Made by a program: the position numbers and the translations under genes. From positions 1,860,001-1,924,000 of the forward strand of contig BSYQ01000014.1 in the NCBI GenBank assembly GCA_030272585.1: a DNA stretch of 64,000 nt, in the 5' to 3' direction. This DNA is from Bryopsis sp. KO-2023 (lineage: Eukaryota; Chlorophyta; Ulvophyceae; Bryopsidales; Bryopsidaceae). A model generated the notes under the pieces. It did no database searches, had not been told where the DNA came from, and worked only from the letters and a program-made list of their open reading frames with translations. Every line of letters starts with the position of its first letter. Position 1 is the stretch's first letter. Below, one piece after another: positions 1 through 64,000 of this stretch.

Positions 1-449
1 GGGCCGATTGGAGGGATTCGATGGAACGGCCCAATGATTTCACATGGGTGCCCCCACGTCAGCGATTGTGCCAGCGACAGTACGCTTCCTCGGCTCCTTT
101 TTTTGCCGACCTGGTTGGAGTGTTGTTGCATTTGTCGAGGCGAGGAGAGGAAACGAGCGCTCGACACGGATATTGGAAAAAAAACCCAAAAAAAACACAC
201 ACCAAGAACTGAAAAAGCAAAGTCGCCAGGATTTTCTTAGTCGTTACCTCTTTGACGTTCGCCAGGATCCGAGTGGGAGGCACCTTTCGCTGAACGAAGA
301 AGCGGTGGGAGCTTTTTATTCTATCCAACGGAGAAAGGGGGGAGTTTGAAGAAAAAAGAAAAACAGAGGAGCAGTAACGAGCAAAGGGATTCGTCGGTTC
401 CTCCGCGCTTGGGTCGTTTTTCTTTCTTGTCGTGCGGTTGCTGGGTGGG
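1..449. other. 5' flank of the transporter gene
   Basis: No coding region is supported here. The overlapping short frames on both strands have no recognisable sequence. It probably holds the promoter and 5' leader of the transporter, but I see no clear core-promoter element. Confidence 0.4.
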
Positions 450-2135
450 ATGATTTTGGCGCAACGCGTCGTGCTGGCGAATGCGGACCCGACGAGGACA
501 CAGAATGCGTCTAAGAAATATGCGCTGAGAATCCCTTCCCAAACCAAAACGGTGCGCATTGCGCGACCGAGGCCGATTCGACCGAGGCCGTCCGTGTCAC
601 GACCTCCGAGACCAATGCGGATTCCGCGCGAGGAGGTGTCGACGATGGTTTTCACTCCCCCCCTGGAGCGAACTCAAGAAATCGATTTCGAAGAAGGCGG
701 AGTCCTTTCAGAACTCGGACGCAGGTGGGAAAGGTTGCCGGCCAGGTACCGTCTGGTCGTCGCGACGTCATTGGCGTTCGTGATTTGCAACATGGACAAG
801 GTCAACATGAGCGTCGCAATCATCCCGATGGCGCAGGAGTTCGGGTGGAAAGCGTCCATGGCGGGCTTGGTGCAGTCCTCGTTCTTCTGGGGCTACCTAC
901 TTTTCCAAGCGCCTGGAGGATACCTGTGCTCCAGACTAGGGGGGAGGACCGTGATGCCATCAGGAGTGGGGTTATGGTCTCTAGCAACTGCATCCTTGCC
1001 ATTGCTAGCAGGAACCGTGCCAGGACTGGTGCTTTCCCGGTCCTTGGTGGGGATGGGGGAGGCAGTCGCCCCCTCGGCTGCAACCGATATGGTGGCCAGA
1101 GCGGTGCCTGTGGAGGAGAGGTCCAGGGCTATTTCGTTCATTTTTGGAGGTCTGCATGTGGGCAGCGTCATGGGGTTGCTCCTGGCCCCTTACATCATCG
1201 ATCGATTCGGATGGCCGTCGGTGTTTTTGGTGTTTGGAGGTGCAGGGCTGCTCTGGGTGGCCTGGTTCGAGAAACTGTTGCACTCCACAGCCAAGAGCGA
1301 TCCGAAAATGGCAGAGGTCCTAACTAGACCTCAGCACTTGTCGAAACAGCCTGTGACTAATCGCAAATCTGCGATGTCTGGGCAGAGCGGTGGGGCTTTG
1401 GCGATCCAGAGCGGTGTGGTGAATCAGCAGGAGGAGGAAGAATTGCCTTGGAGGGCGATGCTCCGATCGAGTCCGGTCCGGGCGTTAGCTTTCGCCCATT
1501 TCTGCAACAATTGGTTCTCCTACACCATGATGGCTTGGCTGCCCTCCTATTTCACCGACACCCTTCGATTGGATCTGGCGCATGCGGCTCAGGTGTCGCT
1601 CCTGCCACCCATGGCTGGACTGGTGGTCAGCGGAATCGCTGGCAGCTCGGCGGACTTCTTGGTTTCTAAGGGCTGGAAAACAGCCACCGTGAGAAAACTG
1701 GCACAATGTACCGCGTTTTTGGGACCGTTCCTATGTCTGGCTGGGGCGAGTCAGCACCAGGACGATATGTTCATGAACGTAGGGTTGGTTACCCTGGCGC
1801 TGGGATTGGCGAGTTTCTCGCTGGGGGGTTTGTATTGTAACCATCAGGATCTTTCTCAGAAGTACTCCAGCTTTTTGCTGGGTTTGACTAACACCGTCGC
1901 AGCTGTGCCTGGCATTGCGGGGGTGTTGCTGACTGGGATGATATTGGACCAGACTGGAGACTGGCCGACGGCTTTGTTCGCTCCAGCAATGTTTTTCTTT
2001 TTGGCCGGCTCGGTGGTGTATGGCATTTACGGGCGAGCGGAGCCACTGAGTTTTGACGACAATGCTCCGTTTGATATCGAGGTGAACTTTTTCTCCAAAT
2101 GGCTGCCGAAAACTTCGGGGGATAAGGAGGAATGA
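450..2135 (+). CDS. MFS anion/phosphate transporter, PHT4/ANTR (SLC17-like)
   Basis: Intronless 561-aa membrane transporter of the major facilitator superfamily. The family (SLC17; PHT4/ANTR in plants) moves inorganic phosphate or organic anions, often across plastid membranes. Seen: a basic, Arg/Pro-rich N-terminus of about 95 residues that could be a targeting extension, then about 12 hydrophobic helices. TM1 carries ICNMDKVNMSVAIIPMAQEF, the family signature region, followed by the helix 2-4 motif SSFFWGYLLFQAPGGYL. A hydrophilic central loop of about 55 residues (near 280-335, with QQEEEELPW) separates the two six-helix halves. I chose the first ATG (450). The frame stays open upstream to at least a GTG at 432, and other in-frame Met codons follow at about residues 56 and 65. 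Substrate and plastid location are inferred from the family. Confidence 0.88.
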   Translation: MILAQRVVLANADPTRTQNASKKYALRIPSQTKTVRIARPRPIRPRPSVSRPPRPMRIPREEVSTMVFTPPLERTQEIDFEEGGVLSELGRRWERLPARYRLVVATSLAFVICNMDKVNMSVAIIPMAQEFGWKASMAGLVQSSFFWGYLLFQAPGGYLCSRLGGRTVMPSGVGLWSLATASLPLLAGTVPGLVLSRSLVGMGEAVAPSAATDMVARAVPVEERSRAISFIFGGLHVGSVMGLLLAPYIIDRFGWPSVFLVFGGAGLLWVAWFEKLLHSTAKSDPKMAEVLTRPQHLSKQPVTNRKSAMSGQSGGALAIQSGVVNQQEEEELPWRAMLRSSPVRALAFAHFCNNWFSYTMMAWLPSYFTDTLRLDLAHAAQVSLLPPMAGLVVSGIAGSSADFLVSKGWKTATVRKLAQCTAFLGPFLCLAGASQHQDDMFMNVGLVTLALGLASFSLGGLYCNHQDLSQKYSSFLLGLTNTVAAVPGIAGVLLTGMILDQTGDWPTALFAPAMFFFLAGSVVYGIYGRAEPLSFDDNAPFDIEVNFFSKWLPKTSGDKEE

Positions 2136-4509
2136 GTGGGGTGGTGTTGGTTTTATTTGAAAAAGAAAACTTGAAAAAGAGGTTTGGGGGGGAAGTTTGG
2201 AAAATTATTGGGGTTTGGGAGGGGAAAAAAAAGCCATTGAAAAAACAAGTTCTTGAAAAAAAAAAATGGTGGTGAGTGGTTTTGGGGGGGTATGATGGAA
2301 TTTCTGAGTTGAAAATGACGGTGTAAAATTGGGCCGGAGAACCAGCAAAAAGAATGGTTCGGGGAAAAAACAATCAGATATGCAATATTTGACTGCAATT
2401 TGTATGCGACTTTCTTTTCTTTTCTTTTTTTTTCAGCATTTCGAAAAAAAAGTTTGGAACAAAAAAAGATGTGCGAACTGAATCGTTGAAAGGAAAATTG
2501 TCAAAGATTTGGGGGAAAAAAAAGAGAGAGAGAGAAAAAAAAAACTTTGGAGGGGAAACAAACCCAAAAAAAGTTTGAAGGGGGATTCAAGAAGAGTTTT
2601 CATTTTTTCATCGAGTTTTGAAAAAATGAGTTATTTTTAGTGTGGGAAAAAAAAAGAAGGGAAAAAAAATTTCGAAAGAGGGGATTTCTTGAACGTATAA
2701 AAGAAAAACACCCGTCAGGCGATGTCCGAAAGTGTTAATTTTTTTTCTTTTTCTTCCTTTACATTTATTTTTTTGTCTTTTGTTTCGGCTTTTTTTTTTT
2801 ACCTTTTTTGTTTTTTTGGGGGGGGGGGGGGGAAGAGAGAGATATAGTGTGAGTTAAGTCGATCTAGTATCTATAAAAAAAAAGTGGGGGGGTGTTTCAT
2901 GATTGGGTGGAAAAAAAAGTGAGTTTATAAACTTCTCATGAAGTGGGCAAAAAAAAAAAGAGAGAGAGAGAGAGAGATAAAACAGGCAATATTTGAAAAA
3001 AAAGAATTTTGCCTTGATCTGAAGGGGCTGGAGGTCTTTTCAGAAATTAGTCTCGAAAACTACGAGGGGGAGGGGGGGTTGATCTCAGAGTGAGACTTTG
3101 TATATTTTGAGTGAAATTTGTATGAAAAGGAGGGGAGATATGAAATGAGACTTGATGATGGAGGAGATGTGTGGGTCTTTTCTGAATTTTTTTTTGGTTT
3201 TGACCAAAAAAAAAAAAAGAGAGAGAGAGAGAGAAGGAAAAGAACTTCATCAAGTCCTAAGAGAGATATAGGTTGGAAAGAGAGATATAGGTTGGAATGT
3301 AAGGGGTTCAAAAAAAAGAAAAAGGAGGGGGTTTCAAAAAAAAAAAAAAAGGAAAAAAAACTGTTTTTTTTTTTTTTTTGAACAGTCAGAGCTCTTGCAT
3401 GGAATCGAGAACCTCTGATTCGGTTCAACTTTTCTTGATTGTATTTTCCATCCAAAAAAAAGGAAAAAAAAGAGGAAAAGTGGAAATAGGAGCAAGAGCG
3501 ATGATGAGGAAAAAAAATATTTTTTTTTACATGTGTTTTTATGCTTTGAACAAAAAAAAGTATATGTATTTATAATCTCACTCACATCTTTTTGTTTTTT
3601 GTTTTTTCCCCTTTTAGTTTTTAGTTCGATTGTTTGCAAGAGCGAATCTTCAGGGTTTTTTTTAGTTTTTTTTTTGTTCTGTTTGGGGCTTTCCCCTTTT
3701 TTTAAAAAAAAGATCGATGAGTTTGAGGGAAAAAAAAGCACTTTTCACTGAAATTATTTTTTTGGTCAGATGTGCTTTTGAACGTAAAGGTGGTATGAAA
3801 AACACAAAATTGTAAGCACAAGTGTGGGGAGTTTGAAAGAATTTTTTTCCTTTCTTTCTCACATAGATATTAAAAAAAAAGTAAAAAAAAAAAAGAAATA
3901 TGAATTTAGTTGTTGGTTTTCTTTTTTTTTTTTTTTCAAGCTTATGTGTATCTTTTCTTTTATTCAATACACATATAGCAATCTTATCTCGGAGAGTACG
4001 AGCGGATTCCGATGGGACATGGGATTTGAGGGTTGGGGAAAAAGAGTGACTGGAAAAAGAGTGAGGGGTTCAAGACATCATATTCGCTTAATACACTAAA
4101 AACCAAAAAACCAAAAAAAAAGAAAAAGAAAAAAGAAAAAAGAAAAAAAAAGTATCATATGTGTTCTCCGAGAACAATGTACGAGGTCTTGTGGGTTTTT
4201 TTCGAAAAAGAAAATCATAAGGTCCATTTTGCTCATTTTTTGTTCTTTGAACCAGTGGGTTGTTTATCTTTAATCAGCTTGACATGGTGGTTCTTCTGAG
4301 ATTGTCGAAATCTTATTTTGCCACATATTTGAATCATGCACATGTGCGTCCTGTTTTTTTTTTGTGGTGATGTCTTTCCATTCTTGAACCATCCCCTGGA
4401 GGTGCTTCCTTTTTGTTTTGTTTTTTTCGCTGAAAAAAAAAGGAATGCCAGGGGAAATGATCAGAAAGGAGAACATGCAAGATTCGCCCCGATATGTCTG
4501 AAAAAGAAC
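2136..4509. other. Intergenic, homopolymer-rich low-complexity DNA
   Basis: No gene is visible. The first kilobase after the transporter stop is strongly A/G-rich on the + strand, with many runs of 7 or more A or G. A G-run lies near 2818-2832, and AG dinucleotide tracts lie near 2523, 2960 and 3220. Beyond about 3.4 kb, T-runs mix in. A short direct duplication (AGAGATATAGGTTGGA, twice) lies at about 3262-3297. Short frames here translate to Lys- or Phe-rich low-complexity peptides and are not genes. Confidence 0.6.
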
Positions 4510-4513
4510 CTTT

Positions 4514-4840
4514 TGTTGTTACTGGAAGAACGAGCCTTCCGCAAAAAAAGTCTTACAACAAAAAGACAACCCCGAACTCCCGTTCACAGACTTTCCTTCC
4601 CGACTCACTCAACTCTCACACTTCCTCCACTGACTCATACCTCGTACTTCTAACGTAAAACCCCTACTGTCATGGGGCCTCTCACCCGCACTGACCAGTC
4701 GATTCAACACATTTGACATCGCTCTCAGAGTCAAATCGTGTGGTAGTACTTTCATTAGAAATGAGTGTCCGTTGTGTGGATTTGTTGATGTGACGCTCTT
4801 ATGTCTGTCTTTCAGTACTTGTGTTCTACCCGGTCCAACA
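4514..4840 (-). repeat. 3' LTR
   Basis: 327 bp, TG...CA termini, identical to the copy at 11053-11379 except one transition at 4670. It lies downstream of the pol frame on the coding (minus) strand. The bases next to it (4841 upward) read as a weak, interrupted purine tract on the minus strand, the expected place for a polypurine tract. Confidence 0.95.
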
Positions 4841-5041
4841 CGCTTCACTGCCTCAAACCTCCGAAAAAGTTCTACTCGTGGTAGAATAAACTAATATCCT
4901 CACTTCCACACCAGTGTAGCCTTCTCCTACACTGTGTTTCATCATAAAAAAAACATCCCTCACCGGATGGAAAAGAAACCTTCTCTCCTCCGTTTACTAT
5001 GTCTTCTGGTCCTACCTATTCTCTCATCACCACCATTCTAC

Positions 5042-8000
5042 TCAGAAGAAGTGCCTGATCTGTGATTTGTGCACTTCTAGGAAGGGTTTCCTACCCCTCC
5101 TGAGTTTGCCATTGATTTCCTCAATCCTGACTCGACTGGGGGAGATCAGTTCCACTATTTTATATGGTCCCTTCCAACTTGCACTGAATTTCTGATCCTT
5201 TTTTTCAGCCCTTGCTGAATCATATAAAAGGACCTCCTCTCCCAGAAAATGATTCCAGTCAGACAATTTTTTCTGTGCATTCACCTTTTCTCTGCTCTCC
5301 TTCAATCTCTGTTGAATTCTGTTCCACTCCTTGCTTGATAGTGTCCACACTTTGCATGGTGGCCATCCAGTGGTTCTATTCACCATGTTGCAGACCATCC
5401 AGTTGGCCTTCTGCAGCCAATCATCCCAACACCCTCCATGATCCAACAACAGTACTCTGATTTTAGAAATCAGAGCTCTGTTCCTCCTCTCCACCACTCC
5501 ATTCGCTCTGTGGTGATAAGGGGGTGTCCGCCAAACCTGAATGTGGTGGTCTTTGTACCATGCTCTCATGTCCTTCGAATGGAAGTAGGCAGCTCCATCA
5601 CATAATAGGTTGTCTGGAGATCCATGAGTCGCTATCCACTCACCTAAACACTCTCTGACCTGTTTCCCCTTCACCTCCTTTGTCTTCCAAACCATCGAAT
5701 CACGAGAGAGGTGGTCCACCACCACTACTATATGATTGTGGCCAGACCTACCAGAGGGTAGTGGACCGATGATGTCCATGCCCACTGTTTGACCAGGGTG
5801 GGTTAGATGCCCAGCTCCCCTAAGAAGTTCTTTTTCCTTCTTAGGTGCTACCCTCTGGCAGGTCTGGCAGTACCTCTGAATTTCCTCCAGATCTCCTCTA
5901 TTAGCCTTCCATCCATGTTGTGCACACAGCCATAGCAATTTTTGTGGGCTCCAGTGTCCCTCCTTGTGCAACCGTTCCAGCTGATCTCTGCTCAGCTCTT
6001 TCCTGTCCGCTATCTTGCCCAACTCCTCTCCCCTTGAGCCTCCTGTATATGCATGTCCCAACTCTGTGTTTCCTGACATGCCAGACCTTCCTGAATCACT
6101 CTCTTTAGAGTCCATTGCCTCAGCCTGCTCCAGCACCTGTTCTGTTGATCTGTTGGATCCTCCTGATTCCATGCTTGTGTTTTTACTGATTTGCATCTCT
6201 TGTGGTTCAAGTGCACACACCTGCCCTTGTGTTTGTGTTGGCCTGCTGTACCATCTAGACAGGAGATCAGCCCAAGGGTTAGATGTCCCTGGCAGAAATT
6301 GAACCCTCAACCTTCCAGGGGAGGGGTAGTTCTCTGCCAACCAAGCCAAGAGACGCACCACTCTGATGTCCTCCACGACTTCTTTCGGTGCTAACTTCGT
6401 AATCCTTTGCACTGCTGAGTTCGAATCAGTGTGCAGGGTTAGCTGACCCCCAGCCACCACCTGTGAAACCGATTTCAATGCCCATATTAGAGCTTGAAGC
6501 TCCCCCAAATAGGAGCTGACTTTTTCTCCTCCCTTATCCCCACACTTTCGACTGTTGAGGCTGACGATACACCCCTCTGAGGGGGTACCTCTGAACAGAA
6601 CATACCCCCACCCAGAGGATGACCAGTCTGTAAACAGATTATACTCTCCAGAATCTGAATTACCCAACTTGACATTATTAGTCAGTATGGATTTCCATGC
6701 TTCTGCCACCAACTGTTGCATGAGTTTCGGATTCGATCCCTTGGGAAGCTCCAGCAGAGGTTGAATGATGTTATGGAAATTCGGGCAAACTCCCCTGCAG
6801 ACATTAAGCATGCCGACGAATTGACGGACGTCCCTGACGTCGCGCATTTCTGGCAACTGACGCACTTGGTCGTCGACGTAGCGTCGAAGGCCGTAGCTCC
6901 CCTTCGTGACCGTGTACCCCAAGTAGGTAACCTCCTTTTGTCTGACGACCGCCTTTGCCCTGTTTATCCGTAATCCCATTTCGTCGAGCCTGGTCAGAAC
7001 ACGTCGCAGGTTCCTGTCATGGCCTTCGACGCCTTCTCCGCCGATTATGAGGTCGTCGACGAAGTTACGACCGGGGTATCCGTGGATAGAGCTCCGGATG
7101 CGGGAGTGGAACAACCCTGGCGAACAATTCCATCCCTGTGGAAGGCGGAGGTAAGTGTAGTCCCCCTCTCCGGTTTCAAACGCGAAGAGGGGCTGGAGCG
7201 AATCGCAAACGTCCACCTGGAAGAAGCCCTGCTCCAGATCCAGGACGGTGAAGTAGTCCCACTCCGGTGGGATCGACTTCAGCACATCCCGGACATGGAG
7301 CAGGGACGTCTTCCAGGCGTCGGAGTACGAGTTCAGCAGACGAAAATCCACCGTCTTACGGACCTTTCCATTCGGCTTCCTTAGGAAAAGTACGGGGGAG
7401 AACAGAGCCCGCTCGCCGACGCCCAGAGGACGGATGACGCCCTGTCCCTGCAACGAGGTAAGAAGTTTCCGAATCTCCTTAGGCGCGACGTCAGTGGCGT
7501 AGTACCGTATCCCCGTGTTGTGCAGCGGAATCCTGTGGAAGGGAACGCGCCATTTCACCTCCCTGTGGCAAACCCGAAGAGGAGTAGCAGTCGCCTTTGC
7601 GTCTCTGCTAAGGTCGTCACGAATCACGTTCGGAAATTCGCGTCGCCAGTATTCCACTGAGCCTGTATCCTCCGTCTCTGACTGCGTTTCCGGCGTGCAG
7701 GCAGGTTGTTCCTGAGTGGTTTGAACCATAGCCGTGTGTCCGGTCCAAAGTTTTTCCCCTGTCCCTACTGCTGTGGTGTTGTCAAGAAGGTCGTCAGCCA
7801 CCTCCTCCCAAATCGTCGACAGTTGAGAGTAAGGGGATGTTGTGTGTTCGCTGAAGCTTCTGCCTGGCGGTTTTCCCCTGAGGGCTTCCCAGTACTTCCA
7901 GAGATCAAGGTGCTCCTGTTCCACTGTCTCCCCTACCCCCCCCCTGGGTGAGCAGAGTAATTTTTCCTCTTGAAGGAGAGAGACTGAACTCTGGTTTTTC

Positions 8001-11000
8001 CCCAGTATGTCACTGTTAGTGGGACTCTCAGTAGTTACAGTCTGTCCCTCATTTTGTTTCTCCACTGCCCCTACATTTTGTTTTTCCACTGCCCCTACTA
8101 TCCCCCCCCTGGGTGAGCAGTCCCCTTTTGCCCTTTGTGAACTTTGAACTGTACTCTGGATCTGTCCCAGTGATTCCCTGTCTGTTGGACTCTCAGGAGC
8201 TACAGCTTTGCTATCTTGCAGCAGAGTGCTGTGTGCAGTCAGGCTGTGAGGTGTGAGGGCACTCTGGGTGCCTTGATGTTCCCCACATGTATGTCCCTCT
8301 CCCCCCCTTTGTAAGTCCCTCCATTGATCCTGCTGGGGGGTGGAGAATGTACCCTGGCTTGTCCCCAGTGTAGCACTGTTTGCAGGACTCTCAGTAGCCA
8401 CATTCCCCGCCTGTGTGTGGAATTTCGACTGCTGTACTCCTCCCTGAGTATCTGGCTTGGGTAAGTGGTGTACAGCCCCTGAACTGCTGGTCTGTAAGTC
8501 AAAATTCTTTCCTCCTCTTTCCCTATCTGATCTGATGAACCGGCCGGTAGCATCAGAGCTATTGGGCTGACATTCAAAGTCTGTGTTTGATGTCTGTGTT
8601 CTCCCCTCATTCTCAGAGTCCTTCCCCTCAATCCTGTCCCTGAGTGTATAGTGCATAGCTGAACGCACATCCAGTTCTGTGAGAGAGGCTGTGCTCTGGC
8701 TCTTCCTCAGTGTTGCACAGTTTGTTGGATTCTCAGTAGCTACAGCCTCACTGTTATGTGTTGTTAAACTCTGTAACTCACACCCATCCCCTGAGCTGAG
8801 ATGCTGTTGTCCAGAGTCAGAACTGATGGTCGGTCTATCCCTGTTTTGGACATCAGTCGATAGTACTCTACTTTCCCCCTCTGGGCTCAACTGCTGTTCT
8901 GCAGATGCAAGCTGGCCTGTTTGTGACTCACAGTCATTCGTTGGTGGAAAAGAAACCTTTTTACATCCTCCATCTCCCTGTGATTCTATTCCAGAACATC
9001 CCCCCTCCTCAGATTCCACTTCCTGTGGTGGGAAAGAAACTTTTAGACATCCTCCATCTCCCTTCTTTTCAATCCCAAAACACCCCTCCTCCTCAGGTTC
9101 CACTTCCTCCTTCTCTCTGAGATCCAAACCATGGGGCAGTAAACCATCCTCCTCTTGTTCGACACATCCCTCCTCTGCTCCTCCTTCCTCTATCACCACC
9201 GGCGTTCCCTCAGCCACCCTGAAGCTAACCAAACACAGTTTTGCAGTAAGCATCCTTGCCTCCAGCTGGGCGTTATACAGCGTGAGTCGAACTCTTCCGT
9301 CGGAGTTCGTCGTCACAGAGTGAAGGAGGTTTTGGGGTTGTCCTATGGCCATTAACGAAAACAGGCCAGGCCCAGTAATTCGAAAAGGGAGAACAACCGT
9401 TTTAATCGTGTAGGGTCCCAGAACCAACGACGAGCCCAGGGGTAAACGAAACTCCCCATCCTTCCCCACTAAACGAATCCTGCGTCCCTTTTTCGTGTGA
9501 GGGTCTTGCAGCACTCGAACAACACTCCGTTCTGACTCTCCCGACTTCTCCCCTACCTTCATGACTGCGTGACAAGGGATGGATGTTCCATTCTTGCCCC
9601 AGAGGCAGTTGCGAGCGCAGTCGACAGTAAGGGAAAGATGCGCGAGTAGAGGGACGCCCAGGATAATCTGGGATGTGTTTTCCGAAACCAGAAACACTTC
9701 TTTTCCCTCCCACGGTCCTATTTTGACGTCGAGCGTCACCGTCCCTCGCACGTTCTCCTTGCTTCCGTTGAACCCGGTCAGCGTTAACACTCCTTTCGGA
9801 GGAGCGACTCCCCATCCGTGTCTTTGACAAACCTTCCACGGCATGATGGAGCATCCACTTCCACTGTCGACCAACGCTTCGAAGAGTTGATTACTTCCTC
9901 TCTGTTCTCCTTCCAACCTGAGTTTCACACGAAGCTGCTTGCGCACTGTATCTCCAGCGGGTGTCCCTGCTGCGACCGAATGGCACGCCGACGACGACTG
10001 CTCGTTTTGTATTGCCTCCAGCAGCTCGCCGAAAGCATCGTCGTCCACGCTCGCCACCTGCGCTCTCCTCTTCGTCCGGCACTGCGCTTCCCAGTGCCCT
10101 TTCCGTCCGCAAAACTGGCAGAGAGGGGTCTCGCCTGTCCGAGTAGGTGGCCGGTCCGCCACCAGAACTTTCGTTCCCGCATTAGGTTCTGCTTTAGCCT
10201 CCACTTTCCCTTCTGTCTTTCCCTCCTCATCCTTCTTCACTTCCGCGAGCACTGCTTCCCTGTACTCCGTCCTCCTCTTCATTCGATCCAACAGCTCCCG
10301 AAGTCCGCTGAAGGTCAGTTTTTCGAACTCTGTTTCCACCACGACGCGGCTCAACACTCTTCCCGGTAACCGGGCTACGAGTAACCTGACCGCTTTTTCC
10401 TCCTCTTCCACCTCCGCCGCTTGTCCAGTGTTTAAAAACATCAAGAAATAACGCTGCAAAAATTCCAACTCCGTCTCCCCCTCCGTTTGTTGCAGCCGCC
10501 GAAGTCTGTCCAACGTGGCTGATCCCTCCGTCGAAACCGAAGCCGCAGGCGCCGCGCTCCCGAGCTCCAAAACTTCCCTTCTCATCGCCGTCTCTGTTCT
10601 ACGCCGCCGTAACCATGCAGAACCCTTGTCGAGGAACTTCAGGAGGTACCCCAGCAGAAGCGAGGAGGCGATCCCAGCTCCGACCAGGTTGGCGTTGGAT
10701 CCCCGCAGGACACCCCAGAGCTTGTGCATCCTGTCTGCAAGCTGCACAAGCTCCAGAGTGTCCCACGCAGCAGCGGGGTTCGGTGAAGGGGAGGGTAGGG
10801 CACGATGTGAGTGTCGATGTCTGATCGACCACATCAGCCTCTGCCAGAGCTCGTGTGGAGACGTTCTGGGCGTGTGAGGCGTAGAGAATGGAGGAGGTGA
10901 TGGGGGATACGTTGCTGGCGCCCTTCCGGCTGGTGTTGCCGGCGCCGCATTTTGATCTGATATCGTCGGTGGTCGCTGTAACAGCAGCGACATACCGGCT

Positions 11001-11053
11001 AGTAGAGCCAAGCCCCCAAAGGCCAGGATCCACCCTGTTCGCTCCGAAACCAT
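5042..11053 (-). CDS. Gag-Pol polyprotein, Ty3/gypsy type, single frame
   Basis: 2003-aa frame from the first ATG (the frame is open further up into the LTR). Seen in order: an N-terminal hydrophobic segment (about 7-26) and a second near 120-140; a gag-like region; a CCHC zinc knuckle (CQFCGRKGHWEAQC, about 311); an aspartic protease site VDSGSGC (about 395); a 550-residue acidic, Ser/Gln-rich spacer with internal repeats (about 600-1150); reverse transcriptase with the FVDDL active site (about 1331); RNase H with TDWSSSGWG, GELQAL and HTDSNSA (about 1470-1545); and integrase with an HHCC zinc finger (HKEGHW...CQTC), then a catalytic triad with 35 residues between the second Asp (LLCDG) and Glu (NGVVERRN). 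No chromodomain is evident at the C-terminus. No frameshift separates gag from pol, and no stop interrupts it. It copies the element RNA and integrates the DNA. Confidence 0.93.
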   Translation of the reverse strand: MVSERTGWILAFGGLALLAGMSLLLQRPPTISDQNAAPATPAGRAPATYPPSPPPFSTPHTPRTSPHELWQRLMWSIRHRHSHRALPSPSPNPAAAWDTLELVQLADRMHKLWGVLRGSNANLVGAGIASSLLLGYLLKFLDKGSAWLRRRRTETAMRREVLELGSAAPAASVSTEGSATLDRLRRLQQTEGETELEFLQRYFLMFLNTGQAAEVEEEEKAVRLLVARLPGRVLSRVVVETEFEKLTFSGLRELLDRMKRRTEYREAVLAEVKKDEEGKTEGKVEAKAEPNAGTKVLVADRPPTRTGETPLCQFCGRKGHWEAQCRTKRRAQVASVDDDAFGELLEAIQNEQSSSACHSVAAGTPAGDTVRKQLRVKLRLEGEQRGSNQLFEALVDSGSGCSIMPWKVCQRHGWGVAPPKGVLTLTGFNGSKENVRGTVTLDVKIGPWEGKEVFLVSENTSQIILGVPLLAHLSLTVDCARNCLWGKNGTSIPCHAVMKVGEKSGESERSVVRVLQDPHTKKGRRIRLVGKDGEFRLPLGSSLVLGPYTIKTVVLPFRITGPGLFSLMAIGQPQNLLHSVTTNSDGRVRLTLYNAQLEARMLTAKLCLVSFRVAEGTPVVIEEGGAEEGCVEQEEDGLLPHGLDLREKEEVEPEEEGCFGIEKKGDGGCLKVSFPPQEVESEEGGCSGIESQGDGGCKKVSFPPTNDCESQTGQLASAEQQLSPEGESRVLSTDVQNRDRPTISSDSGQQHLSSGDGCELQSLTTHNSEAVATENPTNCATLRKSQSTASLTELDVRSAMHYTLRDRIEGKDSENEGRTQTSNTDFECQPNSSDATGRFIRSDRERGGKNFDLQTSSSGAVHHLPKPDTQGGVQQSKFHTQAGNVATESPANSATLGTSQGTFSTPQQDQWRDLQRGGEGHTCGEHQGTQSALTPHSLTAHSTLLQDSKAVAPESPTDRESLGQIQSTVQSSQRAKGDCSPRGGIVGAVEKQNVGAVEKQNEGQTVTTESPTNSDILGKNQSSVSLLQEEKLLCSPRGGVGETVEQEHLDLWKYWEALRGKPPGRSFSEHTTSPYSQLSTIWEEVADDLLDNTTAVGTGEKLWTGHTAMVQTTQEQPACTPETQSETEDTGSVEYWRREFPNVIRDDLSRDAKATATPLRVCHREVKWRVPFHRIPLHNTGIRYYATDVAPKEIRKLLTSLQGQGVIRPLGVGERALFSPVLFLRKPNGKVRKTVDFRLLNSYSDAWKTSLLHVRDVLKSIPPEWDYFTVLDLEQGFFQVDVCDSLQPLFAFETGEGDYTYLRLPQGWNCSPGLFHSRIRSSIHGYPGRNFVDDLIIGGEGVEGHDRNLRRVLTRLDEMGLRINRAKAVVRQKEVTYLGYTVTKGSYGLRRYVDDQVRQLPEMRDVRDVRQFVGMLNVCRGVCPNFHNIIQPLLELPKGSNPKLMQQLVAEAWKSILTNNVKLGNSDSGEYNLFTDWSSSGWGYVLFRGTPSEGCIVSLNSRKCGDKGGEKVSSYLGELQALIWALKSVSQVVAGGQLTLHTDSNSAVQRITKLAPKEVVEDIRVVRLLAWLAENYPSPGRLRVQFLPGTSNPWADLLSRWYSRPTQTQGQVCALEPQEMQISKNTSMESGGSNRSTEQVLEQAEAMDSKESDSGRSGMSGNTELGHAYTGGSRGEELGKIADRKELSRDQLERLHKEGHWSPQKLLWLCAQHGWKANRGDLEEIQRYCQTCQRVAPKKEKELLRGAGHLTHPGQTVGMDIIGPLPSGRSGHNHIVVVVDHLSRDSMVWKTKEVKGKQVRECLGEWIATHGSPDNLLCDGAAYFHSKDMRAWYKDHHIQVWRTPPYHHRANGVVERRNRALISKIRVLLLDHGGCWDDWLQKANWMVCNMVNRTTGWPPCKVWTLSSKEWNRIQQRLKESREKVNAQKKLSDWNHFLGEEVLLYDSARAEKKDQKFSASWKGPYKIVELISPSRVRIEEINGKLRRGRKPFLEVHKSQIRHFF
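11037..11052 (-). other. Putative tRNA primer-binding site
   Basis: Directly after the 5' LTR the minus strand reads TGGTTTCGGAGC, beginning with the TGG expected of a site complementary to a tRNA 3' CCA end. I could not match it to a specific tRNA by eye. The site lies inside the reading frame. Confidence 0.5.
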
Positions 11054-11379
11054 GTTGTTACTGGAAGAACGAGCCTTCCGCAAAAAAAGTCTTACAACAA
11101 AAAGACAACCCCGAACTCCCGTTCACAGACTTTCCTTCCCGACTCACTCAACTCTCACACTTCCTCCACTGACTCATACCTCGTACTTCTAACGTAAAAC
11201 CCCTACTGCCATGGGGCCTCTCACCCGCACTGACCAGTCGATTCAACACATTTGACATCGCTCTCAGAGTCAAATCGTGTGGTAGTACTTTCATTAGAAA
11301 TGAGTGTCCGTTGTGTGGATTTGTTGATGTGACGCTCTTATGTCTGTCTTTCAGTACTTGTGTTCTACCCGGTCCAACA
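11053..11379 (-). repeat. 5' LTR
   Basis: 327 bp, TG...CA termini, the promoter-side LTR because the pol frame runs leftward from it. Its last base is also the A of the first ATG of the gag-pol frame. Confidence 0.95.
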
Positions 11380-11383
11380 CTTT

Positions 11384-12153
11384 TTAAAAAATGTGTGGGG
11401 TGGGGGGGTGGAATGGTCAATTTCTTCCTCTCTTTATTTTGGTAGGTTGGACAACCAAAAGAGGAAGAAAGAAAAAAAAGTCGAAGCATGGGACTGGGAG
11501 GGGGGCGGGGGGGTTGGGGGCATTGTAAACCGAAACAGAGAATGAAAACAATATGCTGCTGACGTGGGGGGGGGGGGGGGGCTGAGGAAGAAAATTGCTG
11601 TGCGTTTGTGCCATTTGTAGTCGGGCATTGCCTTGTAACGGGTTCTGTATCAATAGCTAGGCATGTCATTCTCTCTCTCTCCTTACGGTGTTTAAATCGA
11701 AGCCAACTCTTTTGTTATTTTCTTTATTTTCTACAGTCGGCCCATATATAAGCATATAGACACCAAACACGTTCTTTCTCCAGCAACTCTTTTTTCACAA
11801 AACAGATCCTGTCCCTTCATAACTCGTCCTATCTACGGATCTCTTGCAAAAATTAATAAAAATCCACTGGGGGCAATCTTCCCTTGCTGACACCGCCGGT
11901 TTCAGTTATAAAACTTCTATAGTGTCTCTGGAAGCGGGCGACGCTTGTATTGCACCAAACCACGAAACACAACGCCCCACTTTTAATACTTCGATCTTCT
12001 TCCTCCTCTCAAGTCTTTTGCATTTGCTTTTTTCTTACACTCACATGCGAAAGAAACGATCTGTTCATACTTTCACCAATTTGAAAAATATAGACCCCCC
12101 CCCGCTTCCCCTCAACATCCCCCCTAATTTTTGAATGCCACTGCATGCCCCCA
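11384..12153. other. Intergenic, no gene seen
   Basis: Between the retrotransposon and the end of the next minus-strand gene. It contains a G-run near 11567-11581 and purine-rich DNA, followed by AT-rich sequence. It probably holds the 3' UTR of the leftward gene that ends at 12154. No coding region is supported. Confidence 0.5.
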
Positions 12154-14866
12154 TCATCCTTCGAAGGCACCTCTCACTTTTTCCAACCCCAGTTTTCTGA
12201 CCAGACCTTTCACAAAGCGCTGGAGATCATTCATGCGCAGGTCCCTGCCAAACATCGACGAAACAAACGCTCTCCACTCCTCCTCATTGCAAGTTTTAGC
12301 CCATTCAGCCCACTCGCAGCCCACCCCATCGAAATCCTGCTCCACATTTTCCCCTCTCGATGCTCCTTCCATCCGAACTGGGCTTTTCCCCTCCAGAGGG
12401 GCCCTACAGCAAGTCCTGGCTGAGCACCCCACAACACCAAAGTTTCTCTTCCCTGAACAGGTGGCCAATGTCTGTTCTGAGTGAATCGAACTCTCCACCT
12501 TCCTCCTTTCACCATTGGCATTCGAACACACCCCAGCAGGGCCCTGAACAGCTGACTGCCCTTGATTGATGCCTCCATTTCCTCCAAACCCCTGACACAC
12601 ATCCTGATCATCTCTCGAGTCTGACTGACGCAAATTCAGGGGGTGCTTCCACTCCCCTGAGACGCATGTGCCCCCACAGTCATTTCCCATAGCATACAAT
12701 CCTGGTCCGAGTGGGGGGCTCCTCACAGTCGAAGCATCGCCCCCACATGATCTGCCAGCGTGACCCTCCGCCTTCTTTCCATTTTCATTTCCTGGTGCGT
12801 TCATGGCAGCTCCGCTTCCCCAGTCCAGATCACTCGGACGGCACCCCACGACAAAACCCCCCAACGGATCATTCCTACTTTCGACAAGAGCGCATGATTT
12901 GTTTCGAGGCTTAGACGGCGGGGGCGACCCATGACAGCCATCTCCGAAAAAGTCTTCCGCTTCTTCATCCCAGTCAAAACTGTTGAAATCGGAAGGGCTT
13001 GAACCCGGGTCAAGAAATCGCGCAAAAATGGATTCTGTGTCACCGGGGCCATGGAGGGCAGCTGTCTCGACAAATTCAAGGTTCCCGGATTCCCAATCGT
13101 CGAATTCCACAGAGCCGCTGGTCAGAAATTCTCGAGGGGCTAATTCATGTGCGGGTCTACTGCAGTCTTCTCGGATGGGCCAATTCGATTCGCTCAACAC
13201 AGGTTTCCTGGACACACATAGAAGACAGAACCATCACTTGGATGCCTCTTCTCGTAATTTTTTCCACGAAAGCTCAGCAGAGTGAAAATCATTTCTGGAC
13301 CGATTCCTACACACAGGGTGGTCAACAGTGGAATAACCAACCACAGAGGAAAACTAAAACGACTTGTCGGGACACCGACCCTCCTCCACTTTCAATATCA
13401 CCACCACCACCTTTTTAACAGAAAGAATAAAAACAACACTTTCAAGAATCCGAATCGAATGGACAAAAAACAACAACATAAACCAATCGAAATCATGCAT
13501 TACCTCTTTCCCCCGCCATCCGTTTTTTTCCACACATGATACAGCACCCTGCGAGAATCCATGCGGTGGCCAAAGGAAGCCCATGCATCCTGTTTTTCCA
13601 GACACGATTCCTCGCCCCTATTGATCCGGCATGGAAGAACGAACGGTCTGGAGTAGGGGTAACTCCCATCGATTTCAGGATGCACCTTTTCGATGGAAAT
13701 CACATGCGATTCGGGATGCTGAGGTGGGGCCAGATGGGGTTTGAAATGAAGGGAGGGTTTTGATTTTGGGCCGAGACTCGGCTGTTTTTGAACGGCGAGG
13801 GGGACGCGCAGCGGAAAATCGACGGCCTCCACTGGCATGACTCTCATGATTTGAAACTGGCAGGCCAACCGACACACAGCACATCATTTTCAAACGAACA
13901 TACAGCAAGGATTTGTGTTTCAAATATGTATTACTAATTTATATTTCAAAATCGAATAGGCGAATCCTCCAGCAAATCGGCACAGATTTTTTTTTTTAAG
14001 CAGACTTTTTTTGTTCTTTTTTTTTTGCAAGGATTAAGTACCATTCGTTTTTTCTTTTTTTCTTTTTTTTGCAGACAAACGGCATCATACCTCCAGTCGA
14101 TTTCCTGAGTTGCATTTCCACACCCAGTCTTTTTTCCCCCATTTCACAATCTTGGGTTCTTTGCCAGCGACCCTCAAAACTTGCCACGAATCGCAGTACT
14201 GATGCTCCCCATCGACCGAGTTCTTTAGAAAATCCGACTGAATATTTGGGTCCGGAGTTTCTAAGTCAGACATACATTCTCTGATGACCACCGTATCATT
14301 GCAGCACTCAGCAACTGCCAAATTACCCACCACCTTTCGTTCAAAGGGAACGAAAAACACTGTGTAAGTTACTGTGGCTTTTTTTTCAAAATTTGAACAT
14401 TTCTTGCAACTGGGCTGGTTCGGAGCATGAATTCAACATGTGCTAATTAACCACAGATGTGGTCGGCATTTCCCCAAACAAGGGGCAAATTTGGATGATC
14501 AATATTCTCTTTTTCCATGAAACCAGAATCAGGGGTGTCAGAAACTTAATCCTCAGCAAAAAAAAGAAATACCCCCCCAAACGTCAAACTTTTTGAACAA
14601 ACCTCTGACCCTAAAAAATGGAGTTGATCGATTTCCAACATTGTTGAGTAGAAAGAAAGGATTCATGTTTTTTTTTCTGAAGAGCAATTGCTAGCATTCC
14701 GAAACACTCTGCACAAGAAAACCCCGAAACTGACCTTTTCGAGCAGTTCGTTTTCGGCCAGAGGTTCTCCACGCTTGATTCTCACGAGGTTACCCGCTTC
14801 CGAAACGTTCGTTTCGCAATCCAAAATGGCGGCATACCGTTCATCCGAGTAGCATTGGAAATCCAT
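12154..14866 (-). CDS. Uncharacterised 620-aa protein, four exons
   Basis: I do not recognise this protein. Model: exons 14866-14735, 14414-14091, 13856-13504 and 13207-12154. All GT-AG and phases agree (0, 0, 2). The start MDFQCYSDERYAAIL is the first ATG. Exon 2 begins PSCKKCSNFEKKATVTYTVF, giving a CxxC pair, and is rich in beta-type alternation. The middle is Pro/Lys-rich. Exon 4 is long and mostly disordered, with an acidic patch (DWDEEAEDFFGDG) and many Gly/Ser/Cys residues. The C-terminus is a helical block (EEEWRAFVSSMFGRDL...). There is no signal peptide or TM segment, so it is probably cytosolic or nuclear. The acceptor of exon 2 lacks a strong pyrimidine tract and is the weakest joint. 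Confidence 0.6.
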
Positions 14867-16076
14867 AGCTAGGGGACACCCGACTCTGGGGTTTGAGGCA
14901 AGCTCAAATTCATGTGAATTGAATCATTCTCCTGTTATGTGGGGGTTGTGGACATTAATTTCGCGTATGTCGGACTGGAAAGCATGCATCTGGAAAATTG
15001 ATTTGGAGATGGACAAGGTGCGCTGACCGATGTTCCACGTAATGTTGATTGATTGGATGACCGATGTTGGCACTTGCTGAAGTCTAAATTTCGATCAGGC
15101 CTTGAAAAGAATTGAAGCACGGATTCGTTTGTTTGATAATTTTTGTTTTGAAACAAAAGTCGTAATGGCTTGTGTCACCTCTGCAAATATTTTTGCGAAG
15201 AAAAAACGTGCGAAAGGGCAGATTCTGATATAACTTCGCCGTCTGCATGCTGCAAAATAAACAAACGGCTCTTTAAATCGCACGATTAAAATTGCACCTT
15301 TCACAGTTCGTGTTTGACGTGTGTGGAACATCACATAATTGTTCTGCACTTGACGATTACGTGATGTAGTGGATTGTATTGGGCTGCATCGAGGCGGTAC
15401 ATGAAACAGGTTGGTTGGTCGTTCTAGAATCTAGACTGTAGGTGGAGGCGAGCTGTGGAAGATGTGGATCAGAATGCAGCAGTCTGCAGTTGTGGCTAAA
15501 CCTAAACACACAGGGAGTGACTGCCTTGGTTTCATTCAGAGGATAGGTCTATGGTTGTCATTTGTGCAAGAACATAACCTTTTCCTGGAGTCTAAGTCCC
15601 AGTTGATCTTTAGGCCTAAAACTGGAACCTGGAAGCCCACAGCCATTAGCCCCTGTCTAGAATTTAATTCACGTGGAAGAGATCCTTGCCCTTGCAACTC
15701 CCCTTCAGCACGAATTACACCAAGATTTCCTTGCGATGTTTCGATGGGAAGCCAGCATCCGTCTGGGCACTGAACACTAATTCGAACCAGTCACTCCCTC
15801 GTCTTGATTTTTGGTTTGGTTTGGTTTGGTTTGGTTTGATTCGAATCACCTGCCCTCCGCGTGAGAGGCTGAGAATCTCAAATCTCAAATACATGGAAGT
15901 AACCACGAGCACCAGAACGAGGAAAAACAGCACGAGACGTCGCGGCGGTCGAAGAACCGGCCAGCCCTAGAGACTGCTTTCACAACAGTGGGGCGCCACG
16001 CCGTCTTTTCTGAAAGAAATAGACACAGAACGAGAAAGTCCAGTGTGCAGTTTTCGCAGCAGAGAGAGAGAGAGAC
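14867..16076. other. Intergenic region between divergent genes
   Basis: Separates the leftward unknown gene from the rightward first Pmp/TM gene, so it should hold both promoters. No convincing coding frame. A TTTGG microsatellite lies at 15808-15838, and an AG tract (GAGAGAGAGA) sits just upstream of the 16077 ATG. Confidence 0.5.
15808..15838 (+). repeat. (TTTGG)n microsatellite, about six units
   Basis: Six near-perfect tandem TTTGG units directly visible, AT-rich at the ends. Too short to suggest a telomere remnant. Confidence 0.85.
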
Positions 16077-19000
16077 ATGCAAGGAAATAGGCATGGAAGT
16101 TTATTCTTGCATCTGCTGCTCGCTGCGGTCTTTGTCGCACTCCGCTTGGGCGCCGTCGGTGAGGCTAAGCTGAGCTACTGATTGGTTTGTTAGGGCAAGG
16201 TCTAGAGAACCTCTCGTCACTTGCAGGTTTTTTGATCACTTTGAACGTCTGCGAGAAAGATCTTGAGTGTCGCTGGGTGCACTTCCCCTGCGGTTTCTGC
16301 GGTTGAGGGGGCTTCTAGGTGCCGGTCTGCAAAGTGTGAAAAGTGTGAGAAGTGTGAGAGCGAAGTCTCCTATGCAAGTCATGGATTTCTCCTCTTCAAC
16401 ACTAATTGCCCTCACTCTTTATCCAGATCGTTGTATCACACATGCAAGGATATGGTTTCACCACATTTTTCTGAAAGAATGACCGGTCACTCATCTCCAG
16501 AAGTGTGACCAGGTGCATTCAATGAAACTTTGAATTCATTAGAAACTGTCGGATTCCTTGAAGCCATCTCCAGCAAACCCCTCGGACATGTTGATCCGTT
16601 GCATTGACATCTGTTGTTCTTTTGGCATTGTTTCAGGTGGCCAGAATTGTGATGCAATTTTTGAGGGGAGGGGCTTTTCGGTGACCCAAGCAGCATTAGA
16701 TGAAGTCAAAGACGATTTTCAGAAGCTTGTGGACTGTGTGCCCGACCAGGGAAAACTTTCAATCGAACCAGGACTGAACATCAAACCCAGCACCACGGTA
16801 GTGGTTAAAAATGCCATCGAAGTGACATCCACGGGGAAGGGGGAAAAGCGTCCAGTGCTTACTTGTCCTGATGTAGGGGAGCCATTGTTTGAAATCAGGT
16901 GCTGCTGAGTTCTTCTTTTGCCGAACAAATGGACAGCTTATCGTTAACTCAATTGATGTCACGGCTCCTCAATATGTGCGTTGGATAGACTGATTTTCCC
17001 CCCGATTCTATAGGTTCTGGCATGTCTTGTAGTGTTCTGGGTTGGATTGATGGGGTTCCATTGAAATAGAGCTTAATTCACCCAGATTCAAATCCTGATA
17101 AAATCGTGTGTGGATTTGTTTGGTTCCAGTTCTACAGGAGTGGAGCTGAAGAACTTCGTTGTGTCAGATTGCATGACTGACTCTAATGTCACGTCAGCCA
17201 TCGTGGTCGACATAGAAAAAGACGAGGATAACGAAACCACATCCTTGGAGATCACTGGAGTGGATTTTGTCGACAACACCAACCTGAATGGAACGGCCAG
17301 CATTTTCATTAAATCTGTCGAATCCCTGTCATTGACCAGAGTTGCGTTTTCTGCAAATCTGGGGGCACATGGCGGGGGGGTGTTTTTGGATTCACCCGGA
17401 ATGGAGGTGAAAGTGAAGGATTGCGTGTTTGAGGAGAACCAGTCAATCTATTTTGGCGATACGATGGAGGGGAGGGGGGCCGCTTTGTTTCAAAACATGT
17501 CGGCATTCGTCACAGTCACCGGATCGAGGTTTTTGAATAATTATGCCGAGAATGCGGGAGGGGCCATGTACATTTTGGTGAGTGGTGCTTTCAAGGATGG
17601 CCTGTGCTTGCAGTGTTTTTTTTTGTGTGTGTGTTTTATCCGACACAGGGACATTTTGATATGTTTTGATATATTTTATTGCACAACCAAAAATAGGAGT
17701 GAAAAGAGGACCAGAATTTGAAGATGTTGATTAAAGAAAAACGTTGGTGAAAAAAACACTGTTAAATTTTCTCAAAGCAAGATGTGGTCATGCAAAATTT
17801 TTGTTTCACCTTGTTGCTTTTTTATATATATACATTAAAAATGACTATTTTTTTTTTTTTGCAGGGAGAGCCGCCGGCTAGTACATTGACCATAACGAAC
17901 ACTGAATTTTTCAACAACACAGCGGGAGCATTGAAAGCTGAAGTCGACAAAGACGGCGGGGCGATTTGGGCAAAAGGCCCCACATTCGAATTGAACATCA
18001 AAAACTGCACAATGGTGGAAAACAAAGCCACAGGTCAAGGGGGGGTGATTTTTTTGCTTACATCCCGACGACAAGGCCAGATCAAAACAGAAATTGAGGA
18101 CACGGTTTTTGAGAAAAACATTGCATTTGTCGGAGGGGCGATATGGGCACGGGTAATCAACTTACTTTTTTTTTGCTGATTCTTAACTCCTGCATGATTA
18201 ATTGTTATTAGTACTGGACTGTTTATATATATATACCCCTAAGTATGTTTGTAAAAGATAGCTTTTTTTGTCTAAATGATCAGAATGAGAACAAATCAGC
18301 AGTTGTGAAATTCTTTAGCAGAATTGGATGGACCTGAGTGAACAAAGGAATTCTCATTTTTTTAGCTTTTTTTTTTTTTTTAATGAATGTTTCTAAAAAA
18401 TAAAAACAAAAACAATATTTTTTATTTTTTTTTCAAATTGAAAGCCAAAAATTTCCACTCTGTGACTCAATCTAAAAAGACATCACCAAAGGGGCATGGG
18501 GTGTCGACCCAATTTTTAGCCTTGTTTTTATTTTAATTTTTGTCATGAAGGCGGCCATTCAATGGAGACTGGGCCTCTCGATTTCCAACAGCCAGTTTTT
18601 GAGCAATGAAGCCCTGCTGCAATTCGTTGAGCCAGGGAGCATTTTCGAGAACGCCGCTCAATTTCCTTTCATCGATCCCGGCCAGGGGGGTGCCATCACA
18701 TGCATTGGAATCTCCGTCGACTTCATTTCCAAAGGAAATCGGTTTGAAAAAAACACAGCCATCGGCCTGGGGGGCGTGGATCAAAGGGGGGCCAAGGGAG
18801 GGGCCATCCTCATAGCAGACGCGGAAAACGTCACCATAACGAACAACGTTTTCAAGAAGAATTCAGCCGTAAACCTGGACACATTAGGGGAGGAGGCGTC
18901 AGGGGGCGCCATTCACTTGACGGTGAGTAAACCTTTCCCCAACTATTGCCAAATCGACGGTCTGAACATCGAAAACTCAGTGATACGCCCACATCTCTGA

Positions 19001-19799
19001 GAGGATCCCCATGACTGGGATGAATTTCCAGAACCCGTGATTTGATGGAGTGTTTTCGTTTGGTTTAGGCGGTGGGGATTGAGACGGCCAGAGTTTCAGA
19101 CAGTCCTCCAGGAAGCCCATGCGAACTCCAGTGCAATGCTGATAGTGATGTCCCCACTCTGGGGATCTCGAATGCAAAGGCTGGCTGTGGAGTTTTGGAC
19201 AGTGGCAATCAGTTTCGAACCTGTGTGTTGACCAACGTGACGGAATGTGAGGGGGTTATTCCAGATGAAAACCTTGTCGACTTCAAAGACAGGCCAGAAT
19301 TTGGAGCTCGGTGCAAGGTGTGTGTGATTTTCCTGGGTCAAATTTGGCGCTTTTTCTGTTATTCATGAAGGATGCAACCAAGAAAACAATTTCCCCTAAA
19401 AATGTCCTTCTTTTTGAAAATTATTGATAGTTTTCGAGGGGTTTTTTGTGTCCTCACTCTTTTCCCTGCAGATCATTGTGATCAACTCAAACGTGAGGCT
19501 GTCAGACACCAAATTCGTGGAAAACACCGCAGACGGCTTCGGAGGAGCTGTTTTTGCCACAGAGGAGGGAAACACCCTGACGCTGGGGAAAGGGGTGGAG
19601 TTCTTGAGAAACACAGCAAGAAACTCGAGAGGAGGGGCCTTGGCCATATCGGAGGGAGCAACCCTAGTCGCTGAGGAAGGGATGATAGTCAAAGACAACG
19701 TAGCGGGGCTTGATGGTGGGGGTATCGTTCTGCAGGTGAGAATTGACTGCCCTTTTCCTAGAGGTGTTACAATTTTGGGCCTCAACTGGACTGCAAGGT

Positions 19800-19839
<40 letters not shown>

Positions 19840-22800
19840 GATTGTTGTTGTTGAACGAAACCAAGGCTTGATGCTGATTGCTTTCAGGGAACTGCTGGTA
19901 ATTTGACCCTCCAAGGTGCATCCTTTACTGGGAACATGGCAGAGATGGGGATTGGAGGAGCCATCGCATCAGTTAGCGTGGGGTCCAATATCGCCATAAC
20001 AGGGCAGGGCACTTTCCGAAACAACGAAGCCGCGGAAGCAGGTATTTGGATGTTCTCTTTCCCCTAGACGAAAAAAAAATGATGCCGGAAGGTATGCCAC
20101 TTTTTTTTTCTAACGCTCAAAACTGTGGATGCGTCCACAATGCATTTATCTTCTTGGGCTGCCAAAATCGTGAGTTGTGAAGGAGAGGGGGGGGGGGGGT
20201 TCAATGGTGGGGGTTATGTGATAATTGACCACCATTCGGTGTGTGGGTAGCATTGAGAGTGGGGTGTGTGGGTGTTGTCTGTCATAGGTGGTGCCATCGG
20301 ATGTTTGAGTGAGGACTCAAATATCACTATGTCAGACGTCACTTTCGTCAACAATGATGCGGGGTTAGCTGGGGGAGCACTCCATGCTAAGGTACACGTC
20401 ACACGTTTCGAGCAGCCTCTGGATTTTTTAGCACAGTATTTTTAACAGAGGCTGTGCCAGCCTGGTGTCGCTACAGCGCTTGGTGTTTCTTGTGTCTGTC
20501 CTTTTTATTTTTCCCCCCCTCACCTTTTGGGGTAGGATATATCTTATCGATTTGCTCCCTCCCCTTTTTTGCTCCAGACTGTATGCTTCATTTTACTAAC
20601 CTTTCTCGACCGGGATTCTCCTGCCTCTCGCCACAGTTTTCTTTGTTGCCCAGGAATCGTTCTGCATGGATTGATGTTTTTTTCTCCTTTGTTCTGCTGT
20701 GCAGTCCCCAAGGGGAAAGGTAGGTATCAACCTGGTAGATGTGGCCTTTTCCAAAAACCGCATCAAATCGGCCCCTGGTATGCCCTTGCTGGGAAAAGGG
20801 GGTGCCATTGCTCTGGAGGGTGCTGCCATCACGTTATCCATATCAGGAAAAGCCAACACATTTGCTGACAATTCAGCCAGGGAAGGGGGAGCAGTCAGAC
20901 TCTTTGACACCCAAAAAGCTGATATTTCGCAAGCATCTTTTACAAACAATGTGGCCTTGAGTGGTGGCGGGCTTCATGCATCTTTCACCAAAAAATCCAG
21001 GGACATAGCCGTCAACATAACGAATGTAGATTTCACAGGGAACAAGGGGTATATGGGAGGGGGTGTAATGGCCGATGCTAGAAGTGCAAATTTATCCTTC
21101 GTTCCGGACGATGGGCTGACAGGGGCAGTCTTTTTGCCATCAACTGCCTCACAACGGCCACAAGTTTCATTCAATGAGGTGCAGTTCAATAATCAGCAGG
21201 TCATAAAAGATGGGGGGGGCATCTTCTTGATCGATATCCATGCAGTAGGGCAAAATTGTGATTTCGAGGGTAACAGGGTTGCAGTAGAGTTCGATGGTGG
21301 AGGAGGGGCAGTGAAACTGGCTGATTTCGCCAGCTTCGACCTGACCTCGGGGAGATTCACCGGAAATCGAGCCGTCGATGGGGGGGCAGTGTTCGTTTCC
21401 AACTCGTTTTTCACAGGCAAGGATCTGAATTTCAAAAAGAATACCGCCCTTGGGAGGGGTGGCTCCATAGCTGTCGAAGGGTCCTCATCGGGGGATGCAA
21501 CCATGGTAAATCTGGTAGACAGCAAAATCAATGAGAACATTGCGGAGTTCGGAGGTGGTATCTTTGCAAACGTATTGGAATCAGAGGGCATCAATGATGT
21601 GTGTCAGTCTGTGGACGACCTATCGATCGAAATCGAGGAGTTCGCCTTCGTCCAAAACGTGTTGGCAGAATCCTGTCGAAATCAGCAGCAGTTCTCCATG
21701 GCGGCGAGCCTGTCTGTCATCCTGAACAGCACGCTGATCTCAAACAACAAAGCCAATCGGGCTGGCGGTGGGATTTTCACTGGGGACCCAACTCTTCTGT
21801 GCGCTTGCTGTGGATCGAAGTGCACCAGCTCGTGTCAGTCCCTCGGAGTGGAATCGGAACTCGAGTTGGAGGGAGCGTGTGCAAAATCCTGGGTGGGGAA
21901 CTCGCATGGGAGTGGGGGGTATGGTCCGATTATGGCCTCGTTTGCATCCAGTGGGGAGATCATTAAGTCGGATGGGCACCCGCTCCAGGACAATGAGGTT
22001 TTGGACGAAGCTCACAGCAGTGGGGAACCGATGGCCTCCCTTACGGTTCGAATGAAGGATTATTTCGATCAGGTGGTCACTGTCACGAGGCCTAATGTAT
22101 TTGCCCGGGTGACTTCAGAGTCCAGCGGAGGGCAAATCCTGTCTGGCCAGGTGGACACCTTGGTGGTAAGAGGTGTCGCTGATTTCAATGCCACGATCGT
22201 TAGTGCCTTCCCAGCCGAATACCAAATGAGAATGAGCTTTCCAGGCATAGAGGTGGAGGATATACCGTTCAGAGTGACGGTCAGGGAGTGTGTCCGTGGG
22301 GAGAATCCAGTGGAAGGGCTGTTTTCGACCTCCTTCAGTTGTCGTCAGTGCGAGGCCAATAGTTTCAGTTTCAGGCCGAGTCAGTCATGCACATCGTGTC
22401 CAACATTCACCACTTGTGACACCAGGACCCTGACACCCATCGATGGCTACTGGCATTCTTCGTCCTGGTCGCAGTCCATTCACAAGTGCCTGGTGGATAT
22501 CGCATGTTCCTATGGCAGTCGCTTTGATAAGTTAAAGAACCAGTCGGAGGATTCAGGGGCAGAACCTCTCCACTTCGGAAATAACACGGCTTATAAGCTT
22601 TGTCGCACGGTACGACCACACTACAAGCCACGCATCATTCGCCACTGCTGAGATGCAAGCTTGTGTTGTCACGGTCCATTTTTGAGTAGCTATGTCCTTT
22701 CGAGTTGTTCCCTTGGGGAAATAAGCGAGCGCATTTTTTTTTTTTTGTGAAAAAGAGGGTGGTGTTTTTTTTTGGGAGGGGGCCTGCTAAAAATCCTTGT

Positions 22801-24517
22801 TGTTCTGATGACAATGCAGGGCTACGAAGGTCCGCTCTGTGGGAGCTGTGGGAAAGGCTATGGCCGTGTGAGAGCATTCGAATGCCAGGAGTGCCTGTCA
22901 AAACTCAAGGCCATTCCTTTGATGATAGTGATGGTGCTTTGGATTGTCATCATTGTTGGCTTCATTATTCGAAATGCCCTCAAAGCAGGGACACCTGCCA
23001 AGGCTCGCGTCGAATCCAGAAGGGAGGAGGGGCCCCTTGAAAGTCCTGGAAATCATGGTCCTTCTCAGGTCATATACCTTGGAGTGAACCCTGCCACCGA
23101 GAATGCCAAGGTAAGATACCAACTTGTTTTGAAAAGCTGTGTTTACCTTCGTGTGTGCAGAATGTTGTTCTGCCCATAGGAATTCCATTATCCTGAGTGT
23201 GTGCTGCGTTTTTATGTAGATTCTCATCAATTTCTTGCAAATCACAAGCATTGCTCTCGTCATCAACGTTGAGTGGCGAGAGGAAGTGCGGCGAGCTCTG
23301 CAAATTGGAGGTGGGTTATAGATGGCATGAGAATAGGAATACAACTGGTGTTGATTCAAATGTGCGTTCGTCGGATTATTTTTTCGCCTCTCCAGGTGGC
23401 AATCGCCTTCTCCTGTTGTGGTTTTGCATGAGACTGTGAATGGTTTGGAACGTCCACAGATATCGCCTCCGGTTTCTCTGCCAATGGTGGCATTCTTTCC
23501 TTCGATTGCCCCCTCGAGGAGGACAGCGTACCTGTATCGATTCGTCGCACCATCCTCGCGGTGCTGTTGCCACTTGGTATGATGGTGTTTCCATGCTTCT
23601 TTTTGTTGAGAGGCTATTTTAACAGAACCAGGGCGCGGTTCTTCTACCGCCAAGCTTTTGTCTCAGTTCTGGTGGTGGCCTATGTGTTCTACACCGGAAT
23701 GACGAAGCGCGCGTTGAGAATCTTGCACGGAGTGTCAGTGGACTCTTTTGAGTCCGACACCACGTTTGCCCACGGGAGGTTCTGGGCTGACGACACCAAA
23801 ATAAGGTACTTTGAAGGCGACCACGCGTATCTGGCCACCCTGTTGGGGCTTCCTGTTCTGCTTTTCTATTCCTTCGGCTTTCCGGGCTACCTCTTCTACG
23901 TTCTCTGGGGAAACAAGGAAAAACTGAACGACGAAAGCTTTGCTAGAAGCTATGGGTTTCTGTACCGTGCGTATCACATCAAATACGTATACTGGGAGAT
24001 TGTTATTATGGCAAGGAAGGCGCTCTTGGTCGGCGTCGTGGTGTTCATCTATGAGCTTGGAGGGAACCTTCAGTCGGTTTTCGCGGTGATGGTGCTGATG
24101 GCGGCGCTTGTGTTGCACCTCATCTCCCAGCCGTACAGGGAGGAACTTTCCCAGATGAACCACAGAGAGACCCTCTCTCTGTGCGTTTCTGTCTACACAT
24201 ATTTGGTCGGAATCGCCTTCAACGACAGCCGACTTCCGGCGTGGTCGAAGATCATGCTTTCAGTCCTGTTGCTCGTGGCAATTATAAGTCTGGTCATATA
24301 TTTGTTGTGTGCGTTGGCGGCTGAAAGCGCACGCCACTTGAAAAGCGTTTTGGAGGAAAGGGAAGTTACCGTGCCGGAAAACGCGACCACCTGGCAGAAG
24401 ATGCGGCTGCTGGTGAATTACTATTGGTTCAGGGTCATGGACCGTTTCTGGCAGTTTACGGAGCACGGCATTGCCTGGAGCAGAGTCAAGAAGAGGAACC
24501 AAGAACCCAGAGTGTGA
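16077..24517 (+). CDS. Giant surface protein, Pmp-like beta-helix repeats plus multi-TM domain, copy 1
   Basis: Model of 1855 aa in 13 exons: 16077-16158, 16637-16898, 17130-17577, 17865-18152, 18551-18922, 19069-19317, 19472-19735, 19888-20041, 20288-20391, 20705-22609, 22820-23110, 23220-23310, 23460-24517. All phases agree. Residues 1-28 are a signal peptide (LLLAAVFVALRLGAV). About 1200 residues follow with scattered FxxN and GGA(I/V/L) motifs, the pattern of polymorphic outer membrane protein (Pmp) repeats that fold as right-handed beta-helices. A Cys-rich stalk comes next (CRQCEANSFSFRPSQSCTSC, later YEGPLCGSCGKGYGR). The last roughly 450 residues hold a membrane helix (PLMIVMVLWIVIIVGFIIR) and several more, ending in a charged cytoplasmic tail. 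Such beta-helix plus multi-TM proteins occur in algae and other protists. The role is unknown; a surface receptor or channel is a guess. Confidence 0.82.
19802..19836 (+). repeat. (CA)n microsatellite in an intron
   Basis: About 17 uninterrupted CA units inside the intron between exons 7 and 8 of copy 1. The paralog lacks it at the same intron. Confidence 0.95.
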
Positions 24518-25677
24518 ATAAAGGGGGGAGATAGTGGGCAGGGTTGGTGACGGTAGGAAGAAAGCAAGTCTTCGGTTAGTTTCACGCTCTTTTATATTTG
24601 GTGGGAAACAGGCAAAAATTGAGAGGCGCTTGTTTCACATGTTTTGCTTTTTATCATTTATCGTGTTATTTCTTTTACAGATATTGTTTGTGTGCTGGGT
24701 TGGTTGAACAATCCAAGGGGTCGCTCGACGGGGGGGTTCGTAGGTGGGGGTTTTGTACGATAATGGATGCACTGTAGTCAGAAGTGAGGGGGTGAGAGGA
24801 GAGGTTTTTGCAAAAACTGGGTCAGTGTGGGTTGTTCATCAAGATACCACTTAGAAATGGGGGCGATTCTGTTTTTCGTGTATGTGTGACCATGAACGGC
24901 TGCTCGGCGAGTAGGAGCTTCATATGTGTAGAAAATATTGAATGATGTGCAGTCTCGTGCGGCCACACAAACTCCTTTGGTGTTTGGGTTCTTCGGAAAC
25001 TTCTCCACTCTGAGCTCAATAAGATGGGCATATCAATAGCCTGCATATGCCAGCACTTGTGTGTTTCTCGCTGTTTCTTCATCGACCGTGAAACAGATCT
25101 GTTTCATCTAGATGGATTGTTTGTCGTCATGAAAAACATTGATTCGCGCGCGTTCCCGTGAAAAACATCGCAAAAACCTCACAGTTCCAAAAGTCCACAA
25201 GTCCAGTCTCTCTTGTTATGACTTTCGGTACCTGGGCATGCATGGTGTAATATTGGTCCGTCTGGAGCATGTAATTTTTGGTTTGGTTTGGAGCGAAGTT
25301 TTTTCATTGTTTGGCAGCAGAGGTGCTCAATCTTCAAACAAACAAACACACATCAATTACATTGCTCAATCTTCACGGAGCGTTTTGAACAGCGTTCCTG
25401 TATTATAGTACAGTTTTCCCTTGTTAATGGGTAGAACGGGGATTTTGTGATTGGATGCGTGTTGAAGTGCTGTTGAGGAATAAAGAATTCTCAGCCAACC
25501 AACCAGCTCTGCAGAAATCACCAGTTTCTGATTGTCCAGCAATGCCAGGCGTGACGAAAGATAGCAGTCTGGAGGTGGTTCTCGGGTGAGTCCGTGGTCA
25601 ATAATAACAAGGCGTCGTTGAAAACTCGTTGTTCTACCAAAGGATGGGCTCGTGAAACCTTCCTTTCTCTTTGCTAG
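24518..25677. other. Intergenic, no gene resolved
   Basis: 3' flank of copy 1 and upstream region of the DUF2419 gene. A first exon of that gene probably lies here but I could not place it. A minus-strand open stretch at 25366-25692 has no recognisable content. Confidence 0.4.
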
Positions 25678-27607
25678 GAGCTGCCAGAGCATTTTCGGAA
25701 GGCAGCAACACGCTCAGCTCAGCCAAGATGGTCTGGAACGATTTGTTTCGAGCCTCGACCCCCAACGAGTGAAAAACGCTGCCGTGGGGCCCGCTTTTCC
25801 TTTGAGGTTTCCCAGTCTCGAAGCTGAGGTGCGAGATTGGTATGCAGTCACGTGATTGATGACGTAGTCCCAGGTCTCAGTTAAAATTATTCAGCATTGA
25901 TTATTAATTTTTTGATTATTAACGGTGGTATAGTGGTGGTAATAACCATTTAGCATTGGTTAACATCAGATTTTTTGTGAGTCCACAAGGAAGCCGGTTC
26001 CGGTTGTATTAGATCTGTTGAGGATATAGATGAACATAGTAGTCATTAACATCATTAATAGGGCTGATGTAATCATCGAAGGATATCTTTTGGTCGATTT
26101 CTATTCGAATCGAAAAGCCGAAAAAACTGTTTAAACCCCATTTTGGTATTAAAGAAAAAAATTCTGATTTCCGAAAAGGCGCCCACGAAAACCCCCCACA
26201 TATATTGCACTTTTTTCACCAGCAGCATGTACAAACCTCGATTGTTTTGGGTGATCCCGTAGTGAATCGAGGTTTTCCACTCTCTCTCTTCCATCAGATC
26301 ACGGCGATTACGTTATGGAATGCCTTCAAATTCGGGTCCGGGTATGACCGGCTGCTGGCTTGCAGATATCAGCGGAGCGCCAAGGATGTGATGGAGTTTG
26401 GGGTGCTGAGCATGTTGCTTTCGTCTCGACCCTTGGATATCCATTTCATGAAAGCGTTTTCGATGGTCGAAGTCCAAGGCTTTTTCAACTTGGATCCCTC
26501 CGAGGATCACGAAGTCAGCCCAGGAATTACGATGAGCCGACCAGGAGAATTAGCTCCTCTTTGCAGGTGGGTCTCTTTCTTTTTTTTTTTCTTTTTTTTT
26601 TTTTTGGGGGGGGGGGGGTTGATATCCCCAGGTTGGTATCTAGGTTTAGGGAAAAGATATGAATGTTTTCTTTGTGTTTTTTTTTTTCCTTCAGAATGAT
26701 TCGGGATGTGATGAACAACTCTGGGAGGATTCTCGAGGAAATGGGGCACAAAACTTTCGGAGATTTCATTCTCTCTACGATGGATGATTTGAAAGCATCC
26801 AGGTAAGTTTTCACATACAGCCATGTTTTTTTTGTTTTTTTTTTCCCCTTTCTCATCCTTCGCCCCAAACCGTCCTCTACGGGACGAAAAAAACAATTTA
26901 AGAAAATGACTAAGAAAGGAAAAAAGTGTAACTTCACCTGATATACCATCGAAAGAACCCTTTTCCCAGTACCCTAAACCCGATTGTGTTTTTCCCTGTC
27001 AGAATCTGTGCATGAATTTTCTTTCGTGCATTCCAGAAAATCCCCCCAAGCTGCGGTGCTGGTACAGGAGCTCTGCGACTGCTTCCCAGCTTTTCAAGAC
27101 TTCGGTTTGTATGAAGATCAGAAAGTAACATTTTCCAGAAAAGCCCAGAGCCTGGCCAGCGACCTGTACTGCGTTTTGCAGCACCGAGACGACCGATTCG
27201 ATTTCGTAGATGTCGAAGCGCTGACCATGGATTCCGGAAATGGAGCCCTGGCCTACTTCAGGGAAGTCGGCGTTTTGACTGTCACTGAGGATGTTCGAGA
27301 CTCGATCGAAGCTGGTAGGTTGCAGCACCCTTTTGAAAGAATCCTCCACACAATCACATAAACACTTTGTTTTTTTTTGTTTTTTTTATTTTTTTTCTCG
27401 GCCACATCAGGGATATGCATCGAACAAGGGGATGTCGAAAGATCATTGAGGGCAGCAAGCGTTTCGGCTGGACATGAAATCGCAAGGCGATGTGAAGGAG
27501 CATTCAGTGCTAGGGAGCTAGGCCTGTACATTACCCACATAGTGCAAGACAAAGGGGAACTGAAAGAATCCACCCCACATCTTACGCGAGAAACGATGGC
27601 TTATTGA
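25678..27607 (+). CDS. QNG1: DUF2419 / QNG1-like queuosine 5'-phosphate N-glycosylase, 5' end unresolved
   Basis: Exons 25678-25828, 26298-26566, 26695-26802, 27037-27314, 27411-27607, with consistent phases. The family (C9orf64/QNG1, formerly DUF2419) releases queuine from queuosine 5'-phosphate so it can be reused for tRNA wobble modification. Seen: LSQDGLERFVSSL near the N-terminus; PLRFPSLEAE joined to ITAITLWNAFKFGSGYD, matching the fungal-type family block FPSxxxExNF...FGSGYR; then MIRDVMNNSGRILEEMG, CFPAFQDFGLYEDQKVTF, SRKAQSLASDLY and IEQGDVERSLRAASVSAGHE, all in family order. The usual ADY/AD-type catalytic region reads LTMDSGNGALAYFREVGVL, so the key Asp may be the one in TMDSG. No initiator Met was found in the first exon, so an upstream exon is missing. 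It sits between two large paralogs with no functional link. Confidence 0.78.
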
Positions 27608-29011
27608 ATTTACACAGATGCATGTAGAACTGCTTGCTGGAGTGTGGGGTGCATTTTTCAAAAAGCAGGCAGGGGTAGGATTGACAGGTGTTTTTTTCGG
27701 GTTTGAGTTCTGTTGAATGGATGAAATATGTGGAATGAAGTATCTAGCCACTTTGGCTTGCACAGTAGGCCCCATGCAAAGAAGGCATAATCTGGCGAAG
27801 AATAATTCGAAAGATAAGTCCATCGGAGAAGAATACAGCTATGGGTGGAGTATGCTGGGTCTATTTCGTCGAAAAAAAAGGTCCTTAAGGTTTTTGCACA
27901 ACTGTAGTGACTCCTTTTTCTGAACACACATCCATGTGGATCATCAGGTCATATGATTTTGGCTGCCAAATTAGTTTGGTGCAGGCATACCCTGGCCTGA
28001 ACTGCTGTTCACTGCAGTAAGCAAAATAAAGTTCCACTGAACACGATCAATAAGACAGGCCACATCGTTCAATATGAAAATTGGCCTTCATCACGAAGCA
28101 AATTGTGCGCATCTTTGGTATTCTCTGAGCGAAACTGAACTCAAACAATCAAACATCAAAGTATATTGTGTAGGAGATATTCGCTCCTATTACAATGATT
28201 AACAGGGAAAACTGAAGCTGAATTCAAGGGGGGCATGTCCTGCCCATCAAACGATCCACTCCATGACCCCCAGAGCATTCTCATGAGAATAGGCGTTTGG
28301 CATCCTTGATTCCTCACATTTTGCAACAAATCTAGTGAACCAAGCGCCCAAAATCCATTGCCTTACTCTTGCCCCATTCAACTCCCCCATGCAATCCTGA
28401 AAAGGAATTATAATCATGATTTCCAGGTCTTCGGGCAAAGAAATAAATATTTTGCCCATCTCAATCCACAAGAGATCTCAAAGCATATCAAGTTTCAAAC
28501 AAACAAACACCGAATTACGTAATTCAGTGTTTTTTTGGTTGATTGAAACTATGGAGACCAGAAAACTAACTCTGTTAATGCTGCCAGTTGTAACTTCACA
28601 CATATTTGGCGGCTGGGTTGGTCTCTCCTTAAGACTAACATAGAAAAGTTTCTTTTGCATGAGTGGAGTGTTTGAATCCACCAAAAGCTCATCGTACTTA
28701 TTGGTCTGTAGGAAGCAGAGGTGGTACATTGGTGGGATTTAGAATGAACATGACAAAAGTGCCAAGCAGTAGAGAGTGTGTGTTCCAACCTGGAACTTCG
28801 CGAAAGTTTGCCCGACGCGGCTGAAGGTTAGTAAACCCGAAATGATGTTGAGAACGAGCTGAGCGGTAGAAGGGCTGAATAACACAAAAGCAGCGTCAAT
28901 AGTTGAGCTCGATCGAGCAGCCGTCACGATAGAGGCCGCCTAAGCAAGAGTAGGACACCACTATCGAGTTTGGAAAAGGAAAAGCCGAAACGCACAGAAT
29001 ACTGCGACAAA
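27608..29011. other. Intergenic upstream of copy 2, no gene supported
   Basis: AT-rich. A minus-strand open stretch at 28247-28471 reads like protein (PEDLEIMIIIPFQDCMGELN) but has no start context, partner exon or known family. An imperfect inverted repeat lies at about 28490-28550. The last few hundred bases should hold the promoter of copy 2. Confidence 0.4.
28490..28550. repeat. Imperfect inverted repeat centred on TACGTA
   Basis: Arms of about 29 bp with two mismatches and a small indel meet at GAATTACGTAATTC (centre 28518/28519). Both strands therefore encode the same short peptide in open frames. Confidence 0.7.
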
Positions 29012-32000
29012 ATGGTGTCGCAGCGAAGAGCTGTGCATGGAAATAGGAAAAAGTGTGGAACAGTTTTGTCGCACGTCGCGATATTTCTACTCTTCGCTGT
29101 GATCCTCGTCGCGCTAAGCTCTGGCGTTGTCGGTGAGCCTCGGTTAGTGTGTTGATCGGGGTGCCCCGACGCAAAGTATTGATAAGATGATTGAAACGAA
29201 GAACACGCGAGGGACACCTCGCCTCCTAAGAAACAATTAATCTGGCTTCTGGATCTCCCGAGCGGAACACTTTCGTCGACGCGGATGCGAACGAGATTGG
29301 TTCCGTGTCTGTTCGACGGTTCTGGCCGTCTGGCAAGGAGGTTCCTGCTGGCGGCAGCAAAAGTGTGGAAGTCAGAACAATTTTCTGTGTGCTTGTCATG
29401 TAATCTGTCGTTATGTCGTACTCGCGCGAAAAAAATCACACTGGATCAACACGCAAAGCCGAGAAAACCAGCCCCTGTTATTTTCGATAGGATATACTCC
29501 AGCGGAACTCGGGAAAAGAGCCTGAATGTTTTTACATACCTTGTGAATTTCATGCAAGCGAATGGTGGCTTTCCGAGCCAATCGAATCCTGACAGTGACA
29601 TCTACAGTAACGCACGTGTTGTCTTGGTATTGTTTCAGGTGCCCAGAAATGTGACGCTATTTTTGAAGGGGGTGACTTCTCAGTCACTCGAGCAGTATTG
29701 GACGAAGTCAAAGATGATTTTCAGATGCTCCTGGACTGTGTGCCCCAAAGGGGAACACTTGCAATCGAACCAGGACTGAACATCAAACCCAGCACCACGG
29801 TGGTGGTTAAAAATGCCATCGAAGTGACATCCAGAGGGAAGGGAGAAAAGCGTCCAGTGCTTACTTGTCCTGATGTGGGGCAGCCACTTTTTGAAATCAG
29901 GTCTGCTGAATTTCTCAGACTCTCACCCTCCTCCTGCAACTGAAAAAGCGCCCCTTTCTGGAAAAAATGGACATTAGATTTGTTTTCACCTTTAGCTCAC
30001 TACTTGTACATTCCTTGGTAGCGATTGGTTGATTGGGATTGGCATACTGAACTGACTGTCACAGCGTTTTTTTTTTTTGATTGGGAAATTGATCGATGTT
30101 GGTAAATTTGTCAATTAGGCACTTTGCTGACCTGGGTTCAAATCCTGATCAAGTCATTTGTGGATTTGTGCTGTTCCAGCTCTACTGGAGTGGAGCTGAA
30201 GAACTTCGTTGTGTCAGATTGCATGACTGACTCTAATGTCACATCGGCCATCGTGGTCGACATTGAAAAAGACAAGAACTCCAAAACCACATCCTTGGAG
30301 ATTAATGGAGTGGATTTCGTCAATAACACCAACTTGAATGGAACGGCCAGCATTTTCATTAAGTCTGCCGGATCCTTGTCATTGGCCAAAGTTGTTTTTT
30401 CTCGAAATGTGGGGTTAGAGACTGGGGGGTTGTATTTGCATTCGGCAGCCATGCAGGTGAATGTTAGGGATTGCGTGTTTGAGGAGAACCGAGCAAGGTT
30501 TTTTGGCGGACAAAGTGAGGGGAAGGGGGCGGTCTTGTTTCAAGATGTTCCGGCATTTATTGCAGTGACCGGGTCGAGGTTCTTGAATAATTTTGCGGAG
30601 AGGGAGGGAGGGGCCATGTACATTGAGGTGAGTGCTTCGAGTTGTGGTGTTGCGTGTGGGGGTTATTCTTTTGGAATTTTTTTTTCAACACCATCTAAGC
30701 CACAACGAAAATTAACCGAAGAAGGGGGGAGGAGCATTTACAGAAAACGATTAATAGTGTCGATAATCACGTTCATAATATATAATAATAAAAATAATAA
30801 TGTATAGTCACTTGAACAAAATACGTATCTACATATTTTCCCTTTTTTTCGTTTTTTTGTTGATTTTCTTATTCACGAAGATCAGAATCTCTTGAGGGGA
30901 AAAAATAATTAACAAAAAAAGAAAAAAAACTTTTTTTTTTGGCTTTTTGCAGGGGGAGCCTCCGGCAAGTGGATTGACCATAACGAACACTGAATTTCAC
31001 AACAACACAGCAGCGCAAGGATCGGGTGGGGTGTTATGGGCAAGCGGCCCGACATTCGAATTGACTGTGAAAAATTGCACATTCACGGAAAACAAGGCAA
31101 GGGCCTTTGGGGGGACCATCCATCTTCGGACATCCATACGGTCCGGCGAAATTAAAATAGAAATCGAGGATTCGGTTTTCGAGAAAAATATTGCGCTCGC
31201 TGGAGGGGCGCTATGGGCACTGGTAATCGATGTTTTCTTCCTCATATTTTCTTGGAATTCATTTTTATGCCCCACTTTTTCGTAAATTTGAAGAAACAGG
31301 ATTTTTTTTTTGTGCCCATTTGGGAAGAAACACTTGATATCAGTTTTTAGAAAAATTCAGGTGGCTGAATGCCATGTGAGTGAAAAGGTATGCATAGGGG
31401 AGCTGTCAATTTTTATTTTTTTTTCAAAAATAGACCACACTTTCATGAAATTGATGTGCAGCTTTGTCTATGAAATTTTTTTTTTCACTTCCATAGGGTT
31501 TGATTTTTTTTTTTTCCTGCTTACCCCCCCCACCCCCAAGAAAAAAAAATTAAGAAACTTAAATTATCGTTTGAAAAGACATTCCTTGCCGAAGGACTTC
31601 CTATTATGAGCCCCACTGTCGGGAAAAAAAAATAGTAATAAAAAACTGGAAAACAATAATGGACGTAGGATTTTCTAGTGTTTACTTATTTTTTGGTTTG
31701 AAGGCAAACATTCAATGGAGAATGGGCATCTCAATTTCCAACAGTAAGTTTTTAAGGAACGAAGCCTTGTTGCAACATACCGGGCCAGGAGAAATATTTG
31801 AACAGGCCATTAGTCAATCCACTACCTCCGCCGGCACGGGGGGTGCCATAACATGCATTGGAGTCTCCGTCGACCTCAAATTCAAGGGAAATCTGTTTGA
31901 AAAAAACACCGCCATTGGCCTGGGGGGCGTGGATCAAAGGGGATCCAAAGGAGGGGCGATTGCCATTACGGACTTACAAAACGTCACAATAACAGACACC

Positions 32001-35000
32001 GTTTTCAGGGAAAATTCCGCCATAAATTTGGACACATTAGGGCATGAGGCGGTGGGGGGTGCCATTTTCTTAGCGGTGAGCTAAGATTCTCCACAGTGGA
32101 TAAACCTACTGTTCTTTGCCCTTCATTGTTTTCAATTTTTTGGTGTTTTTTTTTCTTTTTTTTGGCGGGGGGGGTACTATACACAGTCATTAATTCCAAG
32201 ATGTGACAGATTAAAAAAAAAGAAGAGAAGAAAAAAGTGTAATTGTGGAACAGGCATCGTGATGGATTTTCATGGGGAGGTCCGATCCTTTGCTTATGCA
32301 TTCTCAGACAGGAATCATGGACACTGAGTTTTGTTTATTTTTTGACTAGGCAGGGGGGATCAAAGCGGCCAGGGTTTCGGACAGCCCACGGGGGAGCAAA
32401 TGCGAACTCCAGTGCGACTCCAGCAGCACCACCATATTGAGTACAACTGTAGATGTTGTGGCCGGGTGCGGAACTTTGGACGGCAATGGCAGGAGAATAT
32501 GCGTGCTGACTAATAGAACCGAGTGTGAGGGGGTCATTCCTGAAGAGAATTTGGTCGGGCTCGGGGAAGAAGAATTGGCAGCCACCTGCAAGGTGGGATG
32601 GATTTGCTCAGGGGCGACACCAAGAGTGGTTCTCTTTTTAAAAGAAAAAGAAAAACAGGGGCAGGGGTGTGGAGCCATAGAACTTGTTCAAGTTTGTGGA
32701 GGAAAGAGAATTCGAAAAGAATAAATCCTACTGGGCAGCCAGAAAAACCCAATGAACATCATCAGGGTAACTGCATTGGGCTGTTTTCAACAGATAATGA
32801 TAATTAAAGTGTTCTTATGCTTTTCAAAAAATTCCCACACTCTTGAATCATGATCTCAAATTTCCTGTAAATTTCCTCTTTTCTGCCTTCAAAAAACATC
32901 ATTCAAGTAATCTCTTTTCTTTTCTTTTTTTTACCTTCATTTTTTGGCCACTCTTTTCATGGCAGATCATTGTGATCAACTCAATCGTGAGGATGTCAGA
33001 CACCAAGTTCCTGGACAATACTGTGGATGGCGCCGGAGGAGCCATTTTTGTCACAGAGGAGGAGGGAGCTACCCTGAGGCTGGGAAAAGGGGTGGAATTC
33101 CTGAGAAACACAGCCAAAAATTCGTCAGGAGGGGCCATGTTTCTACAGGATGGGCCATGTCTATTCGCAGAAGAAGAGATGATTGTCAAACACAACGTAG
33201 CATCGCTCCACGGGGGGGGTATCGTTCTGGAGGTAAACAAGATATATATATGTGGGGGTCAACATGGATTTGATTTTCATTGGATCATGCACTCAGCATT
33301 GCAACATGCATGAATAATCTGGTTTGAGAGTTTTCCTTTCTCCAGGGAGCTTCTGCTGAATTGACCCTTCAGGGTGCATCTTTCGAGGGGAACAGGGCAG
33401 AGAGAGGAAACGGTGGTGCCATTACAGTAATGAGCGTTGAGTCCAATGTGACCATAACTGGACCGACTGCCTTTCGAGGCAATGAAGCCGGAGACTCAGG
33501 TTCTCAGATTGCATGCCTGCTGAAAAACACCCGATAGATGGCACTTTCCATGAGTATTTCACACCATCCACCTGATGCCGACCTTCCCCCCAAAAAATCA
33601 TAGAAAAATGTCTGTTTGACAGTGGGAATGCTGGCAGACTTGATCGTTTTCTTGGTTTTTCTTACATCATAGGGGGTGCACTTGCATTCTCGAGTGAGGA
33701 TTCAAGTGTCAAGATCACAGATGCTACATTTTTGCAGAACAAAGCTTCGACAGCCGGGGGAGCGCTCCATGCTGGGGTACGATCGACCCCTGTTTCTGAA
33801 ATGTCCCATCACCTTCGAAACATTACTTTCAAAGGAAAACGGAAAGGTGTCCTTTCCCCTCGAGAGCATATGAAGCAAATCTCGACCCACTCGCATTTAA
33901 AAAAAAATAGACTTTTCTTTTGTTGTGGTGTGCAGTCGACGAGGGGAACCGTGAAAATTAACCTGGCAGATGTCTTGTTTTCTGAAAACCACATGAAAGC
34001 AGGACCTGATCTTCCCGTGCTGGGAAAAGGAGGTGCAATTTCTATGGAGGGTGCCGCCGTCATGTTATCCATCTCAGGAAAAGCCAAATTTATGAGAAAC
34101 TCGGCATGGGAAGGGGGAGCGGTCCATATTGCTGATGCTAAGAAATTCGATGTTTTTAAAGCAGTCACTCTGTTCCACAGAAACGAGGCCGGAGAATCAG
34201 GTGTTTAACATAACAGCTGCATTTAGCAGGTTGCTGTGAACTGCCAAGGAAGAGAAAACACACATAGTGTCCAGGGAACTGCAAATGCTTATTAGAACCC
34301 CAACAAAAAAACAAAGTATCAATGTGCATATATATATATATATTCCGACCTGCACCTTCCCTCCACATATATTACTGTCGCAGCTTTGCTTGCGAATGAA
34401 ATTATCTTTTATGGAAATTTACCATTCTCTTTCAATCTTTGTAGAAAACCTCTGTTCACACAAATATGGTCGATATGAAATGGGGGAGTGCTCGCCATGG
34501 TTAAAATTGTCGGAATATAGAGTCTTTTTCGCCAATTGACCAGCTCCTCTTGTTTTTTCAAGCACCCATAAGCTGGGCCTTTTTTTGGGGGGGATGTTTG
34601 ATCCTCGCAGGCGGTGCCATTGCATGTTTAAGCTTCGGCTCCAATGTCAGTCTTGCAGACGCCACGTTTTCCGACAACAGAGCAGCACTGGTTGGGGGTG
34701 CCATATATGCCAAGGTACATCATCCACTCCTCCCTGAGTAAAACTGCCCCAAACATGACCATTTGAAAAACAAGAAAGATGGAGGTGACTAGCATCCACC
34801 CAAAGCACCCCTATCACACACAGGGTTGTTGGTTCGCCTATTCATAAAGCAGCCAATCTTGGCGTTGGATGCCCAAGTTTTCCTGAGAAAGGTTGCAGTT
34901 TTTTCGTTTAATGCTTTTCAATAGGTTTTGAATTCCTCCCTGTTTTGCTGCCCTGCAGTCCACGAGGGGAGCTGTGAACATCGACTTGAAAGATGTCTCA

Positions 35001-38000
35001 TTTTCCGGAAACCAGATAAAACCAGCCTCCAGGTTTCAGTTGCAGGGAAAAGGGGGTGCCATTGCTATGGAGGGTGCTGCCATCGCGTTATCCATTTCAG
35101 GAAAAGCCAACACATTTGTTAACAATTCAGCCAGGGAAGGGGGCGCCATCCAAGTGTTCAACACCAAGAAAGTCGATATTTTACAAGCATCTTTTACAGA
35201 CAATGTGGCCTTGAGTGGTGGCGGGCTCCACATCTTTTTTACCAGAAACTCGAGCGACTTGGCCATCAATATAACAAATGTGGATTTCATTGGGAACAAG
35301 GCATACATGGGAGGGGGGCTACTGGCCGATGCCAAAAACGCAAATTTTGCGGAGGATAAGCTGACCGAGGTGGTGTTTTTGCCACCATATGATCTCAAAC
35401 CCCCACAGATTTTATTGAACAGGGTGCGCTTCCATGGGCAGCAAGTTTTGAAGCATGGTGGAGCCATGTTTTTGATCGATGTTCATGCTGCTGGGGAAAA
35501 CTGTGATTTCCAGGATAACAGGATTGAGGAGGGGTTTGGCGGTGGAGGAGGGGCAGTGAAACTGGCCGATTTCGCCAGGCTTGATCTGACCTCGGGAAGA
35601 TTCACTGGAAATCAAGCTGTCGATGGTGGGGCTGTGATTGTTTCGAAGTCTTTTTTTGCTGGGAAGAATCTGGACTTCAGCAAGAACACCGCCTTCGGAA
35701 AAGGTGGCTCCATATCGATTGAAGGGCCCCTGCAAGGGGAAGGCAGCATGGTGACACTGGAAGACAGCAGAATCGATGGGAATGTTGCTCAATTTGGTGG
35801 TGGCATATTTGGTGATGTGCTGGAATCGGAGAGCGTGAAAGCATGTCAGTCTGCCAGCCAGGCATTGCATCAAACCCTTGATTTGGACTTCGTTCAGAAC
35901 ATGGTCGTGGATGCATGTCAGACTCACCAGCAATCCTCCCTGGCACGGACCCTGTCCCTCTTTCTGAATAACACCGTTATTTCAAACAACAAAGCCAAGA
36001 AGGCTGGGGGTGGGATTTTCACTGGAAACCCCAGTCTGGTATGTGCCTGTTGTGGAACGAAGTGCTCCGAATCGTGCCGATTGATTGGGCTGAAATCGGA
36101 CTTTGGGTTTAGCAGAGTATGCTCAGAATCTTGGCTGGGAAACTCACATGGGAGGAGGGGGTATGGTCCTACTGTGGCCTCGTTTGGTTCGACTGGGGAA
36201 ATCATCAAGTCAGACGGGGCTCTGCTCCAGGAAAACGAGATTTTGGACGACTCTCACAGCAGCGGGCAACCCATTGACTCTCTGAAGGTCAAAGTGAAGG
36301 ATTATTTCGATCAGGTGGTCGCTATCAAGAGGCGCAACGTCCTAGCTCAAATCACATCGGTATCGACGGGGATTCAAATTCTGTTCGGCCAGGTGGATAG
36401 CCAAGTAAAGAAAGGCGTCGCCAATTTCAATGCCACAATTGTCAGTGGCTTTCCTGGGGATTATCGAATGAGACTTAGTTTCCCAGGTCTGGAGGTGGAG
36501 AATAGGCATTTCAGAGTGAGGGTCAGGGAGTGCGGCCGTGGCGAGAATATAGTGAGAGGACAGTTTTCAATGCCCTTCACTTGTCGCCGGTGCGAGCCCA
36601 ATAATTTCAGTTTCAGGCCGAGTCAGTCATGCAAACCATGTCCAACATCCACCACTTGTGACACCACAACTCTGACGCCTATCGATGGCTACTGGCATTC
36701 TTCATCCTGGTCGGAGTCCATTCACAAATGTCTGGTGGATGTTGCATGTTCCTACACCAACCGCTCTACTATCTTGAGGATGGAGTCAGAGCGCTCAGGC
36801 CAAGCACCGCTCCACTTCAAAAATCAGCCGCTTTGCCGTGAGGTACTGCAACAGCATTACGAATGATATCCATGCTGAAGTCATGGCAGAATATCTTGGT
36901 TGATTTATTACATGTAGATTGTTTTTTCTCCTATATGACTATTGAAATTGAAAGTTACTGTACACACGACGAAGAGGCCGAGTGCAGCCCGTTCAAGGAA
37001 ATATGTTACAGTCTGACTCAGAAAGAAAGCACCGTATCACCACAATGTCTTTTTCTAGCTCTCTGCTAAACTAAGAAGGAACTGATCCGACTACCTCCAG
37101 AAAAAACTGCTGAAAATGCGATATATGTCATGTGTGTATAGTAGGGCTACGAAGGTCCGCTGTGTGGGAGCTGTGCGAAAGGTTACGGTCGTGTGCGAGC
37201 GTTCGAGTGTGAAAAATGCTTTGCAAAAGGCATATCCATTCCTTTGATGGCAGCAACAGTGGTGTGGATGCTCATATTCGTTGGCTTCATTATCCGAAAT
37301 GCCCTCAAAGCAGGCACACCAGCCAACACTCGTGTCAATTCTGTAAGGAACGACAATCTGGAATCTTCCCCAGCCATATACCTGGGAGTGAACCCTGTCA
37401 CCGAGAATGCCAAGGTGAAGTACTATCGACTTGACAGTAGGATTGTATGTCTGCCAATCAGCTGCGGAGCTTGTTCTTAGTGGCAGCTAGAAGCCAATGC
37501 AGCAGTTGGGGAATAGCTAATAAGCCAATTTGGCCGTTGAGAAATTCGGTTTCAAAAACGCTTGGCGAATGTTTCGGCAGTCAAGTTCGGCGTCCGGGAA
37601 AAGAACTTCCTGGCACGCATAGTTATAATGATATAATAATAATAATATTTGCCATAATTCAATTTTCTTGGTTCATTGATTGTGAGGACGCAAATACGCG
37701 ACTCTGCGTACACAACATCGCCATACTGTGAGTGCATCTGAATTCATCCAAAGAAAGCCCCTTGAACATTCACATTAGTCGGTGAACAACCACATTGCCT
37801 CTTGAATCACAAATATCGACAATCAACAACCACCCTGAAACATCCCCCCCCCCCCTTCAGATCTAACCAAAATTGCCACTAAAAGGCTGTAGAAAATCCT
37901 TAAAGGAACCTGAGATATGAATTGAACGCGTGAGTGTGTGGGCTTTGTTTCGCTGCAGATTCTCATCAACTTCCTGCAGATCACCAGCATCGCCCTCGTT

Positions 38001-39671
38001 ATCAACGTCGAATGGCGAGAGGAAGTGCAACGAGTTCTGCAAATAGAGGGTGAGTTTCCGAGCACTGGAAAGAACCAGAAGAAAGCCTCCCACTGAAAAT
38101 TGCTGAAAATTGTTTCTGTTACCACTGTTTGAATCCCCCCCCCCAAGAAGTCGATCGTCAAGATTCGAAATCAGCATCTGTCTGTCTGCACATTGCTCAT
38201 AGTGAAACGCGCATCGACTACCATTTTAGTTCTCTCACAAGTTCATCCAGGCAGCAATAGGAAAATCAATCAGATAATGTTCCTATGGGTTGACAAGATA
38301 GAGGAGGAGAGGGCTGAGCTCACCTTGCCCCCCCCCCCCTCCCACCACAAATACGCATCGTTCACAAACTTGTGCTTACAGTTCATCTCATATAGAGCGA
38401 CAATCAACAGACCACATCGTACAGAAACAGAAAGAGGCATCCAGAGCTTTGGTGTGTTGTGTGTGGTGAAATCGTCCAAGCTGTGTACGTGCAAGAAGTG
38501 GGGGGGGGTGCTGTGGGGCAAAAAGAGGTGATTAAAATGATGAGTGCCGGAAAACACGCCTACAGCCACTTCTCTGCAAACAAACATGTGGTTTGACGAG
38601 TGCATCTGTCGAACATCCGCAGATCTGGCCTCCGGTTTCTCCACCAGCGAAAGCATTCTTTCCTTCGATTGCCCGCTCGTGGAGTCCAGCGTCCCTGTCT
38701 CGATTCGTCGTACCATCCTGGCGATGCTCTTACCATTTACTATGATCGTGCTCCCAGCATTCTTTGCGTTTAAGGGCTGCTTCGACAAATCAAGATCACA
38801 GCTCTTCTACCGCCAAGCGTTTGTCTCAGTTCTGGTGGTGGCCTATGTGTTCTACACCGGAATGACAAGACGTGCGTTGAGAATCTTGCACGGAGTGTCG
38901 TTGGATGAATGCGGTGCAAAGGATTCGTCGGTCTTGTTTGCCCAAGGGAGGTTTTGGGCTGACGACACCAAAATAAGGTACTTCGAAGGAGACCACGCGT
39001 ATCTGGCCACCCTGTTGGGGCTTCCTGTGCTGCTTTTTTACTCCTTCGGCTTTCCGGGCTATCTCTTCTACGTCCTCTGGGGAAACAAAGGAAAACTGAA
39101 CGACGAAAGCTTTGCCAAAAGCTATGGGTTTCTGTATCGTGCCTACCACAATAATTACGTTTACTGGGAGATAGTCGTCATGGCAAGGAAGGTCCTTCTG
39201 GTCGCAGTCGTTGTGTTTGCTTTTGAGCTGGGAGGAAACCTTCAGTCGGTTCTGGCAGTGGCGGTGCTGCTGGCGGCGTTGATTTTGCATCTGCACTCTC
39301 AGCCATACAGGGAGGAGCTTTCCCAGATGAACCACAGAGAAACCCTCTCTCTGTGCGTTTCTGTTTTCACGTACCTGGCGGGAATCGCCTTCAACGACGA
39401 TCGACTGCCCGTGTTGTCTGAGATCCTTCTGTCATTCCTGCTGGTTGTGACAACGATTGGTTTTGTCGTTTACTTGGTGCTCGCGTTGGCGGCGGACAGC
39501 GCACGCCACTTGGAAAAGCTCCTCGAGGAGAGGGAAGTGCCCATTCCTGAAAACGCAACCACCTGGCAAAAGTTGTGGCTGCTGGTGAATTTCTATTGGT
39601 ATATGGCGATGGACTATTTTTGGCACTGTGTGGAGCAGGGCCTTACCTGGTGCAAAGGCAAAAAGCCCTAA
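29012..39671 (+). CDS. Giant surface protein, Pmp-like beta-helix repeats plus multi-TM domain, copy 2
   Basis: Model of 1967 aa in 15 exons: 29012-29132, 29639-29900, 30180-30627, 30953-31222, 31704-32075, 32350-32592, 32966-33232, 33346-33499, 33673-33776, 33936-34200, 34611-34714, 34959-36842, 37145-37414, 37959-38049, 38623-39671. Intron positions and phases match copy 1, and the second, third and fifth exons have exactly the same length. The signal peptide ends VILVALSSGVV. Pmp-like repeats, the Cys-rich stalk (CRRCEPNNFSFRPSQSCKPC, YEGPLCGSCAKGYGR) and the multi-TM tail are all conserved. Two additional exons (33936-34200, 34611-34714) duplicate the module that in copy 1 spans exon 9 and the start of exon 10. 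The QNG1-like gene lies between the paralogs. The frame is intact, so both copies look functional. Function is unknown. Confidence 0.82.
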
Positions 39672-40642
39672 CAAAAACACGCAGAAAGAAAGAAATTGAG
39701 AGTTTTTTCGGCTTGGCGGGTGGAAAAGGGAAGAGGGGTTATAGAACATTTTCGTCCTGTGTTCGCGGGTGAAACCAAGGCCCTGAAAAAAAAAAAAGAA
39801 AAAAGAAGATAAGCCATTCCCCAGGGAAATGGTGTTCTCAACTCACAACTACACGTTTTTAGCGTTCGCCTATTTTGCCTTTCTGGTGGTTCGATTGCTG
39901 GTGTTGCGAAATCTGGAGGCCAGCTGAATAAATCAAGGGGTTGTTTATTCTCAGGAAGAGTACTGAGAAAAAAGTTTTGTTTTGTTTGTTCGAATCTGAA
40001 ATTGTGTCAATTGAATGTGAGGTTTTTCATTTGCAATTGCGCAATTGAAGTGGTTTGGGGTGGCGCTTGTTTGCCACTACGCAACTTTTATACCCCTCTT
40101 GTGTTTCACAACCAACACAACCAAGCACCAGGGTGCTTTGCGCCTCAAGAGTGAGGAGAAAGACATATCCCTATGAATAGGGATTGGCATCTGCCATGGT
40201 CATACGATATAATGCATCCTCCCTTAAGCTGGGATTCATTGAGAGCTAGAGCACCCCTCAAAAAAAGTGTGTTGCTGTGTACTTTTTTCTTGGTAAAACA
40301 CAAGGAAAGAGCCACACCCAAGGTCACAGATGTGGAATTTGGATGCTGTTTTGTGCTTGAGAAGAGGCAGCATTGCACTCATGAATGTGTTCGAAATTGA
40401 TCTTTCAATTTGTTGTGTTGATTTTTCTCGCAGACACCTGACACCCTAAACAGTGTCACGTCAATCAAAAGGTGTAAGCAAAGCGAGACGGGGGTCAAAT
40501 ACGGGTAAAATGGGGTGGATCCCAGCGGCCTTGTTTGTGTCCATCCAGGAAAGCAGCACTGGTCAAGGAGGTTTGGACGCGGAGGACGACGAGAGAAGGA
40601 TCGTTGCTTTGGGTTTCGAATTTTACGCTCGAATCCACAGCA
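39672..40642. other. Intergenic, no gene seen
   Basis: 3' flank of copy 2 and upstream region of the expansin-like gene. Moderately AT-rich, without coding frames that have recognisable content. The stretch 40453-40642 is open in one frame but most likely 5' leader. Confidence 0.5.
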
Positions 40643-41795
40643 ATGAGGGTGGCGGTTATTGCTCTTGTCGTGTTCGGTGTCCTGGCGGTTTCCGACGCTT
40701 GGCGCACGGGCCGTGCGACCTTCTATGGCGACCAGCCTTGGTTGTGGGATATTCACAAGTAAGTGATCGGCCTGGTGGCGGCGGGGTGTCCGTGAGTTAC
40801 CCACCACTTGGAAACCGTGGAGCATGTCAATCCACGAGCGACTTTTCAGTATTTTTCTGCACCAAAATTTCCACTTGGTTTTTTTGCGACATGGATGTGA
40901 CGATCGCTTGGGGATCGTGGAATGAGAGATATCGTCGGGATGGTGGTATATTTATACTTTTCTTGGTGTTTTTGAATTTGCCAGGGGTTCTTGCGGATAC
41001 GGCCAGCTGGACCCCAACAAAGGAACTGGCTGGGACATTGCCGCTTTGCCTGATGGTCACTACGAATTCTCGGGCTCCTGCGGGTATGATTCTCCAATGA
41101 TTTATATTTGGAAGCACATGCATGTTACTAAATCTTACCCTGGAAATGTACTGCATTGGTTCTGGAAAGACATGCTGATTCTTGCTGTGTTTTTTGTTTG
41201 GCTCCATGTAGACGATGCTATGAAGTTCGCTGCAAGCCCATGAGTTTCAAGGACAACTACGGAAATGCCCTGGACAGAACCGGTGCATGCTACGATCCAT
41301 CCAAGGTCATCACCTTGACCATTACAGACACCTGCCCTTGCAACTACTCCGGAAACATGTACTCCAACAAGAGGTGGTGCTGCATGGACATGGAGCACCT
41401 CGACATCTCTGTGTACACCTATGACAAACTGGCGGATCGTCGCTGGGGGGTGATTGGTCTGGAGTACAGGCCGGTGCCCTGTGGTGGTGGAAGTATTGGC
41501 CCATCCAAGCGAACAGACATCCACCAGTCCACCAACGGCCAAGGAAGCAGGTTTGTGTGTGTTTTTCGGTTTCCCCCGTCCGGAGTATGGTCTGGATTTT
41601 TTTCAGCAGCAAATTAACTTTTTTGTTGGTGACCCAGTGAATGCATTTAAGCGATCAGACATATGTTTCAAAAACGATCATAATAAAAAATAAAAATGAA
41701 GTGGTATGATTTTTGCTCGCAGGATGGACTGGCTGAAGAGTGCAATCAATGAAGGTGATGCCACCGTCCAAGCTTTTGATGGAACTGGCAAGTAG
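40643..41795 (+). CDS. Secreted expansin-like (DPBB domain) protein
   Basis: 208 aa in four exons: 40643-40758, 40985-41083, 41212-41550, 41723-41795; phases 2, 2, 2. A signal peptide (MRVAVIALVVFGVLAVSDA) precedes GRATFYG, as in expansins. The mature part has the double-psi beta-barrel order: GSCGYGQLDP, WDIAALPD, SGSCGRCYEVRCKP, TITDTCPCN (expansin TDxCP), then MEHLDISVYTYDKLA in the place of the HFD motif, and GVIGLEYRPVPC, the classic end of expansin domain 1. There is no second (CBM63-like) domain; a short Gly/Ser tail follows. The family loosens polysaccharide walls without hydrolysis, and the related GH45 fold hydrolyses cellulose. The TDxCP Asp is present and HFD is altered to HLD. 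It is probably extracellular, acting on cell-wall or prey polysaccharide; the substrate is inference. Confidence 0.88.
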
Positions 41796-44700
41796 TTTGC
41801 ATGACTGCCTATGTCAGGTTCTCTCCGGACCTGGGAAAGTCTGCTTGTTATTTTGGGTTGTGATATTTTTAGGTTTCATGGACGGTGGTTGGTGATTTTA
41901 AAGCTTAGTAGAGAGGATTTGACCACCGCATAAATTGCCAGCGAACGTGTGGTCTTCTTGGAAGGGGCATTTTTCGGGGAGAACATTTCACCGTGAGAGT
42001 TTCTTGTCAAAATCAGAATGCCCAGTTTGCTGAAGGGGTTGGGGGTGCGTCAAGGTCCTCTTGGCAGTGCATAGCAATCTATGTCATTACACGTTGATAT
42101 TTGAAAAGCAAGTAATAAATTGTCCATGGAAGCATGTAATGGTTTTAATTTTCTCTTGATATTCTATTGAGCTTGAAAGTTTCTCCCTTGGGAAATGATG
42201 TTTCCAGTTCAAATCTGGAGAGATAATAGGTACATTTAAATCTGAGGCGCTCTGTCTCAGTGGGAACGATCGCCCCTTTCTGAGAGATGTATGAATCCTC
42301 ACCATCTGCCAATTGTAGGTATTGCTGTATTGGCTGTACAGTGTACCACTCTCAAACTCTCATTCCTGATTAAATTTTCAGGTAGGGGATTGAATTGGAA
42401 CCACGCCAGAATCTTCTTTTTCAACATTTAAGAGAATGCTCCTTTTCGTTATCACAATCCCACCAAAAAGAAGTCTTTTCCTCCACTGCTCGATCAAAAT
42501 CCCCCACTCCCACCACCGACTGCTTACATCTTCTCCGATTTACCACCCAACCAATGACTCATTGGAATTCGGAATTTTTGCCTCCTCCTGTTCCCTGTTC
42601 GATATCCCGGTTGTGTTTATGGCACTGTAAAATAGAGGAAAAATGGGCCTATCCTAGAAATATCATTTATGTGAGCGATCAAAGTAAATTTGGATAGTTG
42701 GGTACTTGTATTTGAACCATGGCCTTGTTCTGTAACTTTTTCAAAAAGTTCCAAAAAGCAACAAAGTCTTTTTGTTGCTTTGCGGATAGTTCACCACGAC
42801 TATTCGTGGTTTCTGGCTGGCTAAACTGAGTTGAAAAAAAAGAAAAAAAAAAGTCAGAAGAGATCTGACCCAAAAGGGTCGAAAAAGAGTACTTTACAAG
42901 CACCCAATTCCCAAAAAATCTGGAGGATGGTTGCAACTCTTTTTTCTTTTCTTTTTCTTTCATTTCTGATGGAGAGGAAAAGAGAAGGGATACTACCAAG
43001 GGGGAGAGATTGGTTTGAAGGCAAGCATCAACACCAGTTGAAAAAGCACCCCTATGAACACTTTAAAATTTCTGACAAAAACACTCGATCCCAGCCATCC
43101 CGAATAAACATAAGCATCTGCACAACAGCAATTTCCCACCAATGAACGATATCTCTCCCGAATCCACCCCCGAACCCCAAGCATTTAACATCCCCTTTTG
43201 TAAGGGAGAAAACAGTAAAAAAAACAAAAAAAAAAAAACACAGCCACTTTCTGAGTACCAAGCCGATTGCACAGAATACCATCGATTCCCTAATACCCCA
43301 CCAACATTTTCACCCCTTTTTTGTTTGTTTTTTTCTTTTGGTGATGCTACCACCCCCACCAGAAAAATTACGAGTTCGCCTTTACTGTCCAAAGTCCCTG
43401 ACCTATCCCCTACCTCTTTTTTCGAACCATTTCTGATCTTTTCTTTTCTTTTTTCCTTCACCTTTTTTAAATATAGTTTTTTTGGGGGGTGGGGAAGGGC
43501 TAGTTTACATCCCAAATCTCCTTTGCCTCCCTTGTACAAATCCGCCACCACCCAGCACGGTACAGGCAAAAAGATCGAAAAGAAAAAAGATCATCAAGGT
43601 GAAAAAAGCAAAACCAACCAAAAAATAAAAATAAAATAAAAAACCACATCGAATTGTTCTAAGCCATCATTCTCAATATCCCCTTTTTTCCTTCCTCCTT
43701 TTTTTCTTTTTTTTTCTTCTCCCAAACTCTGAAAGTCCGTGATATTCTTTCGACCTCATTTCCGGAACCAAATTCTATCTTTTTTTTCCTGATTTTCCTT
43801 TTTTCCTGATTTTTTTTCCTCCCATAACAAACCCCTTGCACCTCGTATATTCTTGTTTCGCAAACGACTTTTTTCCCTTTTAAATATATCTTTTACCACC
43901 ACCGAAATTTCTTACAAAAAAAACAAAAAAACTCATCACCACAGAAACATATTCCCAGTTCAGCGATTGCCTCTTCTTCCCCCCCCCCCCCCTTTTTTTT
44001 CCCAACAAATTCTCAGTCGCTTTTAATTATATTATATTAGGTTGAGGAAACTGTTACATATTCAAGTGAATATATCGTTACTCTTCCCCTTGCTCCTTGG
44101 AAAAAGAAAAACACATTCCCCCCCTCGAAAAAAAACAAAAAACTATCCTTTCCAAAAATAACCCCTCTGAAGTTTATCAAGTTTTTTTTTTCCAACGAAT
44201 GTTTGAACACCTAGTTGAAAACAAAGGGAAAGAAAAATTACAAGCAATCAAAAACACAGGGTGATGTCGATAACTATTCCCAGATCAATTTCCCTTGAGC
44301 TTCCCCCCCCCAAAAAAAACACAACAGAAAAAAACAGCCCATGTAGAGAAAACAAATAAATAACGAAATAAAAAAAAATTCAAATTTTTCCTCAATTTCG
44401 TTTTTGGTCAAACTCTCCCTATTCGAAGCAAAACTGACATAGAGCATCTGGGAAAAAAATATGCATATATTTAGTTCTTTTCTAGTGTTTTTTTTTTCTC
44501 TTTCCCTGTTCGACATCTCCTTGTACAACCCCACCCCACCAGTTCTTTTTCTAAAATTCCTTTCAAGGTTTTTTTCTTCTTTTACCCCCGTTTTTTTTGG
44601 CCATTCGCTGTGTTTTTTCCCCCCCTTCTTTTAACCTTCGAAAACATAATATATTGAGAATAAATGAGAAAGAAGCAAAAAAAAAAAAAGAGAGAGAGAG

Positions 44701-44797
44701 AACCAGAAACATAGTCAGGGTTGCTATTTTTTGGCGGAAAAAAAAAAGAAAAAAGGAAAGGAAAAAGAAAAACGGAACATGGGCATGTGATGAACTA
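41796..44797. other. Intergenic, low complexity, no gene seen
   Basis: 3 kb between two convergent genes. The left part is ordinary AT-rich DNA. From about 42.8 kb the + strand becomes pyrimidine- and A-rich with many T, A and C homopolymers, for example a C-run near 43980-43992. A cluster of short hairpins lies at 42734-42782. Short frames here are Ser/Phe/Lys-rich and not credible genes. Confidence 0.55.
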
Positions 44798-47707
44798 TCA
44801 ACAACAGCTCGATGAGGATTTTGATTTTGATTTTTTGGTCAAGTCTGGGGTGAATGTTGGGACATTGTTTGAGGTCGATCGGTGGCTTGTACCCTCTTCC
44901 TCCTCTTTTAAGCGTTGCAAAACAGATCGGGCTATGCACATGAAAACCTAATCCAACACACACACATACACAAACTTTCAGTCTTCTTTTTCTTTTCTTT
45001 TTTCTTTTTTTTGGGGGGTGGGGGGAAGGAGGGGGGTTCATTTTGAACTCAAATACATGAAGTGTTTTTGGCCAAAAACAATAGAGACCCTGTCAAACGA
45101 TTTCGGCTCATTTTCTTTTGGTCGTATTTTTCTAAAAATGGAGAGAACTGATGGTTTCACTTTTCAATGCTGGAAATAATTTTCTCTCTGTTAAGACAGA
45201 AAAAAAAAATCACAGAACAGGCTGCTATGTGTTTTTTTGTTTCTTTTTTTACCTCCTCGACATTGGAGCCCGTTTTTGCACTCGTTTCGAAAAATGGAAT
45301 CCCATATTCTCTGGCCAAGGCTTCTCCGCTTGCTTGGGAAACAGAGCGAACGTTGTCCTTCATATCACTCTTGTTGCCCACCAATATCTGGGGAAAAAAT
45401 ATATATTAATTAATTAACTAATTAATTAATTGCAAAAAGAAGAAAAAAATAAAACAAGAACTCGCTCAAATTTCATTGATAAAAGCAAAATAACCTCTTA
45501 CCCAAGGGAAGTTTGGAAAAGCCGGAAAAAAAATCCCAATGCATGAATAAAACTAAAAATCAACTGTAATTAAAAAAAATTGTTGAAGTTCTGTCATATC
45601 GCAAGTTTATTCGCTATTATTTTTTTAATAATAATAATTTATTTATTTATTTATTCTTAGGTTTTTTTTTGGGAGGGATTTATTTGAGGGTTAATTTTGG
45701 CCCGGTGTTACCTTGTTGACTTTTTCTGATGCATGCTGGTTAATGTTTTGAATCCAATTTCTGACGTTTTTGAAAGAGCCCTCGTCAGTGACATCATAAA
45801 CCAAAAGAATCCCCATCGCACCTCGATAATAGGCTAAAAACAACCCAACACAAAAACACACCAGTCAGTCCTCCTGCTTTTCATTTGTTTTAATCCTATT
45901 TAGCACATAAAAAAGGGGGGGGGGGGGTCTCTCAAACTCCAACGCTCCGGAATTAAGTATCGTGCGGTACTTCGCGTTTTTTTCTTTTTCTTCTTTTTTA
46001 TTCCATAAAGGAAATATCAAGCATCCAACTAACTACTATGTGTTTTTTCCCAAAATGAAGAAGTTGTGAAAAAAGCAAAAATTGGTGTGGTGTGATGCTT
46101 ACCAACACGCTCAAATGGGAAAAAATAGCAGAAACATAATCAGAATATTTGTGCAAGTCAATGAAACTCAGGCAAGGTCGCTGCAAAAAAGGGGGGGGAG
46201 GGGAATATATATAGATATGAATGAATGAATGTATCATTTACAATCTACAAAAAAAAATATATATATATGTGTGTATATTTTTATTTATATTTATATTTTC
46301 TCACCACTTGTGATGGTTCGGAATCGTTCTTGACCGGCGGTGTCCCAGATTTGGAGCTTTACCCATTTGTTGTCCAAATGGATATTCTTAATTTTGAAAT
46401 CGATCCTGCAATCACCACACACCGCTCGCATATTTTTGCCGTAGAAATTTCATTCATCCAACATATGGATAATTTCAAAATCCACTGTGTAAAATGAGTG
46501 AATTCAAGCCAGAACTGAAAATATTAACACACAACCTCCTAAAGCAGATATATTTAAAAAAAAAACAGAATTTCGTTTGTTTGCAAAACTTTTGATGGAA
46601 ACCTTGAAATCGAAGAAAAAGGACTCTCTGTTGTTCAAAAAACTAAAAAAAAAGACGACCTCATGTGTTTTTTTTTATAAAGTTTTACTCGTGTAACGTA
46701 ACAAATTTAACAAGCAACGATTTAAATTTTTCAAATCAAATTGGAAATCAAATCGCTGTACCCAATTGTAGTGATGAAACTCGTGGTGAAAGTGTCCTCT
46801 GAAAATCTCAAAAGCAGGCAGCTTTTCCCCACCCCTTTAAAACACATTTAAAAAAAAAAACTCAAAAAATCCGTTTCAACAAGTTGGTTGTGAATACTGC
46901 TCCTTTTGCTTCTCCATTTTTATAGCCCCCATACAGCACCAGATCAGTGGCCTTAACAAATACTCAACAAATAACCCCCCCAAAAAAAACTTGCGCCTCG
47001 AATCTGTTAATTTTAGCATCGATTGGAAATTTTGAAAGTGAATTCAATCCCCTTAATTTAAAAAAAAAAAACAGAAAAACAGAAAAACAGAAAAACAGAA
47101 AAAAATCTCCAACATATTCTCAATTTTGCCCAATTTTTGCGCCCAAATCTCAGAAAAAAAAGAGGAAAAACAAATCTGGATTTATGATAAGTAAAACAAC
47201 ACTGGTGGTAACCTATTTCTTAAAAATTCCGTTCAAATTTTGACTGAGGGGTAACCCAGGATATATAATTTCCTCTCCTCCTTCCCTCTCTTGAAACTAA
47301 TTGAAAAAAAATTGAAAAAAAAGAAAATTCCTCCAATATCTATACATATATCTCTTTCTTTAAAACAGAAAAAAAAATCATTGTTTCTCTTTCCTGTTTG
47401 CCTTGCTTTCGCTTGCTACCCTAACTTTTCCACTTTCTTTCCTTTCCTTTCATAGTTATTTTAAACAGATAAATAATAAATATGTTTATTTTTTATTTAA
47501 AAAAAATACAAAAAATAATACATTTCTTTATTTTTTTTTTGGGGGGGGGGAGACAGGGGGGAGGAGCAGATGGAGGAGTGGGACTAAAACGCTCATTAGC
47601 TTTTTAAATAAAGAGATTGCGTCTGAGAACAGAATTGAGTGCCTACCGCTGTCTCCGATAAGCAAAAGCTTGATGAGTACATCGTAGTCTTGACGACCCC
47701 TCGACAT
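44798..47707 (-). CDS. Rab8/Rab10-like small GTPase
   Basis: 213 aa in six exons: 47707-47647, 46834-46762, 46405-46305, 45833-45712, 45387-45253, 44947-44798, with all phases agreeing. GTP-binding motifs are complete: P-loop GDSGVGKS (18-25), TTIGIDFKI effector region, WDTAGQE (65-71, with the catalytic Gln), NKSD (124-127) and TSAK (154-157). [20 protein letters not shown] and [12 protein letters not shown] are typical of the Rab8/Rab10/Rab1 group. The protein ends SSSSCC, a double-Cys geranylgeranylation site. It would control vesicle traffic, by analogy from Golgi to plasma membrane. Introns are long for the window and full of homopolymers. The first intron (about 0.8 kb) splits the P-loop. 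Confidence 0.93.
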
Positions 47708-48326
47708 CTTGTGGAGCTCTCTACTTCTCGCTCAAATTACCGAGTGCTCTGTGGCGCGCAATTTGCCACGGATGCAACAAACCAACGATGAAGGAGCAGA
47801 ACCGGTTCGCGTGGATTAAACGAAAGACACCGAGCAGGGCTAGAACACCTCGAGATGGCCAGGGGGAGAGAGGGAAAAAAAACGCCCTTCCAGCAACGCT
47901 TCGCTGAGTTGATCGCCTTTACTTCTTTCCCAACGGTGCTGCGTCAAAAAAAAGCTGGTCGCATAGAGACAACGAAACTTCTCTGGACCAGAAGGGTTTC
48001 CCGATAGACGAGATATTTGTAAATCGTCCTTTTTCGGAGTTTACATAAGCAACGCGGAGTCTGACTTTGATGTTCGCAATCAAAACCCCACCCCAATTGT
48101 ACAGCAGCCGATTTTCTTGCGAAAATCGTCCCAGAAATCGATCTCCAGAAACGAAAAAAGGAATCCTGCATGGAATTCGGTTTTGCATTTTTTTCCAGTG
48201 GAACACTTTCATGAAAACCGTTTCGTTGCAAACCTGACCCCCCCCCCTTTTTCCCTCCTTGTGTTTTCAAATTAAATTTGGAATTTTCAGTCCATCCAAT
48301 TCAAATATATATATATATATATTTGA

Positions 48327-48472
48327 AAACACACACTCCATCACCTTGCAAGCTGATTTTTGGTCCTCTTGAAAAAGTGAAACACACACTCCATCACCTT
48401 GCAAGCTGATTTTTGATCCTCTTGAAAAAGTGAAACACACACTCCATCACCTTGCAAGCTGATTTTTGGTCA
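48327..48472 (+). repeat. 53-bp tandem repeat, about 2.8 copies
   Basis: The core ACACTCCATCACCTTGCAAG recurs at a constant 53-bp spacing (anchors 48336, 48389 and 48442). Copies are almost identical, so the array is young. Confidence 0.9.
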
Positions 48473-48579
48473 AAAAACTTTATGGTGTTACAAATATATA
48501 ATACAAAATACAGCTGATCATTGTTTCTGTGAAAACCCCTCAGAGTCCCCCGAACAACTTCTTCCCATGACTGATACAA

Positions 48580-48970
48580 ATCAAATTGTCTAGATCGAGA
48601 ACAGCTGTATGCCATTCAAGCCACAAAAACAGTGACTCATGATTTCTTCCATAAAATTTCTTATCCCTCACATGAACTCCCCAAAAGATCTTCACAGGAT
48701 TAGTCATCTAAATCGAGAACAGATTGTGCCGTTGAACTGCGAATCCCTCAGAAATTTCCCCTAAAATTCTTTCCATCAAATCGCGAACTCAAATCAGATT
48801 CTCTAAACCAAGAACAGCTTTGTGCTATCCAAGGTACAAAAACGAATCATGATTTCCCCCACAAAGATTTTCCTCCTCACTTGGAGTTTCCCCCAGAACT
48901 TCTTTCCTTGACCAGTTCGAATTCACACCCGGTTCGTCTAAATTCAGAACAGCTTTGTGCTGTTCAAAAC
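48580..48970 (+). repeat. Degenerate repeat, about four copies
   Basis: The motif TCTA(A/G)A..(C/A)(G/A)AGAACAG..TTGTGC recurs near 48588, 48707, 48806 and 48938, with partly conserved flanks (CAAAAAC, CATGATTTC). Copies are diverged and spacing varies around 100-130 bp. Confidence 0.6.
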
Positions 48971-49487
48971 AATACCAAGTCTTGCAAAAAAAAAAAAAAA
49001 GCAAGCTAGTCTTGCTTATTTTTTTCATCCCATTATTAGTTTTGTTGATACAGTACCATCAAATTTCCTGTACGCATTTGACAGGTTTCAAAGCATTTTT
49101 CCCAGTCAGCCAGTGACTCCAATCCAAACAGAAACCCACATCTCCTCCAAATCCACCATACCCAGCCGGAAGCAAGCCATCCAGAAAAAAACCCAACATA
49201 AAGTCAAGTCACCTGCATTACATCAATCGACACCATCAATCACAGACCAGAACAATTGAGCAAAAAACCAACAACACATGCAAGGATGCCGATCCATTTT
49301 CCTCACCTAGGAATCTCAGCTCTGGAAAGGATTCTGATCAGTATTGGGGATGCACCCCGCTCCATCCAGCGCGGGGTGCTGTGGGGACCTCCTAATCTAA
49401 CTGTCCCCCCCTTCCGGGGCTGGCAGAGGGAAAAAAAAAAGAAAAAACCCTCCACCAGCCCCTATCCCCTATCCTGTCACTTTCCTC

Positions 49488-52400
49488 TCAGCAGGGCTCA
49501 GGCCCTGCTGTCAATTCCACTATAGGCCCCTGTACCATCCGGGGCCTATATCGCAGCTCCTCCAGAGAGGCGGGGACAACCCTGTGTGTCTCCACCTGGT
49601 CCAATAGAGGACCCCTAGAAGTCCCCTGAGCAAGATTTTCCCAGTCGATGTCCTGGAAAAACTCATGCCCCTGCAGCTCCCTCGCCGATGGTCTATCCTC
49701 CTTTTTGACCTGCAAATGAGCATAGTGCTGTTCGATTTCCCATCCGAATTTCAGTGCTTTTTCTGCTGGTGCTTGATTTAAGTTGAAAACAGCTCATTTC
49801 ATACAATCCAATAGAAAAGGGTGAATAGCACTAGTCATTCTGCAGCTCAGATTTTTTTGACTCGCTCTTCCCACCTTGAACACCGCAGCGAAGAAGCTGC
49901 AGGCCTCTGGGCTGCGGTCCAATATGGAAGACACCCTCCATATTGCGTTGACCCACCAGGGGTCATGGACTCTTTCATCCTGGTGGAGAGGGGGGAAGGG
50001 AAAAGTGCCTACCAGCATGCGATACACCAGTACCGCATAACTCCAGACATCTGATCCCATGGTCTCGACCCCACCATCAGCCACCTCCGGTGCCTACAAG
50101 ACAAATCCATTTTTTGTTGTTGTTCCAGAGGAAAATTCTCTTCTCCAGTCACTGAATCGCTGTGGCTGTCATTTCTGATCAGAACTGGAAAACGGCAGAA
50201 TTATCACTTACCATGTAGAGTGTACCAGCTTGAAAGTTTTGGGCTGTGGGGGATCTGGTGGCCCAGCCAAGATCCCCCAATCGAATGTTTCCATCCAGAG
50301 AGACCAGAATGCTCTCCAGGGACAGGTCCCTGTGGATGATGTCCGCCTCGTGCAGCGTGGTCAATGCAAGCAAGATTTGAGCTGCAATGATCCTGAGACA
50401 CTATGGGAAATTCACCCCTGTGCGACCAAACTTGTAATGTCGCAGTGGAGTGTACAGAGTCGCGCACGCGACGTCAACGGTCGCACCCCTGTGCGCCCAG
50501 GTAGCCACCCATATTCGACCTAAAATTTAAAGTCGCACAGAGGTGACGTCTTTGATGCAGTCCCCAGTCGCAGAGACAAAAAACAGTCGCACCTGTGTGC
50601 GACACAAGTGTGTGCGACCGAAATATTGAGGTCGCAGAAGCTTTAGGTCGCAGGGGTGTGCGACCAGGTAGCCACCCATATGCGACCGAGACAAAAATCG
50701 TCACAGTTAGGTCGCAGGGGTGTGCGACCAGGTAGCCACCCATATGCGACCGAAACAAGAATCGTCACAATTAGGACGCAGGGGTGTGCGACCAGGTAGC
50801 CACCCATATGCGACCGAAACAAGAATCGTCACAATTAGGACGCAGGGGTGTGCGACCAGGTAGCCACCCATATGCGACCGGGGAGAAAGTCGTAAACATT
50901 AGGTCGTAGGGGTGTGCGACCAGGTAGCCACCCATATGCGACCGTTGGTTGTGTTGTGCGACTCGAATAGAGCCGTGGGAATTGAGTCGCACGGAGGTGC
51001 GACCAGACAACCGAAAAAACAACATTAAACTCATATTACATATCATTCCTTCCAACAATTCCCACCCAGAGCAAGGCAGAACATTCGTTAAAATTCATTC
51101 CAATTCCCATACAACTTCACCAGTGTATTTTTTTTCAATTTCACTGGCCCCAAAGTGGCCCTAAATTTGGCCGTTTCATCCAGTTGTGGCCCTTTTGTGG
51201 CCCCAATTTGTCCAAAAAAAATAGAATGTGGCCCCAACCTCAAAAACAAAAATTACAAGGCCTGATGTTTATATAGCATTTACTTAATGTTGTTGATTTT
51301 GATTTTTGTGGAAACTCGATTGATTTCTTGGATGTGGCCCAGGCCTTACAAACTTCGGGGGAATGTGGCCCTTTTGTGGCCCCAAATTCATCTTCTATTA
51401 AAACGTTTTGGCCCTTTTGTGGCCCCAAAATTTGCCATTCTGATTTTTTTGGGGGCCAAAATGGGCCAAAAGGGCCACAATGGGCCACAAAAATATACAC
51501 TGAACTTCACCATTCCAATCTTTCTCGATCAAAACACCCACCTCTCTTCCAATCTGAGTTTCTGTAGAAATTTTATATTCCCTGGTTCCAGCCAGTTCAA
51601 ACTTCTCAAAATCCATACCCCCCTCATCACACTTCCTTTCCCCACAGTGTAACCCCCCCTGCCACCCTTGATGCCCCCATCATACCACAGACATACCCCC
51701 TTCAAGAATAGGGAACCGGGGCAAACAGAGCACATCGGAATTCGTATCGTTATTTGCTCCCCACAACCGTGATTGCCGGCCACCTCTTCGGATCGTTGAT
51801 TGACTGCCCTTCATGCAGCTTTCCATTCTGACCACTGATACCCCTCCATTTTCTGAATACTCTGATTAGGCTGTGGAAGGCATAGGAAAACAAGAATTTC
51901 AGTCGACACTAGCTGAAATTTGGTGGAATTTCAGGCCACCAGCGTGTAGGCCTCTTCGAACAGGAAGCCGAGTATTAACACCGGAATGGCTGGGACGGCA
52001 TGTTGATAAAACATGTGATCTGCAGGCTCCCATTCCACAGCCAATTCTCGTAACATTTTGTCTTCTTCATCCAGGTCAGAATTCCCTTACAAAAATAACA
52101 AAAAGAAAAGGCTATCAGCGATGCATCCGTGGAGCTGGCCTGAACCACTGCACCACCCAACCCCATTTTTTTATCTATTCACATTCTTGTACACACCTCT
52201 TTCAAGCTTAGTCTGGCAGTTCAACTAACCATACGGTTTCTTCAGGCAAAACATTTCCAACTGTGAGTGAGTGCAATGCTTTTTCCTTTATTTCGTTGTT
52301 TTATTTTGAGTTGCTCCAAGGCTGAAAGCGTTGTGGATTCTACCCACAGTGGTGAATTAAACAAATGCAATTATCCCAATCGAACTGCTGGACAAAGCCG

Positions 52401-55400
52401 GAAAAAAAAAATAAAAAATAAAATAATATCTGAGGAAAACCTGAGAATGCTTTCAGCCAAAACAACTTACAGAAGCCAGCGAGACCGATCATCAACGCAA
52501 GTTGCTGTTTACGGAGCATCAATTTCCCGAAAATTTGCACATCGAAAGCCACCTCCAGCAAAATCAGCGAAAAGCAAATCCAGGTGATAAGGAAAACCAC
52601 GCCTTGAAGCACACCCCCAGAACAAGGGACAAAAACTGCGAAACACAGACGCACCTGAAACCAAGTCAAAAACACATGATAGGCGCCAAAAAAAACCCAA
52701 TTCTTTCATGAGCGAGCATGTGAAAAAATTGCAAGCAGCTTCCTGTTGCCCTTTCAGATCCTTGATTATGGAGGGTTTCCGCAGCTGCTTGCCATTGGCC
52801 AAACTTTGTCCAATGCACAACTGTGAATTCGACTTTTGAAGTAGGTGTTGATGGCAGAAAAAATGGAATATACACACACACACAATATTTCCAGGAAGGG
52901 CATAAATTTTCAGCAGACAGTGACTGAGCTGCTACTCACTTGGATCGCGTGGACAAGCGTGACTAATAGATTGGAGCGGAGCCTCATCCAGCTATAGCTT
53001 TTCAGGGAAACTATTCCAGCCAGGCTTAATCCCCATAGGACAAGCGGCAACGGAATCATGTGCCAAAATGCAATTAGAAACGGAGTTTTCACCAGCCGAG
53101 CGCATCTCTGTCGCAAACAAAATAAAGCCACTCTTCACCTTACAGCGAAAGGCTTGTTTTTTGGGATTGCATGTTCCTATCTTCCTTCTTGCAATGATGA
53201 TTGTCACTTTTTTTCGCACTGAGAATTGTTATGTTTGCTTATTTCCAGGAACAGGCTGGAAGTCGAAGGGAAACAAAGATCAAAAAACGACACATATTTT
53301 GAAGCTTTTTCTGCAACAAAATACACAGCTGGATCTGCATCCTATCTTTCTGATTTTGCTTGGCTATAAGCAACTCCCAGGCCCCACCCCCCAAACATCA
53401 TTAATAAAATAAAACATTAGAAAATCTTGTTTGACAGGACACCCCCCCTCCCTCGTTTTTACCTTTTCCCAGTTTTTTTTCAATTTGATCAAAGAGGGTT
53501 TCTTACTTTTGGTTTTTTTATTTTAAACCATAATCAGCTTCCCAATTACAAACCAAAACAATTACCTCCAGCAGCACCAGCCCAGCGGGTTGGCAGGCAG
53601 CATACACAGCCAAGAACACGTAATACTTAGAGCCTTGAATCACTCGTCCCACTGCTTCAAAATCCTGGTCTTCCGCTTCGACACTCCCTTCCACTCCAAG
53701 GCCCCCCCCTTGCTGCAACTTTCTCTTTCATTCGTTCGGAGTTTTTCCCTTCTCAGCTTGCTCCTACAAAGCTTTTTGAAAGTAGTCCTGACCGGCTTTC
53801 CGCAGCGCCTCTCTTTCGGAGGCTTCGCCATCATTCGACTCCATTTGCAATCTGGCAAGCCCCCCCAACCACGGAAGCCAAGGAAAAATCCCTGACGAAC
53901 AGAGCCGCGTCTTGAAGCAGCTTTCTCGTGGGGGCGCTGCGACAGTAGGCGCTGGGCTGGAAGCAGGGTGCCGAAGAAAATGAGACCAAAACGTCGTATA
54001 GGTTTTATTGTTGCAGTGATTAGTCATATCGCTGCTGGCAACGGATTCTGGGGGGAAGAAGAAAAAAAAATACAAGTCGCACACGCTGTGCGACTAAAGT
54101 GAAAGTCGCACATCGTGTGCGACCTGTTTGTTTCCCGGTGCGACCTTATCAGTTCAGTCGCACATCGCGTGCGACCTGCTTGTTCTCCGGTCCCCGACCC
54201 ACCCTGACGACTGTGTCGTCGCATAAGAAAATGCTCCAATTTTCATCAGAGCTTTCAGAAGGGACGTCTGGGAGTCGAACCCAGATACGCCGAACGTCCC
54301 CGAAGCGTTAACCACTCTTTCGCTTCGTGGAAAGCGGCTTTGGCTTTCCAACCCTGTGCGACCGTATTTTCGCACGGTCGCACAGGGGTGGATTTCCCAT
54401 AGTGAGACATTCACACCAGTTCAACATCTAGCTGACCTTTAGTTTTCTTCAACACCAGTGTCAGTTTTCATGACAATCAACCAGCATCCATCTGGTGCAG
54501 CAGGGCTGGCTACACAATAGTATCCCCACACTCAGTGGACATAGGCTGCAACCTTGCTGGGTTTAAACTAGCAAGAGCAGCATCACACCTCAAGAACCAA
54601 AAGATGGCTCTTTAAGTCTATCCCCAAAACCATCCACTCCTTTCCGCACTTACTTGCAGGCCTCCAGCGTCACTGATGCGTCGTCCGCGAAATACGCCCC
54701 GAGTTCGCCTCCCGGACAGAATGCCTGAAGAAAACAACCGACGACTCAGACTCGAAGAAAGACCATGGCACATGCGTACAGAAAATCAAGTGTTAATCCT
54801 TAGGAACGATAACTCACCGTGAGAATAAAAATGCTGTAGGCGTCGCGAAAGCCGAAACCAGGAAGAAGGTAAGCGCATTTTTGGGCCAGGGAGGTGGTGA
54901 CAAAAAGCTCACACCACGCGCTCTTGATCGACTCCTGTGGACTCCACGAGGAAAATGGCACCATTTTCTCGTAGAAATGGTCACCTGTGCTGGGACAGGT
55001 GACCACCCTCCTGATGCCACTCGCAATGAACCTCATCTCACGTTGTGGGATGAGGTGCGCGAAGCTCTGCGAGGTGCAGGAATAAATAAACATCCAGACG
55101 TATAATCCATGCACCCATCCTAATTTTCGAGCACGACAGCATGACACTCACGACCCACACCTGTATGGTGAGCCGTGTCATCTCCTGCACCGAATTGCTT
55201 CGGTGGTGGGCTTGTATCGTCGGGGAGCTGGGCACGTCGTCATGAGCCGACCCTTGCGGGGGTTTGTCCTTCGCGACGACAGGTTCCTCGTCGCTCGTGT
55301 TCTCGGCTCCGCTCTCTTCCAGCCCCCCTTGCTGGTCGTTTTCGTCGACCACGACGTTCTCCTCCCTTCGCCGACGACGCCCATGGTTCAGGCGGAGCAG

Positions 55401-55448
55401 GACAGTGACGGTGAGGAGTATGCCACCGACCGTCAGTGTCCTGATCAT
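49488..55448 (-). CDS. Membrane-anchored protein kinase or pseudokinase, intron bearing a transposon
   Basis: 409 aa in six exons: 55448-55161, 55066-54818, 54724-54654, 50392-50212, 50093-49875, 49709-49488; phases 0, 0, 2, 0, 0. An N-terminal hydrophobic anchor (GGILLTVTVLLRL) is followed by a basic stop and an acidic, disordered linker. The kinase fold is clear: DHFYEKMVPF (candidate strand-3 Lys, 130), AFCPGGELGAYF hinge, LTTLHEADIIHRDL, GDLGWATR in place of DFG, GTLYMAPE, SDVWSYAVLVYRMLVGTFPF and a final RPSAREL helix. No glycine loop is visible. The catalytic loop is HRDLSLES, so the usual Lys and Mg-binding Asn are both Ser (227, 230). Intron 3 holds the 4-kb CACTA-like element, leaving the flanking exons in phase. 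The start is the first Met before the TM segment; upstream exons are possible. Confidence 0.78.
50399..50427 (+). repeat. Left terminal inverted repeat
   Basis: 29 bp starting CACTATGGG. It pairs with 54376-54404 with one mismatch (T versus C at the 14th base). Confidence 0.9.
50647..50945 (+). repeat. 64-bp subterminal tandem repeat, about five copies
   Basis: Units start GTCGCAGGGGTGTGCGACC (or GACGC/GTCGT variants) at 50647, 50711, 50775, 50839 and 50903, an exact 64-bp period. Each contains AGGTAGCCACCCATATGCGA. A further degenerate unit lies at about 50480-50520. Each unit contains GTCGCA/TGCGAC half-sites that also occur in the terminal repeats and near the right end. Confidence 0.92.
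51150..51500. repeat. GGCCCTTTTGTGGCCCC repeat cluster
   Basis: The motif GGCCCTTTTGTGGCCCCAAA and variants recur directly (51188, 51367, 51410) and in reverse complement (51448-51490, GGGCCAAAAGGGCCACA). Inverted copies could pair into hairpins. It lies inside the transposon next to the 3' end of the cargo gene. Confidence 0.75.
51931..53700 (-). CDS. Polytopic membrane protein gene inside the transposon, partial model
   Basis: Supported exons: about 53700-53566, 53107-52940, an uncertain one about 52845-52700, 52654-52471, and 52085-51931 ending in a stop. Splice sites are canonical and the phases I can check agree. The product has several hydrophobic stretches: YYVFLAVYAACQPAGLVLLE, TPFLIAFWHMIPLPLVLWGL and GVLQGVVFLITWICFSLILL. 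A tail follows with WNSDLDEEDKMLRELAVEWE and ends FEEAYTLVA. The helix spacing and the late VPCSGGVLQG segment faintly resemble a seven-TM receptor C-terminus, but I cannot assign a family. The 5' end is unresolved: an 8-base G-run (on the coding strand) near 53705 separates two frames. It does not resemble a transposase, so it is probably captured host sequence. Confidence 0.5.
54262..54328 (-). other. tRNA-like sequence inside the transposon
   Basis: On the minus strand, AAGAGTGGTTAACGC resembles a tRNA D-arm (A box). CTGGGTTCGACTCCCAG is a perfect T-arm with B box, followed by ACGTCCC. The matching 5' acceptor strand GGGACGT sits between the two instead of before the D-arm, so no normal cloverleaf forms. 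It could be a decayed tRNA, a SINE remnant or a minihelix. Confidence 0.35.
54376..54404 (-). repeat. Right terminal inverted repeat
   Basis: Reverse complement of the left end with one mismatch. It is followed directly by the AGA target duplication. Confidence 0.9.
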
Positions 55449-56180
55449 CGTTCCCAACGCAAGATTGCCAGAGTCAGGGAAAACCAAAAAACTCTGTGCG
55501 CCAGTAAACCACTGTCGTTCCCAGACACAAGTGCTGGTTTTGCGTGTTTGCTTGCCCTGCAGCGAGTTTCTGGACTCGTACTCCAGTCCGACGGATTACT
55601 AATGGTGGCTCCAAGCAGAGAAGCCAAGCAGAGAATTGTCTCGAACACAATATGCTCGTTTGTTTGTTTGAACGCACCCAACTTGGCCTTGAAGGCAAGT
55701 GGTGGTCTGTGTACCTGATAAAGTAGCAAGGAAGGAAATGGAGAGATAAGGGGGCAGGTGTGCGTACAAGCTTGGAGAATTGGCCAAATATTTATTCAAA
55801 CTTCGATGGGCAGGCATGGATCCATCCTTTTTTGGTATTGAACAAGGGCACCCGTACAAGTTTGGGTAGAACTAGCTGCTGCAAGATTGGTTGTCTAGTC
55901 TGCTAGTGTAATCTGGGCGCAAATTTGGTAGACTGCTGTTCCAGAGAAACAACATGCGTGAGTTGCTCCCATGCATGTGACAGACATGCACATATATGCA
56001 TGTTTTCATTATCCCACCCGCCCAACCCTGTTTCTTGCGCCCAGCAATTGGCTTTCCTTTCTGGTGGCTTTTTCATGTCCAAACTGAACAGGAATTCCAG
56101 AGCACGAGCCCACGTAAGAATCCCATTAAAAAGTTTGTTTCACGAGCACATGCTTCAAATAGTTGGCCTGGTTTCCCCGA
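55449..56180. other. Region upstream of the kinase gene, no gene resolved
   Basis: Contains the likely promoter of the leftward kinase gene and the 3' flank of the leftward unknown ORF that ends at 56181. Minus-strand open frames near 55445-55729 could be an upstream kinase exon, but no splice signals decide it. Confidence 0.35.
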
Positions 56181-57074
56181 CTAGTCGACAGAAAAAACTT
56201 CGGTGCTGAGCGTACCCATAGCCCTCAATCTGTTGAAGCTACAACCGACCTTCAACCAAAAAGCGTTCGACAAGGGACACGCCTTGATGACGACCTTGGG
56301 TCGAACACCCAGACCACAGCTAAATTCCCATCCTATTTTGATCCTCCATAAGTGCTCCGATCCATGACAAAAGCTATTTTTCAGAACAATTTTCTCCCCT
56401 TCCCCCCGACCCCACTGCAGAATATGATCTGCCCAAATGGTTCTATTCGGTCGAACAGAACAAGCTATCCCTGCTCGAGATAAAGGCCTCACGTTGTTTT
56501 CGACCAGAGAAGCCTGACTTTTAGACTCCAGACAAAACACTCTGTCCTTAGAAGCAATCACTTTCCATCCTTCTTCCTCCTTGTTGCACAACTGCACCTT
56601 GAGGACTCGCAGACCACGTGGTTGAACACCTGCGTTGGCTTTTGAGGATCGCGATAGGTCGGTCGTTCGAGAAAGAGTAGCTCTACCAGTCACGCCGGGA
56701 AAACAGGAACTCGCTCGCTGAGCAGAAGATGCCCCCTTGCGCATTTCATAGATTCTCAGGAGCATACCCGGATTCAGCTTCGTTTGGTAATGATGGGGGC
56801 CGTGAGTTCGTCCAGCACAGAGGGACCCGGCGCCGTCGATGTGGCTGTGCCCCAGCCGAACAATGTTTCCGACCTGATGCGTGATTTGGTTGAAGCTCTT
56901 ATCAAGGAAGGAACGAACGCTGGACTTTCTCTCTCCGTTTCGATTGCTGTGGCCACTGTTCTCCTCAAAATCTTTCACAGTTCGAGGCTTCTGTGTCGAA
57001 TCAATGGGCTGCCCTGTTCGCCACCTGACCGAATCCAGAGAAGAGAATTTTGGCTTTTCGAATCGACGAATCAT
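56181..57074 (-). CDS. Uncharacterised 297-aa protein
   Basis: The longest open frame in this stretch, ATG to stop without an intron. I do not recognise the family. The N-terminal 140 residues are basic and Ser/Arg-rich. The C-terminal half (about 145-285) looks more ordered, with VLKVQLCNKEEEGWKVIASK, KDRVFCLESKSQ and HILQWGRGEGEKIVLKNS in a beta-strand-like pattern. No signal peptide or TM segment. A 172-aa plus-strand frame overlaps its 5' part; the minus-strand protein has the better composition. It could also be one exon of a larger gene. Confidence 0.45.
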   Translation of the reverse strand: MIRRFEKPKFSSLDSVRWRTGQPIDSTQKPRTVKDFEENSGHSNRNGERKSSVRSFLDKSFNQITHQVGNIVRLGHSHIDGAGSLCAGRTHGPHHYQTKLNPGMLLRIYEMRKGASSAQRASSCFPGVTGRATLSRTTDLSRSSKANAGVQPRGLRVLKVQLCNKEEEGWKVIASKDRVFCLESKSQASLVENNVRPLSRAGIACSVRPNRTIWADHILQWGRGEGEKIVLKNSFCHGSEHLWRIKIGWEFSCGLGVRPKVVIKACPLSNAFWLKVGCSFNRLRAMGTLSTEVFSVD

Positions 57075-58206
57075 GGGTATCCTCTTGTGGTGGACAGTGC
57101 CTTGAGGCTTTGCTGTTGCTCAATGGAACGCGTTTTTGAACCTTCGTTTTGTCTTGACGACTTGCTTTTGTTGATTTTCAGGCGTCATCGTGTCCGTAAG
57201 GAATGCCAGAAACTCCGCACGTTTCTGCAACCGTCACATGATTCATCTCCAAAACGAAAGCCAGTGAGGTGCAGTTCTCGATCGTTAAGCAGCCAGCCTT
57301 GAAGAGTGCCACAGCGATGGCGGAGTAAATTTTCTGGTTTCAAATTGTTTTGGATCAACATTCGACTCTTTGTTTTGAATATTGATGTAAAACCAAGTGG
57401 ATTAACACAACCCTGACCACGGGATCCCGTACCAGTACTGGGAGTCCCAATTTGGGACCAGGAAAGAGTTGCATTGAAGGAGGCGTGGAATTTTAAAATT
57501 CCCCGCCTCTCTTGTACAAGGGTGACATGTCAGAGTTTTTTTCTTTCTTTCTTAACCCCCAAAACCCAGAAGTGTTTCAAAAGCAGACGATGTCCATCCA
57601 TCAGAATTCTGGGATTTAACAGCACTCCACTGGCAATGAAAAATGGCTTCCCAGATTAAACACACACTCATATTTCTTTTGCGTGGGAAGAGCCTGGAGC
57701 TCTTGACGTGACGATCAAAGAATGCTTCGTAAAGGGTGTGAGACTGCAGATTCTGCTTCATTTACCAAAACTGTAACTTGATTTTGTTTGACTAATGCAA
57801 AACAAATCATCCATCGCCAAAAATTTATCGATTTCGTATGGAAGCCTGGATGTAAGAGTCCTGGATGGAATTCAGACTCAAAATTTTCAACCAAGCTGGC
57901 AAAGTAAAGAATGGAAGATTGAGTGGTGTAGCACCCAGTGCAAAAAAATGCTGTAAACAAAGCTCGCCAAAGTCGACTCCATATGGAACTGCATCCAAGA
58001 ACCGCATGCATGCGGTTCTTGGATGCAAACCTCTGAGCTCGCAAACATCTCTTTCACCATGAGAAACGCTGATCACTGGCTGGAAGCAGGGGTGTCGCTC
58101 GATTCGATTATTGAAGCGAAGCTTGGGTGTAGTGAAATCAAAGCAGTTTTTTGAGAAATGTGTGTATTTTGGGGTCAAAAAATAAATATATCTCAACAAT
58201 GATCGT
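57075..58206. other. Intergenic, with a long perfect palindrome
   Basis: No gene is supported. It contains the short palindrome GTCCCAATTTGGGAC near 57445 and the 38-bp perfect palindrome at 57990-58027. Short open frames across the palindrome have no recognisable content. Confidence 0.45.
57990..58027. repeat. 38-bp perfect palindrome
   Basis: Two 19-bp arms (TGCATCCAAGAACCGCATG and its exact complement) meet with no spacer. Symmetry ends at both outer bases (C at 57989, A at 58028). Confidence 0.95.
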
Positions 58207-58280
58207 GCCTTCTTAGCTCAGTTGGTTAGAGCATTCGCTTTGTAAGCGAAAGGCCCTGAGTTCGATTCTCAGAGGAGGCA
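58207..58280 (+). tRNA. tRNA-Thr (UGU)
   Basis: A 74-nt cloverleaf. The acceptor GCCTTCT pairs with AGGAGGC (one G-T pair). The D-arm is GCTCAGTTGGTTAGAGC. The anticodon stem TTCGC/GCGAA encloses loop TTTGTAA with anticodon TGT. The T-arm is CTGAG-TTCGATT-CTCAG, and the discriminator is A. CCA is not encoded, as normal for a eukaryotic nuclear gene, and there is no intron. A and B box promoters are internal. Confidence 0.95.
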
Positions 58281-58867
58281 ACAAAACTGTGCATTGAATC
58301 AATTTCCAACTAATTTTCAACTAATTTTGAACCACTGCAGGATGAAGACTCCACCCCCCCACACACAACAACAGAAAATATAGAACAACACAAAGAGAAC
58401 CAAACAGGTTTTGTCATTTATGCTGAACGACCTCATCCATCCCACCCATCATTGCCCTCTTTTGACAAGCGGATGGTAAAGACATGACCATCGTTCTGAT
58501 GCTTCATGTTGCAAGTCATGTAAACATGTTGTTGTGTTGTTGCGGGTCAGGCTCAGCTACGAGGTCACAACACAGCCAAGCCATCAACAAACCCAACACC
58601 CTTCAGGCGACACGAGCTGACGTGAAAGAAGGAAAAAAAAGCATCGACCGCGCGTCTCCCGTAAGGCCCAACGTGGGGGGTAAAGAGACGCAGAGCTACA
58701 CATGGTAACACGTAGAAGCCGTGATGTGATCATCGGAAACGCACGTGGCTTGTCTTTGGCGCCCATAAAAACGCACCCCACCGCAATTCATTCAGACAAC
58801 TTTCGTTTTGCGTTTTTTTTACGTTATTTTGGTGCTCTAGCCTTCCGTTCGCAACAGCGTTCTGACA
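58281..58867. other. Intergenic between tRNA-Thr and the polyglycine gene
   Basis: Probably the promoter and 5' leader of the gene at 58868. No coding region is supported. Confidence 0.5.
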
Positions 58868-59538
58868 ATGGCACCATTTTTCAAGACCGTAGTTGGCCTT
58901 CTTTTGGTTGGCTTGATCGTTGTATCGGCTGCAGATGTTTCTGACGCAACAAGCTCTGAAATTGGTGGGCAACCTTTTGATAGAACGTGATATGTAACTG
59001 GGTTTTTGGACTTCGAATTCTATTTTCTGAGTCGAGAACAGTCCTGGGTAGGTTCATCAGCCTTTTCTGAGTGACTTCGTTGGCTCACCAGGTCTGCAAA
59101 GAGTCGATGTTTCCAGCCGTGCGCTGGTATCAAACCTGCGACACTTCAACGTTCATGGTAAGGGTTTTCTGTCTACGAAGAGTAGATTCTCCCTGTTGTG
59201 GTTAATTTGGGCCTTTGTGGGGGGGGGGTTCGCACCTCCGGTTTGGCTGCAGTGTTTTTTTTCTTGCCATGGATGAACAAACACTCTCTGGAAACGGTGG
59301 TTATCGGCTGGTGTTTTTTTGAGTTGCGCTGTATAATTCTTGTCTTGTAGGTAGTCGTGCTCTTTTGATTTTCAAGAAAGGAAAGAAGAAGAAAGGAAAG
59401 AAGTTTGGCGGTGGCGGTGGTGGTGGTGGAGGAGGAGGAGGAGGAGGCGGCGGTGGTGGCGGCGGTGGCGGTGGCGGCGGCGGAGGAGGAGGAGGCGGCG
59501 GCGGCTCTGGTGGTGGTGGTGGAGGAGGTCGAAAATAA
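58868..59538 (+). CDS. Small secreted polyglycine protein
   Basis: 116 aa in three exons: 58868-58964, 59092-59157, 59351-59538; all introns in phase 1. A signal peptide (TVVGLLLVGLIVVSAADV) is followed by a short spacer with two similar segments (SSRALVSNL, GSRALLIF). Next comes a basic stretch, KKGKKKKGKK, then about 40 glycines broken by one Ser, ending GRK. The glycine run is coded by mixed GGN codons, so selection, not only slippage, may keep it. Gly-rich secreted proteins are often structural (wall, sheath or adhesive). The function here is unknown. Confidence 0.7.
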
Positions 59539-60703
59539 TTTGACCCCATTTCATCCCCACGATGAATGAGAATTTTCAAGCCCTGCCCCAAACTGTGCCA
59601 GCTTTTTGAGCAGTTTGACATTAGTTTCCTAGTTCTAGTTTTGACATTGCAATTTTAATAGGGGGCAGTACCAAGCCTGGATTAAATTTTGATGTCAATC
59701 AAGAAGTCCCGTTAGCTCTTCCTGTTTTGTAAGCATTTTTGGAGTGACTGTTTTTTTTCTGATCAATCCGTTCAGCCCTGCTGCCTTGTGATTTGATTGC
59801 ATCCATCAAGCATTCATTTATCCGTGCTGGTCGGCGATTTGATTGACTTAATTCGATGGCCAAATTCTGGCTTCAGCTTTAAAACAGCATCAAAGAGCAT
59901 GGCCAGTCTGACTGCTAGACCTACCTGCAACTTTCAAATCCAGTTTCACCTTTTCCCTCTGATTTCCTGTCATCCAAAATTGATTGCCAACTCAAATTTC
60001 TGCTTGGATATCTTTTTACCAAAGATACAGCTTTTTTTTTAGTGAACCTGAGTTAATGTTCATCAAGCCCCACTGGTTTTCTCCAAACATGTGCTCCATA
60101 TAAGAATTTGCAGCTTTTCATGCTGTCGTTTCCTGTAGCAAAGATCCTTCTTTTGCCTGTGTCCATTCATGACACAGTTTCATTTTCATTAAGAGAAAAT
60201 GAACTGATACCGAGTCATAATTTTCCCTCAGATGATTCAGGCCACCAGCACCCCATTGTCATATCTGTTCTGTCCGAAAAAAATCAGAATTTTTTTTGAA
60301 TTTGAAGTCAACTGTTGGGAGAACTTGGGATCGATAATTCAAATCTAGATTCTAACCCCTTGTGTGTTTCGACGGACATTGAATATTGATATTTATTGGT
60401 TGCATCTGAAATAATTTCGGCACAAGGCAACTTTTTCGAATCCCGCACGTGCTCCTGCACTATTTCCTGATGATAAATTTAGCATTTTAGAAAAGTTTTT
60501 TTTTTTTTTTTTAAACTAGCTGTGGTTGAGGGCGTGAGACCTCATAATCCAAGCGAAAAAGAAAACCAACCAAAAACGAAGAGAAAGAGAAAAAAACAGG
60601 GAAAAACTCAAAAACACCCCCCAAAGCCTCATTCTTGAAACAAGCAACAATCTTCCTCCCGAACCCGTCCCCCCCCTCCTTTTCTAAAACGAACCCAAAA
60701 AGA
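59539..60703. other. Intergenic, no gene seen
   Basis: 3' flanks of two convergent genes. AT-rich, with a T-run near 60497-60511 and short A/C homopolymers just before 60704. No credible coding frame. Confidence 0.55.
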
Positions 60704-61560
60704 TCAATGGATGGTCAGCACTCCACACACAGTCACCAAGCACAGCATATGATAGAATGAGTGAATGATGAACAACAGGAAGGGCCGCTCCTCGAATTGG
60801 TGGTGGGCGAAATTCAAGCAAAAATCCACAGCCCAGAGGATGAACGCCAGCGCAAGGCCCCCCTCCAGAGTCTCAATCTGCAATTTGTTGATGACCCAGG
60901 AGAGGATCAATGTGACTAGGGCTGCCATTACTATTGAGGATGCTAGAGCTGCCTTGGGGGAATCCTTTGGTTTGCCATGATCGAACGCTAGCTTCATGAA
61001 ATACTGGCCGGCAATCGGGCCATACCTGAAAAGGGAAAGGAAAATTAATGTATTGATTGGGGTGTTCAATCATACTTCAGCATTGATCCGATTTTGACAA
61101 AAGAATAACCCCTTAGGAAAAAGAAAAGGCAGAAAAAGGGAAATGTAAAAGGCCTGAAATGGTAAAATTCAAGCTTTTGCATTATTCCTAGTAGCATCTG
61201 ATCAAAACTACGTTAGCTTATTATTCACAAGCTGAAAATGAAGTTATGTTTTTTTTTTCTAGTTTTACAGACATAGGCACCTATACACAGTTGGTTTTTT
61301 TAATCATTCCTTGACTCTTCTTCAGCCTTTTCATAAATCATTTATCTACAAAGTAAACGATCAGGATTTTTATGGGTCGCCGGGTTAGCAAGGCGAGCGG
61401 TACATTCCGAAAACAAACACACAATGTCCTGACGCAGTCGTGTCCCCGTTGTGATGTCGATACGTTGGAAACGAAATGCTTACCACACAGCACCCAGCAT
61501 CGTCTGAAGCACGACGCACGCCAACACGGGAAGCCATGCCATCCCGACCTCCAACAACAT
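60704..61560 (-). CDS. DUF1761 family membrane protein
   Basis: 132 aa in two exons: 61560-61484 and 61025-60704 (phase 2). Four predicted TM helices. Family marks are WYGPIAGQYFMKL after the first helix (split by the intron in the Trp codon), ALASSIVMAALVTLILSWVI, LALAFILWAVDFCLNFAHHQ and FEERPFLLFIIHSFYHMLCL. This matches the DUF1761 layout WYGPLFG..WMKL ... FEGRPW.LFLINAGYYL. Length is normal for the family, whose function is unknown; mostly bacterial and algal/fungal members are known. The first ATG gives a short N-terminus directly into helix 1. Confidence 0.85.
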
Positions 61561-62990
61561 CGTCTCAAAGGAAAGCTTGTGGCTGGCGCGAAAAGAGAAG
61601 CTTGGGAGTGGAGCGAGGTGGCGACAGGTTCTGCATTTCTGGCGTCGGGTGGAAAATGTGACATTTCGTGTGACGTGATGCGACGGCGATGTTGGCCAGT
61701 TGTCACCAAAAAAACAATTCTTGAGAATCCAGATTAATTTCGCCATCTTGAAGCTGTTGCATGGTGTTTGTTTGTTTGATTCTAGAGTGGCAATTCTCCT
61801 CCACAATGTACTTTGATGTTGTTGAAACCACAGTGTTGAAAACCACAGTTTTACATAGTCAAAGTTGTTCCCCACTCACTTCCTAAATACACAAACTCAA
61901 AACTCGACTAACATCCCTCAGCCAGGCGGCGCTTTGACTTGCGCGATCCACATGTCTCACTAAACAGCCCCATTCGATCCCAATGGGTTTTACAATGTTT
62001 GTTTGTTGTTTGATTCTTGCTTGCTTTCGTTTTTGGAATCTTGAAATCCATGTTGAAACGGAATTATATCTATTTATTTATTTCTTTGTTTGATAAGCAC
62101 GTCCTGAGATGGACAATTCTCAAATGAATTCTCAAATGAACAAACTCAGCAGATAACATATTTCCTTGAAGAGTGGAAAGTTCTGTTTTTTTGCATTAAT
62201 ATTGAAATTTTGATGTTTAACCAACGGCACATCGAATTTGCACCATCAACCCCACAGATATTCAAACCCCTTCGTTACACAACGATTCTCATCCAATGGG
62301 CATTGTTCAATGCCTAGTTTTCGCTCAAATCCTTACTCCATATAATTAACGTCAAAAAAGATGCCAAAAGAAAAAAAATACCGACATAGAGATACCCATT
62401 GACAAACCTAAGAAAAAAAAGGGCACACTGAGAACTCATTCCTTTTTTCTTACAAAATTTGTTTACCTTTTTTTTCCCAACTAAATTCCTGTCGTTACGG
62501 GATGCTTTTTTTTTTTCAGGTCAAAACAATGTCATATTGCCAATTCTCTTCTCGCTCCTTGTCATTCTCGCTTTCCCCCCCCCCCGCCTTTTTTCCAAAA
62601 AAAACAACATGTCCAAGGGAAAAAAAACAAGCAAAAAAAAAAAAAAGGAACAAGAAATTTCCACCACACACATATATATATCCAACATATCAGTGATAAA
62701 ATCTTAGTCAGTCTTAACCCACCTATCTTTTTTTTTTTTTCCTTTTTTTTTCTTTTTTGCCATTTACCTCTTTTTCTTAAAGTTTTCTTTCCCTCCCCCA
62801 CCATTTTTCTCCCCACCCAAAAAAACACCATTCAAAAAAAAAAACACCAAAAGTTTTTGTTAAAATCACATGCATATATGTTGGGTGTCCAGAGATCGTC
62901 AGTTATGAAAGCAAGCAACAGTTTTCGCCAAACTTAGGAGCGTTTTTTTTTTTTTTTTCCCCTAATTGTTTTTATCCCACTAGAACTCCA
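61561..62990. other. Intergenic, no gene seen
   Basis: Upstream of the DUF1761 gene and downstream of the phosphatase gene. AT-rich on the left; homopolymer-rich T/A/C DNA from about 62.4 kb, including long T-runs at 62728-62756 and 62943-62958. Confidence 0.5.
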
Positions 62991-63788
62991 TTACGACTTG
63001 ACCAATCCCACAAGGACGGTACAGTCATCCATCTTGCCTCCCTTTGGAAACAGCTTGCTGAAAAAATTCCCCTATTGTATTGACAAGAAAAAAAAAACAG
63101 GTCAGCTGATCTGAGGAATGGATGTGCACAGTTTCAAACCATCACCAATTAGAAAAAAACATATGCGATAAAAATGGGGGAAAACACCCTGAGAAAACAG
63201 AATGACAGGAGAATGTAAAGTTTAGACGGAGAAGTATGGAGCGCGCTGAACAAAAACTATGTTTGGCCTGTCCAAAAATTAAAACTGAATAAAAACCTAA
63301 ATAAAGAAGGAAAGAAAAAAGAGACTATCTAAATAAGATCAAGAAAAAACAACTAAAGAATAGTAACACTAATAACAACCAAATTTCCAGAAAAAGTCCA
63401 ATCCCGAACTTTTCGAAAAAGAATGCAAAAACGAAAAAAAAAAAGAAAGCAACAACTGGAAAGAACACACCACGCTGGCAGCCGCTTCCTCCACAGACCA
63501 CGGCGTCTTGACGGTTGCGCTCCGAGCATTACCAAATGCAACCTCCGCGATTTTCTCGGACAGAGCTTTGGCGACCACCCCCGTGCTGTTTCCATTCAGC
63601 TCCTCTTTCACCACCGCTGCCAAATCCTCATCCCAAACGTTGTCGAACAGTCCATCAGAGCCCATGACCACCACATCCCCCTCCTTCACTCTGAAATGAT
63701 AGATCTCCGCGTCAGAGGGGTGGTCGGTGTCTTCCAGGTGGGTTTCGCAACCCAATTGATATGGCATGTTGAACTCATGCACGTGGGG
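62991..63788 (-). CDS. PTC7-like PP2C protein phosphatase, C-terminal part
   Basis: Two exons are visible, 63788-63474 and 63071-62991 (phase 0), encoding the last 131 residues. The 5' part lies beyond the window. The PTC7/PPTC7 subfamily block is present (HEFNMPYQL, compare family H.FN.P.QL), then GDVVVMGSDGLFDNV with the metal-binding Asp, a helix (LAAVVKEELNGN), and the final motif GKMDDCTVLVGLV with the second Asp. Mg/Mn-dependent Ser/Thr phosphatases of this group often act in mitochondria or plastids. The exon acceptor at 63789 precedes PHVHEF and lacks a pyrimidine tract. Confidence 0.88.
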
Positions 63789-64000
63789 CTGTTTTTTGTT
63801 TTTTTTTAATTCAATGTTTAATGGATGGGTGGCAGGGAAGCAACGGAGGGTTGCCACGCACACAAAAAAAAGCCATAACAAAATCAGCAAAAAAATAGAC
63901 AGTTAGTGTAAAAAAAGCTGGTATTTTGCAAATAAATGTATTCTTGCCTTGTATGTGTTTGTTTTGCTGATCATGACAAAAATATACTTATCCATAAAAC

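Follow-up and report, generated by a model that had tools for sequence, protein, structure and literature searches.

A CACTA element beside the intron 3 acceptor of a kinase-fold gene in Bryopsis

In a 64,000-nucleotide window of Bryopsis sp. KO-2023 DNA, a CACTA transposon sits immediately next to the intron 3 acceptor of a kinase-fold gene, an arrangement that we attribute, with a probability of about 60%, to insertion of the element into an older intron, giving an allele with lowered and mixed splicing. The insertion itself, its duplication, its position, the reading frame, and the order of events, with the intron first, are read directly from the DNA. For the consequences, the evidence tilts moderately toward impairment over a working intron end, the tilt being moderate because the acceptor scores vary with the length of the model used to obtain them.

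In the sequence of events that we favor, a non-autonomous CACTA element inserted into a pre-existing phase-2 intron, at a TCT just before the CAG acceptor, and the native 3' part of intron 3 now lies 4 kb away from the acceptor. The spliceosome would then meet the inverted end of the element where the native branch site and pyrimidine stretch used to be. The host CAG would stay usable, yet it would compete with a CATAG and a CACAG in the element end as well as with stronger AGs farther inside the element. The predicted outcome is some correct mRNA together with frame-shifted, truncated, or retained RNA; we expect mixed splicing with some correct product because these AGs would compete with the acceptor and because the intron is long within a family of short introns.

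The CACTA element at the exon 4 boundary

The element is complete, extending from 50399 to 54404 on the plus strand (4006 bp), with 29-bp terminal inverted repeats and a 3-bp target duplication. Its left terminal repeat, CACTATGGGAAATTCACCCCTGTGCGACC (50399 to 50427, plus strand), constitutes in the transcript the stretch directly upstream of the acceptor, and the inverted partner of CACTATGGGAAATTCACCCCTGTGCGACC forms the right end (54376 to 54404, minus strand); the two 29-nt ends are 97% complementary. CACTATGGGAAATTCACCCCTGTGCGACC has two matches in the window, compared with none in every one of 100 shuffles. The target duplication, AGA on the plus strand and TCT in the transcript, is found on the exon 4 side at 50396 to 50398 and on the donor side at 54405 to 54407. 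Inside the left end, subterminal repeats composed of GTCGCACA and TGTGCGAC units occupy 50479 to 51003 (plus strand), five of them forming a 64-nt tandem array, whereas the right subterminal repeats (54076 to 54392) include a 19-nt stretch that forms a local inverted repeat with the terminal repeat. All 17 window matches to GTCGCACA fall inside the element, against an expectation of 1.14 for the whole window. The element displays inverted ends starting with CACTA, a 3-bp duplication, and a repeated subterminal motif, all of them features of the CACTA superfamily.

No stop-to-stop frame of this copy exceeds 149 aa, and we observe no transposase in it, the two frames of at least 140 aa having no Pfam match; the copy is non-autonomous. 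A tRNA within the element was also considered and set aside, as ARAGORN returned none in three loci and the Rfam scores fell under the curated cut-offs.

A first-pass annotation of this DNA had proposed a CACTA-like transposon at the site, and the 29-bp inverted ends, the AGA/AGA duplication, and a 16-copy family bear this out. It had further read TCT, then CAG, then exon 4 beginning at 50392 on the minus strand, and examination of the sequence gives precisely that order: element end, TCT of the duplication, the host acceptor trinucleotide CAG (50393 to 50395, minus strand), and exon 4. Its description of the element as lying 3 bases from an AG acceptor is accurate for the CAG trinucleotide, from which the element is separated by TCT, but not for the AG dinucleotide, which is 4 bases away.

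The host gene and its older intron

All exons of the host gene discussed here lie on the minus strand. Exon 3 (54654 to 54724; 71 nt) is followed by the donor GTAAGT from 54653 (GT at 54653 to 54652) and by the body of intron 3 before the insertion (54408 to 54653), which measures 246 nt, or 252 nt when TCTCAG is included. Exon 4 (50212 to 50392; 181 nt) carries the catalytic loop HRDLSLES, and exon 5 (49875 to 50093) and exon 6 (49488 to 49709) complete the gene, exon 6 being the last coding exon with the stop codon at its end. The lengths of exons 3 and 4 put the junction between them in phase 2. As read, exons 2 to 6 contain neither a stop nor a frameshift, and when the exons are joined via the host CAG, the frame is open up to the stop codon. 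The exon lengths and the joined frame therefore agree with the earlier claim of a phase-2 junction that leaves the frame intact provided the host CAG is used.

The joined protein of 287 aa matches Pkinase with 109.5 bits and ribosomal S6 kinase alpha-3 with an E value of 2.5e-23, the latter alignment running gap-free across the exon 3/4 junction, and these two matches identify a kinase fold. Active AGC-type protein kinases have a catalytic loop of the form HRDxKxxN. The loop encoded here, HRDLSLES, departs from that form in that the usual Lys and Asn are absent; the corresponding loops are HRDINMES and HRDINMDS in two paralogs, and in a third LRN replaces HRD. The loss of the loop Lys and Asn suggests a gene family without normal phosphotransfer, and the host gene product is probably a pseudokinase. 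If the family does consist of pseudokinases, a damaged allele could be more readily tolerated. Among the matches listed in a genome search with exon 5, eight further ones lie on contig C13, with E < 1e-17.

To place the intron and the insertion in order, we compared the gene with its paralogs. In all four paralogs examined, an intron 3 acceptor can be read at the same codon and in the same phase (CTCCTAG/G, CTCCCAG/G, TTTCAG/G, and CCCACAG/A), and the CACTA element is absent from all four within the 191 to 401 nt read. The donor falls within the fetched stretch in two of the four, which gives introns of 157 and 159 nt; intron 3 of the window gene went from 252 to 4,261 bases with the element and is ≈27 times as long as these two. 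Because all four paralogs show an acceptor at that codon, the intron is older than the transposon. The S6 kinase homology and the four paralogs independently give the same codon for the start of exon 4, supporting the start proposed in the first-pass annotation, and as far as sequence can tell, the acceptor at 50393 to 50395 is the correct one.

This comparison also bears on whether the element made intron 3 upon insertion. Its inverted ends, short duplication, and position at a splice site resemble those of the DNA-transposon introners described in the available portion of a study of such elements (PMC9860276), which create introns. That the window element did the same is barely credible: the donor lies outside the element, 249 host nt upstream of it, and the four paralogs examined carry the same-codon acceptor without any element, which rejects the idea barring independent gains of an intron at that codon in each of them. 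In the comparison of these genes, the window element is an invader of an older intron and not an intron-creating one, and in this it differs from the introners.

Two properties of the insertion sites were also explored. The 16 sites occupied by the family give no significant sign of a preference for acceptors, a further point against an introner: two lie no more than 6 nt from a strong acceptor-like AG compared with 0.63 expected (P = 0.13), the threshold being the value of the window site itself, chosen after that site had been viewed. Codon usage was uninformative about whether the 16 sites lie in coding surroundings, since randomly chosen positions in the window score in an overlapping range.

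Candidate competing acceptors and the probable outcome of splicing

We scored acceptors with a model built from 24 of 25 collected sites, each backed either by protein homology or by a pair of paralogous genes and some of them from one gene family, and used seven model lengths (5, 8, 10, 12, 15, 18, and 20 upstream positions). For the empty site, in which the flanks are joined to restore a 252-nt intron, the host CAG scores 7.40 bits with 15 positions, the highest value among the AGs scored there and one that ranks in the top 2.6% of the 7,406 AGs in the window. Once the element is present, the same model gives the host CAG -0.74 bits, lower than 23 of the 24 known acceptors scored by leave-one-out. 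The element end carries a CATAG 8 nt and a CACAG 25 nt upstream of the host acceptor, both of them frame-breaking, and the 15-position model scores these at 3.42 and 5.91, respectively; their use would join exon 3 to 50400 and 50417. The first-pass annotation had noted neither these two AGs, nor the greater age of the intron, nor the atypical catalytic loop.

The drop at the host CAG is seen solely in models that reach at least 12 nt upstream; its scores with and without the element are equal at 8 or 5 nt, and at 10 nt the score is ≈1 bit better with the element. Because the drop is missing in the short models, the case for impairment depends on positions 11 onward. CATAG exceeds the host CAG at 10, 15, 18, and 20 nt but not at 12, 8, or 5 nt, and CACAG exceeds it at 12, 15, 18, and 20 nt but not at 10 or 8 nt, with a tie at 5 nt. 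The long intron contains 226 AGs in all, of which four exceed 7.4, with three at 10.0 to 11.3, and all four are within the element. Candidate rival acceptors inside the element lie 1992, 2243, 2715, and 2918 nt upstream of exon 4. Of the six AGs in the final 127 nt of the intron, the host CAG alone yields an open frame. Each of the other five leads to an early stop, including the AG at -96, which keeps the phase but meets a stop inside the element.

The dependence on model length leaves some room for the view, which we consider unlikely, that the element end functions fully as a 3' splice site, with a branch site in the end itself, efficient use of the host CAG, and a neutral insertion. Neither the host CAG nor the triplet preceding it is altered, the 8- and 5-position models rate this CAG as a typical acceptor, and the frame is open through exon 6. 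A CACTA element in soybean is, according to the portion of the report available (PMC4219821), removed together with its intron. A possibly old insertion combined with open exons may likewise fit working splicing. The two AGs of the element end that outscore the host CAG in the 15- to 20-position models argue the other way, as does the contrast between an intron of 4,261 nt and the short ones of the two paralogs.

At the opposite extreme, correct splicing would be negligible, the allele effectively null, and the gene decaying. The three strongest AGs inside the element and the two near its end would point in this direction, and splicing at any AG but the host CAG in the final 127 nt, five in number, would truncate the protein. 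Exons 2 to 6, free of stops and frameshifts, weigh against such decay, if weakly given the ≈1.5% private divergence of the element, and we regard a null allele as improbable.

The inverted ends raise the further idea that they base-pair with each other in the transcript, loop out the 4 kb between them, bury the AGs of the element, and restore the native distance from branch to AG. The modeled end-to-end duplex has 28 pairs and an energy of -53.9 kcal/mol, and forcing this single stem in a 4,401-nt RNA costs 2.9 kcal/mol of -1543. Both rival AGs would be within the stem, and the host CAG would be 3 nt outside it. The stem is, however, absent from the unforced minimum-energy fold. There, most of the first end folds onto the sequence directly behind it (hairpin of -39.0, 65 nt), the second end finds its partners close by within the element, and the host CAG itself is paired with the element at 51604 to 51613. 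Local hairpins form earliest in transcription, and folding energy models handle 4-kb loops badly, both of which weigh further against such a structure and make it, in our estimation, very improbable. Were it to form, acceptor-adjacent CACTA insertions would be tolerated because of their inverted repeats.

The impaired, mixed splicing that we prefer would occur in a setting of a kind already known, that of an intronic CACTA element at a splice site; its precise location, 3 bases from the CAG, is the uncommon part. In maize, a dSpm element (En/Spm, CACTA) in A2 was reportedly described by Menssen et al. in 1990 as having splice sites at the element termini. The window element is similar in its CACTA ends and in the splice signals at or near an end, the En/Spm insert also being said to be removed by splicing. 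It differs in that En/Spm reportedly makes a novel intron, whereas the window element sits in an existing intron beside the host acceptor. In soybean, the 13-kb CACTA element TgmR* lies in Intron2 of a MYB gene and, in the available portion of the report, is spliced out accurately at a lower level (PMC4219821). The two share an intronic location, a 3-bp duplication, and subterminal repeats; TgmR*, as that portion describes it, is near the intron start and its RNA was measured, whereas the window element is at the 3' end of its intron and is known from sequence alone.

The locus offers a natural experiment on 3' splice-site choice, in which the last six host letters are intact and everything upstream of them is transposon end. 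It bears on how much of acceptor identity is held by the last few bases and on whether inverted repeats aid the tolerance of a gene for its insert, and it also records a family of CACTA elements of which 16 copies are complete.

Family copies and a nested element

Searching the 91.1-Mb genome (28 contigs) for the CACTATGGGAAATTCACCCCTGTGCGACC end pattern with up to three mismatches gave 36 matches, compared with 0 for a reversed control pattern. When paired by eye from their coordinates, these ends make up 16 complete elements, with 4 ends left unpaired. An exact 3-bp duplication flanks 11 of the 16, the window copy (AGA/AGA) among them, and the duplication is inexact in the other five (C2 6.69 Mb, C2 7.60 Mb, C6 0.63 Mb, C13 1.06 Mb, and C14 0.99 Mb).

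We aligned the 14 complete elements of 2.3 to 5.3 kb, leaving out the copies of 13.7 and 19.1 kb. The window copy diverges by 3.1 to 4.5% from 11 of the 13 other aligned copies and differs by 26% and 34% from C2d and C2c, which are divergent or else poorly aligned. The distance to its closest relative is 3.1%, whereas all 13 others have a relative within 0.4 to 2.0%, and some copies in the family are 99.6% alike. Of 2,341 columns that are invariant among the remaining copies, 36 (1.5%) carry a substitution private to the window copy, compared with 16 of 1,377 (1.2%) in C2d, 17 of 2,463 (0.7%) in C6a, and 637 of 2,618 in the outlier C2c, a measure biased toward lone copies because near-identical pairs have changes in common. 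The divergence and the private substitutions together suggest that the window copy is either an older insertion or the lone member of a diverged subfamily.

Autonomous CACTA members carry a Transposase_21 (tnp2) gene, and a genome search for it listed two matches, both at C12:548569-549374 and outside the 16 copies. The two long copies show retrotransposon-like frames on inspection, the second judged from both ends alone, and neither was accepted as a helper; in the 13.7-kb copy, 373 residues of a 672-aa frame have no Pfam match. Neither the Transposase_21 search nor the frames of the long copies yielded a helper for the window copy.

The window copy itself hosts a second transposon. A hAT-type miniature element with the ends CAGTGTAT and ATACACTG is nested at 51121 to 51502 (plus strand), flanked at 51113-51120 and 51503-51510 by the 8-bp duplication AACTTCAC; the 8-bp duplication and the short inverted ends are those of a hAT miniature element. 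The site is empty, with a single AACTTCAC, in all 13 other aligned CACTA copies, and at least 25 stretches similar to the miniature element occur elsewhere.

Repeats and insertions within the CACTA element

The right subterminal region of the main CACTA element contains a tRNA-like stretch on the minus strand (window positions 54261-54330), which is also found at two other loci, L040 and L042. This stretch combines a box-B-like sequence, GGTTCGACTCC, with a T-arm and a 7-bp stem (GGGACGT/ACGTCCC), and a full cloverleaf is absent from these positions. Box B is conserved in 12 of the 14 aligned CACTA copies, the exceptions being the copies designated C2d and C2c, and at the related locus L042 the T-arm is present with one stem pair being A-T instead of G-C. 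Scores of the tRNA-like stretch against Rfam fell below the cut-off, and ARAGORN detected no tRNA at three loci.

Nested within the same element is a 382-bp hAT-type miniature element (51121-51502), with at least 25 similar stretches elsewhere in the genome. This count is a lower bound, since the full 3-kb query gave 319 first-look candidates and scoring covered 40 of them.

Variant CACTA ends at other loci

The CACTA copy at locus L051 (contig C6 of the genome assembly, 631780-635730) terminates in TAGTC rather than TAGTG. Approximately 840 nt beyond this end lies a second CCCATAGTG, whose adjoining CATC matches the left flank of the copy, and from its sequence the right end looks as if it had been duplicated or interrupted. 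At locus L061, ends such as CACTATGGGAAGTCGCGTTCTGTGCGGGGT and ACCCCGCACAGAGCGCGATTTCCTATAGTG occur near 2680 and 8221, suggesting a second CACTA family related to the first.

Other genes of the window and kinase-fold relatives

Two tandem paralogous genes (16500-24600 and 29600-39700) have corresponding exon blocks and carry repeated GGAI/GGGI-type motifs, which we take to resemble those of polymorphic outer membrane proteins. On the minus strand, a single open frame of 2026 amino acids (5042-11122) looks like a putative retrotransposon polyprotein.

Kinase-fold relatives of the gene that hosts the main CACTA element are locally expanded on assembly contig C13 (2.75-3.01 Mb, 1.44 Mb, and 0.14 Mb). 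Normal catalytic residues are missing from all three of their readable catalytic loops.
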